From: Candidatus Endomicrobiellum siamense
Lineage (GTDB): Bacteria; Elusimicrobiota; Endomicrobiia; Endomicrobiales; Endomicrobiaceae
Assembly (NCBI GenBank): GCA_031268145.1
Contig: JAIRXS010000026.1
Location: 1 to 48,829 of the forward strand
DNA: 48,829 nt
Reading direction: 5' to 3'
A program made the position numbers and the translations under genes. Positions within the stretch are counted from its first letter, which is position 1. Every line of letters begins with the position of its first letter. The notes below the pieces were generated by a model that was not told the origin of the DNA, searched no databases, and saw only the letters and a program-made list of their open reading frames with translations. Positions 1 to 48,829 of the stretch are shown here, piece by piece.

Positions 1-80
1 AAGACAAGACAAGACAAGACAAGACAAGACAAGACAAGACAAGACAAGACAAGACAAGACAAGACAAGACAAGACAAGAC
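1..80. repeat. Pentanucleotide tandem repeat (AAGAC)16
   Basis: Sixteen perfect copies of AAGAC run from the first base of the window to base 80, so the array may extend further upstream. No open gene is visible across it. The sequence at its right edge (71-86) recurs exactly, in inverted orientation, at 29008-29023. Simple repeats of this kind change length by slippage. Confidence 0.97.
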
Positions 81-328
81 TAAAAAGGTGTACCTTAAAA
101 GCTTTAAAAAGGCTAAGACAATTTGACATTAGCTACCTCCAATATGAAGTTAAAGACTAATCTGCGAATATCAACTTGTATACTTTTCCTACATATATAT
201 AATTTTATTATTATGTTATTATTTGATAAATTATATAATATTTTAATGGGTTATAGCCAGATTTTTGTTAAGGAATAAAATATAAAGAAGTTGTCGATAG
301 ATTTTATAGATTTATAAAGAGGAATTAG
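81..328. other. Intergenic region before rng
   Basis: I see no gene here. There is a short near-palindrome (AAGGTGTACCTT, 87-98) and a TATAAT hexamer at 234-239 that could be the -10 box for the RNase G gene; no convincing -35 box accompanies it. A purine-rich AAAGAGGA ribosome site at 316-323 precedes the GTG start. Confidence 0.5.
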
Positions 329-1756
329 GTGAAAAAAGAAATAGTGGTTAATAGAGGTTTTGAGGAAACTAGAGTTGCTGTTTTAGAAGACGGCAAACTT
401 TTTGATTTATTTATAGAAAGAAGAGAATCTGAAAAAATATTAAATAATATTTATAAAGGGACAGTACAAAATATTGTACCAGCTCTTGGGTCTGCTTTTG
501 TTGATATTGGTTTTGGGAAAAGTGCTTATTTGGGAGTTGATGATATAATAGCTCAACGAGAAGAAAAGAATATTGAAAATATGGTTAAAGTTGGGCAAGA
601 GGTTATGGTTCAGGTTTATAAAGAACCTATAAACACAAAAGGGCCTAAAGTAACTATGGACATTTCTCTTCCTGGAAGGCTTTTAGTGTATATGCCTTTT
701 AGTAATAATATAGGCGTGTCTAAAAATATTGAAGATAAACAAGAGTACGATAGATTAAAAAATATTGTTTCTAAAATAAAAAAAGATATGCCAGGCGGTA
801 TAATAGTAAGGACAGAAGCAGAGGAATCCAGTGAACAAGAAATAAAAAATGAAATAAAATATTTGACAAGACTTTGGGCATCTATAGTTTCAAGGTTTAA
901 TGAAGCAAAACCAATGAGTTTTGTTCATAAGGATTTAGGAGTAGTATTTCAAACAGTAAGAGATTATTTTTCGGAAGATGTTGTTATGATGCATATAGAT
1001 TCAAACAAAGAATTTAAAGATGTCAGCGATTTTATAAAAATAGTGTCCCCAGAGTTTATAGATAGAATTGTTTTTTATGATGGGAAATTGCCAATATTTA
1101 AAGTTTATGGAATTGATGAAGAAATAAAAATACTTAGCTCTAATAAAGTGCGTTTAAAATCAGGAGGGTATCTTATAATACAGGAAGCGGAGTCGCTTTG
1201 TGCGATAGATGTTAATAGCGGGAAATTTATCTCTAAAACTTCTCAAGAAGAAACTGCATTGCTTACGAATTTAGAAGCTGCTGTAGAGATAGCAAGACAG
1301 CTAAGGCTTAGAAATATTGGTGGTATTCTAGTTATAGACTTTATAGATATGAAAAAGTCTGCGCATAAGCATAAAGTTTTAGATAAATTGTGTGATGCTA
1401 CAAAAGGGGATAAGGCAAAAATAAAAATATGGCCAATAACAAGGTTGGGTTTAATAGAAATGACTCGTCAAAGAAAAAGGGAGTCTTTATTTTCTCTTTT
1501 GGGAGACACTTGTCCTACGTGTAAAGGGTTAGGACTTGTACTTTCTAAAGAATCCATTTTTGTTAATGTCTGTAATGAAATAGCGCAATTGAGCATTGAT
1601 GGTTATTGTGGAAAAATTAAGATTAAATTGAATCATGATATTGTAGAATATTTCAAAGAAAGAATACCAAGACTTAAAGAAATATTTAATACAAATTTTG
1701 AAATAAAATCTTCCTCAGAAAGTTCTAGAGAAGAATACGAAATAATTTTTGAATAG
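329..1756 (+). CDS. rng: Ribonuclease G (RNase E/G family)
   Basis: Endoribonuclease for rRNA 5'-end maturation and mRNA turnover, cytoplasmic. The 475-residue protein matches RNase G in length and lacks the long C-terminal scaffold of RNase E. It has an N-terminal S1 domain (about 35-110), the catalytic metal-binding aspartates D294 (in DVNSGK) and D337 (in DFIDM) with the 43-residue spacing of E. coli RNase E, and the zinc-link motif CPTC at 395-398. The start is GTG behind an AGAGGA site. It is convergent with the penicillin-binding protein gene: the two stop codons are separated by one base and no terminator lies between them. Confidence 0.95.
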   Translation: MKKEIVVNRGFEETRVAVLEDGKLFDLFIERRESEKILNNIYKGTVQNIVPALGSAFVDIGFGKSAYLGVDDIIAQREEKNIENMVKVGQEVMVQVYKEPINTKGPKVTMDISLPGRLLVYMPFSNNIGVSKNIEDKQEYDRLKNIVSKIKKDMPGGIIVRTEAEESSEQEIKNEIKYLTRLWASIVSRFNEAKPMSFVHKDLGVVFQTVRDYFSEDVVMMHIDSNKEFKDVSDFIKIVSPEFIDRIVFYDGKLPIFKVYGIDEEIKILSSNKVRLKSGGYLIIQEAESLCAIDVNSGKFISKTSQEETALLTNLEAAVEIARQLRLRNIGGILVIDFIDMKKSAHKHKVLDKLCDATKGDKAKIKIWPITRLGLIEMTRQRKRESLFSLLGDTCPTCKGLGLVLSKESIFVNVCNEIAQLSIDGYCGKIKIKLNHDIVEYFKERIPRLKEIFNTNFEIKSSSESSREEYEIIFE

Positions 1757-1757
1757 T

Positions 1758-3884
1758 TTAAAATCCCTCAATTTCTATATCTAAATCTTGTTTTTTTGTA
1801 TCTGAAGAACTCATATTAAAATACTGAGTAGGAGCAGTACCATTTTTGAATGCTTCAATAAACGCGCCTTCAGTTTTACTTAAAGCTAAAAGGCCTGTTG
1901 AGGGGTCAATTAATGCCCAGTCAATACCTGCTGGTTCAACGAAGTCTAAAACAGGTTGCCCGCGTAGAGCATCTTTCATAAATTTTGTCCATATAGGGCA
2001 AGCTATTACTCCACCTGTAACTCTATCACCTAATATTATTGAGCGATCATCGTAACCTACCCACACACCTGCTACAAGTTGGGGGGTATAACCTATAAAC
2101 CAAGCATCGCTTGGACCATTTGTGGTTCCAGTTTTTCCTGCACATGGTCTTTCTAGTGCTTTTGCTTGCCAACCACTGCCTTTTTCAACTACAGCTTTAA
2201 GCATATTGGTTAAGACAAAACAAGTTTGTGAAGAGAGAACTTCTTTTTGTTGAGGAACGTTTTCTTCTAAAATTTTTCCATCTTTATCTACGATTTTTAC
2301 TATAACATAAGGAGTAGTTTTTATTCCGCCTGAAGCAAAAATTGCAAAAGCACTTACCATTTCTTGTAATGTTGCATCACTTGAACCTAAAGCCAATGAA
2401 AAAGAATTTTGTAAAGGAGTTGTTATTCCTAAATTTCTTGATGCTAGTATAACTTTTATAGGTGTTACTTTCATTATTAGTTCTACTGCGCAAGTATTAA
2501 TAGATAAAGAAAAAGCTGTTCTTAACGTAACTTGTCCTCTATATTTTTTCCCATAGTTTTTTGGTGCCCAGACTTTATTTGTGTCTATTAAATCGTCTTC
2601 AGTTACTGTTTCAGCAATTGTTTCAAGGGCAGTTATATCTCTTGAGACTAAATCCCATGAATTGTTTTTATAGACAAAAACTAGAGGCTTATCTTCAAGT
2701 ATTGTTGCAGGCGTAAAACCTTCTTCTATTGCTGTAAGGTATACAAAAGGTTTAAATGCAGATCCCGCTTGTCTTTTTGCTTGTGTTGCTCTGTTAAATT
2801 GAGATTCTTTAAAATTACGTCCACCAACCATAGCTCGTATTGCCCCGTTTTTTGGGTCAATTGCTACTAGTGCTCCTTGGATTTTGATTGGTTCTTTATT
2901 TTTTTTTTCAAAAAACTTTATTTTTTCTTCATCAAATTTTACTAATGCTTGCTCAACAGCTTTTTCTGCAGAATTTTGTGCTTGCATATCAAGAGTTGTA
3001 TATATAGAAATTCCTGAATTAAATAGATTATTTGTTCCGTATTTTGGTTCTAACATTATTCTTAAGAATTCCATAAAATAATGTCCTTTATTGTCTTTTG
3101 TGCTTACAGTTTCTTTTGTTGGAAGAGGTTCTTTTAAAGCTTGTAGTTCTTCTTCTTTTGTAATATACTCTAATTCATACATTCTAGAAAGCACAAGATT
3201 TCTTCTTTTTAAAGCGGCTTTTGCATTTTTGAACGGATTATAATAGTTAGGAGCTTTTGGTATAGCAGCAAGCATAGCACATTCTGCAAGATCTAAGTCT
3301 TTTATATTTTTATTGAAATATTTTTCTGCAGCAGCTTGCACTCCATGTGATCCGCTGCCAAAATATATTTGATTTATATAAAATTGTAATATTTCTTTTT
3401 TAGAGTAATTTTTTTCTAGTTGTATTGTTAAAAGAGCTTCTTTAATTTTTCTTATCAGAGTTTTATTTCTAGTTAAAAATATAATTTTTGCAAGCTGTTG
3501 GGTAATTGTTGAACCGCCTTCTGCAATCTTTCCTTTTAATAATATTTTACAGAAAGCTCTGAAAGTACTTTTTACAGAAATTCCCCAGTGTTTAAAAAAA
3601 TCATTGTCTTCTATAGCTATAAAAGCATTTTGTAAATTTAAAGGTATATCACTTATTGGTATTAGGACTCTTCTTTCTGTAAATAATTCTGCTATTAAAT
3701 TGTTATCTTTATCATACACTTTTGTAGATAAGTTTGGGATATAGTTGCCAAGCTGTTGTATTGAGGGTAGATTATCTATAAAATTTGTGGTTATTTTACC
3801 TAAAACTAATATAAATAATGCAATAACAACTACAGTTACAAAAAACTTAAAATAAGAGACTGCTTGAGTCTGACTTTGTTTCAT
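1758..3884 (-). CDS. mrcA: Penicillin-binding protein 1A (class A PBP)
   Basis: Bifunctional peptidoglycan glycosyltransferase/transpeptidase, anchored in the inner membrane with its domains in the periplasm. From ATG 3884 it has 708 residues: a single N-terminal membrane helix (12-30), the glycosyltransferase motif EDNDFF with catalytic E92 and GGSTITQQ at 123-130, then the transpeptidase SAFK (S375), SIN (461-463) and KTGTT (K584). An insertion of about 30 residues (around 408-438) sits before the WxPKNY motif. A longer reading frame runs upstream to 4043, but it would overlap the divergent nucleotidyltransferase gene, so I take 3884. A TATAAT ends only about ten bases before this ATG, suggesting a very short or absent leader. 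Confidence 0.93.
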   Translation of the reverse strand: MKQSQTQAVSYFKFFVTVVVIALFILVLGKITTNFIDNLPSIQQLGNYIPNLSTKVYDKDNNLIAELFTERRVLIPISDIPLNLQNAFIAIEDNDFFKHWGISVKSTFRAFCKILLKGKIAEGGSTITQQLAKIIFLTRNKTLIRKIKEALLTIQLEKNYSKKEILQFYINQIYFGSGSHGVQAAAEKYFNKNIKDLDLAECAMLAAIPKAPNYYNPFKNAKAALKRRNLVLSRMYELEYITKEEELQALKEPLPTKETVSTKDNKGHYFMEFLRIMLEPKYGTNNLFNSGISIYTTLDMQAQNSAEKAVEQALVKFDEEKIKFFEKKNKEPIKIQGALVAIDPKNGAIRAMVGGRNFKESQFNRATQAKRQAGSAFKPFVYLTAIEEGFTPATILEDKPLVFVYKNNSWDLVSRDITALETIAETVTEDDLIDTNKVWAPKNYGKKYRGQVTLRTAFSLSINTCAVELIMKVTPIKVILASRNLGITTPLQNSFSLALGSSDATLQEMVSAFAIFASGGIKTTPYVIVKIVDKDGKILEENVPQQKEVLSSQTCFVLTNMLKAVVEKGSGWQAKALERPCAGKTGTTNGPSDAWFIGYTPQLVAGVWVGYDDRSIILGDRVTGGVIACPIWTKFMKDALRGQPVLDFVEPAGIDWALIDPSTGLLALSKTEGAFIEAFKNGTAPTQYFNMSSSDTKKQDLDIEIEGF

Positions 3885-3990
3885 ATTTGTAAGATTATAA
3901 TCCTTTTTGCTTTTAGGTGTCAAATTTAGTAAAATCCGCTTAGTCAGTACTACTACATTCTTTTTTGAGAGAGGAAGGGGTGTACTTCTA

Positions 3991-6495
3991 ATGCAAGCTG
4001 TTATTATGGCAGGGGGATTTGGTACAAGATTACGGCCTATCACATGTTGTTTGCCAAAGCCAATGGTTCCAGTCGCAAATAAACCTATACTTTATCATAT
4101 AATCAACCTTTTAAAAAAATATGACTTTTTGGATTTAACAATGATGCTGTATTATCGACCAGAAATTATTACGAATTATTTTGAAGATGGCAAGAATTTT
4201 GGAGTAAATATAAAATATATAAGACCTGAATCTGACCTAGGCACAGCAGGTAGTGTTAAATATGCAGGACAAAATATAAAAGATACTTTTTTAGTTATAT
4301 CCGCTGATGTTTTAACAGATTTTGATTTAAAAAAAGCTGTAGATTTTCATAGAAGTAAGAAATCTCTTGCGACAATGGTTCTTACAAGAGTAAATAACCC
4401 ATTACAGTTTGGGGTGGTTATAACCTCTAAAGATGGTAAAATTGAAAGATTTTTAGAGAAACCATCGTGGGGAGAACTTTTTTCAGATACCATAAACACT
4501 GGAATTTATATTTTAGAACCAGCAGTTTTTGATTATGTACCTAAAGATATATCTTTTGATTTTTCTAAAGATTTATTTCCGGTACTGTTAAAGAAAAACA
4601 TAGATTTATATGGATATATTGCAGACGGATATTGGAAGGATATTGGAAGTCACGATGAATACAGATTTGTCCATTACGATATATTAGATAGAAAGGTTAA
4701 AATTGATATAAGTGGTAAACAAGTAAAAATTGGTCTAAAAGAGATAATAGTTGGGGAAAATGTGTCTCTAGGCAATAATATTGATGTAGATGGACAAGTA
4801 ATTTTAGGAGACAATATTGTTGTTGCAGATGATACCGTCTTGTCTCGTTCCATTATAGGTGATAATACAAAAATTTGGCAAGGTTCAGAAATTTTGGGTT
4901 CTGTGTTGTGGAATAATGTTACAGTAGGTCAAGAGTCAAGAATCAAAGAAAATGTTATAGGGACTTCTACGAAAATAGGAGATAGAGTTGTAATTCAAGT
5001 TGGGACTGTAATTGCAAATGAATGTATAATAGGCAATGATGCTGTTGTAAGAACAAATTTAAGAATTTGGCCACATAAAGTTATAAGTGCAGGAGCGATA
5101 CTTTCAAGTAGTTTGGTTTGGGGTGAAAAATGGAATAAAGCTTTATTTAATGCATATGGGATAAGCGGATTAGGCAATATAGAAATTACTCCAGAATTTG
5201 CCGCAAAAATAGGGTCTGCATATGGAGCTTATGTAGGGGAAGGTTCGTATATTCTTGTTTCAAGGGATGAGCATCCCGCAGCTCGTATGATAGAAAGAGG
5301 TATTATTTCAGGATTACTTTCTGCAGGCATAGAAGTTGGAGATTTAAGAGGCCTTCCGATACCTGTTGTAAGATATGAAATTGGTAATGAAGGAGAAGCT
5401 GGAGGGATGTATATAAGACAGTCTCCTCGCGATGCGATGGCTGTGGATATAAAGTTTTTTAATAATAAAGGCGCTGATATTTCGATAAATCAAGAAAAGG
5501 CGATAGAACAATTATTTTTTAGAGAAGACTTTAAGCGTACAAATATGGACTCTGTTGGGAAAATAACAGTACCGCCAAGAGCTTTGGATTACTATAGAAC
5601 AGGGTATCTAGATGCTATAAATGAAGAAATTATAAAAAAATCTAAATATAAAATTGTTATAGACTATGCGCATTCATCTTCCTCTATGATATTCCCAGCT
5701 ATTTTGGGAGACTTAGATGTAAATGTTGTTGCATTAAATGCATTTATTAATTCTTCAAAAAATACTAAATCTTTTGAAGAATTTGCAAAGTCTTTAAATC
5801 AGCTTTCAGACATTGTTACGACATTAAAAGCAAATGCTGGTTTTTTGATAGATTCTGGTTCTGAAAAAGTATTTTTAGTAAATGAAAAAGGTGCTATTTT
5901 GCGTGATGATGTTGCAATGCTTGTAGTGTCTTATCTTGTGATGAGAGTCAATAAAGGAAAAAATGTTGTAATTGCTGTCCCTATAAATGCAACTTCAACA
6001 ATAGATAATCTAGCTAAACAGTTTGGCATTAGAGTTAAGAGAACTGCAACTAGCTCAAGAAATATAATGACCTACGAAGAAGATTCAGAAGTTGTTTTAA
6101 TATGCGACAGCATGGGCGGTTTTATATTCCCTGAATTTCAGAATGCCTTTGATGCAATGTATGCTATAGGTAAAATAATGGAAATGATGTCTCAAGAAGA
6201 TTTATCTCTTAGCAGTATAAGTAAAGAAATTCCCTATTTTGATGTCTTACATACAACAGTGTCGTGTTCCTGGGATAAAAAAGGTCAAACAATGCGAAGA
6301 GCTTTAGAAGAAGTTAAAGATAAAAAGCACGAACTTGTTGATGGGGTAAAAGTATATGTAAATGGTGGCTGGGTACTCTTTGTACCAGACCCTGATGAAG
6401 CATTGTTTCATATTTGGGCAGAATCAAAAGATAAAACAACAACGTTAGGACTACTTGAAATATATTCTGAAAAAATCAAAGAATGGCAAATTTAG
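3991..6495 (+). CDS. Nucleotidyltransferase fused to a degenerate phosphohexomutase domain
   Basis: Probable mannose-1-phosphate guanylyltransferase-like sugar nucleotide enzyme of 834 residues. Domain order: NTP-transferase (1-230, signature AGGFGTRLRP), left-handed beta-helix hexapeptide repeats (about 245-390), then a phosphoglucomutase/phosphomannomutase-like part. In that part the usual TASHNP is replaced by RQSPRD (only the serine kept) and the metal site DGDADR by DSGSEK, so mutase activity is doubtful; I recall similar degenerate domains in other long members of this family. I chose ATG 3991, preceded by GAGGAAGGGG, over an upstream in-frame start at 3907 because the AGG core motif must be near the N-terminus. 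An active phosphohexomutase gene follows 15 bases downstream. Confidence 0.88.
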   Translation: MQAVIMAGGFGTRLRPITCCLPKPMVPVANKPILYHIINLLKKYDFLDLTMMLYYRPEIITNYFEDGKNFGVNIKYIRPESDLGTAGSVKYAGQNIKDTFLVISADVLTDFDLKKAVDFHRSKKSLATMVLTRVNNPLQFGVVITSKDGKIERFLEKPSWGELFSDTINTGIYILEPAVFDYVPKDISFDFSKDLFPVLLKKNIDLYGYIADGYWKDIGSHDEYRFVHYDILDRKVKIDISGKQVKIGLKEIIVGENVSLGNNIDVDGQVILGDNIVVADDTVLSRSIIGDNTKIWQGSEILGSVLWNNVTVGQESRIKENVIGTSTKIGDRVVIQVGTVIANECIIGNDAVVRTNLRIWPHKVISAGAILSSSLVWGEKWNKALFNAYGISGLGNIEITPEFAAKIGSAYGAYVGEGSYILVSRDEHPAARMIERGIISGLLSAGIEVGDLRGLPIPVVRYEIGNEGEAGGMYIRQSPRDAMAVDIKFFNNKGADISINQEKAIEQLFFREDFKRTNMDSVGKITVPPRALDYYRTGYLDAINEEIIKKSKYKIVIDYAHSSSSMIFPAILGDLDVNVVALNAFINSSKNTKSFEEFAKSLNQLSDIVTTLKANAGFLIDSGSEKVFLVNEKGAILRDDVAMLVVSYLVMRVNKGKNVVIAVPINATSTIDNLAKQFGIRVKRTATSSRNIMTYEEDSEVVLICDSMGGFIFPEFQNAFDAMYAIGKIMEMMSQEDLSLSSISKEIPYFDVLHTTVSCSWDKKGQTMRRALEEVKDKKHELVDGVKVYVNGGWVLFVPDPDEALFHIWAESKDKTTTLGLLEIYSEKIKEWQI

Positions 6496-6510
6496 AAGAG
6501 GAAAATAACA

Positions 6511-7935
6511 ATGATAAAATTTGGAACTTCAGGCTGGAGGGGAATTATTGCTAAAGATTTTACATATGAGAATGTTGCTATTGTTTCCCAGTCAATAGCA
6601 AATGTTATTAATGAAGATCATAAAAAAGGACATGCTATTGTTATTATAGGCTATGATACAAGATTTATGTCTGAAGATTTTGCAAAAATTTCTGCTGAAA
6701 TTCTTGCTGGAAATGGTATTAAAGTGTTATTTTGTAAAAGAGATACACCAACCCCTGTTATAGCTTACAATATTGTAAGTTCTAAACTTACAGGAGGTAT
6801 AAATTTTACGGCAAGTCATAATCCTTATAAATATAATGGTTTAAAATATTCTCCTTCATGGGGTGGTCCAGCCTTACCAGAAACAACAAAAAAGATAGAA
6901 AAATATTGTGTCTCTTTAAAAAGTAAGGATATAAAATATATCCCTTTTGAAGCAGGTGTTAAGAATAAAATTATAGAAATTCATAATCCGAGCACAACTT
7001 ATATTAAAAAAATTAAGGAGCTGGTTAATTTTAAAGCTTTAAAGAAATCTAAAATAAAAGTTGCTGTTGATATTTTGCATGGTACAGGAAATGGTTATTT
7101 AGATACTCTACTTGAAATGGCAGGTGTTAAGAATATTACAATAAATAAGAATAGAGATGTAATGTTTAATAATGGCGCTCCAGAACCTTCAGAAAATAAT
7201 CTTAAAGAATTGATTAATCTTGTTAAAAAAGAATCATATAAATTAGGCTTTTCTACAGATGGAGATGCTGACAGATTTGGCATCATAGACTCTAATGGAG
7301 CTTTTATAACTCCAAATCAGATTATATCTATCTTATTGTATCATTTAAATAAAACAAGAGGCTGGACTGGAATTGTAGCAAAAAGTATTATGACCACGCA
7401 TCTGATAGATAAATTAGCTACAAAAATTGGAGTTGAAATAAAAGAAACTCCTGTAGGGTTTAAATATATTGGCGATATTATGGTAAATAACCCTAGTAAC
7501 TTTATAATAGGTGGAGAAGAATCAGGAGGACTTACAATTAGAGGGCATGTCCCAGAAAAAGATGGTATTTTAGCTTGCCTTTTAGTGTCAGAAGCTGTTG
7601 CAATGAACAAAAAATCTGTGACAGATCTTTTAAAAGACATAAAAAAAATTACTGGTGAAGTTATAACTTCAAGGTTAAATTTTCATTTAGAAACTGAAGC
7701 TATGAAAGCTTTTAGAGATAAATTAAAAGATAAAATCCCAAACACTTTCGCTGGTATGAGAATTAAAAAATATATAAATATTGATGGAGATAAATTTATT
7801 TTAGATGATAATAATTGGATAGGGTTTAGACTTTCAGGAACAGAACCTGTTGTTAGATTGTATGCAGAATCTGATTCCCAAAGCAAGCTAAATAAATTAT
7901 TAAAAGATGGCAAGGGATTTATATATGGAAGATAA
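6511..7935 (+). CDS. Phosphomannomutase/phosphoglucomutase
   Basis: Alpha-D-phosphohexomutase interconverting hexose 6-phosphate and hexose 1-phosphate, feeding sugar-nucleotide synthesis together with the nucleotidyltransferase just upstream. The 474-residue protein carries all four family signatures: catalytic-serine loop TASHNP (S102), metal loop DGDADRFG, sugar-binding GGEESGG and phosphate-binding RLSGTEP near the C-terminus. It starts 15 bases after the preceding gene and overlaps the DUF502 gene by 11 bases, so it belongs to one operon with it and hisS. Substrate (mannose or glucose) cannot be settled from sequence alone. Confidence 0.93.
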   Translation: MIKFGTSGWRGIIAKDFTYENVAIVSQSIANVINEDHKKGHAIVIIGYDTRFMSEDFAKISAEILAGNGIKVLFCKRDTPTPVIAYNIVSSKLTGGINFTASHNPYKYNGLKYSPSWGGPALPETTKKIEKYCVSLKSKDIKYIPFEAGVKNKIIEIHNPSTTYIKKIKELVNFKALKKSKIKVAVDILHGTGNGYLDTLLEMAGVKNITINKNRDVMFNNGAPEPSENNLKELINLVKKESYKLGFSTDGDADRFGIIDSNGAFITPNQIISILLYHLNKTRGWTGIVAKSIMTTHLIDKLATKIGVEIKETPVGFKYIGDIMVNNPSNFIIGGEESGGLTIRGHVPEKDGILACLLVSEAVAMNKKSVTDLLKDIKKITGEVITSRLNFHLETEAMKAFRDKLKDKIPNTFAGMRIKKYINIDGDKFILDDNNWIGFRLSGTEPVVRLYAESDSQSKLNKLLKDGKGFIYGR

Positions 7936-8596
7936 AAAACAGAGTAAAAGTAAACTAAAAGTATATTTAGTTACAGGGCTTATTGTAGTAATTCCAATTT
8001 GGCTTACATATTTTGTTGTATCCATTGTTTTTAAGTGGATAAGTAACTTTACTTTTCCTATTGTAAAGCTGTATATTGTAGATAAATACTGGGTTGTTGT
8101 AATAGCAAAAACTTTAAGTTTTTTTGCTTCAATCTTTAGTATATTGCTTTTAGGTTTTATAGCTAACAGAGTATTTGGAAAAAAAATTTTAATACAAATA
8201 GAAAATCTTATTGAAAAGCTACCTATTCTTGGTACAGTACATTCTGCAGCTAAAAAGTTTATAAATTTTATATTTGGCACAGATAGTAAAAAAAGTTTTA
8301 AGCAAGTAGTTTTTGTTTGTTATCCTAAAAAAGGTGTTTACAGTGTGGCATTTTTAACGGGAGAACAATTTGTAGAGAACAAAAAGTACTTATGTGTATT
8401 TATGCCCACTGCTCCAAATCCAACAACTGGGTTTTTATTATTATGTCAAGAAGAAGAAATAATTTATACGCAATATAGTGTTGAGCAAGCTTTTCAAATT
8501 ATTATGTCTGCTGGAGTAATAGGCATGGAAGAAACAAAGAAGGAAATAAAGTTAAAAGAAAAAATAGAGGAAATTAAAAGCGTAAATGAATTGTAA
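7925..8596 (+). CDS. DUF502 family membrane protein
   Basis: A 223-residue integral membrane protein of unknown function. It has two N-terminal membrane helices (about 15-38 and 58-82) and the DUF502 signatures LPILGTVHSAAKK and FMPTAPNPTTGFLL. Start ATG 7925 is preferred over an in-frame ATG at 7907 because AAGGGA lies seven bases before it. It overlaps the mutase gene upstream and hisS downstream by 11 bases each, so translation is probably coupled. The C-terminal 25 residues are charged and probably form a cytoplasmic helix. Confidence 0.85.
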   Translation: MEDKKQSKSKLKVYLVTGLIVVIPIWLTYFVVSIVFKWISNFTFPIVKLYIVDKYWVVVIAKTLSFFASIFSILLLGFIANRVFGKKILIQIENLIEKLPILGTVHSAAKKFINFIFGTDSKKSFKQVVFVCYPKKGVYSVAFLTGEQFVENKKYLCVFMPTAPNPTTGFLLLCQEEEIIYTQYSVEQAFQIIMSAGVIGMEETKKEIKLKEKIEEIKSVNEL

Positions 8597-9833
8597 AGCA
8601 CCAAGAGGTACACACGATATATTTGGGATTAATGCCCTAGGTATGAGCATATTAGAACAAAAATCTAAACAAATTTTTATAAAGCACGGCTTTGAAGAAG
8701 TGAGGACACCTATTTTTGAAGATGCTTCTTTATTTACAAGATCAATAGGACAGACTACTGACATTGTAGAAAAAGAGATGTATGTTTTTGAAGATAGAAA
8801 AGGTAGAAAGCTTGCTCTTCGCCCTGAAGGTACAGCCTCTCTTGTAAGAGCTTACATTGAGCATAGATTTGATGTTTCTTATCCATCGGGTAAGTTTTTT
8901 TATACTGGTGAAATGTTTAGATATGAGAGGCCTCAAGCGGGAAGGTATAGACAATTTCATCAGATAGGTGCAGAATTCTATGGTAGTTTGTCACCTAGTG
9001 CCGATGCAGAAATTATTTTACTTGCCTGTGATATATTTTCTTCTGTTGGAATAAATCAAATAAAAGTGCATATAAATTCTTTAGGCTGTCAAAAATGTAG
9101 ACCTTTATTTAGAGCATCTTTAATTAAATACTTCAGTTCTGTTAGTGATTTGTGCCGAGATTGTACGAGGAGGCTTCAAACAAATCCTTTGAGGCTTTTA
9201 GATTGTAAAATTGATGTGCACAAATTTACAGATGTGCCAAAAATGGAAAAATTTTTATGCCAAGATTGCAAAGAGCATTTCAATTTGACTCAAACTTTAC
9301 TTAAAAGCGTTGGTTGTGCCTATACTGTAGATCCGAAATTAGTAAGAGGGCTTGATTATTATACGAGAACTGTTTTTGAAATACGTTCTGATATTCTTGG
9401 CGCGCAAGATGCTTTAGGAGCGGGCGGACGTTACGATAATTTAGTCAAAGAATTAGGTGGTCAAGATACCCCTGTAGTTGGGTTTGCATTGGGCTCAGAA
9501 AGAGTATTAATAGCTGCCAAAAAGAGTGGTTTTTTTGATAATTTAAATAAAGTTGAAAAGATTTTCATAGCTATTGCAGATCAGGAGCTTTTTAGCACAG
9601 CTTTTGCTTTTTGTGTAAAATTAACAAGAAATGGTTTAAAAGGCAATAATAACATTTCTGTTTTTGGTCCAGTAGATAATAAAAGTTTAACTTCACAATT
9701 AAAATTTGCAGATAAAATTGGTGCAGCTAAAACAATAGTCTTTGCTAAGGATGAATTAGAAGAAGGCAAAGTGTTAGTAAAAGACATGAAAGATAAAACG
9801 CAAAGTGAAGTTTTAATAAGTGCGTTATTATAA
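8586..9833 (+). CDS. hisS: Histidyl-tRNA synthetase
   Basis: Class II aminoacyl-tRNA synthetase charging tRNA-His. The 415-residue protein starts with the typical APRGTHDI segment and shows motif 2 (GEMFRYERPQAGRYRQFHQ), the histidine-specific GLDYYTRTVFE and LGAGGRYDNL, and motif 3 GFALGSERVL, then the C-terminal anticodon-binding domain. An inserted Cys-rich segment in the middle (CQKC, CRDC, CQDC) resembles the insertion domain of Firmicutes-type HisRS and could bind zinc. It overlaps the DUF502 gene by 11 bases, and a strong palindromic terminator follows at 9895. Confidence 0.97.
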   Translation: MNCKAPRGTHDIFGINALGMSILEQKSKQIFIKHGFEEVRTPIFEDASLFTRSIGQTTDIVEKEMYVFEDRKGRKLALRPEGTASLVRAYIEHRFDVSYPSGKFFYTGEMFRYERPQAGRYRQFHQIGAEFYGSLSPSADAEIILLACDIFSSVGINQIKVHINSLGCQKCRPLFRASLIKYFSSVSDLCRDCTRRLQTNPLRLLDCKIDVHKFTDVPKMEKFLCQDCKEHFNLTQTLLKSVGCAYTVDPKLVRGLDYYTRTVFEIRSDILGAQDALGAGGRYDNLVKELGGQDTPVVGFALGSERVLIAAKKSGFFDNLNKVEKIFIAIADQELFSTAFAFCVKLTRNGLKGNNNISVFGPVDNKSLTSQLKFADKIGAAKTIVFAKDELEEGKVLVKDMKDKTQSEVLISALL

Positions 9834-9894
9834 TTGTCCAAGTAGTGAAAAGTTCAAATAGATATTGGAGTGATGTGATAGAATAAGCTAACTG

Positions 9895-9918
9895 CGGACA
9901 GGTTTTAAAACCTGTCCG
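9895..9918 (+). terminator. Rho-independent terminator after hisS
   Basis: A perfect 24-base palindrome (two 12-base arms; about 11 paired bases once a tiny loop is allowed) is followed by TATTTTTC. It closes the operon that ends with hisS. Confidence 0.88.
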
Positions 9919-9958
9919 TATTTTTCAAAAACATTAAGGGATCCAGTATGCACAGTAT

Positions 9959-10141
9959 ATGAATAAGTTTTACAAACTGCAAAGAACAAAAGTGTCAAAT
10001 GCATTGCAAAAGGCGATAAGTGCGCAAGAATGTAATCCGATAGCCAAAGAGCTTGAAAAAATAGTATTGTTTTACCAAAAGAATGGATTGAAGTTAAACG
10101 CTCAACATTTGAACTACTACAAGTATTTGACTAAAAACTAA
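9959..10141 (+). CDS. Small hypothetical protein
   Basis: A 60-residue basic open frame between the hisS terminator and rpmE. I recognise no family. It is predicted helical with many Lys, Gln and Asn. An AAGGGA site at 9936-9941 is too far from this ATG but well placed for an ATG at 9948, which opens a four-codon peptide ending at the TGA that overlaps this start; coupled translation is conceivable. It may also be a chance frame. Confidence 0.4.
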   Translation: MNKFYKLQRTKVSNALQKAISAQECNPIAKELEKIVLFYQKNGLKLNAQHLNYYKYLTKN

Positions 10142-10204
10142 AAATTTTGCATAATACCCCTACTATTATAATAATTAACTAAATATTAAAAGGAGACGTT
10201 GTAA

Positions 10205-10537
10205 ATGAAAGAGGGAATACATCCAAAATATGAGGAATGTACAGTTTCTTGTGCATGTGGTTATACATTTAAGACTCGTTCAACAAAGCCAGTTATAAAA
10301 TTAGAGATTTGTTCTAATTGTCATCCATTTTTTACAGGTAAACAAAAGCTTATAGACACTGCTGGTCGTGTTGAGAAGTTCCAAAAACGTTTTGCTAAAA
10401 CAGAAGGAAAGACAATTGTAGTAAAAAAAGCTAAGAAAGTTGTATCTCCAAGAAAAACGACAGGAAAAGTTCTTACAACTTCTCCAAGGAAAACAAAAGT
10501 TGTAACAAAGAAAGAAAAAGAAACTAAAGTAAAGTAA
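10205..10537 (+). CDS. rpmE: 50S ribosomal protein L31 with basic C-terminal tail
   Basis: Ribosomal protein L31 of the zinc-binding type: CxC at about 16-21 (CTVSCACGY) and CSNC around 37-40 form the metal site, with KEGIHPKY at the N-terminus. The L31 core takes about 70 residues; the remaining 40 are a Lys/Thr/Val-rich tail that repeats the SPRKT motif twice and is likely RNA-binding. A good AAAGGAGA site precedes the ATG and TATAAT lies upstream around 10165. A hairpin terminator follows. Confidence 0.95.
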
Positions 10538-10554
10538 GTAACTAAATATTTATT

Positions 10555-10587
10555 AAGGAAGGATCTCAAATGTTGAGGTTCTTCCTT
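10555..10587 (+). terminator. Rho-independent terminator after rpmE
   Basis: An AAGGAAGGATCTCAA arm pairs with TTGAGGTTCTTCCTT around a short loop and runs into T residues, 18 bases after the rpmE stop. Confidence 0.85.
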
Positions 10588-10638
10588 TTTTATGTTTTAA
10601 TTTAAAATGGATTTAAAGCTTAAAGGTGGTGGATTTTA

Positions 10639-11709
10639 ATGCTTTTGGAAAAATTAAAATCGTTTAAAGAACAGTTTGAAAAAATAGAGAAAGATCTTAG
10701 CGATCCTACTATTGTATCAGATAAAGAAAAATATAAAAAACTTACCAAACAACATTCATATTTACGCCCATTGGCAGAAAAAGGCTTTGAGTATTCAAAG
10801 CTTTTATGCGACATACAAGGCGCAGAAGAACTGAAAAAATCAGAAGATGCAGAAATAAGAGAAATGGCGTCAGCAGAATATAATGATTTACTGAAACAAA
10901 AAGAAAAAATGCAGTCTGAAATAAAAGTTTTACTTATACCTCCAGATCTTAACGATGGCAAGGATATTATTGTAGAAATACGTGCTGGAACTGGCGGTGA
11001 TGAAGCAGCCTTATTTGTTGGTGATTTATATAGAATGTATACAAGATTTGCCGATAGAAATGGTTGGCGTTATGAAGTTTTAGAGTCTAATCCTACAGGT
11101 ATCGGAGGATTTAAAGAGGTTGTCTTTGAACTTAGTGGTACTAATGTTTGGCGCTACTTGAAGTTTGAAAGAGGAGCACATAGAGTGCAAAGGGTACCAG
11201 CAACAGAAGCGTCTGGTAGAGTACATACTTCTGCAGTTACTGTTGCAGTTTTGCCGCAAGCAGAAGAAGTTGATGTTGAAATAAAAATGGAAGATTTAAG
11301 AATAGACACATATAGGGCTTCAGGAGCAGGTGGTCAACACATAAATAAAACAGATTCTGCAATAAGAATTACGCATTTACCTACTGGACTTGTAGTTACC
11401 TGTCAGGATGAAAGAAGTCAGATAAAAAATAGAGCAAAAGCTTTTAAAGTATTAAGAGCAAAATTGTACGAACAGAAAGTTCTAGAACAGGAAAAACAAC
11501 TTTCAAGTGAGAGAAAACAACAAGTAGGTTCTGGCGATAGATCTGAAAAAATAAGAACTTATAATTTCCCTCAAAGTAGAATAACAGATCACAGAATAGG
11601 CTATAGCGTATATAATATTATAGAAGTGATGGACGGAGATTTGTTAGAACTTATAAATAAGTTACTAGAAACTGATATGGAAAAAAAGTTGCAGGTTAAC
11701 AGTATTTGA
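10639..11709 (+). CDS. prfA: Peptide chain release factor 1
   Basis: Reads UAA and UAG stop codons and triggers peptide release. The 356-residue protein has the catalytic GGQ loop (GAGGQHINKTDSA) and the RF1-specific tripeptide PAT within RVQRVPATEASGR, which separates it from RF2. An N-terminal coiled coil covers about residues 1-100. Its own stop codon is TGA, which RF1 does not read, so RF2 must be encoded elsewhere. The TGA overlaps the ATG of prmC (TGATG), the enzyme that methylates the GGQ glutamine: a functional pair. Confidence 0.97.
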   Translation: MLLEKLKSFKEQFEKIEKDLSDPTIVSDKEKYKKLTKQHSYLRPLAEKGFEYSKLLCDIQGAEELKKSEDAEIREMASAEYNDLLKQKEKMQSEIKVLLIPPDLNDGKDIIVEIRAGTGGDEAALFVGDLYRMYTRFADRNGWRYEVLESNPTGIGGFKEVVFELSGTNVWRYLKFERGAHRVQRVPATEASGRVHTSAVTVAVLPQAEEVDVEIKMEDLRIDTYRASGAGGQHINKTDSAIRITHLPTGLVVTCQDERSQIKNRAKAFKVLRAKLYEQKVLEQEKQLSSERKQQVGSGDRSEKIRTYNFPQSRITDHRIGYSVYNIIEVMDGDLLELINKLLETDMEKKLQVNSI

Positions 11710-12563
11710 TGTTTAAAGAACCTGATGTATTTTCAGTTTTACAGACGGCTAAATATTTTTTAAAATCAAAAGGTTTGTTGGAATACAAGTTTGATGCAGA
11801 AGCACTTTTAAGTTTCTTACTACAAATAAAATGTTCTAAATTGCCATTCTTATATAACCAAATCTTATCTATTGAGCAACTCCGTCAATTTGAAAGATAT
11901 ATTTTAAGACGTTCAAAAAGAGAGCCAGTCGCTTATATAACTGGTTATACTGGTTTTATGGGTTTTGAATTTAAAGTCAATAAAAAAGTTTTAATACCAA
12001 GGCCTGAAACAGAACTTTTAGTGGAAGCCGTATTAAAAATGGCAAAAAAGCAAACAGAGTTAAAAATTTTAGATTTGTGCACAGGATCAGGATGTATAGC
12101 AATCAGTCTTGCAAAAATAGGAGAATTCAAAACTATCACAGCAATAGATATTGATAAATTTGCTTTAAAGGTTGCAAAAGAGAATGCAAAAATTAATGAT
12201 ATAGAAAGTATAAATTTTATTAAGAGTAATCTTTTTACAAATTTAGAAGAAAATAAATTTGATATTATTATTTCTAATCCTCCTTATGTTAGTGATGAAG
12301 AATATGCTTTTTTAGAGAAGGATTTAATGTATGAACCAAAACATGCTTTAGTAGCAAAAAAAGATGGCTTATTTTTCTACACAGAAATTGCTAAAAACGC
12401 TAAAAAATTTTTTAACAATAATGGGCATATATTTTTAGAATTAAATTCAAATAAAGTAAATCAAATAAAACAATTATTTGTAGGTAATAATTTTGAAGAT
12501 ATAGAGATAATAAAAGATTATTCAGGTTTGTCAAGAATACTCAAAGCAAAAATTTTGATATAA
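11709..12563 (+). CDS. prmC: Release factor glutamine methyltransferase
   Basis: SAM-dependent N5-glutamine methyltransferase acting on the GGQ motif of release factors. It has 284 residues, an N-terminal helical domain, SAM motif I LDLCTGSGCIAISLAK and the catalytic NPPY in IIISNPPYVSDEEY. The ATG at 11709 shares one base with the prfA stop; a TTG one codon earlier is possible but less likely. Confidence 0.95.
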   Translation: MFKEPDVFSVLQTAKYFLKSKGLLEYKFDAEALLSFLLQIKCSKLPFLYNQILSIEQLRQFERYILRRSKREPVAYITGYTGFMGFEFKVNKKVLIPRPETELLVEAVLKMAKKQTELKILDLCTGSGCIAISLAKIGEFKTITAIDIDKFALKVAKENAKINDIESINFIKSNLFTNLEENKFDIIISNPPYVSDEEYAFLEKDLMYEPKHALVAKKDGLFFYTEIAKNAKKFFNNNGHIFLELNSNKVNQIKQLFVGNNFEDIEIIKDYSGLSRILKAKILI

Positions 12564-12633
12564 TACGGCCTGTTGGACGTGATTAACCGCTTAATAAAAT
12601 TAAATTCTAAAGGGAGTGGATTTAGGAGGTGTA

Positions 12634-13860
12634 GTGAATAATATTGATAGAGGTTGGGTTTTAACGTGTTTTGGTACAGCTGTAGGAGCAGGAATTTTAT
12701 TTTTGCCAATTCAGGTGGGATTTAGCGGTATTTTGCCAATAATTTTTTTAACTTCAATTATTTTTCCAATTACATATATTTCTCACAGAGGAATAACTAG
12801 AATTGTAGCTTCTTGCCCAAAAGAAACCGATATTGTTGGTGCAGTCGAATATGACTTAGGGACTACTGCTGGTTTTATAGTTTCAGTTTTGTATTTTCTA
12901 TCAATCATAACCATTTGTGTTGGTTATGCGACGGGACTAATAAACCTCATTGATGCCTTTTTAGTAAACCAATTGCAAGTTGCTTCCATTCCTAGACCAT
13001 TGCTTACATTTATAATTCTTTTTTTTATGACAGCTGTCCTGCTAGGTAATGAAAAGATAATGGTAGCGATTACTTCTATAATTACTTTGCCACTGATTAT
13101 TCTGTTATTTGGAGTATCTATATATATGATACCTAAGTGGAGTATAACTGCTTTTCATTCTCAATTTATTTTAAAAGATTTTATAAAGAACACGTTTTTA
13201 TTACTTCCTCTTGTGATATTTTCTATGAATTTTTCTCCTGTGTGTTCTGTTTTAGGGGCTTTTTATAGAAAAAAGTATGGAAATAGTCAAGAGGCTATTA
13301 AAAGATCTGATAAAGTTGTTAAATGGAATTCTATTATTTTATTGTTCTTTGTTATGTTCTTTGTGTTTTCTATGTTCTTTTCACTTACTCCTAATGTTTT
13401 GGCAGTAGCTAAAGAAAACAATTTAGACGTTTTATCTGCGATAGCTGCATTAGCAGAAACTTCATTAGAAAGATATTTTGTATATATTTTCCCCATGGTA
13501 GCTTTTCTTGCCATATCAAGTTCCTACTTTGGACATTTTACAGGTACAAGAGAAGGATTAAGTGGAGTTATATGTAGACTTTTTAATTGTAAAGAAGATA
13601 TTCATTCAAATAAGATGAAATTTATAAGCACTGCAGTACTTTTTATTTTGCTTTGGATTTTAGCAGTTTATAATCCTTCTATTTTAACTATCATAAGCGC
13701 ATTATCAGCCCCTATAATTGCAATGTATGCATATTTAATGCCAATAATCATGATGAAAAAAGTTCCAAGACTGAGTATATATCGTTCAAAATTTGCGGCT
13801 TTTGTTTTTATAATGGGAATATTGACAATAATCGGCTATCTTGCAGGAGAAATTATTTAA
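12634..13860 (+). CDS. Amino-acid permease, HAAAP/SdaC-TdcC-like
   Basis: An 11-helix inner-membrane transporter of about 408 residues. The first helix signature TCFGTAVGAGILFLPI is typical of the hydroxy/aromatic amino acid permease family (serine or threonine carriers such as SdaC and TdcC), which work as proton or sodium symporters. Substrate is not resolved by sequence alone. I chose GTG 12634 behind GGAGG; a GTG at 12616 is in frame but its ribosome site would touch the start. No terminator is visible before the tRNA genes. Confidence 0.85.
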   Translation: MNNIDRGWVLTCFGTAVGAGILFLPIQVGFSGILPIIFLTSIIFPITYISHRGITRIVASCPKETDIVGAVEYDLGTTAGFIVSVLYFLSIITICVGYATGLINLIDAFLVNQLQVASIPRPLLTFIILFFMTAVLLGNEKIMVAITSIITLPLIILLFGVSIYMIPKWSITAFHSQFILKDFIKNTFLLLPLVIFSMNFSPVCSVLGAFYRKKYGNSQEAIKRSDKVVKWNSIILLFFVMFFVFSMFFSLTPNVLAVAKENNLDVLSAIAALAETSLERYFVYIFPMVAFLAISSSYFGHFTGTREGLSGVICRLFNCKEDIHSNKMKFISTAVLFILLWILAVYNPSILTIISALSAPIIAMYAYLMPIIMMKKVPRLSIYRSKFAAFVFIMGILTIIGYLAGEII

Positions 13861-13909
13861 AGTGGTTTTGTTGTTTGCATGATTTATTTTTGATTCTTAG
13901 ACGCTGTAA

Positions 13910-13939
13910 TTGCAATATAGACTTCTTTTATTATATAAT
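13910..13939 (+). promoter_or_regulatory. Promoter of the tRNA-Glu/tRNA-Arg pair
   Basis: TTGCAA (13910-13915) and TATAAT (13934-13939) are separated by 18 bases, and the tRNA begins 19 bases after the -10 box. This is the clearest housekeeping-type promoter in the first half of the window. Confidence 0.7.
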
Positions 13940-13958
13940 TATTAATATAATTTATTTT

Positions 13959-14032
13959 GCTGCCATCGTCTAGCGGTTTAGGACATCGCCCTCTCAAGGC
14001 GGAGATCACGGGTTCAAATCCCGTTGGCAGCG
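13959..14032 (+). tRNA. tRNA-Glu (CUC)
   Basis: A cloverleaf of 74 bases without encoded CCA. Acceptor arms GCTGCCA/TGGCAGC pair fully; the anticodon loop CTCTCAA gives anticodon CUC; the T loop reads TTCAAAT. The D arm (CGTCTAGCGGTTTAGGACA) is typical of tRNA-Glu. Confidence 0.95.
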
Positions 14033-14048
14033 TTTATATAATTTTTGT

Positions 14049-14122
14049 GCGCCCATAGCTCAATTGGATAGAGTGTTTGACTACGAATCAAAAGGTTAGA
14101 GGTTCAACTCCTCTTGGGCGCG
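14049..14122 (+). tRNA. tRNA-Arg (ACG)
   Basis: A 74-base cloverleaf without encoded CCA, 16 bases after tRNA-Glu. Acceptor arms GCGCCCA/TGGGCGC pair; the loop CTACGAA gives anticodon ACG, read as ICG after deamination; the T loop is TTCAACT. Confidence 0.95.
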
Positions 14123-14171
14123 CTTTATAAGCTTTCTATAAAATCTTTTATTTTGATTTTAGATATGATTT

Positions 14172-15027
14172 TTACCACACAGTTATGTCGACGTCTTTAA
14201 CATGTTTACTTACATAGTCAAACAATTGCTTAGCTTGGTTGTGTGTGTGTGTGGGGGGGGGGGGTAATACCTTCATGAAATTCTCCTCTTAAATGATTTA
14301 TATTTTTTAGATTTTCTAGTTTTGTATTGTATAAAATTTCGTATTCTGCACCCTCGCAATCTATTTTTAATAACTTGCATTCATTGATATTATGGCGCTT
14401 AAAAATCTCATCTAAGGTTATACTTTTAACATTGTTTATCTTTTCACACAAAATATTGTTATTAAGAAAGTTAAACATGTTTGAATTTCCTGAAGCGCAT
14501 GAATCGTAAGACATGCAAATATTTCTGCCGTCTTTTGTAACAGCCATATTATAAGCAGTTATTGTTCCGTCAGGAATATTGTTTAGTTTAATATTAGATT
14601 TAAGACTTTCGTATGTAGGTTTACATGGCTCAAAAGCGTATATTTTTAAGAAAGGATATTTCTTTGCTAATAGTAGAGATACCATACCTACATTTGCACC
14701 AATATCTATTGCTACATCCCCCTGTTTAAAATTTATATTGTCAAATATATAAACATTGTGGTTTAGTTCGTATGCTATATGGCGTGGTTCAGAAAGATAA
14801 TTGTCATAGATCTTTAAATTAACACCACAAACTTTGAAATGATGCAAACGCTGTTTATTTACAAAATTGTTGAGAAAGATTTTATAGAAAAGTTGCTTTG
14901 TTAAAGATTTAAGAATATTTTCATATCTAATTATTGAAGTTACAATTTTATATTTTTTTGTGCCTCTTTTACATTGAAACCTTAATTTTAAAAATCCATA
15001 TTTATTATTTTCTCGCAAGCAGAACAT
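14172..15027 (-). pseudogene. FkbM-family methyltransferase, frameshifted at a poly-G tract (possibly phase-variable)
   Basis: SAM-dependent methyltransferase of the FkbM family, which usually O-methylates sugars or small molecules. Motif I (VAIDIGANVGMVSLLLAKK), the EPCKPT acidic segment and LKIDCEGAEYEIL are intact. As written, the frame runs from ATG 15027 (behind GGAGGG) to a stop at 14230 and ends in a meaningless Pro/His/Thr tail encoded by G12 (14253-14264) next to (GT)6 (14241-14252). With one G fewer the frame continues to TAA at 14172 and gives a natural end, QAKQLFDYVSKHVKDVDI..., total 284 residues. Whether this is reversible phase variation, a mutation or a sequencing error cannot be told from one sequence. 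Confidence 0.85.
14241..14264. repeat. (GT)6-G12 slippage tract in the FkbM gene
   Basis: A dinucleotide run of six GT units is followed directly by twelve G residues. Both are high-slippage sequences in an otherwise AT-rich region, and together they set the reading frame of the methyltransferase C-terminus. Confidence 0.95.
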
Positions 15028-15157
15028 ATTACCCTCCAAGAATAGTAGTAACTTTTCACAGTGATAATTTATATTCCGCTAGTAGTTAAACATATTTTTT
15101 GTTATAATACAACATTAAAGAATGATTTCGTTCAATTGTATTAATCAGGAGATAAAA

Positions 15158-15388
15158 ATGACATTAAAAGAAAAAGTAGAACAAGCTTTAGATTCAATAA
15201 GGCTGCACCTTCAAGCAGACGGCGGAAATGTTGAATTAATAGACATAACAGAAGATGGGATAGCGAAAGTTAAATTGACGGGTGCTTGTGGAACTTGTCC
15301 AATGTCGCAGATGACTTTACAACATGGTGTTACAAATGCAATTAAACAAGCTGTTCCTGAAATAAAAGAAGTGCAAGCAGTAAATTAA
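15158..15388 (+). CDS. NifU-like Fe-S scaffold/carrier protein
   Basis: A 76-residue protein consisting only of the NifU C-terminal domain. It has the iron-sulfur CGTCP motif (CxxC) within GACGTCPMSQMTL and the typical HLQADGGNVEL start. It would carry or deliver Fe-S clusters, of use to the several radical SAM enzymes later in the window. The start is ATG 15158 behind AGGAGA; a longer in-frame start at 15122 lacks a ribosome site. TATAAT at 15103-15108 may be its -10 box. Confidence 0.9.
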   Translation: MTLKEKVEQALDSIRLHLQADGGNVELIDITEDGIAKVKLTGACGTCPMSQMTLQHGVTNAIKQAVPEIKEVQAVN

Positions 15389-15420
15389 CTATATATTGTA
15401 ATTTAGATTAGGTAATTAAA

Positions 15421-16338
15421 ATGAAAATAAAAGTTCGCGTTCCGTCATCAACAGCTAATTTAGGACCAGGCTTTGATGTTTTTGGCGCAGCTCTTTGCCT
15501 TTATAATGAGTTTGAGGCAGAATATATATCTAATGCGAAAAAGACAACTTTTACTATTAAAGGCGAAGGGAAAAAATCTCTTGATATAGGTAAAAAAAGT
15601 CTTCTTTGGCAAACGATGCAAAAAACATTTAAAGTTCTTGGAGAAACAAAATTTAGTTTAAATAATTTAAATATAAGTATTAATAATAATATTCCTTTAA
15701 GTGGAGGGCTTGGTTCTAGCTCTACGGCTATAGTTGGCGGTATTATACTCGCCAATGCTTTATGTAAAAATAAACTAGATAAATCTCAAATAGCAGATCT
15801 TGCAGTTAAAATTGAAGGACATCCAGACAATGTTATCCCAGCAATTTTTGGGGGGCTTTGTATATGTAGCAGAGATGAAGATGAAAATCATGAAATGGTT
15901 ATAAATCTTCCTATTCCAAAGCTAAAAGTGGTATTATGCGTCCCTGCTTTTGAACTTAGGACAAAACACTCAAGGCAAATTGTACCTAAAATATTTGCCA
16001 TTAATGATGTTGTCTTCAATATGTCTAGAGTTGCTCTTCTTACAGCTGCTTTTTGTTGCGCGGATTATTCCCTTTTAAAACAGGCTATGCAAGATAAACT
16101 TCATCAACCTTACAGAGGCAAAGTGATTCCAGCTATGAACGAAGTTTTCCAAGCAGCTCTTGATGCTAAAGCTTTTGGAGTATTTTTATCTGGTTCAGGG
16201 CCTACTTTAGCTGCTTTATGTGCTGATAAAAACGCTGTCAATGTACAAAAAGCTATGAAAAATGTTTGGAAAAAAGAAAACATTTCTATAAAAAATTATA
16301 TATTGGACTTTGATATAAAAGGGGCTATAACAATTTGA
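15421..16338 (+). CDS. thrB: Homoserine kinase
   Basis: GHMP kinase phosphorylating homoserine in threonine synthesis. The 305-residue protein has VPSSTANLGPGFDVFG at the N-terminus, the ATP-binding loop PLSGGLGSSSTA and the C-terminal GHMP motif FLSGSGPTLAALC. It lies between the NifU-like gene and lysC; with lysC it supplies two steps of the aspartate pathway. A run of six G (about 15849-15855) is in frame here. Confidence 0.92.
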   Translation: MKIKVRVPSSTANLGPGFDVFGAALCLYNEFEAEYISNAKKTTFTIKGEGKKSLDIGKKSLLWQTMQKTFKVLGETKFSLNNLNISINNNIPLSGGLGSSSTAIVGGIILANALCKNKLDKSQIADLAVKIEGHPDNVIPAIFGGLCICSRDEDENHEMVINLPIPKLKVVLCVPAFELRTKHSRQIVPKIFAINDVVFNMSRVALLTAAFCCADYSLLKQAMQDKLHQPYRGKVIPAMNEVFQAALDAKAFGVFLSGSGPTLAALCADKNAVNVQKAMKNVWKKENISIKNYILDFDIKGAITI

Positions 16339-16421
16339 ATATCTAAAAAATATAAAATGTGGTATTAATTTATAGCTAATGCTTAATTGTTTGAAGTGCT
16401 ATAAAGTTGGAGGAAGAGTAA

Positions 16422-17654
16422 ATGGCTCTGGTTGTTATGAAATTTGGCGGTTCTTCTTTGGCAGACCCAGATAAAATAAAATTAGTTGCCAACAGAGTAA
16501 TACAAAAAAAGAAAGCTGGCAATAAAGTTATTGTTGTTGTTTCTGCTCCAGGTGATACAACTGATGATTTGCTTACTATGGCTGAAAATATTACATCTAA
16601 TCCTCCTGAAAGAGAATTAGATGTATTGCTTGCAACAGGTGAAATGATGTCTATCGCTCTTTTAGCTATGGCAATAGACTCTATGGGACAAAAAGTAATT
16701 TCTCTAACTGGTCCTCAAGCAGGTATAGTTGCAGATGTTAACTATACATGTGCAAGAGTTAAAAAAGTAAACCCAAACAAAATAAAACAGCTACTTGCAA
16801 AAGACAACATTGTTATAGTTGCAGGTTTTCAAGCTTTAAATGCTAAAGGCGATATTACAACCTTAGGTAGAGGTGGCTCAGATTTAACTTCAGTTATTTT
16901 AGCAGCTAGTCTACAAGCAAATTTTTGTGAAATATATTCTGATGTTGAAGGTATTTTCACAACAGATCCAAGGATTGTAAAAGAGGCAAGAAAAATTGAA
17001 TATATATCTTATGATGAAATGCTTGAGCTTTCAGGTTCTGGCGCTCAGGTTTTGCAATCTAGGAGTGTTGAAATTGCAAAAAAATTTGGCGTAGAGATAC
17101 ACGCAGGGAGTACTTTTAGCTCAAACCAAGGTACTATAATAACAAGCGAGGAAAATATTAGGAGGAAAAATATGGAAGCTCTGCTAGTTTCAGGTATAGC
17201 TTTTGATAAAAATCAAGTAAAATTTACAATAATAGACCTTCCGGATACTCCTGGAGTAGCGGCAAAAATTTTCAGTAAGCTTGCAAAAGTTGGTGTAAAT
17301 GTGGATATGATAATACAATCTGCAGCAGTCAACAAAAAAAATGATATTTCTTTTACAGTAAGTAAACAAGCAGTAAAAAAAACGCAAATTGAGTTGGATA
17401 AGCTTGCTAGTGAGCTTAAAGCTTCAGAAGTTATTTGCGATGAACAAGTTGCAAAAGTTTCTGTTGTTGGTATCGGTATGAAAAGCAACGTTGGTGTAGC
17501 TGGCAAAATGTTTGATATACTTCATAAAAAAGGTATTAATATAGAAATGATTTCTACAAGTGAGATCAAAATATCTTGTATTGTAGATGAGAGAGATTTA
17601 AGAATGGCAGTTCAAGAGCTTCACAAAGGGTTCGGTCTTTCTACAACAAAATAG
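16422..17654 (+). CDS. lysC: Aspartate kinase (class with two ACT domains)
   Basis: Phosphorylates aspartate, the entry step to lysine, threonine and methionine. The 410 residues comprise the kinase domain (KFGGSSLAD at the N-terminus, TTLGRGGSDLTSV, SDVEGIFTTDPR) and two C-terminal ACT domains that sense end products. GGAGGAAGAG precedes the ATG. Inside the gene, AGGAGG at 17160-17165 stands six bases before an in-frame ATG at 17172, an ideal start for a separate 160-residue regulatory beta subunit, as known for Bacillus subtilis aspartokinase II. Confidence 0.95.
   Translation: MALVVMKFGGSSLADPDKIKLVANRVIQKKKAGNKVIVVVSAPGDTTDDLLTMAENITSNPPERELDVLLATGEMMSIALLAMAIDSMGQKVISLTGPQAGIVADVNYTCARVKKVNPNKIKQLLAKDNIVIVAGFQALNAKGDITTLGRGGSDLTSVILAASLQANFCEIYSDVEGIFTTDPRIVKEARKIEYISYDEMLELSGSGAQVLQSRSVEIAKKFGVEIHAGSTFSSNQGTIITSEENIRRKNMEALLVSGIAFDKNQVKFTIIDLPDTPGVAAKIFSKLAKVGVNVDMIIQSAAVNKKNDISFTVSKQAVKKTQIELDKLASELKASEVICDEQVAKVSVVGIGMKSNVGVAGKMFDILHKKGINIEMISTSEIKISCIVDERDLRMAVQELHKGFGLSTTK
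17172..17654 (+). CDS. Possible aspartate kinase beta subunit from an internal start
   Basis: In-frame internal translation product of lysC, residues 251-410, containing both ACT domains and no kinase domain. The support is the internal AGGAGG with optimal six-base spacing, in codons IRR-KN just before the ATG; alternative-start beta subunits are established in some other bacterial aspartokinases. Expression is inferred. Confidence 0.5.
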   Translation: MEALLVSGIAFDKNQVKFTIIDLPDTPGVAAKIFSKLAKVGVNVDMIIQSAAVNKKNDISFTVSKQAVKKTQIELDKLASELKASEVICDEQVAKVSVVGIGMKSNVGVAGKMFDILHKKGINIEMISTSEIKISCIVDERDLRMAVQELHKGFGLSTTK

Positions 17655-17661
17655 GATTTTT

Positions 17662-17850
17662 ATGGAAAAATCTCGAGGTTTTACTCTAATAGAACTTATA
17701 ATAGTATTAGTTATTATAGGTGTTTTAAGTATTATAGCTATACCTGTGTACAAAAGTTATCTAGATAAAGATCAAATTATGCAGCAAAATCAAGATATAG
17801 AAAATACTCAAGAACAAGAAGTTTATTTAGAAAAAACAATAAATAATTAA
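17662..17850 (+). CDS. Minimal type IV pilin-like protein
   Basis: A 62-residue protein with a classical prepilin N-terminus: a short basic leader, the cleavage site G/FTLIEL with E at +5, and the hydrophobic helix IIVLVIIGVLSIIAIPVY. Only about 28 residues follow the helix, rich in Gln, Glu and Asp, so there is no globular pilin domain. It begins seven bases after lysC. It may be a pseudopilin fragment, a very small pilin or a decayed gene; no continuation is visible in the other frames downstream. Confidence 0.65.
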   Translation: MEKSRGFTLIELIIVLVIIGVLSIIAIPVYKSYLDKDQIMQQNQDIENTQEQEVYLEKTINN

Positions 17851-17889
17851 TTTTTAAATATTAGTTGTTTTATTTTTCTTGGAGTGATA

Positions 17890-18678
17890 ATGGCAGTACC
17901 ATTTATAGAAATAAAAAATGTTTTCAAAATATTTACAAGTCATAAACAAGAATTTGAAGTTTTAAAAGGTATCAATTTAGACATTGAAAAAGGCGATATC
18001 TTTGGTATTGTTGGTTTTAGTGGAGCAGGTAAGTCTACACTTATACGTTGTATTAATGGTTTAGAAACCATCTCTTCAGGTTCAATTCGTGTTGGCAAAT
18101 ACCAAATAAATAAGCTTGCTAAAAAAGATGTCAATATATATAGGCAAAAAATTGGAATGGTGTTTCAACATTTTAACCTTTTTGATTCTAGAACAGTTTA
18201 TGGGAATGTGTCCTTTCCTTTAGAGATTGCAACAAAGAAAAAAGAAGAAATACATAACAGAGTTTTAAAAATTTTGGATTTGGTAGGAATAGTAAATAAG
18301 AAAGATTTTTACCCAGGTCAATTGTCTGGCGGGCAAAAGCAACGTGTAGGGATAGCAAGGGCTTTGGCAAATCACCCGAGTATTTTACTTAGCGATGAAG
18401 CAACGTCTGCATTAGATCCTGTGACGTCTATGTCAGTATTAGATTTATTAAAAGATATAAATAAAAAACTAGGACTTACTATTATTTTAATTACGCATTC
18501 TTTAGACGTAGTAAAATATACTTGTAAAAATATGGCAGTTTTAGAAAATGGTATAATTGCAGAAAAAGGAAGTGTTAAAAAAATATTTGAAAATCCACAA
18601 AGTACTACGGCAAAAGTATTTATAAAACATAATGCACATTTGTCCAACCCTTACTTGAGTGGTGAGGAAGTATGTTAA
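17890..18678 (+). CDS. metN: Methionine-type ABC importer ATPase
   Basis: ATPase of a MetNIQ-like importer for methionine or a related substrate. 262 residues with Walker A GFSGAGKST, the Q loop in FQHFNLF, signature LSGGQKQR and Walker B ILLSDEATSALDP. E. coli MetN is about 343 residues; this one stops before the C-terminal NIL/ACT-like domain that gives methionine feedback inhibition, so import would not be inhibited that way. ATG 17890 follows GGAG; a GTG two codons earlier is possible. It overlaps metI by seven bases. Confidence 0.88.
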   Translation: MAVPFIEIKNVFKIFTSHKQEFEVLKGINLDIEKGDIFGIVGFSGAGKSTLIRCINGLETISSGSIRVGKYQINKLAKKDVNIYRQKIGMVFQHFNLFDSRTVYGNVSFPLEIATKKKEEIHNRVLKILDLVGIVNKKDFYPGQLSGGQKQRVGIARALANHPSILLSDEATSALDPVTSMSVLDLLKDINKKLGLTIILITHSLDVVKYTCKNMAVLENGIIAEKGSVKKIFENPQSTTAKVFIKHNAHLSNPYLSGEEVC

Positions 18679-19361
18679 ATTTTTTAGCAAAACTATTTCG
18701 CCAAGAAACTTTAGATATTATATTGCCTGCCACTTGGCAGACGTTGTATATGGTTTTAGTTGCTACGCCAATTACAATATTTTTTGGATTACTTTTTGGT
18801 ATTTCTCTCTACATTACAGATAAAAATGGACTTTATCCAATTCCTATATTTAACAAGACTTTTGGAGCAGTTATCAATGCTGTTTTAGCTTTGCCGTCAA
18901 TGATTGTAATAATTTTAGCGCTTCCAATATCTAAATTTATAGTAGGAGTATCTTATGGTCCCAAAGCTTGTATAATAGCTTTAACTATAGTTTGTACGCC
19001 TATATTTTCTAGATTAGTTGAAAGTAGTATTTTAGAGGTGTCTAAAGGAAAGATTGAAGCAGCAAAATCTATGGGAGCATCGACTTGTGATATAATTTTT
19101 AAAGTAATGCTTCCAGAAGCATTACCAACACTTATAAGAAATTTTATAGTTTTAACAATAACGTTAATTTCAATAACTGCAATAGCAGGGACTTTTGGTG
19201 CAGGTGGGCTGGGAGAGGTTGCTGTACGGTTTGGATATCATAGATTTAAAATAGATATACTTTTAGTCGCGGTTTTAGTTTTATTAGTTTTAGTAGAGTC
19301 ACTTCAGTTTTTAGGCGACAGACTTTCCAAACGAATATTGAAAAAAAGGCATCTCATCTAG
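18672..19361 (+). CDS. metI: Methionine-type ABC importer permease
   Basis: A 229-residue inner-membrane permease with five to six helices and the EAA coupling loop (AKSMGASTCDIIFKVMLPEA) that docks on the ATPase. Length and sequence match MetI. It overlaps metN and is followed, after 92 bases, by the substrate-binding protein gene. Confidence 0.9.
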   Translation: MLNFLAKLFRQETLDIILPATWQTLYMVLVATPITIFFGLLFGISLYITDKNGLYPIPIFNKTFGAVINAVLALPSMIVIILALPISKFIVGVSYGPKACIIALTIVCTPIFSRLVESSILEVSKGKIEAAKSMGASTCDIIFKVMLPEALPTLIRNFIVLTITLISITAIAGTFGAGGLGEVAVRFGYHRFKIDILLVAVLVLLVLVESLQFLGDRLSKRILKKRHLI

Positions 19362-19453
19362 ATTATATTTTGCATATCCCTTATTTATCCAAAAAATTTA
19401 TTAAGAAAAGAAAATGTAATATATTTATATAACAAGGGAGGGAGAAGATTAAA

Positions 19454-20251
19454 GTGAAAAGATTAACATTATTTATTACGTTGTTTTTGATAACATTGTT
19501 ATCAAATAGCAATGCGTCAGATGTAAAGAAACTTATCTTAAAAGTTTCAGCAGATATAGTTCCTCATACTGAAATGTTAGAAGTAATAAAACCAGATCTT
19601 GCAAAACAGGGTATAGAATTGAAAATTTATACTATTACAGATACGACTTTAGCCAACTCGCAAGTTTCCGATGGTGAGATTGACGCAAATTTTTTCCAGC
19701 ATTACGAATATTTAAAAGCGCAGGTCAAAGATAGAAATTTAGATTTAGTAAATGCTGGTAATATTCATGTTGAGCCTATGGGCATATATTCTGATAAATA
19801 CAAGTCAATTAAGGATTTACCAAGTAATGCAAAAATAGGAATTATAAATGATAGTACTAATGAATATAGAGCATTAATTCTACTTGAAAAGGCAGGATTT
19901 ATAAAATTAAAAAGTACGATAAATCCATATACAGCAAGTACTCGAGATATAGAAACATATATTAAACCAATAAAAGTTATTGAGTTAGATCCATCTCTTG
20001 TTACACGTATACGAGATCAATTTGATGCCTACATAACTTGGTCTAGTAAAATTTTAGAAGCGGGTATAGATTTGCAAAAGGTAAGAATTTTTAGCGAAGG
20101 GAGAGATTCTCCATACGTAAACATCATAGCTGTAAATTCTAAAAGAGCTAATGACTTTGCAATTATATCTTTAGTAAAAGCTTTAAAATCAGATAAAATA
20201 AAGAAATTTATTGCTGAGTATTATAGAGGTGCAGTTATTGCTGCTGATTAA
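19454..20251 (+). CDS. metQ: MetQ-like substrate-binding protein
   Basis: NLPA/MetQ family periplasmic binding protein of 265 residues, partner of the two genes upstream. Conserved stretches include DGEIDANFFQH and PMGIYSDKYKS. The N-terminus is a signal peptide (MKRLTLFITLFLITLLSNSNAS), but unlike typical MetQ it has no lipobox cysteine, so the protein may be soluble in the periplasm or held another way. The start is GTG 19454 behind GGGAGGGAGAAG. It is convergent with murA; the 118-base gap holds nothing recognisable. Confidence 0.88.
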   Translation: MKRLTLFITLFLITLLSNSNASDVKKLILKVSADIVPHTEMLEVIKPDLAKQGIELKIYTITDTTLANSQVSDGEIDANFFQHYEYLKAQVKDRNLDLVNAGNIHVEPMGIYSDKYKSIKDLPSNAKIGIINDSTNEYRALILLEKAGFIKLKSTINPYTASTRDIETYIKPIKVIELDPSLVTRIRDQFDAYITWSSKILEAGIDLQKVRIFSEGRDSPYVNIIAVNSKRANDFAIISLVKALKSDKIKKFIAEYYRGAVIAAD

Positions 20252-20369
20252 ACTTATTTGTAGTCTAAGATATATTTGTATACGTATATTTAATGTTTCT
20301 GGAAAAGATTTAGATTGTCTATAAATTTGATGAAGTATTCTTTGTGGTAAAGATTGTTCAAAGTGTATA

Positions 20370-21626
20370 TTAACTTTTTATTCTTCTAATATTAGCGCCG
20401 AGTTTTTTTAATTTCTTTTCGAGCATGTCATATCCTCTGTCTAAATGATACACCCTTGACACAGTAGTTTTGCCATAAGCAGCAAGTCCAGCTAAAACTA
20501 AAGCTGCTCCTGCCCTTAGATCAGAAACCATTACAGGAGCACCAGATAATTTTTTTACGCCTTTAACTAATACTTCATTTCCATTCATTGTAATGTTTGC
20601 CCCAAATCTTTGCAATTCTGGCACATGCATAAATCTGTTTTCAAAGATTGTTTCGGTAATTTTTGAGTTTCCTTTAGCAAGACACATTAGTGCAATCCAT
20701 TGAGCTTGTACATCTGTAGGAAAATTTGGGTACACGCCAGTTTCTATACTTTTAGGTTTTATATGGTTTACATATTTTATAGAAATAGCATCTTTTGTTT
20801 CTTTTATATCAATACCACAACTTTTTAAATTTTTGCTTATACTATAAAGATGTTCTGGGATTATATTTTTAATAGTAATATGGCCTTTTGTTATTGCAGC
20901 TGCAATCATATAAGTAGCTGCTTCTATTCTGTCTGGGATTACAGAATGAGAAACACCTTTTAACTTTTTTACTCCATCGATAGCTATTTTGTCTGTTCCT
21001 GCTCCTGTAATATTTGCTCCCATTTTATTTAAAATGCTTGCGAGGTCTTCTATTTCGGGTTCTGTAGCCGCATTAATAATTGTGGTTTTCCCTTCTGCTA
21101 AAACTGCGCTAAGTAACACATTTTCTGTAGCCCCAACACTGGGGAATTTAAAATGTATAGTAGTACCTTTTAAACCAGTTCTAGCAAAAGTTTTTACATA
21201 TCCTTCACTTATACAAATATTTGCCCCAAGATGTTTAAATGCATCTAAGTGTATATCAATTGGCCTAGCTCCTATTGTACAGCCTCCAGGTAAAGATACG
21301 TCAACTTTTTTAAGCCTTGCAAGCAAAGGGCCCATTATCAAAATGCTAGCTCTCATTTTTCTTACTAAATCGTATGGAGCAATATGTTTGTATTTCTCTT
21401 TAGGTAATACTTTTACAACACTACCTTTCTTTACAACTTTTTTTCCTATAAAATTTAAAAGTCCTATAGTTGTATCAACATCTGCTAAGGAAGGCACATT
21501 TTTTATTGTTACAGGTTCATCTGTAAGCAAAGAAGCAAATAAGATAGGTAAAGTAGAATTTTTTGAACCTGATATTTTTACTTCCCCTTTTAATTGATTG
21601 CCGCCGTGTATTAAAATTTTATCCAT
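20370..21626 (-). CDS. murA: UDP-N-acetylglucosamine 1-carboxyvinyltransferase
   Basis: First committed step of peptidoglycan synthesis: transfers enolpyruvate from PEP to UDP-GlcNAc. The 418-residue protein has SGSKNSTLPIL at the N-terminus and the PEP-binding loop LPGGCTIGARPIDIH with catalytic C116, the residue attacked by fosfomycin, plus the C-terminal SDLRAGAALVLAGLAA. AGGAGA lies ten bases before the ATG. The lipoprotein gene lies upstream on the same strand. Confidence 0.96.
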   Translation of the reverse strand: MDKILIHGGNQLKGEVKISGSKNSTLPILFASLLTDEPVTIKNVPSLADVDTTIGLLNFIGKKVVKKGSVVKVLPKEKYKHIAPYDLVRKMRASILIMGPLLARLKKVDVSLPGGCTIGARPIDIHLDAFKHLGANICISEGYVKTFARTGLKGTTIHFKFPSVGATENVLLSAVLAEGKTTIINAATEPEIEDLASILNKMGANITGAGTDKIAIDGVKKLKGVSHSVIPDRIEAATYMIAAAITKGHITIKNIIPEHLYSISKNLKSCGIDIKETKDAISIKYVNHIKPKSIETGVYPNFPTDVQAQWIALMCLAKGNSKITETIFENRFMHVPELQRFGANITMNGNEVLVKGVKKLSGAPVMVSDLRAGAALVLAGLAAYGKTTVSRVYHLDRGYDMLEKKLKKLGANIRRIKS

Positions 21627-21659
21627 TATAAAATGTCTCCTAGGTGAAACAATGTGTAT

Positions 21660-22546
21660 TTAGGTTAAAGAATATGTGGTAGTTATAGCGGTTATTAGAT
21701 CTTCGCGTTCTTGGTCAGTAAAAAACTGAGTTAAACTCCCGATATCAACAGGAGAATTGTTTTTAAGGAGGTCATTAATAGCTCTAATTCTGCTTAAGTC
21801 GTGATTGTGTATAGCAGAAACTAGAGATTGTAGGCAATTAACAGCTTTAACAAAATCTGGATTATTTGAACAAGTTCCCGAATTATTAATTGTGGATGCT
21901 GCAATATGAACTCTATCTAATTGATCTAAAAGGATATTAAAATTGTTATCATCATAATAATTATTTAGTATATCTATGCGTATGCTTTCAATTTCATAAA
22001 ATAAGTCTACTACTATATTGCAAAAATTTTGTATTTTAAGCATATTGCCAGCTTCATTCGTGCTAATCTTATGTCCAAGGGAAATAAGATGTACATTATT
22101 CCCAGCATTAATGTCTACAAGTTGGTTTACTATACGGTCAACTCTATTGGCTCCCCCATAAAGTGGTGGATTTAAGAATGTATTTTTAATGTCAGTCATA
22201 AGTGCAAAATTATGTACTCCTACAGCAGCTGAATACAGAATAGTTCTAGCATATGTTATATCATCATTTACAGCAAAGAAATCGTTAGGATATTGCTGTA
22301 GTGTAAGATCTATAATACTTTTAATAGCATTGGATAAATCTACATTTATAAGAGGGAATATCTCTCTAGCTGTATTTGTATTAGTTGTAACAAAAATGTT
22401 CGAAAGTTGGGGGGGTGGGGGGTAAATTGTTGCTTTTCAGGCTCGTTAGAGATAGTTCTACTTAAAAATTCATCTTTACTTTTTTCGCTACAAGAAGTAA
22501 ATCCAAACATTATGACAATCAACATAAACGAAATAAAATTTTTCAT
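21660..22546 (-). pseudogene. Predicted lipoprotein, frameshifted at a poly-G tract (possibly phase-variable)
   Basis: No family recognised. ATG 22546 follows AAGGA and encodes a lipoprotein signal (MKNFISFMLIVIMFGFTSC, lipid-anchored cysteine at 19). The frame then meets C6-A-C7 on the coding strand (G7 at 22409-22415, G6 at 22417-22422) and goes off, ending at 22346. Adding one C (or removing two) joins it without further stops to the open frame that runs from 22199 and ends at 21660, giving a 295-residue protein with the junction reading QLSNIFVTTNTNTAREIF. The mature part is Asn/Asp/Ile-rich and probably helical. A surface protein switched by tract length is attractive; a simple mutation or sequencing error would look the same. 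Confidence 0.8.
22409..22422. repeat. G7-T-G6 slippage tract in the lipoprotein gene
   Basis: Two G runs broken by one T, lying about 45 codons after the lipoprotein start. They separate the signal-peptide part from the rest of the protein by one reading frame. Confidence 0.95.
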
Positions 22547-22756
22547 GAGTTTTTCCTTCAAATCATTACTCTAATTCTTAAAAGTATCTTTATCACACAC
22601 TGTCTTTACCAAAAAACAGCAAACTGGATACACTTTTAAGGTAAATTCTATCTATAAAATAGTAGTAAATTTTTCTAAAAAATTATTAAATTAATGTGAA
22701 TATTTTGTGAAATTAAATTATAAATGGTAAAAAAATCTGTTTTTAAGCTAAAATTA

Positions 22757-22786
22757 TTACAAAAAGTAGTAAAAAGTTGATATAAT
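22757..22786 (+). promoter_or_regulatory. Predicted promoter of the tolC-macA-macB-like operon
   Basis: TTACAA (22757-22762) and TATAAT (22781-22786) lie 18 bases apart, about 40 bases before the first gene. The rest of the 279-base gap from 22547 holds nothing recognisable. Confidence 0.5.
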
Positions 22787-22825
22787 CTCTATATTAGCAA
22801 ATTTACGGAGCTTGATAATAATTTT

Positions 22826-24094
22826 ATGAAAAATTTTTTCTTTGTTGTAATTGTAGTATGTTTTTTTTGTCCTTATATTTTCTCTGAAGCAATAGATATT
22901 TCTAGAGTTGAAGAACAAACTATAAAAAACAATCCTCTTTTAAAGGTAGCTCAGCTAGATTTAAATACTGCTAAACAAGAATACGGCAGAGCGTTTAGTT
23001 TATTTTTGCCAAATGTAATCTTTACTGGGAACGTTTCAGATAGTAAAAATGAACTGCAAAGTTCAAATAAGATAAGAAGTTACTCGCTAGCTTTGGAAGG
23101 TTCTTTGTCTTTGTTTGAAGGGTTTTCATCTTACAATGAATTAAAAGAAAAATCAGCAAAACTTAAAATTGCTCAAACTTCTTACGATAGAGCAGTTGCA
23201 GATGTCAGATATAACGTACATGTTTGTTATATCAATTTAATGTGGGCTTATGAAACAGTTTCTCTTTTAGAGAAAATAAAAGAACGCCGTAAAGAAAATA
23301 GGGATTTAATACAATTAAAATATAATTCAGGTAATGTGGATATTGGCTCTTTAAAAAGAGGCGATGCTGATGTTGCTTTAGCGGAATATAATTTAGAAAA
23401 AGCAAAAAGATATATACAAACAGCAAATAAGACCCTTCTTAATGCTATAGGCAGAACAGATGAAGTTACTTTAGAACCAACTGAACAACTTTTACATAAA
23501 GGGGAAATTTTTTCTGAACCGGACTATAACAATTTAGTAATGACGACTCCTGAATTCTTGCAAGCCAAATATATCTTTGAAATGTATAAAGCTATAAGCA
23601 GTAAAATAAAAGGTCAGTGGTTACCATCTCTATATTTGTCAGGCAATGTCGGCAAAAATGGTTTTCATTGGGTTCCAGAAGCTCAAAATTGGGCTGCAAG
23701 GCTTACAGTTTCTTATCCGCTTTTTACTGGTAGCAAAAGATATAGAGATGTTAAAATAGCGTCAAATCAAGCTAAAGTTGCTTCTTATAAACTTACAAAT
23801 AAAGTCAGCTATTTAAAATCAAAAGCAATAGAAAACTATAACGATTTATTAGACGCTTGTAAGGTTATAGCGATAAGAACATTTTATGTTGAAGCTTCAA
23901 AACTTCAATCAGAAATTTCTACAAAAAAGTATGTCAACGGACTTTGCACTTATTATGATTGGTATTCAATAGAAAACGATTATATAGCTGCGCAACAAAG
24001 TTTATTAGATGCTAAGAAAATCGCATCTGCTGTGGAAGCAAAATGGTTAAATTTTATAGGTAAAGGCTTTAATAATAAAGAGGAATATAAATGA
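22826..24094 (+). CDS. TolC-like outer-membrane efflux protein
   Basis: Outer-membrane channel component of a tripartite exporter, 422 residues. A signal peptide (about 1-20) is followed by two repeats of long amphipathic helices typical of the OEP family, including LKVAQLDLNTAKQEYGRAFS and the start of the second half around FLQAKYIFEMYKAISSK. Weak ribosome site (GGAG, 15 bases upstream). The stop overlaps the next ATG (ATGA), so the three genes are translationally coupled. Confidence 0.88.
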   Translation: MKNFFFVVIVVCFFCPYIFSEAIDISRVEEQTIKNNPLLKVAQLDLNTAKQEYGRAFSLFLPNVIFTGNVSDSKNELQSSNKIRSYSLALEGSLSLFEGFSSYNELKEKSAKLKIAQTSYDRAVADVRYNVHVCYINLMWAYETVSLLEKIKERRKENRDLIQLKYNSGNVDIGSLKRGDADVALAEYNLEKAKRYIQTANKTLLNAIGRTDEVTLEPTEQLLHKGEIFSEPDYNNLVMTTPEFLQAKYIFEMYKAISSKIKGQWLPSLYLSGNVGKNGFHWVPEAQNWAARLTVSYPLFTGSKRYRDVKIASNQAKVASYKLTNKVSYLKSKAIENYNDLLDACKVIAIRTFYVEASKLQSEISTKKYVNGLCTYYDWYSIENDYIAAQQSLLDAKKIASAVEAKWLNFIGKGFNNKEEYK

Positions 24095-25023
24095 AAATAA
24101 AAAGAAAGAAAATATTTTTAATTTTAAGCATTGTGTTTATCGGCGTATTAATTTTTATTATTTTTAAACCTTCTGCTCAAAAAATAGAAGCGCAAGAAAA
24201 GCTTAGACCAAGGGAGCTTCATGTTGAATTTAGAGAAACAGGCTATGTAACTGCACGTAATAGATTAGAAATTAAACCCCCTTTTTCAGGTAGAATGGAA
24301 AAAATTCTAGTCGATGAAGGTGATGCAATAACAAAAGGGCAAATAATTATTTGGATGAGTTCTAGCGAAAGAGCTGCCATGATAGATGCAGCAAGAGCTA
24401 TTAGTAACGAAGAATATATAAGATGGCAAGAGATTTATAAACCTACGCCGATAGTAGCGCCTATGAGCGGTTTTATTATATATAGGCAAAAAGAGCCTGG
24501 ACAGACTGTCTCTGTTGTTGACGGGATTTTAGTAATGGCTGACGATTTAATTATAACTGCAAATATAGATGAAACAGATTTAAGATATATATCTATAGGC
24601 AAAAAGCTTAGGATGTATTTAGATGCTTACCCTGCAGAACAATTTGAAGGCGTCATAGAACATGTTTCTTATGAGTCTAGAATTATAAGCAATGTCACTG
24701 TTTATGAAGTGAAGATAAAGCCTATATCAAAACCTAGCGTCTTTAGGTCAGGTATGACTGCTACTATAACTATAACTGCCGAGTCAAGAAGCAACGCTGA
24801 GTCTATATCTAATAATTTTATTACAGAAAGAGACCAAAAGAAAACTGTTATTGTAAAAACAGGTTCTGATAAAAAACCTATATTTGAAACAAGAGAAGTC
24901 ATAACAGGTGTTACAGATGGGAAATATACGGAAATTGTCTCAGGTTTAAAAGATAATGAAACAGTAGTTATTTTACATCAACAAAAGAAAGCAAAAACAA
25001 AGTCTTTAATGAGAAATAAATGA
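24091..25023 (+). CDS. MacA-like periplasmic adaptor (membrane fusion protein)
   Basis: Adaptor linking the inner-membrane pump to the TolC-like channel, 310 residues. It has one N-terminal membrane helix (about 7-26), a lipoyl/barrel-sandwich region (PPFSGRMEKILVDEGDAI, then PIVAPMSGFIIYRQKEPGQTV) and a beta-barrel domain. The helical hairpin between the lipoyl halves is very short (about 40 residues) compared with E. coli MacA. Four-base ATGA overlaps at both ends. Confidence 0.88.
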   Translation: MKIKRKKIFLILSIVFIGVLIFIIFKPSAQKIEAQEKLRPRELHVEFRETGYVTARNRLEIKPPFSGRMEKILVDEGDAITKGQIIIWMSSSERAAMIDAARAISNEEYIRWQEIYKPTPIVAPMSGFIIYRQKEPGQTVSVVDGILVMADDLIITANIDETDLRYISIGKKLRMYLDAYPAEQFEGVIEHVSYESRIISNVTVYEVKIKPISKPSVFRSGMTATITITAESRSNAESISNNFITERDQKKTVIVKTGSDKKPIFETREVITGVTDGKYTEIVSGLKDNETVVILHQQKKAKTKSLMRNK

Positions 25024-26984
25024 AAGTAATAGAGTTAAAAGGTGTTAAAAAGACATATCATTTAGAAAAACTAGAAGTGCCAGTTTTACATGGTATAAAT
25101 TTAGAAATAAAACAAGGCGAATTCGTAGCAATAATGGGACATTCTGGTAGTGGAAAATCTACCTTACTTAATATATTGGGTTTGCTGGATAAGCCAACAG
25201 AAGGTTCATACAAATTAGCTGGTATAGAAATATCAAAATATACAGAAACTGAATTGGCAGTACTAAGAAATCATTATTTAGGATTTGTGTTTCAACAGTT
25301 TAACCTTTTGCCAAAGTTAACAATATTAGAAAATGTAGCTTTGCCTGTAATGTACTCAAATTCAAAAGACGAAAAAATACTTGCAGATGCACAAAAATTA
25401 CTAGACATGGTAGGACTTTCCCAGAGACTAAACCATAAGCCAAGTGAAATATCAGGTGGACAGCAACAAAGAGTAGCAATAGCAAGAGCGTTAATAAATA
25501 AGCCATTAATAATTTTTGCAGATGAACCTACAGGTAATCTAGATACAAAATCAACAAAAGAAATCATAAACATATTAAAAGATTTAAACAATTCTGGAAT
25601 AACCATAGTAATGGTAACCCATGAGGCAGAACTAACAGCGTATGCTACAAGAATAATAACAGTTCGAGATGGTCTTATAGTAGCGGATAAGCAAACTGAA
25701 CCACAAAAAAAAGAAACAACAATAAAAAGAGAAAAAAATATAAACCAGAAAGGGTTTTCAATAATAAGGATAAAAGATTATTTCGTGCAAGCATACAGAT
25801 CGTTAAAAGGTAACAAAATGAGGTCAATCCTATCAATATTAGGCGTGATGATAGGAGTGTCAAGTTTAATAGCAATGCTTGCTGTTGGGACAGGCGCAAA
25901 AAAGTCTATAGAAGAACAGGTTTCAAGTTTAGGATCCAATCTTTTGATGGTAAGTCCAGGAGCTTCTCAAAGAGGTGGAATTGCTCAAGAAACCGGCGCT
26001 TTGATGAGATTAAAAATAGAGGACATAGAAGACTTAGAAAAAAATGTCGAAGGTATAAAAGCTATTTCAGGGTACTGTATTGGAAGATCTCAAGTTGTTG
26101 CAAATGGGCACAATCATAATACAAGGCTTGAGGGTGTTTCTCCAGACTATGTGGATTTAAGAGTTTCTTATCCTTCTAGTGGAAGGTTTTTTACAAAATA
26201 TGAAAATATAGAAAGAAAAAAAGTTGTATTACTTGGGGAAACTGTAGTAAAAGAAATCTATGGAAATAAAGATTTTAATCCTATAGGTGAATATATAAAA
26301 GTTAATAGAATTGATTTTCGAGTTATAGGTGTTTTGCCGGTCAAGGGCTCTAAGGGGTGGAAAGATGAGGACGATAAAATTCTAATACCTTTAAATACAG
26401 CGGTTCATAGAGTTTTCGGTGTTGATGTTCTAAATTATTTAGATGTACAAGTAAAAGATGAGGCTGATATGTCAAAAGTATCAGAAGATATTATAACAAG
26501 ATTACTATTTACGCATAGAATGCCTTCTACTGCTAGAGATTCTGTAAGAGTTCTCAATATGGCAGATATACAAGAAGCTATGTCTGCTATGGCAAGAGCT
26601 TTTTCTTTGCTTTTAGGTTCAATAGCATTTATAAGTTTGTTAGTAGGCGGCATAGGAATAATGAATATTATGTTTGTTTCTGTTTCAGAGAGAACAAAAG
26701 AGATAGGTTTAAGGAAAGCTATAGGTGCAAATAATAAAGATATATTGTTTCAGTTTATAATTGAATCAGTATTTGTATGCTGCGCAGGCGGCGTTATAGG
26801 AATACTTTTTGGCTCAGGAATATCTTTTATAATAAGTAAATTTGCAGGTTGGGACACGGTTATAACTTTATTTTCAATAATACTTGCTTTTTGTTTTTCT
26901 TGTATTATCGGGATTGTCTTCGGAGTTTGGCCTGCAAGAAAAGCCTCGTTATTAAACCCTATAGAAGCTTTAAGACACGACTAA
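25020..26984 (+). CDS. MacB-like ABC exporter (ATPase plus permease)
   Basis: Mechanotransmission ABC transporter of 654 residues, close to E. coli MacB (648). Domain order: ATPase with Walker [10 protein letters not shown], signature SGGQQQR and Walker [11 protein letters not shown] (1-225); linker; first membrane helix (about 270-292); periplasmic domain; and three C-terminal helices with the FtsX-type motif [15 protein letters not shown]. With the adaptor and channel upstream it would move peptides, lipids or antibiotics from the periplasm out of the cell. Substrate unknown. Confidence 0.92.
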
Positions 26985-27073
26985 TTTCTGAAACTTTAGT
27001 AACTTTTAATAGCTTATATTAGTTGTTGACTTTAATATAAGAAATATGGTAATTTATTAAAACATTTTAATTC

Positions 27074-27149
27074 GGGCAGTTAGCTCAGCTGGGAGAGCAT
27101 TTCCCTTACAAGGAAGAGGTCACAGGTTCAATCCCTGTACTGCCCACCA
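27074..27149 (+). tRNA. tRNA-Val (UAC)
   Basis: A 76-base cloverleaf including encoded CCA. Acceptor arms GGGCAGT/ACTGCCC pair, loop CTTACAA gives anticodon UAC, T loop TTCAATC. It differs from the two earlier tRNAs in encoding CCA. A TTGACT at 27026 may be its -35 box. Confidence 0.96.
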
Positions 27150-27251
27150 TTTTTAATTTTCTAATGTAATCAAAACAATGTAATTACAACAATAATCAAA
27201 TCTAAAATTTTAATCTTTTTATTTTTAAATTACCTTCTATAATTCAAATAT

Positions 27252-28658
27252 ATGCATAAACCAATTTTTTTAGACAATTTAAATTTAGTTTTTAATAAGC
27301 AAACTTACTTTGAAGACTTCTCAATTCAAATTATGCCAGGCGCGTATATAGCAATTATTGGAGCAAATGGAACAGGAAAATCCTCTTTGCTAAGAATTAT
27401 TAAAGGTGATTTAATGCCTTCTAGCGGCAAAGTTGAAAACAATAAAAATATTACTTTTGGATATGTGCCACAGCTAATTTGCGATTATGTAACTTTAAGT
27501 GGCGCAGAGAAATTTAATAAATCTTTAGGCCTTGCTCTTGCTGATATGCCAGATATTTTGCTTTTAGATGAACCAACTAATCATCTAGACTTGCAAAATC
27601 GTAAATCTCTCATGAAGATGTTAAGTTTTTATAGAGGAACATTAATAATAGTTTCACATGATAAAGAACTTTTAAAAAATATAACTTCTTTTTGGCATAT
27701 AAACAATAAAAAAATAACTGTTTTTAACGGACATTATGAAGATTACTGCAACTATATGCTTCAGAATCGCAAGTCCATTGAAAATGAGCTAAAAGCTCTT
27801 TCAAAAGAAAAAAAAGACGTTCATAAATCTCTTATGAAGGAACAAGAAAGAGCAAAAAAAAGTAAAGAAAGAGGAGAAAAATTTGTTGCGCAAAAAAAAT
27901 GGCTTCCAGCAGTCGGTGATTTAAAAGCAAGCTATGCAAGTAAAACAGCAGGCAAAAAACGCGCTGACAGCTTTGAAAAAAGAGAATCTCTATACGAACG
28001 ACTTGGAGATTTAAAAGTTATTGAACCTCTTAAACCATCTTTTACGCTTAATTCTAAATACGCTAGTTCTAAAACTATTGTTTCTATAAACTGTGGTTCT
28101 GCTGGATACAAAAATAGACAAATTTTAAATAATATTAATCTTTTTGTTAAGGGGGATGATCATTTAGCTATAGTAGGCAACAATGGTTCTGGCAAAACTA
28201 CATTACTTAAAGCTATTTTAAAATATCCTGATATTATAACAGAAGGGACGTGGGATATGCCATGCTCTGAAGATATAGGATACTTAGATCAGCATTATAG
28301 TTGCTTAGACACTAGTAAGACTGTTTTGGAGACAATCACAGATTTAGCGCAAGACAAAACGCTTTCAGAAATAAGGTTATTTTTAAACAACTTTTTATTT
28401 AGGAAAAATGAAGAGGTAAATAAGCCAGTATATGTTTTGTCTGGCGGAGAAAAAGCAAGGTTATCGCTTGCAAAAATAGCCATTAAAACGCCTAAATTAT
28501 TATTGCTAGATGAAATAACAAACAATATAGACTTAGAAACAAAAGAACATGTAATTCAAGTTTTAAACGAATACCCTGGCGCTATGATAATAGTTTCACA
28601 CGACATGCCTTTTTTAGAAGAAATAAACATATCTAATAAATATGTAATAAACAATTAG
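27252..28658 (+). CDS. ABC-F family ATPase
   Basis: Soluble twin-ATPase protein of 468 residues with no membrane helices, of the ABC-F type that acts on ribosomes (translation factors and some antibiotic-protection proteins). First ATPase: GANGTGKSS, weakened signature LSGAEKF, LLLDEPTNHLD. A charged linker of about 80 residues (around 175-260) follows, then the second ATPase: GNNGSGKTT, VLSGGEKARL, LLLDEITNNID. It is shorter than most members (500-550). TATAAT at 27238-27243 is only eight bases before the ATG and there is no ribosome site, so the mRNA may be leaderless. It lies just before the polyketide cluster, so self-resistance is possible but unproven. Confidence 0.85.
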   Translation: MHKPIFLDNLNLVFNKQTYFEDFSIQIMPGAYIAIIGANGTGKSSLLRIIKGDLMPSSGKVENNKNITFGYVPQLICDYVTLSGAEKFNKSLGLALADMPDILLLDEPTNHLDLQNRKSLMKMLSFYRGTLIIVSHDKELLKNITSFWHINNKKITVFNGHYEDYCNYMLQNRKSIENELKALSKEKKDVHKSLMKEQERAKKSKERGEKFVAQKKWLPAVGDLKASYASKTAGKKRADSFEKRESLYERLGDLKVIEPLKPSFTLNSKYASSKTIVSINCGSAGYKNRQILNNINLFVKGDDHLAIVGNNGSGKTTLLKAILKYPDIITEGTWDMPCSEDIGYLDQHYSCLDTSKTVLETITDLAQDKTLSEIRLFLNNFLFRKNEEVNKPVYVLSGGEKARLSLAKIAIKTPKLLLLDEITNNIDLETKEHVIQVLNEYPGAMIIVSHDMPFLEEINISNKYVINN

Positions 28659-28833
28659 AAAATTTACATAGAGAAATTGGAATATTATCATTGCAAGTTA
28701 CTGCCTATATGTAAAGGTGAATGGAATATGGTAAGGCGATTTAAATAAGAAAATGATATGGAATTTTTTTGACTTGCTTTTTTGCAATAATGTTTTGTAA
28801 TATAAAGACATTGAGTTAAAAAGGGAGAAAAGA

Positions 28834-28938
28834 ATGAAGATCCCAACATACAACATACAACATACAACATACAACATACAACATACAACATACAACATAC
28901 AACATACAACATACAACATACAACATACAATGCAGTAA
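28834..28938 (+). CDS. Short repeat-encoded peptide with a good ribosome site
   Basis: AAGGGAGAAAAG precedes ATG 28834, which opens 34 codons. Nearly all of them are made by the heptanucleotide array, giving a seven-residue period TYNIQHT. TAA at 28936 ends it just before a hairpin. Because the unit is seven bases, each gain or loss of a unit changes the downstream frame: one more unit would open a frame of about 75 further codons with a hydrophobic segment (RLFIFSLVLTPSSLLA), ending at 29150. It may be a leader peptide, a phase-variable small protein or a remnant. Confidence 0.4.
   Translation: MKIPTYNIQHTTYNIQHTTYNIQHTTYNIQHTMQ
28845..28930. repeat. Heptanucleotide tandem repeat (AACATAC)12
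   Basis: Twelve perfect copies plus two bases. The array lies between a ribosome site/ATG at 28834 and the hairpin at 28970, directly upstream of the biosynthetic cluster. Long hydrophobic-looking frames on the opposite strand are artefacts of the repeat. Confidence 0.97.
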
Positions 28939-28969
28939 ATTCCGCAAAAGCATTTTTTTACAAAAAAGT

Positions 28970-29004
28970 AAAGCCGTTGTCTGAGAATTTCAGACAGCGG
29001 CTTT
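28970..29004 (+). terminator. Strong hairpin ahead of the biosynthetic cluster (terminator or attenuator)
   Basis: A 15-base-pair stem (AAAGCCGTTGTCTGA with TCAGACAGCGGCTTT, one G-T pair) around a five-base loop, followed by TTATTTTTAG. It would stop transcripts coming from the repeat region before they reach the dehydrogenase and ACP genes, unless it is read through or regulated. Confidence 0.85.
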
Positions 29005-29040
29005 TTATTTTTAGTCTTGTCTTAACTCCTAGCTCTCTTC

Positions 29041-29187
29041 TTGCAAAAACGATTGAAATCAACAATTCGCCAGGTTACGGTTCCGCTGAAAACGGTAGAA
29101 GTACACAAAGTCAAAACCACGGAAGGATCTGTATTCTATATAGTTTCTGATGGAGACAACTACCTCATGAAGGAGGTACTCTTATAA
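29041..29187 (+). other. Protein-like open frame before the dehydrogenase gene
   Basis: A 48-codon frame from TTG 29041 (no clear ribosome site) to TAA 29185-29187. The translated stretch QVTVPLKTVEVHKVKTTEG followed by SVFYIVSDGDNYLMKEVLL looks like real beta-rich protein, and base composition here is richer in G and C than around it. It may be the end of a broken secreted protein whose signal segment lies in another frame at about 28995-29050. No family recognised. Its TAA overlaps the likely ATA start of the next gene. Confidence 0.35.
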
Positions 29188-30107
29188 ACAGGATAAAAAT
29201 ATCAGTTATAGGAATGGGACGTGTAGGTACTGCAATTGTTTATGAGATTGCTCAAAAAGATCTTGTTAGTGAAATAATTCTTATAAATAGAAATCAGAAA
29301 AAGGCGCTTGCTGAAGCATTAGATATATCTCATTCTTTATCTCAAAAAGATATAACAATTAAAGCTGGTGATTATAAAGATATATCTGATAGTTATATTA
29401 CTATTATTACCGCTGGTGTCGGAAGATTGCCCAATGAATCTAGAGATGACCTTTTATTTAAAAATGCTTCAGTATTGAAAGAAGTTGTTTCAAATATTAT
29501 TCCATACTATAGAAATAGCATTGTAATTGTTGTTTCAAATCCGGTAGATCTAATGGCTCATTTAGTTTCTGAATTACTGAAAGCAGAATATGGAAAAGTT
29601 GTCGGCACAGGAACGCTTTTAGACACGGCTAGATTAAGATATGAGATTTCAAATAAATTGTCATTGCCTCAAAATCAAATTGAATGTTTAGTAATTGGTG
29701 AACACGGAGCAAATTGTATACCGCTTTGGAACTCAATTAAAATTATAGGTGACAATGAAAAAAAACATTCAGAAAATAAAAAAATGGATCATAAAAACAT
29801 TTTAGAAAACGTTCACAAAGCAGGAGATACGATAATTGAAGGTAAGGGCTTTACATCTTGTGGAATAGCGTTTGAAACAGGTAACTTAGTAAAAAATTTA
29901 GTGGATAATTCAAATAAAATATTACCAGTTAGTATAAGTTTAAAAGGAGAGTACGATACAAATGCAAATGTTTTTTTAAGTTTGCCATGTATCATTACAG
30001 AACAAGGCGTAAAAGAAACTTTAGTGCCTGAAATTTCGGACAAAGAGATTAGTCTGTTTAAAAAATCGACAATTAAATTACAAAATCATATTAATCAAAT
30101 TTTTTAA
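29184..30107 (+). CDS. Lactate/malate dehydrogenase family enzyme
   Basis: NAD-dependent 2-hydroxyacid/2-oxoacid dehydrogenase of the L-LDH/MDH fold, 307 residues. The Rossmann motif VIGMGRVG lies at the very N-terminus; NPVD, the catalytic-pair region LLDTARLRYE and the catalytic histidine motif GEHGAN are present. In AGVGRLPNESR the first Arg takes the place that is Gln in lactate and Arg in malate dehydrogenases, pointing to an acidic substrate. No ATG, GTG or TTG exists where the fold needs it: ATG 29214 would cut the Rossmann loop, so ATA 29184, seven bases after AGGAGGT, is the best candidate. As first gene of the cluster it may make a hydroxy-acid building block. Confidence 0.8.
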   Translation: MNRIKISVIGMGRVGTAIVYEIAQKDLVSEIILINRNQKKALAEALDISHSLSQKDITIKAGDYKDISDSYITIITAGVGRLPNESRDDLLFKNASVLKEVVSNIIPYYRNSIVIVVSNPVDLMAHLVSELLKAEYGKVVGTGTLLDTARLRYEISNKLSLPQNQIECLVIGEHGANCIPLWNSIKIIGDNEKKHSENKKMDHKNILENVHKAGDTIIEGKGFTSCGIAFETGNLVKNLVDNSNKILPVSISLKGEYDTNANVFLSLPCIITEQGVKETLVPEISDKEISLFKKSTIKLQNHINQIF

Positions 30108-30124
30108 AAGGGAGGATTTTATTT

Positions 30125-30505
30125 ATGAAACCAACCCAAGAAGTATTCGAAAGACTCCGTGCTGTTTTAGCTAAAAGCCTTGATGTAGAAGAAACAGAAA
30201 TATCTATAGAGAGTCGTCTGTTTGAAGATTTTAAAATTGAATCAGTAGAGGTTTTAGATCTAACCTTCAGAATAGAACAAGAGTTCGGTTTTACTATGGT
30301 TGAAGGCGAGTTTTGGAACATTGCTGAGTTAATCGCAAATGGCGGTCTATTCAAAAATGGGTTTTCTAATGAGGCTATCAGTTTGATAAAAGAAAATTTT
30401 AGTATGTCTGATGATGTAATAAAGTCTTTGACAAGTCCTTTTGACATATACAAACATATTACTATTGGTGATCTTGTGAATTACATAGCTAAGAAAATAT
30501 CTTAG
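30125..30505 (+). CDS. Acyl carrier protein with inserted segment
   Basis: Carrier protein of the cluster, 126 residues instead of the usual 75-85. The N-terminal part is a recognisable ACP: the phosphopantetheine serine is S40 in FKIESVEVLDL (DSL of ordinary ACPs replaced by ESV), followed by the acidic recognition helix. About 40 extra residues (60-105) precede the last helix (ITIGDLVNYIAKKI). GGGAGG lies ahead of the ATG. It would be activated by the phosphopantetheinyl transferase at 42115. Confidence 0.85.
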   Translation: MKPTQEVFERLRAVLAKSLDVEETEISIESRLFEDFKIESVEVLDLTFRIEQEFGFTMVEGEFWNIAELIANGGLFKNGFSNEAISLIKENFSMSDDVIKSLTSPFDIYKHITIGDLVNYIAKKIS

Positions 30506-30520
30506 ACAGGAGATGCGCAA

Positions 30521-31273
30521 ATGAACGTAAATATGTCTGACAAAATAGTAGTTATTACCGGTGGAAGTAGAGGTATTGGAAAAGAAATAGTGAAAACTTT
30601 TACTGAGCTAGGGGCCTATGTTTATTTTACATATTTGTCTAATGAAGAAGTAGCTAAAGAGTTAGAAGCAAGTTTACTTTCAAGAGGTTTGAAAGTGCAA
30701 GCTGAAAAAGTAAATAATTGTTCACTAGAACAAGTTAACTTGTTTGTTCAAAAAGTTATTAATGAGCAAAAACGTATTGATATCCTAGTAAACAATGCGG
30801 GCTACATTCCGCGAGGATTGTTTTTAAAGACCTCCGAAACAGTTTGGAAAAAAGCCATAGATACGAATCTTGGGGGGGTATATAACTACTGTAGCACTGT
30901 CCTTAAGCATATGGTACTTCAAAAGTCCGGTAACATCATTAATATATCAACAGTTTCAGCGTTACAGCCATCGCCAGGACAAGCAGCATATAGTGCTTCA
31001 AAAGCAGCAATTGAATCATTGACCAGAACACTTGCTATGGAACACGGTAAATATAATATTCGGGTTAACTCTATTGCACCGGGGTTAATTCAAACTGAAA
31101 TAGTAAAAAGTATGTCTCAAGAAGTAAAAGATGAAGTTCTTAAAAAAACACCTTTGGCAAGATTTGGAAACCCGCAAGATATTTCTGATGCTGCTGTGTT
31201 CCTTGCAAGTGATTTTTCTTCTTACATTACAGGAATACAACTTCTAGTAACAGGTGGAAGGCATTTACTTTAA
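30521..31273 (+). CDS. 3-ketoacyl-ACP reductase (FabG-like)
   Basis: Short-chain dehydrogenase of 250 residues that would reduce the beta-keto group after each condensation, using NADPH. Cofactor loop TGGSRGIGK, NNAG, catalytic Ser-Tyr-Lys in STVSALQPSPGQAAYSASK and the PG segment in VNSIAPGLI are all present. AGGAGA precedes the ATG. A run of seven G at 30870-30877 is in the intact frame (codons LGGVY) but is a possible slippage site. Confidence 0.92.
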   Translation: MNVNMSDKIVVITGGSRGIGKEIVKTFTELGAYVYFTYLSNEEVAKELEASLLSRGLKVQAEKVNNCSLEQVNLFVQKVINEQKRIDILVNNAGYIPRGLFLKTSETVWKKAIDTNLGGVYNYCSTVLKHMVLQKSGNIINISTVSALQPSPGQAAYSASKAAIESLTRTLAMEHGKYNIRVNSIAPGLIQTEIVKSMSQEVKDEVLKKTPLARFGNPQDISDAAVFLASDFSSYITGIQLLVTGGRHLL

Positions 31274-31292
31274 AAAATGAGGAGATGTTAGA

Positions 31293-32570
31293 TTGAAAAA
31301 CAATACTGTTGTTATAACAAGTACGACATGTGTTACTTCGCTTGCTGAAGACCCAATGAATTTGTGGGAAGAACTGAGTAAAGGTAATATCGGAATAGAT
31401 AAATTGAAAAAATTTGATAACAATTCATATTCGTGTGGATTTGGAGGAATAGCGTCGGACTTTAATTTTAGGAATATAAACGTTATTGGAAAAAACATTA
31501 TGAATCGCACAAATCAACTTGAATTTTATTCAGTGATGAAAGCTTTTCAAAATACAAATTTTTCTGAAAATTCGCTGGAGTCATGTAATCTTTATTTAGG
31601 AAATCATATAATAAACATCGACACTGAAACGATGGAAATTATGATTAAACTATGTTACGAAAATGATAATATAAATTTTTCTAAGTTAGGAACCAACTTG
31701 AAAAGTATGTCTCCTCTTAACGGTGTTAAACTGTTACCCACTACGCCCTCACACTTTATAGCTAAAGAAAATAATATACATGGCAAAGGTGACGTAGTAT
31801 ATAGTTCTGAAATATCCGGACTTTTAAGTTTAATGTTAGCTTTTAATGAAATTTGTAGTGGTAATGTAGATATGGCTGTAGTTGCTTCATCTTATAATCC
31901 TTTTACTCCTCATGAATTTTTATGGCTTTGTGACCAAGGATTAATTAAAAAAACTTCTCCAGACGATGATTCGAAAAAACTGGTATTCCCTTTTGACAGA
32001 AAACACAATGGTATGATTTATTCGGAAGGTTCTGCAGCACTGATACTTGAAAGTGAAGAATCCGCAAAAAAGAATGGAAGAAAAATTCTAGCATATATTG
32101 ACGGTGCTTCTTCGAATATCTTTGCAGGAGAAACCTTTTACTCCTTGTCAAAAAAAGGGTTTTCTGAAAATATAAATTCGACATTAGAAAACAGTAATAT
32201 CAAAAAAGAAAATATTGATGTTATATTTTCAAACGCTCCTTCTTATCCTTCTTGGGACGATGCAGAATTGGAAGTCATTTTAGATATTTGGAATGAAAAT
32301 CAAGTGATTATAAGTAATTCAAAATCTTACCTTGGATTTACAGGTCCAGTATCAGGAATCATAGATTGTATTTTATCTATTATTTCGATGAATAAAAATA
32401 AGTATTTACCTATAAATAATTTTGAAGAAGCTTCTGCAAAATTTGAAGGAAAAGAAAAACAGTATATAAATTGTATCTCAAAAAAGGATTTAAAAAGAAG
32501 CCTAATAACGAGTGCAGGCATTGGCGGAGCTTACAGCTCAGTTTGTTTAAGAGGAGGTAATGTTAAATGA
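31293..32570 (+). CDS. Ketosynthase-like chain-length factor (KSbeta), catalytically dead
   Basis: Thiolase-fold ketosynthase homologue of 425 residues. Aligned with the next gene, the nucleophilic cysteine is replaced by glutamate (E173 in VYSSEISG), and neither catalytic histidine is kept (the NAHGTA segment reads SNAPSYP; the GH segment reads KSYLGFTGP). Fold landmarks such as GSAALILESEESA and GIGGAYSSVCLRGG remain. This is the pattern of a type II PKS chain-length factor forming a heterodimer with KSalpha. TTG start behind GAGGAG; four-base ATGA overlap with KSalpha supports one-to-one production. Confidence 0.88.
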   Translation: MKNNTVVITSTTCVTSLAEDPMNLWEELSKGNIGIDKLKKFDNNSYSCGFGGIASDFNFRNINVIGKNIMNRTNQLEFYSVMKAFQNTNFSENSLESCNLYLGNHIINIDTETMEIMIKLCYENDNINFSKLGTNLKSMSPLNGVKLLPTTPSHFIAKENNIHGKGDVVYSSEISGLLSLMLAFNEICSGNVDMAVVASSYNPFTPHEFLWLCDQGLIKKTSPDDDSKKLVFPFDRKHNGMIYSEGSAALILESEESAKKNGRKILAYIDGASSNIFAGETFYSLSKKGFSENINSTLENSNIKKENIDVIFSNAPSYPSWDDAELEVILDIWNENQVIISNSKSYLGFTGPVSGIIDCILSIISMNKNKYLPINNFEEASAKFEGKEKQYINCISKKDLKRSLITSAGIGGAYSSVCLRGGNVK

Positions 32571-33805
32571 GCGAAGAAAAGATAGTTGTCACAGCTGTTA
32601 GCAGCATAACTCCGCTAGGTAATTCGATTTCTGAAATTACAGAAAAACTAATTAAAGGCATTTCTGGAATCAGTGTGATTACGAGATATGATTTAAATGA
32701 TTTCCCTGTTCGACATGGTGGTCAAATTGATGATTCTATTTTGAATAAAATAAGTTATCCATTTGAAAAAGTCAATTTGCAGTTTAAACTTTTTTACTAT
32801 TGCGTAAATGAACTGTTTTCAAAGATAGCGCATAATTATACAGGTTCAAAAATCGGCTGTGCATTGGGAACAGATCCTAATACATCTACGATAGACGATC
32901 TGCAAGTATTGTTTAAAAGATATCATGATACTACAAGCAAGACATATTCTAAGTTTGATGTTACGAAACTTGATAATATAAATCCTTCGTTTTTAATGTA
33001 TCATCTTTCTAAAAATTTTGGTGTAAACGGCCCCTGCTTATGTAATCTCGGAACTTGTTCTGCGTCTACTCAAGCTATAGGCACTGCATATCGATTATTA
33101 CAAAACAAAACTGTAGATATGATGATTGCAGGCGGTGTTTCTTCAAAAACTGATCCAATCTCTATAGCAAGACTTTGCAGATTAGAAGCTTTAGAGCCAA
33201 CAAGAGAAGATTTAAATGAAAACTGTAGACCATTCGATAAAAAAAGAGAAGGTTTTACTATCGCTGAAGGTTGTGTGCTTTTTGTACTTGAAAGAGAAAG
33301 CGATGCCCTTCGCAGAAATGCTGAAATATTGTGCGAGATTAGCGGATATGGGGCAGCATTAGATGGTTTTTCAATAACTGATCCACACGCAGAAGCTAAA
33401 GGAATGGTTTGGTCTATGGAAAGAGCAATTTATGATTCAGGAATTTCAAAAGATGCTATAGATTATATAAACGCTCACGGTACTGCAACAGTAAAGAATG
33501 ATTCACATGAAACAAAGGCAATTAAAAAAGTTTTTGGCGAAAAAGCATACAATATATCCATAAGTTCTACAAAATCAATGCATGGTCATTTAATGACTGC
33601 TGCGGGAGCTATGGAAGTTTTAGATTGTATAATAGCTATAAAAAACAAATTCATCCCTCCGACCATTAAATACAGTAATCTTGACGAAGAATGCGACTTA
33701 GATTATACTCCTAACGTTTATAAACGAAAAGTTATTAATCATGCTTTGACAAATTCTTTTGGTCTTGGTGGACAAAATGCATCATTGATAGTATCTAAAT
33801 ATTAA
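32567..33805 (+). CDS. Beta-ketoacyl-ACP synthase (KSalpha)
   Basis: Condensing enzyme of the cluster, 412 residues, FabF-like. The catalytic set is complete: C164 in LGTCSAST, H304 in NAHGTATVKND, K336 and H341 in STKSMHGHLMTAAGA. It would extend the ACP-bound chain by decarboxylative condensation with malonyl-ACP, with the preceding KSbeta setting chain length. The ribosome site GGAGG lies in the end of the KSbeta gene. Confidence 0.93.
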   Translation: MSEEKIVVTAVSSITPLGNSISEITEKLIKGISGISVITRYDLNDFPVRHGGQIDDSILNKISYPFEKVNLQFKLFYYCVNELFSKIAHNYTGSKIGCALGTDPNTSTIDDLQVLFKRYHDTTSKTYSKFDVTKLDNINPSFLMYHLSKNFGVNGPCLCNLGTCSASTQAIGTAYRLLQNKTVDMMIAGGVSSKTDPISIARLCRLEALEPTREDLNENCRPFDKKREGFTIAEGCVLFVLERESDALRRNAEILCEISGYGAALDGFSITDPHAEAKGMVWSMERAIYDSGISKDAIDYINAHGTATVKNDSHETKAIKKVFGEKAYNISISSTKSMHGHLMTAAGAMEVLDCIIAIKNKFIPPTIKYSNLDEECDLDYTPNVYKRKVINHALTNSFGLGGQNASLIVSKY

Positions 33806-33820
33806 AATAAGGGTGAAAAT

Positions 33821-34363
33821 ATGAGAATTATTGACATTTCACAACCGTTGCTTTCTTGTAAAGTTTATCCTGGTGATAACCCTCCTATGGCAAAACGAGT
33901 AAAGCAAATAGAAAATGATTTTTATAATTTAACAGAAATTTCAATGAGTGTACATAATGGTACACACATTGATACGCCTTTGCATTTTATCGAAAACGGT
34001 AGAAGCGCAGAAGATTTTCCTCTTGAAATATTTTATGGCAAGTGCGCGGTTTCTACATGGTCAGAAGAAATTCCAAAACCATGTAGCCGCTTTCTTATCA
34101 AAGGAAATTATGTAATTAGTGCCGAAGATGCGCAAAAAATTATCAATTCAAATATTCGTTTAATTGGTGTAGAAAGTCAAAGTGTTGGTTCTGTAGAAAA
34201 ACCAATGGAGGTACATAAAATTTTGCTTGGTGCGGGTGTGATTCTGCTTGAGGGATTGAATCTTTCTCATGTTCCCAACGGAGAATACACACTTTCAGCA
34301 TTTCCTTTAAATATATCTGACTGTGACGGTTCACCCGTTCGTGCAGTATTAATAAAAAATTAA
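33821..34363 (+). CDS. Cyclase / kynurenine formamidase-like metal hydrolase (PF04199 type)
   Basis: A 180-residue protein with the family metal-binding signature HNGTHIDTPLHF and the usual N-terminal DISQPL and YPGDNPP segments. The family contains arylformamidases, isatin hydrolases and proteins annotated as polyketide cyclases; all act on carbonyl or amide-type bonds with a divalent metal. In this cluster it may close a ring or lactone or release the chain. Role inferred from context. Confidence 0.82.
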   Translation: MRIIDISQPLLSCKVYPGDNPPMAKRVKQIENDFYNLTEISMSVHNGTHIDTPLHFIENGRSAEDFPLEIFYGKCAVSTWSEEIPKPCSRFLIKGNYVISAEDAQKIINSNIRLIGVESQSVGSVEKPMEVHKILLGAGVILLEGLNLSHVPNGEYTLSAFPLNISDCDGSPVRAVLIKN

Positions 34364-34385
34364 AATAGGTTAGGTGGTGAAAAAA

Positions 34386-35759
34386 TTGAAAGTTTTATTG
34401 GTTCAACCTCCGATTTCAGGAATTACAGTAAAAGGAAGAATAATAGAGCCTCTTGCACTTGAAATATTAGCTGCTACAATTTTACCTAAACACGAGGTAA
34501 GAATTCTTGATTTAAGAATTGAAAATAAGTTAAAAGAAACACTTGAGGATTTTTTGCCGGATATTGTTGGATTTACATGCTATATATGCCAAGTTGAGAT
34601 AGTTAGAAAACTTGCAAAGCAAACCAAGGAATTTAATAGCAATATTGTCACATTAGTAGGCGGAGAACAACCTACTCATTTACCTGAAGAATTTAACACT
34701 CCATGCATTGATTATATTTCCAGAGGTGACGGAGACAGGACATTTCCTAGACTTATTGATGCTATTGTAAATAATTCTACAATAGAGGATATTCCGGGAA
34801 TAGTTAAAGTAGAAAATGGGCAACTTGTGTTTGGAGCCGAAAAAGAAATTTTATGCGATTTATCCAAAAGTCCTATACCAGTCAGAGATCTCACTTTAAA
34901 ATATAGATCGTTTTATAAGTTTTTGGGATGGGGACCCGTTGGTTCGCTTGCAACAAGCCGTGGCTGTAATTACCGATGTAATTTTTGCAGCATTTGGAAA
35001 ATTAGGAAAGGCGTTGTAGGGCAATTTTCATTAGATCGAGTAATAAAAGAATTAAAAATAATAAAAGAAGATTCTATTTATTTTTGTGAAGCTCATTCCT
35101 TTCAAGATATAAAATATGCAGATGCATTAGCGGATTCAATTGTACTAAACCACATTAACAAACGATATATGATGTATGTTAGATCAAATGCTGTCATTAA
35201 TCATAAAAATCTTTTTGAAAAGTGGTATAAAATAGGTTTAAAACGCGTTTTCATAGGGTTTGAAGCAATTACTGATGAGAGACTAAAAGGTCTAAATAAA
35301 GCAAATAAAAATGATTTTAATGAAAGAACTATAGAAATTTTGCATGATATAGGTATTGAAATAGTTGCAAGTTTTATTATTGATTTGGATTTTAAAAAAG
35401 AAGATTTTGAAATCTTAAAAAAATTTGTACTTGAAAAAAATCTAACTATGCCAGTCTACAATATTTTAACTCCGCTTCCTGGCGGCTCTCTTTATGACGA
35501 TAATATAGATTTTTTGAAAAAGGTACCATATTCGCATTTTGATTTTAATCATGCACTTTTGTCAACAGTAATGCCTAAAAAAGAGTTTTATCAAAATATT
35601 GCGGATTTATATTTTGAAACCTATACGAACGATTTACCGAAAGATTTGACTGTTAAATTAGGTTATACTGATGAAATGTTAAAAAGCAGAAAAGCGATGG
35701 GTAAACTTTTGTCCAGAAATATAGAACTTATTTCTGAAGAGGAGATAACTTACTGGTGA
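34386..35759 (+). CDS. Cobalamin-binding-type radical SAM enzyme
   Basis: Class B-like radical SAM protein of 457 residues. The N-terminal 150 residues have the shape of a B12-binding domain (MKVLLVQPPISG start, then FTCYICQ and LVGGEQPTHLP), without the DxHxxG base-off motif. The radical SAM centre is SRGCNYRCNFCSIW (CxxxCxxC). Such enzymes methylate unactivated carbons or perform ring and C-C chemistry. I chose TTG 34386, eight bases after AGGTGG; in-frame GTG codons lie at 34374 and 34377. The stop overlaps the next GTG (GTGA). Confidence 0.87.
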   Translation: MKVLLVQPPISGITVKGRIIEPLALEILAATILPKHEVRILDLRIENKLKETLEDFLPDIVGFTCYICQVEIVRKLAKQTKEFNSNIVTLVGGEQPTHLPEEFNTPCIDYISRGDGDRTFPRLIDAIVNNSTIEDIPGIVKVENGQLVFGAEKEILCDLSKSPIPVRDLTLKYRSFYKFLGWGPVGSLATSRGCNYRCNFCSIWKIRKGVVGQFSLDRVIKELKIIKEDSIYFCEAHSFQDIKYADALADSIVLNHINKRYMMYVRSNAVINHKNLFEKWYKIGLKRVFIGFEAITDERLKGLNKANKNDFNERTIEILHDIGIEIVASFIIDLDFKKEDFEILKKFVLEKNLTMPVYNILTPLPGGSLYDDNIDFLKKVPYSHFDFNHALLSTVMPKKEFYQNIADLYFETYTNDLPKDLTVKLGYTDEMLKSRKAMGKLLSRNIELISEEEITYW

Positions 35760-37219
35760 AATATAATATTTTTGAAACAATAAAAAATAACGGCAATTAT
35801 GAAGCAATAAAATTTGGCGAAAAAATTATTACATACGATAAATTGCTTTTTGATATAGAAGAATCTGTAAATCATTTCACTAAACTAGGTATTACATCTG
35901 TTAGTCATGTGGCAGTTAAAATTAAAAATCCTGTTTCGTACATAAATGTTTTTTTAGCTCTGTGGAAAATAAACGCGACCATAGTACCTTTGGATTTACA
36001 GGTCAGTGAAAATAATATCAACGAACTTTTAGAAGAAACAGATGTAGCATATTTAATAACAGATTCACAAAATTTATGTTCAGAAAATCTTTTAGAATCG
36101 GTTTCTTTTCTTAGTGGAATTATTTATTACACCGACAAAATAAATAATTTTTTAACTTCGAACAAAGCTATAGCTGATAATACTTGGATTCAAAATAAAA
36201 ATTTGCCTAATTTGGGTTACATTATTCTTTTCACATCTGGAACATCTGGAAAAAGTAAAGGTGTTTTAATTGAGAAAGACGCGTTTGTAAATAATGTTAT
36301 GAAAGTGATAGAGTACACGGGATTAAGCTATAAAGACTCTATTTTACTGACATTGCCTCTTACATATTGTTTTGCCTTGTCACAGTTTTTGGCCCATTTG
36401 TTAGTCGGTGGGAAAATTGTACTATATGAAGGACTTAGGAATTGCCTTGGAATATTTTTAAAAGCTGCAGAAAGTAAAGTTACAAATCTTTCAGCAACCC
36501 CATATTTTTACGACACTTTAGTTAAAGAAAAAATTAATAATGCTTACAAAATTAATCAGCTGAAGTTTTTTATGAACGCAGGAGGATATATTTCGAAACA
36601 CACGATAAAAGAAATGTTTGAATTATTCCCAAATGTTATATTTTTCAATAATTATGGACAAACGGAAGCTTCGCCCAGACTTACGTATAACAAAATGATT
36701 AACTCTAACTGTAAGCTTTCTAGCGTAGGGAAGCCTCTAAAAGGTGTGAAAATCAAGATAGAAAAACAAGACGGTGAAATAGGTGAAATTCTTTATAACT
36801 CCGAAGATATGATGGTGAGCTACTATAAAAGCGAACCTATATCAAGAGATTTGTTTATTCATTCTGGAGATTTGGGTTTCATAGATAATTCTGGAGATTT
36901 AACCATACTCGGAAGAAAAGATTCAATGATAAAAATAAATGGTAGAAAAGTCTATAAAAATAAGATTGAAGATGAACTCAATAAATTGACATTTGTTAAA
37001 ATGATAAAACTAAAAAAAACCGTTCACCATAAGTTTGGAGAATATTTTGTGGCTCATGTAGTTATCAATGACGATTACTGTAAAAATACAGCTGTCAGTA
37101 AATTGCAAGAGTACTGCAAAAAGAATTTCGATAAATATATTATTCCTAAAAAATTTATTATACTCGAAAACATGAAGTTGAATTCAAATCAAAAGGTTGT
37201 ACTGGAGGAATCGAAATAA
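35756..37219 (+). CDS. Acyl/aryl-AMP ligase
   Basis: ANL-superfamily adenylating enzyme of 487 residues that would activate a carboxylic acid with ATP and pass it to CoA or the ACP. Core motifs: LFTSGTSGKSKG (160-169), NNYGQTEASPR, HSGDLGFID, GRKDSMIKINGRKVYK and the C-terminal catalytic lysine in NSNQKV. A starter-unit loader is the natural role in this cluster; substrate unknown. Start GTG 35756 overlaps the preceding stop. Confidence 0.9.
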   Translation: MKYNIFETIKNNGNYEAIKFGEKIITYDKLLFDIEESVNHFTKLGITSVSHVAVKIKNPVSYINVFLALWKINATIVPLDLQVSENNINELLEETDVAYLITDSQNLCSENLLESVSFLSGIIYYTDKINNFLTSNKAIADNTWIQNKNLPNLGYIILFTSGTSGKSKGVLIEKDAFVNNVMKVIEYTGLSYKDSILLTLPLTYCFALSQFLAHLLVGGKIVLYEGLRNCLGIFLKAAESKVTNLSATPYFYDTLVKEKINNAYKINQLKFFMNAGGYISKHTIKEMFELFPNVIFFNNYGQTEASPRLTYNKMINSNCKLSSVGKPLKGVKIKIEKQDGEIGEILYNSEDMMVSYYKSEPISRDLFIHSGDLGFIDNSGDLTILGRKDSMIKINGRKVYKNKIEDELNKLTFVKMIKLKKTVHHKFGEYFVAHVVINDDYCKNTAVSKLQEYCKKNFDKYIIPKKFIILENMKLNSNQKVVLEESK

Positions 37220-37683
37220 TGAACTATATGAAGATGATTAATTTTTTAGAGGTTTCTCCGAAAAAATCAATTTCGCGGTTTATATATAGAGAAAGCGAGG
37301 AAATAAGCAGTTTTGATATTGCAAGATTAGCCCCATTTTATTCTGTAATAGAAGCTATTTTTCAGACAGCAGGTGCAGTTGCGAGAGCTTTTACAGAAAA
37401 TAAGAAAGGTGGGTATATTGTAAATTTTAGTAATCTAAAACTCAAAAGACCTGTGATGATGGATGAACTTATTATTATAACAGCAAACTTTATTTCGTAT
37501 TCCGAACGACAAGAATGTTTCTTTTTAAAGACTGAATTAAAAACTGCATTAGAAAATGATATTTTAGTAAATGGCTGTGACTTAATAATTAAGCAAGATA
37601 AAAGCATAACTACAGGGAAATTAAACAATATAAAAAAAGTAAATAATCAAGAGTATTTATTAAGCTTAGGATTTGGTGAGTAA
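37219..37683 (+). CDS. Hot-dog fold dehydratase-like protein without the catalytic histidine
   Basis: A 154-residue FabZ/FabA-like hot-dog protein. The acidic position of the FabZ active site is kept in VIEAIFQTAGA, but the HFPG segment with the catalytic histidine is replaced (DIARLAPFY), so it is probably not an active dehydratase alone. With the His-containing paralogue at 38098 it may form a mixed dimer. Start ATG overlaps the ligase stop (TAATG); GGAGGA lies ahead. Confidence 0.72.
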   Translation: MNYMKMINFLEVSPKKSISRFIYRESEEISSFDIARLAPFYSVIEAIFQTAGAVARAFTENKKGGYIVNFSNLKLKRPVMMDELIIITANFISYSERQECFFLKTELKTALENDILVNGCDLIIKQDKSITTGKLNNIKKVNNQEYLLSLGFGE

Positions 37684-37684
37684 A

Positions 37685-38095
37685 ATGAAAAACATATATA
37701 CTAACCATACTGAAAAAACAGTTTATTTTAACGAGACGGATGCCGGTGGTGTAGTTTATTTTGGGAACATTGGTAAGTATATAGAAATTGGGTTTAGCGA
37801 ATGGTTTCGTGAGTTTGCAAAACCTTTGAAGTATTTTAATAAAAATTATAATATTTTTTTTGTAGTTAAAGAAAGTAACCAATTTTTTAAAAAATCTCTT
37901 CATTATGATGACAACATTGTTATAAAAACCACTTTGAAAAGAATCATTTATTATTCTATTACATTTTCTACAAATATCTGTATAAATGATATTCCACATT
38001 ATTTAGCTCAAACAATCCTTGTTCCCGTAAATATAGATACAAAATCTATTGTAAAAAATCCTGAAGAAATTGTGAAATTTATAGATGAGGTATAA
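37685..38095 (+). CDS. 4-hydroxybenzoyl-CoA thioesterase-type (4HBT) hot-dog thioesterase
   Basis: A 136-residue thioesterase. The family signature with the catalytic aspartate is clear: VYFNETDAGGVVYFGNIGKY. It may release or proofread acyl chains from the ACP. Aryl polyene clusters carry a comparable thioesterase. ATG 37685 is chosen over an upstream in-frame TTG at 37673. Confidence 0.85.
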   Translation: MKNIYTNHTEKTVYFNETDAGGVVYFGNIGKYIEIGFSEWFREFAKPLKYFNKNYNIFFVVKESNQFFKKSLHYDDNIVIKTTLKRIIYYSITFSTNICINDIPHYLAQTILVPVNIDTKSIVKNPEEIVKFIDEV

Positions 38096-38097
38096 AA

Positions 38098-38532
38098 ATG
38101 AGATTAGTACTTATAGACAAGCTGACTGATATTCGGGGAAAATCAATTGTTGGGCAAAAATATTTATCTGTAAATGAAGAAATTTACGAATATCATTTTT
38201 CAAATAATCCTGTATTTCCTGCCGCGATGATGTTTGAAGCTTCATTACAACTTGCGCGAACATTTTTTTGGATGAAAACCAATTTTGAATCATCTATAGT
38301 TCCTACAGAAATTACAAAATTTAAATTCTATAAAGTATTAATTCCCGGAAATATTTTGGAAATTTCAGAAACGATAAATGACAGCGAATTTCCTGAAGTT
38401 TCCGTTGAGGGAATGGTAAATGGTCAAAATATTTTTTCTGGTAAATTTATTTCTAGAGTTGTAAATTTTGATACGATTCATAACAAAGAAGAATGTGATA
38501 ATTATATAAATTTTTTAAAAAAAGTTAATTAG
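38098..38532 (+). CDS. FabZ-like 3-hydroxyacyl-ACP dehydratase
   Basis: A 144-residue hot-dog protein whose active-site stretch YHFSNNPVFPAAMMFEASLQ corresponds to the HFPGNPVMPGVLMIEALAQ type sequence of FabZ, keeping both the histidine and the glutamate. It should remove water from the beta-hydroxyacyl chain after the ketoreductase, producing a trans double bond. It follows the thioesterase by two bases. Confidence 0.83.
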   Translation: MRLVLIDKLTDIRGKSIVGQKYLSVNEEIYEYHFSNNPVFPAAMMFEASLQLARTFFWMKTNFESSIVPTEITKFKFYKVLIPGNILEISETINDSEFPEVSVEGMVNGQNIFSGKFISRVVNFDTIHNKEECDNYINFLKKVN

Positions 38533-38546
38533 AGGTGTCTAAAATT

Positions 38547-40337
38547 GTGAAATTCAAAGAAAATCAATTTTTATATGTGTTCAGTTTAGTTTTGAATAGT
38601 TCTAAATCATTAGCTCTTGCAGTATTTTTTCAAAAATTAATTGTAGGACTCATTCCTGCTTTTATGGTTATATCGATTTCAAAATTTATAGATATGTCTC
38701 TTAGAGTTTTTAATAATAAGTTAGATATAAAAAATGTTTATCCGGCACTATTTTCAATTATTGTTTTATTATTTTTTTCGTTGTTATCTGAAAAAATAAT
38801 TTGCTTTGCAAATGTTAAAATCACAAACAAATTAAGAATAAAGTTGTCGAGTTTAATATTTAAAAAATATGGCAGTCTCGAATATAAACATCTAGAAACC
38901 CCAAAAACTACAGATTTAATCTTGCGATGTACAACGGCCCCAGAAACTAATTTAATGACTACATTTGAAAATAGTTGTAATTTTTTTTCTTTAGTTTTAA
39001 CAGTCTTAAGTGTGGTTGTTATCGTTTTGTCTTATGTTTGGTGGGTAGGCATTTTATTAATTGTTTTTTGTATTCCATTGTTTAGAATTGCACTTAAAAG
39101 TGGCAAAGCGAATTATCTGGCCAATATAGAAGTAACTAAATATAATAAAGAATATTTATATCTTTCTGAGGTGCTAACAGGAAGACACAGTGTAGAAGAA
39201 AGATATCTTTTTAGTTTTGAAGAACTTATAAATTCCAAGTGGAAAGATAATTTTGAGAAAGCAAGAAAAATTTTGTTTAAAACTGAGCTTAAATGGTTTG
39301 CAAAAATGAAATCCGGAAGCTTAATAATGTCTGTTATAGCATTAATTACTACTTTAGCGGCACTTCCGGCAGTATATGACGGTAAAATTTCTATTGGAAT
39401 ATTTATTGCAATGGTAGGTACAATTTATGCGTTAGTAAATAGAATGGCATTAGAATTTACCACTTTAGTTGATGACATTACAAAAGGATTGTGCTATGCA
39501 AGTGATTTGCAAGAATTTTTAAATTTGAGCGAAGATGAAGGTGCTATAGTCAAACCTAGTGCTAAACCTTTACAATTAGAAAAGATAGAATTTAAAGATG
39601 TTAGTTTTAAATATCCAAACACAGATAAGTATGTTTTAAAAAATTTTTCACTTACTATTGAAAATGGTAAGCATTATGCAATTGTCGGTGTAAATGGCGC
39701 AGGAAAAACAACTATGGTGAAGTTATTGACAGGTCTTTACAAAGAATTTGAAGGACAAATATTAATAAATCAAAAAAACATATCAGAATATACTCCTGCA
39801 GAATTAAAATCGCTTTGTTCTATTGCTTACCAAGATTTTTCAAGGTATGAGACTACTTTGAATAAAAATATTGCGATCGGAAATATAAATAAAATGATAA
39901 CTGACAATGCCGAAGAAGACTTTAATAAAGTAGTTGAATTATTAGAATTAAATGAATTAGTAGATACTCTTCCACAAAAATCTGATACCCACCTTGGAAA
40001 AATAAAAAAAGACGGAGTAGATCTCTCGGGTGGACAGTGGCAAAAAATAGCAATTGCAAGACTTTTTAATAATCCTGGTGCACTTAAAATACTTGATGAA
40101 CCCACGGCAGCTTTGGATCCTATTACTGAAAGTAAACTTTATGAAAAATTTGAAAAAGTTTTTAAAGGCCAAACAACTTTATTTATTAGTCACAGATTAG
40201 GTTCAACAAAACTTGCAAATGCAATTTTCGTAATCAACGATGGTAAAGTACAAGAAAAAGGAAACCATAAAGAGCTTATGAATTTGAACAGCACTTATTC
40301 TCTTCTTTATAAAAGTCAAAGGAGCTGGTACGACTGA
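38547..40337 (+). CDS. ABC exporter, half-transporter A
   Basis: Membrane-ATPase fusion of 596 residues: six helices in the first 320 residues, then an ATPase with GVNGAGKTT, LSGGQWQK and LKILDEPTAALDP, and a switch histidine in FISHRLGS. It forms a probable heterodimer with the next gene, whose ATG overlaps its TGA. Start GTG 38547 (nine bases after AGAGGTG) is favoured over GTG 38535. Likely exports the cluster product. Confidence 0.88.
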   Translation: MKFKENQFLYVFSLVLNSSKSLALAVFFQKLIVGLIPAFMVISISKFIDMSLRVFNNKLDIKNVYPALFSIIVLLFFSLLSEKIICFANVKITNKLRIKLSSLIFKKYGSLEYKHLETPKTTDLILRCTTAPETNLMTTFENSCNFFSLVLTVLSVVVIVLSYVWWVGILLIVFCIPLFRIALKSGKANYLANIEVTKYNKEYLYLSEVLTGRHSVEERYLFSFEELINSKWKDNFEKARKILFKTELKWFAKMKSGSLIMSVIALITTLAALPAVYDGKISIGIFIAMVGTIYALVNRMALEFTTLVDDITKGLCYASDLQEFLNLSEDEGAIVKPSAKPLQLEKIEFKDVSFKYPNTDKYVLKNFSLTIENGKHYAIVGVNGAGKTTMVKLLTGLYKEFEGQILINQKNISEYTPAELKSLCSIAYQDFSRYETTLNKNIAIGNINKMITDNAEEDFNKVVELLELNELVDTLPQKSDTHLGKIKKDGVDLSGGQWQKIAIARLFNNPGALKILDEPTAALDPITESKLYEKFEKVFKGQTTLFISHRLGSTKLANAIFVINDGKVQEKGNHKELMNLNSTYSLLYKSQRSWYD

Positions 40338-42118
40338 TGAGCAATTTTCAAAAAAAAGTTAGTGTAAAAAATTTTGTTATATCAATATTCAGAGTTTTAA
40401 AGATGGCTTTTAAAGCAGGTCCTTTATACATAAGCGTTAATAATGCAATTGCTATTATTCATGGTGTATTGTATGGACTTATGACGCTTACAATGCAGTT
40501 ATTTTTTGAATCTGTTATTAGATGTATTCAAAATAAAAATGGCTTAAATGAAGCGATTTTTATGGCATTTGTTCTCTTTGGAGTGTTTATGCTTGCACAT
40601 ATGGTAAATGGTTTAAATAACTTTATGGGAACAAGTTATTTTAAAAAAGTAGTAGGCGCTTTAAATCAGAAAATAAATATTAAGTCTTCAAGAATCGCTC
40701 CTATTTCTTATGAAAATCCGAGTTTGCTTGATGATATTAATAAAGCCACTGTAGGAGCCAATAACAGTTTAGGGTTATTATTTACTGTTACTACTATCTT
40801 TTCTTACTACACTCCGTATTTCTTATTTATGTTTATTTATTTTTATAGACTTAACCCCTTTTTGTCTTTATCACTTGTAGTCATTTTCATTCCAGTTGCT
40901 CTTTCGCAATTTGTAAGGAATCTAATATTTTCTAAGTTGGAAGATGAGATCGCGCCTATAAGGCGTGAAACAAATTATTACAAAACAACTCTAGCTGAAA
41001 AGGAAACTCGAACTTTGGGTGCTTTTAGCTTTTTTGAAAACTTGTATATTTCTTCTTTAGCTTTGTTTAATAAAACCACATGGAAAGTAGAAAAAAAATC
41101 GGGACTTATTGAACTAATAATGAAAATGATTACACTTGCAGGATACTTGGGCGTTTTATACATATTTGTGTCAACACTATTGCAAGGCAAAATTTCTGTG
41201 GGTGCTTTTGCAGCAATATTTTTTTCAATGAATACGATGTTTAACACAATGGATACAATAATTTGTAAACACATAGCTAATATGACACGAAACATGGGGA
41301 CAATAAATAATTTTTTGAATTTTTTAGATATGCCTGAAATTGTAGGTTCACAAAAATCTCAAGATGAGAATTTGGACATAAATTTAAAAAACGTTTGCTT
41401 TAGTTATCCAAATAGCGAAAAAAATGTACTAAATTATATTAATTTAAATATAGAATTCGGAAAAACAATCGCTATTGTTGGTGAAAATGGTTCCGGAAAA
41501 ACCACCCTTGTTAAACTTATTTTGGGATTATATACACCAACTTCGGGAAGTGTAACAATAGGCGGTTTAGATACAAGAAATGTTTCTTTAAAAAGTTTGT
41601 TCAAAAAGTCATCTGCCGTTTTTCAAAACTTTCAAAAATATAAAATGACTTTATCTGAAAATATTATGATCAGCGAAATAAACTCTGATGATAGTGAAAA
41701 AATGAATGATTCTTTAAAAAAAGCCGGACTTTCTGTGGATAAAAAAATATTTCCTCAAAATTATGACACCATACTTTCAAGAGAATTTGATGGTGTAGAA
41801 TTATCAGGGGGGCAATGGCAGAGAGTGGCAATTGCTAGAGGATTATACAGGACGCATGATTTAATTATTCTCGATGAACCCACGGCAGCTATAGATCCGC
41901 TTGAAGAAGCTAATTTGTATAAAAAATTTGCGGAGATTTCAAAGGAGAAAACAGCAGTGATAGTTACTCATAGAATTGGTTCCGCGAGAATTGCAGATGA
42001 AATTGTAGTTATGGATAGGGGTCAAATTTGTGAAATAGGCACACACGATGATCTAATTGATAATGGTGGAAAGTACAGCAATATGTTTTTAGCACAGTCT
42101 AAATGGTATATAAAGTGA
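40337..42118 (+). CDS. ABC exporter, half-transporter B
   Basis: Second 593-residue half: six membrane helices, then GENGSGKTT, LSGGQWQR, LIILDEPTAAIDP and VTHRIGS. Similar in design to the preceding gene but clearly diverged, as in heterodimeric exporters. The signature LSGGQWQ with Trp is shared by both halves, suggesting duplication. One-base overlap with the gene before, four-base GTGA overlap with the gene after. Confidence 0.88.
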   Translation: MSNFQKKVSVKNFVISIFRVLKMAFKAGPLYISVNNAIAIIHGVLYGLMTLTMQLFFESVIRCIQNKNGLNEAIFMAFVLFGVFMLAHMVNGLNNFMGTSYFKKVVGALNQKINIKSSRIAPISYENPSLLDDINKATVGANNSLGLLFTVTTIFSYYTPYFLFMFIYFYRLNPFLSLSLVVIFIPVALSQFVRNLIFSKLEDEIAPIRRETNYYKTTLAEKETRTLGAFSFFENLYISSLALFNKTTWKVEKKSGLIELIMKMITLAGYLGVLYIFVSTLLQGKISVGAFAAIFFSMNTMFNTMDTIICKHIANMTRNMGTINNFLNFLDMPEIVGSQKSQDENLDINLKNVCFSYPNSEKNVLNYINLNIEFGKTIAIVGENGSGKTTLVKLILGLYTPTSGSVTIGGLDTRNVSLKSLFKKSSAVFQNFQKYKMTLSENIMISEINSDDSEKMNDSLKKAGLSVDKKIFPQNYDTILSREFDGVELSGGQWQRVAIARGLYRTHDLIILDEPTAAIDPLEEANLYKKFAEISKEKTAVIVTHRIGSARIADEIVVMDRGQICEIGTHDDLIDNGGKYSNMFLAQSKWYIK

Positions 42119-42723
42119 GTAGTTTACACATTACAGAGTTATTCTGCATAAAAACGAGTGCGAGTGAGTTTAACAGCAGAGTAGAAAAAGCTAGAACAAA
42201 TAGTTTATATGCTGAACTATTGGTTAGATATTTAGCATGTAAGATTTTGAAGATTCCAAATAATCAAGTGATTTTTAAAAGAAATTTTTTTGGCAAACCT
42301 TATCTTATGAGCTATGATAGTTTTTTCTTTAATATTTCTCACAGTGAGGATTTTGTGATTTGCGTTGTCTCATCTAATGAAGTTGGAGCTGACATTCAGA
42401 AAGTAAAACCCATACTATTAGGAATCACAAAAAAACTTTATAGCCTATCAAATGAAAACGAAAGCTTAGATGATTTTTATAATAGGTGGGTTAAGGAAGA
42501 AAGTTATATAAAATATCTGGGCAAAAATATGAAGTTTTCGGTAAAAGCGGCTCCTTCTGTAAAACATGATGTTTGCTTTAAGCAGTATGATATTCATCCT
42601 GATTATAAAATTTCAGTATGTTCAAAAGAAAATACATTTTCAGAAAATATTTTTTCAGTAGATAAAAAAATTCTGGATGATTTTTTTAATATCAATAGAG
42701 AAGATATTAATGGAAAGCTTTAA
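42115..42723 (+). CDS. 4'-phosphopantetheinyl transferase (Sfp type)
   Basis: Converts the apo-ACP to its active holo form by attaching phosphopantetheine from CoA. 202 residues with the Sfp-type motifs GKPYL, FNISHSEDFVICVVSS, VGADIQKV (metal-binding Asp) and WVKEESYIKYLGK. I take GTG 42115, overlapping the exporter stop, over ATG 42103. Presence of a dedicated transferase at the cluster end indicates a self-contained pathway. Confidence 0.88.
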   Translation: MSSLHITELFCIKTSASEFNSRVEKARTNSLYAELLVRYLACKILKIPNNQVIFKRNFFGKPYLMSYDSFFFNISHSEDFVICVVSSNEVGADIQKVKPILLGITKKLYSLSNENESLDDFYNRWVKEESYIKYLGKNMKFSVKAAPSVKHDVCFKQYDIHPDYKISVCSKENTFSENIFSVDKKILDDFFNINREDINGKL

Positions 42724-43172
42724 TAGATTTCAAAAAATTACTTTATAGTGAATATGAATACTTTCAGTATATGTACGATCGAATTACTCCTCAAGTATTA
42801 AAAAGAATTCTTTAATTTATTTAAATCATCATTTATGTCATGCAGCATCTGTTTATTATTGTTCTGATTTTGATAAAAGTATAATTCTGGTTGCTAAATG
42901 CATGTACTTCAATATATTTAGCTAGAAAAGGAAACATTGAAAAATTTAAACAATACTTAATACCTATACAGGTCGTTACTGAGAAAGCAAACAAGTTTAA
43001 ATATGATCTAATTACAAGTTTTGAAAAAATATCTGGTGTACCTGTTATTATTAATACTTCACTCAATTTTAAAGGGCAACCCATTGTTGAAAATCCCTTA
43101 GATGCAATTAGTAGTTTTTATACATCACAACTAGAGTTTTTAATGTTAGAAAACTTTTTATTGAAAAAATAA
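42724..43172 (+). pseudogene. Carbamoyltransferase (NodU/CmcH family) remnant
   Basis: Two pieces of one family survive. Near 42824-42890 a broken frame reads NHHLCHAASVYYCSDFDKSI, matching the N-terminal HHxxHA motif of O-carbamoyltransferases. From 42891 to 43172 a 93-codon frame matches the C-terminal domain (SGVPVIINTSLNFKGQPIVE, then PLDAISSFY). Several hundred residues between them are missing and stops interrupt the first part. The intact enzyme would be about 550 residues. It lies directly after the cluster and may once have carbamoylated its product. Confidence 0.8.
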
Positions 43173-43189
43173 TTTTTAATGATTTTTCT

Positions 43190-43264
43190 TTAGAACGAAT
43201 TTAGGCTTTCTTTAATACTGTTATAGATGTTCAAGAGGTGCATTTGCTCAAATATTTTTAGCAT
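43190..43264 (-). other. Very short open frame with strong ribosome site
   Basis: On the minus strand GGAGGAAAAGCT precedes an ATG that opens 24 codons (MLKIFEQMHLLNIYNSIKES...). No family recognised; it could be the start of a lost gene or transposase. The ribosome site is part of the inverted repeat at 43268-43335. Confidence 0.25.
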
Positions 43265-43267
43265 AGC

Positions 43268-43335
43268 TTTTCCTCCATTCCTGTTGGTGTTTTTGTGGTT
43301 TTTGACACGTTCAAATATACCAAAATGGAGGAAAA
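43268..43335. repeat. Inverted repeat, 12-base arms
   Basis: TTTTCCTCCATT (43268-43279) and AATGGAGGAAAA (43324-43335) are perfect inverted copies 44 bases apart in the gap between the two pseudogenes. Each arm resembles a ribosome site on its outward strand. It may be a trace of a small mobile element or a folded RNA; I see no transposase. Confidence 0.6.
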
Positions 43336-43425
43336 TTAGATATAATTGAAATTCGAAAACCGCGTGATTATTACTTTTTCGAGTTTCACAAATGGATATT
43401 AAATTTATAAAAAGGAGTGTTTGTA

Positions 43426-44908
43426 TTGGAAATTCTTAAGGACTATCTTAATTCTAAGCCAACAGATCAACTCAATTCTCGAATGTTAGCATTCGTTGCT
43501 AATTTAGACATTGTGGAAAAGCCTATCCACTTGTTGCTAAATCTATAGTAACGGAATTAGTTGATCAGAGAAATAACATCAAGCTGATTGCTAGTGAAAA
43601 TTTTTGCTCTTTGGTAGTTCAATATGCAATGGGAAATTTGTTGACCGATAAGTATGCTGAAGGGTATGTAGGGCATCGTTTTTACGCCGGTTGTGATAAT
43701 ATTGAAAAGTTAGCTTGTGATGAAGCGTGCAATCTTTTCGAATGCGAACATGCGTATGTTCAACCGCATTCTGGAGCTGATGCTAATTTAGTCACTTTTT
43801 GAGCGATATTACGAAAAAAAATCCAAACTCCAATAATGGATGAACTTGGACAGAAAAATTTACTTTCATTATCCAAGGAAGAATGGGATAAAATTCGGGT
43901 TAAATTAGGAAATCAGAAACTTTTAGGAATGGACTTGTACTCTGGCGGACATTTAACACATGGATATAGACACAATGTTTCTGCGCAAATGTTTGATGTT
44001 TACAATTATCAAGTGGATAAGGAAACAGGGTTGCTTGATTATAAAGATATTTATAAAAAACTATGTACAATCAAACCACTAGTTTTTTTGGTTGGCTTTA
44101 GCGCTTATTCTCGAAATATTGATTACTCCATTCTCAAAGAATATGCAGATGAAGTCGGAGCAGTTTTAATGGTTGATATGGCGCATTTTGCTGGATTGGT
44201 GGCAGGCAAGGTTTTGAGGGGAAAATTTAATCCTGTGAAGTATGCTGATATCGTAACAACGACAACACATAAAACACTACGAGGACCAAGGGGCGGAATG
44301 GTTCTTTGTAAAAAAGAATATGCCGAATATGTTGATAAAGGATGTCCACATGTTATTGGCGGACCATTACCACACATTATGGCTGCTAAAGCAATCGCAT
44401 TCAAGGAGGCAAATTCGGATAGTTTTAAAGAATATTCCAAGAGGATTGTCGAAAATGCGCAACAATTGGTGATCTCATTTATTGAAAAAGGACTAGATGT
44501 GCAAACAGGTGGTACTGACAATCACATAGTTTTAGTAAATGTTGCAAACTTGGATTGACAGGACGTCAAGTAGAATCTGCGTTAAGGGGGTGTGGCCTAA
44601 CGCTAAATCGTAATACCATTCCTTATGACGAACATGGACCATGGTACACGAGGGGCTTACGTTTTGGCACTGCGGCTGTTACCACATTGGGGATGGGAAG
44701 GAAGGAAATGGTTGAAATAGCTGATATTATAGTTGAAATTCTATTTGACACAAAGCCCACATATGAAGACCAAGTTAAGAGCAAGGTAAAATATACGATT
44801 AATGATGATATTAAAGCTTCGTCAATTTTAAGAGTGAAACAAATTCTAGCTGGGTTTGTACTGTATCCTGAAATTGATATGGACTTCATTGGACGATATT
44901 TCAATTAG
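43426..44908 (+). pseudogene. glyA: Serine hydroxymethyltransferase, long chlamydial-type, with three point lesions
   Basis: PLP enzyme converting serine and tetrahydrofolate to glycine and methylene-THF. Start TTG 43426 behind AAAGGAG. The sequence is SHMT almost throughout: [55 protein letters not shown], the PLP lysine in TTTTHKTLRGPRGG, and the C-terminal GLTLNRNTIPYDEHGPW. Three lesions break it: a one-base loss in an A run near 43518; TGA at 43800-43802, in frame, at a place that is often Trp in the family (LVTF*AIL); and a one-base loss in a G run near 44553. Repaired it would be 494 residues, matching the long chlamydial form. The damage is light, so inactivation is recent or partly a sequencing matter. 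Confidence 0.88.
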
Positions 44909-45047
44909 GTAGAATTTATAGGCACATCAAAAAATCCAGTAAAAAAGAAAGCATGTAAATGGTTTGTGATCTTGTCAATATTTTGAGTTTCCCCATTTTA
45001 TTAATCTTTACATTTGTATTTAATAATGATATATAATGTAAATAATT

Positions 45048-45131
45048 ATGCAGGATAGAACTAAACTGAGAACAGTTCTAATAGAAATTGCAGGGAAAAA
45101 ACACATTCAAACTTATTTAAACACTAAATAA
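45048..45131 (+). other. Short open frame after a promoter-like sequence
   Basis: The 298-base gap 44909-45206 contains TTTACA (45007-45012) and TATAAT (45032-45037), then ATG 45048 opening 27 codons (MQDRTKLRTVLIEIAGKKHI...). The text continues protein-like in another frame (NNHGQVIRQLNAVSYLI), so this may be a small decayed gene. No ribosome site and no family recognised. The promoter could instead serve the membrane-protein pair downstream. Confidence 0.3.
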
Positions 45132-45206
45132 CCACGGTCAAGTAATAAGACAGTTGAATGCTGTAAGTTATTTAATTTAAGTATAAAATTTATGATAAGA
45201 GGGAAA

Positions 45207-45476
45207 ATGGATATTTTCGATTTTACGTGGATTATCGCTATAATTTCAATTACAGGAACATTTTTTAATATTAAGAAGAAAGTGTTTTGCTTTTACTTAT
45301 GGGCAATAGTTGAGGTGTTATGTTTCATACTAGATATTCAAAATAAGCAATACGGTAGATCATTTTTAGATATGTTTGGTTTTTGTATGAATATTTACGG
45401 TATAATTGCTTGGACTAAAGGGAGTGAAGAAGAAAATAACAGGGTAAATGAAGGTAAGGTGAAAATAAATGAATAA
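45207..45476 (+). CDS. Small PnuC-like membrane protein, copy 1
   Basis: An 89-residue protein with about three membrane helices and a charged C-terminal tail. The pattern FNIKKKVFCFYLW, IQNKQYGRSFLDM, NIYGIIAW resembles short PnuC-like proteins (nicotinamide riboside transporter fold) but is far below full PnuC length, so it would have to oligomerise. ATG 45207, behind AGAGGG, matches the start of the neighbouring paralogue better than ATG 45192. Overlaps copy 2 by eight bases. Confidence 0.7.
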   Translation: MDIFDFTWIIAIISITGTFFNIKKKVFCFYLWAIVEVLCFILDIQNKQYGRSFLDMFGFCMNIYGIIAWTKGSEEENNRVNEGKVKINE

Positions 45477-45723
45477 CTTTGATATTACGTGGATTACTGC
45501 GATAGTTTCAATAATAGCATCATATCTTAATATTAAAAAGAAAGCGATTTGTTTTTATTTATGGGGGTTAACTGTAATAGTTCACTTTATAATTGATATT
45601 GGAAATAAGCAATATGGCAGATCATTTTTGGATATATTTTTGTTAGGTATAAATATCTATGGTATAATTGCCTGGACAAAGAAAGAAGAAACAAAAAATA
45701 ATGATTTACAAGTTGATTCATAA
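45469..45723 (+). CDS. Small PnuC-like membrane protein, copy 2
   Basis: An 84-residue paralogue of the gene just upstream, identical at well over half the positions, including LNIKKK, CFYLW, NKQYGRSFLD and NIYGIIAWTK. Tandem duplication with overlap suggests the two form a heteromer. No function can be assigned; transport of a small metabolite is a guess from the fold. Confidence 0.7.
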   Translation: MNNFDITWITAIVSIIASYLNIKKKAICFYLWGLTVIVHFIIDIGNKQYGRSFLDIFLLGINIYGIIAWTKKEETKNNDLQVDS

Positions 45724-45764
45724 AAATGGTCTGTATTGCATAAATAAAGAACGCTTACCGGTGC

Positions 45765-45793
45765 TTGACATTATTTATAAATTTATTTACACT
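45765..45793 (+). promoter_or_regulatory. Promoter of the RiPP operon
   Basis: A consensus TTGACA (45765-45770) and TACACT (45788-45793) 17 bases apart. Transcription would start near 45800, leaving about 190 bases of untranslated leader before the precursor gene. It is the best -35 box seen in the window. Confidence 0.6.
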
Positions 45794-45799
45794 GATGTA

Positions 45800-45993
45800 A
45801 GTTCGTAAGTAAGCTCAGTTTAAACTTATACTTGTCTACGAGCTAATCGCTTAAACTTCTACTTAACTCCTCTCGAACTCCATTATATTAAATTCACTTG
45901 GCTTCCACGTTCAGGTTCTCCCAATTCCTTTTTATGAGTAAAATTTTTATTTTACCGCTAAAAGCGGATATTAATTAAGATTGGAGGGAAAAA
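45800..45993 (+). other. Long 5' leader of the RiPP operon with two hairpins
   Basis: No gene seen. An imperfect direct repeat TTAAACTTATACTT / TTAAACTTCTACTT lies about 30 bases apart near 45822-45866. Just before the ribosome site two hairpins stand in tandem: GTAAAAT/ATTTTAC (about 45938-45954) and CCGCT/AGCGG (45955-45967). Neither has a T run, so they are RNA structures rather than terminators. Confidence 0.45.
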
Positions 45994-46146
45994 ATGGCAA
46001 AGGTTAAAAAAGAAAAAGTCGTATTTTTTGAAGAAGACCTAGCTTCACATTGTGGATGTGGTATGCGAGGAGATGATCGTCCATGGAGAGATCCGCCCTC
46101 GCACGTTCACGCCCGACTTTATACTCCTTCTCAACACAAAGACTGA
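45994..46146 (+). CDS. Candidate RiPP precursor peptide
   Basis: A 50-residue peptide with strong GGAGG six bases before the ATG. The first 19 residues (basic start, then VVFFEEDLAS) look like a leader; the likely core from H19 is HCGCGMRGDDRPWRDPPSHV plus 12 more residues ending HKD, with cysteines at 20 and 22 and many Arg, Asp, Pro and His. Directly downstream on the same strand are a small RRE-like candidate, a radical SAM/SPASM enzyme and an ABC exporter, the classical layout of a radical-SAM RiPP operon. The second half of the gene is markedly richer in G and C than its surroundings. No known family recognised. Confidence 0.75.
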   Translation: MAKVKKEKVVFFEEDLASHCGCGMRGDDRPWRDPPSHVHARLYTPSQHKD

Positions 46147-46164
46147 TAGAGAACAGAATAGTTG

Positions 46165-46434
46165 ATGTACACATTAAATAAATTTTTACAAATTAAAAAA
46201 TCTTATGCCTTAGATTCATTTTATATAATTTATGTGCAATATCCATTTTATATAAAATGTGATTCAAAATTTTATGTATCTAGGGAAATGAAAAAAATTT
46301 TATATTATTTAAAAAAGATTAAGAATTTTGAATTAACTATTTTTTATGAAATTTTAAATAATAGTGAAGATGAAATAAAAAAAATGATTAGAATGTTAAT
46401 TAGCAATAAGGTAATTTTAAATGAGCTTAAATAG
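46165..46434 (+). CDS. PqqD/RRE-like small protein (candidate)
   Basis: An 89-residue protein between precursor and maturase. The second half (MKKILYYLKKIKNFELTIFY, then SEDEIKKMIRMLISNKVIL) has the helix-turn-helix rhythm of PqqD-type RiPP recognition elements, which bind leader peptides and present them to the radical SAM enzyme. Primary sequence similarity is weak, so this rests on size, place and pattern. ATG 46165 is chosen; a TTG precedes it at 46162. It overlaps the maturase by 14 bases. Confidence 0.55.
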   Translation: MYTLNKFLQIKKSYALDSFYIIYVQYPFYIKCDSKFYVSREMKKILYYLKKIKNFELTIFYEILNNSEDEIKKMIRMLISNKVILNELK

Positions 46435-47404
46435 CTATATTAAAATTACGCTAGAATTAACATATAATTGTAATTTTAAATGTGTGCATTGCTTTAATTC
46501 CTATAAGAAAGCTCAAGATAAAAGTCTTGAGCTTTCTTTAGAAGACATAAAATATATCGTAAAAAAAACTAAAAAATTAGATATTCTTAGGGTATATTTA
46601 TTTGGTGGAGAGCCTCTGCTTAATAAAAATTTTAAAGAAATCTATGTATTTTTATGGAATCAAGGGTTACAAATTGCAATTACTACGAATGGCTTTCTAA
46701 TAACTAAGGAAATTATTGATCTTTTCAAGAAATATCCTCCTTTTATTTTCAACATTAGCTTGTATGGATACAATTTTCAAACATATATAGATACAACCTC
46801 TCTTAATGTTTTTGAAACTATTTATTCAAATCTAAAATCCCTACAGGAAAGTAATATAGATTTTTTTATTAAATATGTAGCTTTGAAAACCAATTTTAAC
46901 TATGATTTAGTAATTGATTTTATGTTAAAAAATAACTTTGATTACACAATTCAACATTCAATAATCCCACTTTTAAATACAGATCTAAAAAGTTTACAAT
47001 ATCAAATTTCTGAAACTGAAATAAAGCAAATAAATCTAGATAAAAACATAGATCTAAAAGTAGATGACACAGAACACTATTCGGTCTATGAAAAAAGAGA
47101 AAATAAATGCGAAGTTTGGAAACAAAGTTTTGTAATTGCTCCTAATGGAGATATGAGGCCGTGTATTCCATTTACTAATTCAAAAAAAATTAATATATTC
47201 GAAAGGGAAAAAATTGAAAAATTATTGCTAAAATTAGGTGATAATTTTAATGAAAATAATATATATTATGGTAAATGTAGTAAATGTTTAGATAAAAATT
47301 TTTGTGAATGTCCTGTTATTATAAACTTATATAAAGGTAAAGATCTATCTAGTATTTGTCACCAAGCTAAAATTAAAAAATCAGAAAAACAAGGTAGTAA
47401 GTAA
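46421..47404 (+). CDS. Radical SAM/SPASM peptide maturase
   Basis: Radical SAM enzyme of 327 residues. The cluster-binding motif CNFKCVHC lies near the N-terminus (LELTYNCNFKCVHCFN), followed by FGGEPLLN (SAM-binding GGE) and TTNGFL. The C-terminal SPASM domain supplies further cysteines: CEVWKQSF, the PNGDMRPC segment, KCSKC, NFCECP and SICHQ, enough for one or two auxiliary Fe-S clusters. Such enzymes make thioether or carbon-carbon crosslinks in peptides; the substrate is probably the 50-residue peptide upstream. Confidence 0.9.
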   Translation: MSLNSYIKITLELTYNCNFKCVHCFNSYKKAQDKSLELSLEDIKYIVKKTKKLDILRVYLFGGEPLLNKNFKEIYVFLWNQGLQIAITTNGFLITKEIIDLFKKYPPFIFNISLYGYNFQTYIDTTSLNVFETIYSNLKSLQESNIDFFIKYVALKTNFNYDLVIDFMLKNNFDYTIQHSIIPLLNTDLKSLQYQISETEIKQINLDKNIDLKVDDTEHYSVYEKRENKCEVWKQSFVIAPNGDMRPCIPFTNSKKINIFEREKIEKLLLKLGDNFNENNIYYGKCSKCLDKNFCECPVIINLYKGKDLSSICHQAKIKKSEKQGSK

Positions 47405-48829
47405 GTGAAAAAATTTAAAATTTTTAATAAAGATTTTATTAAATCACAAATTTGTATATTTATTACTATCATAATTTTACAATTGTTTTTTTTAGTAGAA
47501 CCGTTTATATACAAAAAAATTATAGATGAAGCTGTATTAAAAAATAATTTGAATTTATTTTTTAAGTATATATCTATTTATCTGATTTTTGCTTTGATAA
47601 GACTCTTGTTAGAATATTTGCATTTTATATGTGCCGCCTATTTTCAAAATAAAAACTATTTAATATTGAATAATATTTTTTTTACAAAGTTTTTAAAAAT
47701 AAAAGAAGATATATTAAAGAAAAAAGCAGGCGGAGAAATACAACATATTCTTAATAATGACATTAATAATATTTTGTATTATGTAACATCTACTTTTGCT
47801 AATTTGTCAAGTAATTTGTTGAGTGCGTTAGTAGCTTTATTTTTCGTTTTCAGATTAAATACAAAAATAGGATTTATTGCTTTAGTTAGTTTTTCTATCA
47901 TGTTGTTTGTTACTAATAAATTTTATAAAAGAAATATAGCATTAGCCCCATCTATAAGAGATATATCGAAAGATAAGCTAGACTTTTTACTTTCAACATA
48001 TAATTATTCAGGATATATAAAAAGCAATCGATTGATAGATTTTTTCAAAGGCAAGTATTTTGGACTTAATAATAAATATAATTTTTATTTATACAAAGAA
48101 GCATGCAATGATATTCTTTCTGGACAAATAAATAATTTTTTAAGGTTAGTAGTAAGTATTTTAGTTTTAATATTTATGGGTTTGGAGTTATTTCGAGGTC
48201 AAACTACTTTAGGGGCAATATTAGCAGTACAAGTTCTTTTACCTCTATTTTATAACCCTATGTTGAGTTTTTTTAATAGTATAACAAGATTAGGAAAGAC
48301 TAAAGAATCATTAAAAAGATTAGAAGAATTCGGGAATTATGATGAAGAAATTTATGGGAAAGGATTAAAAATAGATAAAATAAAAACCATCAACCTGGAC
48401 AATATTAAATATTCCCATGATAACAAAAAAGTTCTATATGAAAATTTAACAAAAAAAATAGAGATAGGAAAAATAAATTTTATTATTGGAGCAAATGGCA
48501 TAGGAAAAACCACTTTATTTAAAATAATCTTAAACTTATTTGATTTGGATACAGGAGATATAAAAATTAATGATACATCTATAAAAGAGATAGACTTGGA
48601 AAGTTATAGGAAACATTTTTTGTATACATCACAAGAGTCATTTATAATGAAAGGAACTATCATAGAAAATATAGTTTTAAATAAATCAATAACTCAAGAA
48701 GATTTGATTGGAATATTAAAAAAGTATAATTTATATGGTAGAGTTAATAAATTAGGCGGTCTAGATAAAAAGGTTTCTAGCGGCGGAAAAGAATTAAGTG
48801 GTGGAGAAAAACAAATAATAGAAATTATA
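47405..48829 (+). CDS. ABC exporter, truncated by the window end
   Basis: Starts with GTG 47405 directly after the maturase stop and is still open at the last base (475 codons seen). Six membrane helices fill about residues 15-310; the ATPase has GANGIGKTT, a Q-loop region and LSGGEKQ near the window end, so roughly 80-100 residues are missing. There is no N-terminal C39 peptidase domain, so the leader must be removed by another protease. Likely exports the mature peptide. Confidence 0.9.
   Translation, partial: MKKFKIFNKDFIKSQICIFITIIILQLFFLVEPFIYKKIIDEAVLKNNLNLFFKYISIYLIFALIRLLLEYLHFICAAYFQNKNYLILNNIFFTKFLKIKEDILKKKAGGEIQHILNNDINNILYYVTSTFANLSSNLLSALVALFFVFRLNTKIGFIALVSFSIMLFVTNKFYKRNIALAPSIRDISKDKLDFLLSTYNYSGYIKSNRLIDFFKGKYFGLNNKYNFYLYKEACNDILSGQINNFLRLVVSILVLIFMGLELFRGQTTLGAILAVQVLLPLFYNPMLSFFNSITRLGKTKESLKRLEEFGNYDEEIYGKGLKIDKIKTINLDNIKYSHDNKKVLYENLTKKIEIGKINFIIGANGIGKTTLFKIILNLFDLDTGDIKINDTSIKEIDLESYRKHFLYTSQESFIMKGTIIENIVLNKSITQEDLIGILKKYNLYGRVNKLGGLDKKVSSGGKELSGGEKQIIEII

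Follow-up and report, generated by a model that had tools for sequence, protein, structure and literature searches.

Gene order at the end of the contig

The window, by which is meant the whole stretch of 48,829 nucleotides that was analysed, is a contig of Candidatus Endomicrobiellum siamense, and the host is an Endomicrobium/Endomicrobiellum MAG. At its end lie four open reading frames on the plus strand, in the tight order precursor peptide, small gene, radical-SAM gene and ABC gene, at the positions first assigned to them (Table 1). The radical-SAM gene overlaps the small gene that precedes it. The contig ends inside the ABC gene, and another contig of the same assembly, C1, opens with the identical 59 bp, keeps the frame and supplies the end; the joined ABC protein is about 539 aa long, and the joined sequence is colinear with that of a relative at 91% identity. 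Once C1 is added the operon is complete, with all four frames intact and both a ribosome-binding site (RBS) and a promoter-like site in place.

Table 1. Positions of the operon genes and of the putative expression signals in the window
Feature	Position	Strand	Remarks
Promoter-like site TTGACA-17-TACACT	45765..45793	+	10/12 matches
RBS GGAGGG	45983..45988	+	5 nt upstream of precursor ATG
RiPP precursor, 50 aa	45994..46146	+	leader ~1-19, presumed modified core C20-W31, variable tail 32-50
Small protein, 89 aa + stop (90 codons)	46165..46434	+	position of an RRE/PqqD-like leader-binding protein, identity unconfirmed
Radical-SAM/SPASM maturase, 327 aa	46421..47404	+	CX3CX2C at residues 17-24; auxiliary-cluster Cys 230, 248, 286, 289, 295, 297, 313
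ABC exporter (TM + ATPase, no C39 peptidase), GTG start	47405..48829	+	Pfam ABC_membrane + ABC_tran; continues into C1 bases 60-254

The first-pass annotation had put the whole operon behind one promoter. The site is indeed there, and the same element, as TTGACA-17-TATACT, stands upstream of the precursor of a congener (G008) within a stretch that is 76% identical. Promoter-like sites are nonetheless common in this A + T-rich region (13 found versus 11.5 expected), and that this one is used as a promoter is something we infer. The surroundings of the RBS, AAGATTGGAGG(G), are common to the window, two congeners (L028 and G008) and two further loci discussed below (G030 and C23).

The region upstream of the operon has features of its own. 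A cluster at 29214-42723 encodes an ACP, a ketoreductase-type SDR, two ketosynthases, a putative cyclase and a B12-binding radical-SAM protein, together with an AMP-binding ligase, a 4HBT thioesterase, a FabA-like dehydratase, two ABC transporters and a 4'-phosphopantetheinyl transferase; the gene content suggests a type II polyketide pathway, either aryl-polyene-like or of another sort, which is unexpected for so small a genome. Between this cluster and the RiPP operon, at 42891-44908, are the remains of apparent pseudogenes, namely a C-terminal piece of a carbamoyltransferase and a serine hydroxymethyltransferase split across several frames. Tandem half-length PnuC-like proteins of 94 and 84 aa follow at 45192-45723, their DNA 80% identical in two blocks, and each half matches about 70 positions of the NMN transporter model, which has 175. 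The G030 cluster, too, ends with a fragment resembling these halves (L065, reverse strand).

The precursor peptide and its relatives

The window precursor, MAKVKKEKVVFFEEDLASHCGCGMRGDDRPWRDPPSHVHARLYTPSQHKD, contains two cysteines (C20 and C22), one Trp and four His. It had been described as a 50-residue peptide with a leader/core layout, and comparison with related loci bears this out, for the ORF is present and its leader recurs in L028, in G008 and in truncated relicts. The first of these, from 'Endomicrobium sp. Gx481_bin217', has the closest maturase in GTDB (87% identity) and belongs to the same genus as the window by the kinship table; its precursor, MAKFKKEKVSFFKKELKALCAYTLADDNPWKDRRPPNPPPTQPKPQPPLPGFPPFRPFF, occupies the same place, ahead of a small gene and the maturase. 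The G008 precursor, MTKFKKEKVSFFKKELRLDCACARGDDSPWLMPPPPPRPNPPPLPKPF, stands before a collapsed operon. The next maturase in GTDB, from 'Candidatus Endomicrobiellum cryptotermitis' (L029), is 63% identical in the best segment. The window and both congeners share the Lys-rich leader pattern [AT]KxKKEKVxFF..xL, and among the Endomicrobium precursors this leader is kept while the cores have diverged and the tail after the Trp changes almost completely. The hypervariable tail is Pro-rich in both congeners; the possibility that the window precursor has such a tail in a shifted frame was discarded, as the six-frame ORFs offer none in any frame. No GG motif is present in the window leader.

Outside the genus, the maturase has its best full-length relative in Clostridium hydrogeniformans (L030), a SPASM enzyme of 343 aa that is 32% identical over 308 aligned columns. 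Directly before its gene lies a 32-aa ORF, MFYEKPEFEIITINLLGNVCACASDDDNPWAG, which contains CACASDDDNPW and ends two residues past the Trp (WAG), with no tail; downstream of the maturase come an ABC exporter and then PqqD (Pfam E = 5e-10). When the Endomicrobium peptides were compared with the Clostridium peptide by Smith-Waterman alignment, the score was reached by 0 of 5000 shuffles for L028, 0 of 5000 for G008 and 6 of 5000 for the window. No description of the Clostridium operon was found in the literature searched. A YydG-type peptide epimerase is encoded directly upstream of the Clostridium precursor (L030 6726-7607), so that peptide may carry D-residues too.

The four precursors share the core signature C-[AG]-[CY]-x3-4-D-D-x-P-W, with C20, both Asp, the Pro and the Trp invariant. 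Initial attention had fallen on the Cys-Gly-Cys spacing, the Trp and the four His of the window peptide. That composition is correct, but neither Cys-Gly-Cys nor the His/Arg content is a signature of the family: the second Cys is Tyr in L028, the four His are absent elsewhere, and neither is conserved across the four. A peptide that failed to recur beside homologous maturases, or a different precursor adjacent to them, had been named in advance as evidence against the operon; the comparison turned up neither, because the L028, G008 and L030 peptides all carry the signature. Chance is an unlikely explanation, given the leader in two other genomes, the motif next to a maturase from a different phylum (32% identity), and a dN/dS of 0.18 for the radical-SAM gene.

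The precursor had also been said to belong to no recognised family, and look-ups in NCBIfam, Pfam and PHROGs agree, returning nothing above chance; a literature search for the motif 'DDNPW' matched only unrelated papers. Precursor family, motif and maturase group are without a model in the libraries searched. Wider searches recovered little more. Profile A1 found two matches in 291 Clostridia genomes, one in the Clostridium genome already described and one (L043) with no recognisable precursor. Searching 399 Bacillota genomes with the L030 enzyme gave more distant enzymes with unrelated precursors, C. hydrogeniformans itself was alone in containing the core-motif DNA pattern when 227 genomes from the order of Clostridium were searched, and a plasmid search yielded at most about 31% identity. 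Twelve core-motif matches in IMG/VR look like chance and lie in unrelated frames. Other gene arrangements were noted along the way: at L082 2461-2580, from Bacillota, a related maturase is followed by a peptide ending NCTHWKDSPSPN, a motif that differs from DDxPW, and in other Elusimicrobiota (L010 2510-2665 and L015 2544-2690) a precursor ending ...EQAALACGKCISGNPVFK[GS]GC... is found with a PqqD-type protein and a radical-SAM maturase.

The maturase, the small protein and the exporter

The maturase had been called a SPASM radical-SAM enzyme, and the second part of that name is the firmer. Pfam Radical_SAM (PF04055) matches with E = 1.8e-22, and C17, C21 and C24 are invariant in the alignment with L028 and L030. 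The auxiliary layout, C-x12-G-x4-C ... C-x2-C-x5-C-x-C ... C with seven Cys, is SPASM-like and fits the assignment, but the SPASM model itself (PF13186) scores below threshold, with E = 0.0018 and 18.9 bits where the cut-off is 21.5. The C295-x-C297 spacing is unusual, being CX1C and not CX3C. For this enzyme, all the NCBIfam models listed stay far below their cut-offs: PapB (NF047865) gives 67 versus 340 bits, SkfB 42.5 versus 300 and AlbA 48.6 versus 850, and MftC-, MoaA- and PqqE-type models score as highly as those for crosslinkers. The best solved relative of the maturase profile is the sactisynthase SkfB (PDB 6efn, E = 1.7e-20), followed by PDB 5wgg, which we take to be the ranthipeptide maturase CteB. 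An AlphaFold2 model of the enzyme was of low confidence (mean pLDDT 37).

There is some indication of where the maturase came from. A tree built from 29 radical-SAM rows places the enzymes of the window and L028 with Bacillota RiPP maturases, including that of Clostridium, with moderate support (84/87), and other Elusimicrobiota enzymes do not group with them; branches are long. This position, with Bacillota and apart from other Elusimicrobiota, suggests as a lead that the operon was probably acquired from Bacillota-like donors.

The small protein is 83% identical to its L028 counterpart. By its place and size it should be a leader-binding partner, and it was initially labelled RRE-like. That identity was not confirmed: no PqqD match was found in Pfam or NCBIfam, hhalign against three PqqD-type proteins was negative, an AlphaFold2 model from two sequences was of low confidence (pLDDT 40), and Foldseek was uninformative, though alignments of two or three sequences make very shallow profiles, too shallow to exclude it.

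The exporter, in turn, is peptidase-free, as had been proposed. No domain stands ahead of its membrane region, models of C39-peptidase ABC proteins align to it only from about model position 146, and the best NCBIfam alignments begin past the peptidase domain. No dedicated leader protease was seen. Purifying selection is evident in comparison with L028, with dN/dS values of 0.18 for the maturase, 0.18 for the compared part of the ABC gene and 0.29 for the small protein.

Proposed pathway

The central claim of the first-pass annotation, an unfamiliar radical-SAM RiPP operon, is upheld: its parts are present, and the leader and core motif are kept in relatives. The locus is probably a compact operon for a SPASM radical-SAM RiPP whose family is rare and undescribed, and the gene set very probably makes, modifies and exports a short peptide. 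In the pathway proposed here, the Lys-rich leader (KKEKVxFFxxxL) would bring the peptide to the maturase, with the 89-aa protein probably acting as a leader-binding subunit. The radical-SAM enzyme would then abstract a hydrogen within C20-W31 and close a small ring, the ABC protein would export the product, and a protease from another locus would cut off the leader. Maturation probably does not require the variable tail that follows the motif, as the Clostridium peptide stops two residues past the Trp.

The nature of the ring is a matter for conjecture. Our best guess, itself short of an even chance, is a thioether that links one Asp of the DD pair to the conserved Cys, meaning C20 or, in peptides that have it, C22. 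In its favour, neither Cys nor Asp varies among the precursors, and CX3D spacing, which is the spacing of freyrasin-type substrates, occurs in two of the four; it is only a guess because the second Cys is Tyr in L028 and the window itself reads CX4D, not CX3D. In freyrasin the bonds run from Cys to Asp as S-Cbeta links (PMC11002830).

A bond involving the invariant Trp ranks next. Such a Trp-centred carbon-carbon ring, whether a three-residue cyclophane (triceptide) or a Trp-Asp or Trp-Cys crosslink, gains some appeal from the presence of Trp in all four precursors and from the W-x-D of the window and L028, a known 3-CyFE pattern (PMC11002830). However, the residue two places after the Trp is D, D, M and G in the four peptides, so that Trp-x-Asp is unlikely to be the reaction of the whole family; C20 is as invariant as the Trp, and the best-scoring solved relatives of the maturase are thioether formers. 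We regard this kind of ring as rather unlikely.

It is a little less probable again that the maturase forms no crosslink and carries out some other radical reaction on the motif, such as decarboxylation, epimerisation or splicing. The equal scores of the MftC-, MoaA- and PqqE-type models would allow for this, and the Clostridium relative adjoins an epimerase of the YydG type. That epimerase is a separate enzyme, however, and the Clostridium maturase resembles SPASM maturases and not YydG; moreover, the four peptides lack the common C-terminal residue that an MftC-like reaction would need, and the joint conservation of Cys and Asp points to crosslinking. Least probable of all is a bolder version of the ring model, in which C-[AG]-[CY]-x3-4-DDxPW would define a new RiPP class with an undescribed type of bond (Cys, Asp and Trp joined, for example) and the fast-changing Pro-rich tail would be a recognition part added in Endomicrobium; the product would then be a ringed, Pro-rich peptide from a lineage of bacteria that inhabit termite-gut protists.

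Decay of the operon in Endomicrobium

Across the 42 genomes of the genus that were searched, several of them incomplete, every part was found intact only in the window's own. The operon is very rare, and every other Endomicrobium genome that turned out to carry it has a broken or incomplete copy. The ABC gene carries a nonsense codon in L028 and a frameshift in G016, where the maturase lies beyond the contig end; a deletion in G008 has removed the radical-SAM gene and fused the small gene to the ABC gene; and in L029 the operon has decayed to fragments. Truncated leader fragments also occur in the window's own genome (C23:25259-25345; L005, reverse) and in G030 (L065), each ending exactly where the Cys codon is expected and continuing into unrelated sequence. 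They were considered as selenocysteine-type precursors and rejected, since a stop at the Cys codon position with unrelated sequence beyond marks them as fragments. The G030 fragment precedes B12-type and MoaA-like radical-SAM genes and an MFS transporter, and the C23 fragment likewise stands before unrelated genes, as if the leader block marked a site of pathway exchange.

This record raises the question of whether the window operon is itself a decaying import with no present function, its peptide ORF a remnant. The ABC gene is broken in three relatives, the maturase lost from one and a whole operon decayed in another, and both genome erosion and the horizontal acquisition of genes are known from the genus (PMC11257099). 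Against this stand the four intact frames of the window, its RBS and promoter-like site, and the low dN/dS of the maturase and exporter genes, which make mere decay improbable. A functional pathway is the preferred reading, and its benefit may be small or transient, given the broken operons elsewhere.

Significance

Radical-SAM RiPP maturases rank among the main sources of novel peptide chemistry. Here a precursor motif has been retained in two phyla next to a maturase that no family model describes, which makes a ready test case with just four small parts. The members of Endomicrobiellum known so far live as endosymbionts of termite-gut flagellates; their genomes are eroding and acquire genes horizontally (PMC11257099). 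Judging from its genus, the window organism presumably lives inside a flagellate as well. With the operon, a predicted modified and exported peptide comes to light in a lineage known mostly from such symbionts; natural products, bacteriocins and radical SAM go unmentioned in the Endomicrobia genome paper (PMC11257099). Seen across the relatives, the stages of decay display the stepwise loss of such a pathway.

Comparison with known systems

Among the closest counterparts is the C. hydrogeniformans operon, which likewise has a peptide with the core signature (there CACASDDDNPW), a SPASM-type maturase and an ABC exporter, and also a PqqD. It differs in its upstream YydG-like epimerase, in a clear PqqD placed at the end, in a leader unlike that of Endomicrobium and in the missing tail.

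Ranthipeptides are marked by thioethers from S to Cbeta or Cgamma, sactipeptides by thioethers from S to Calpha. Ranthipeptide systems (PapB/freyrasin, CteB/thermocellin) likewise pair a SPASM radical-SAM enzyme with Cys-containing precursors, and the window maturase is a distant match to rSAM_PapB (NF047865). It scores far below the PapB cut-off, however, and where ranthipeptides have a repeated multi-Cys pattern, the window family has one or two Cys, an invariant PW and a variable tail. The sactipeptide enzymes SkfB and AlbA share the SPASM-type auxiliary Cys, SkfB being the best solved match, but the window enzyme falls short of both model cut-offs and has no N-terminal extension, and its precursor is unlike every sactipeptide family model. 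Triceptide enzymes (XncB, OscB and MscB; 3-CyFE) are SPASM proteins too, and two of the four precursors have an aromatic residue with Asp at i+2; with D, D, M and G at that position, the family does not conserve the aromatic-x-acceptor pattern, and it keeps C20 and DD upstream of the Trp. Bacteriocins exported by C39-peptidase ABC proteins differ in that the window exporter has no peptidase and its leader no GG. As a SPASM radical-SAM RiPP the system is of a kind already known; its chemistry is possibly new.
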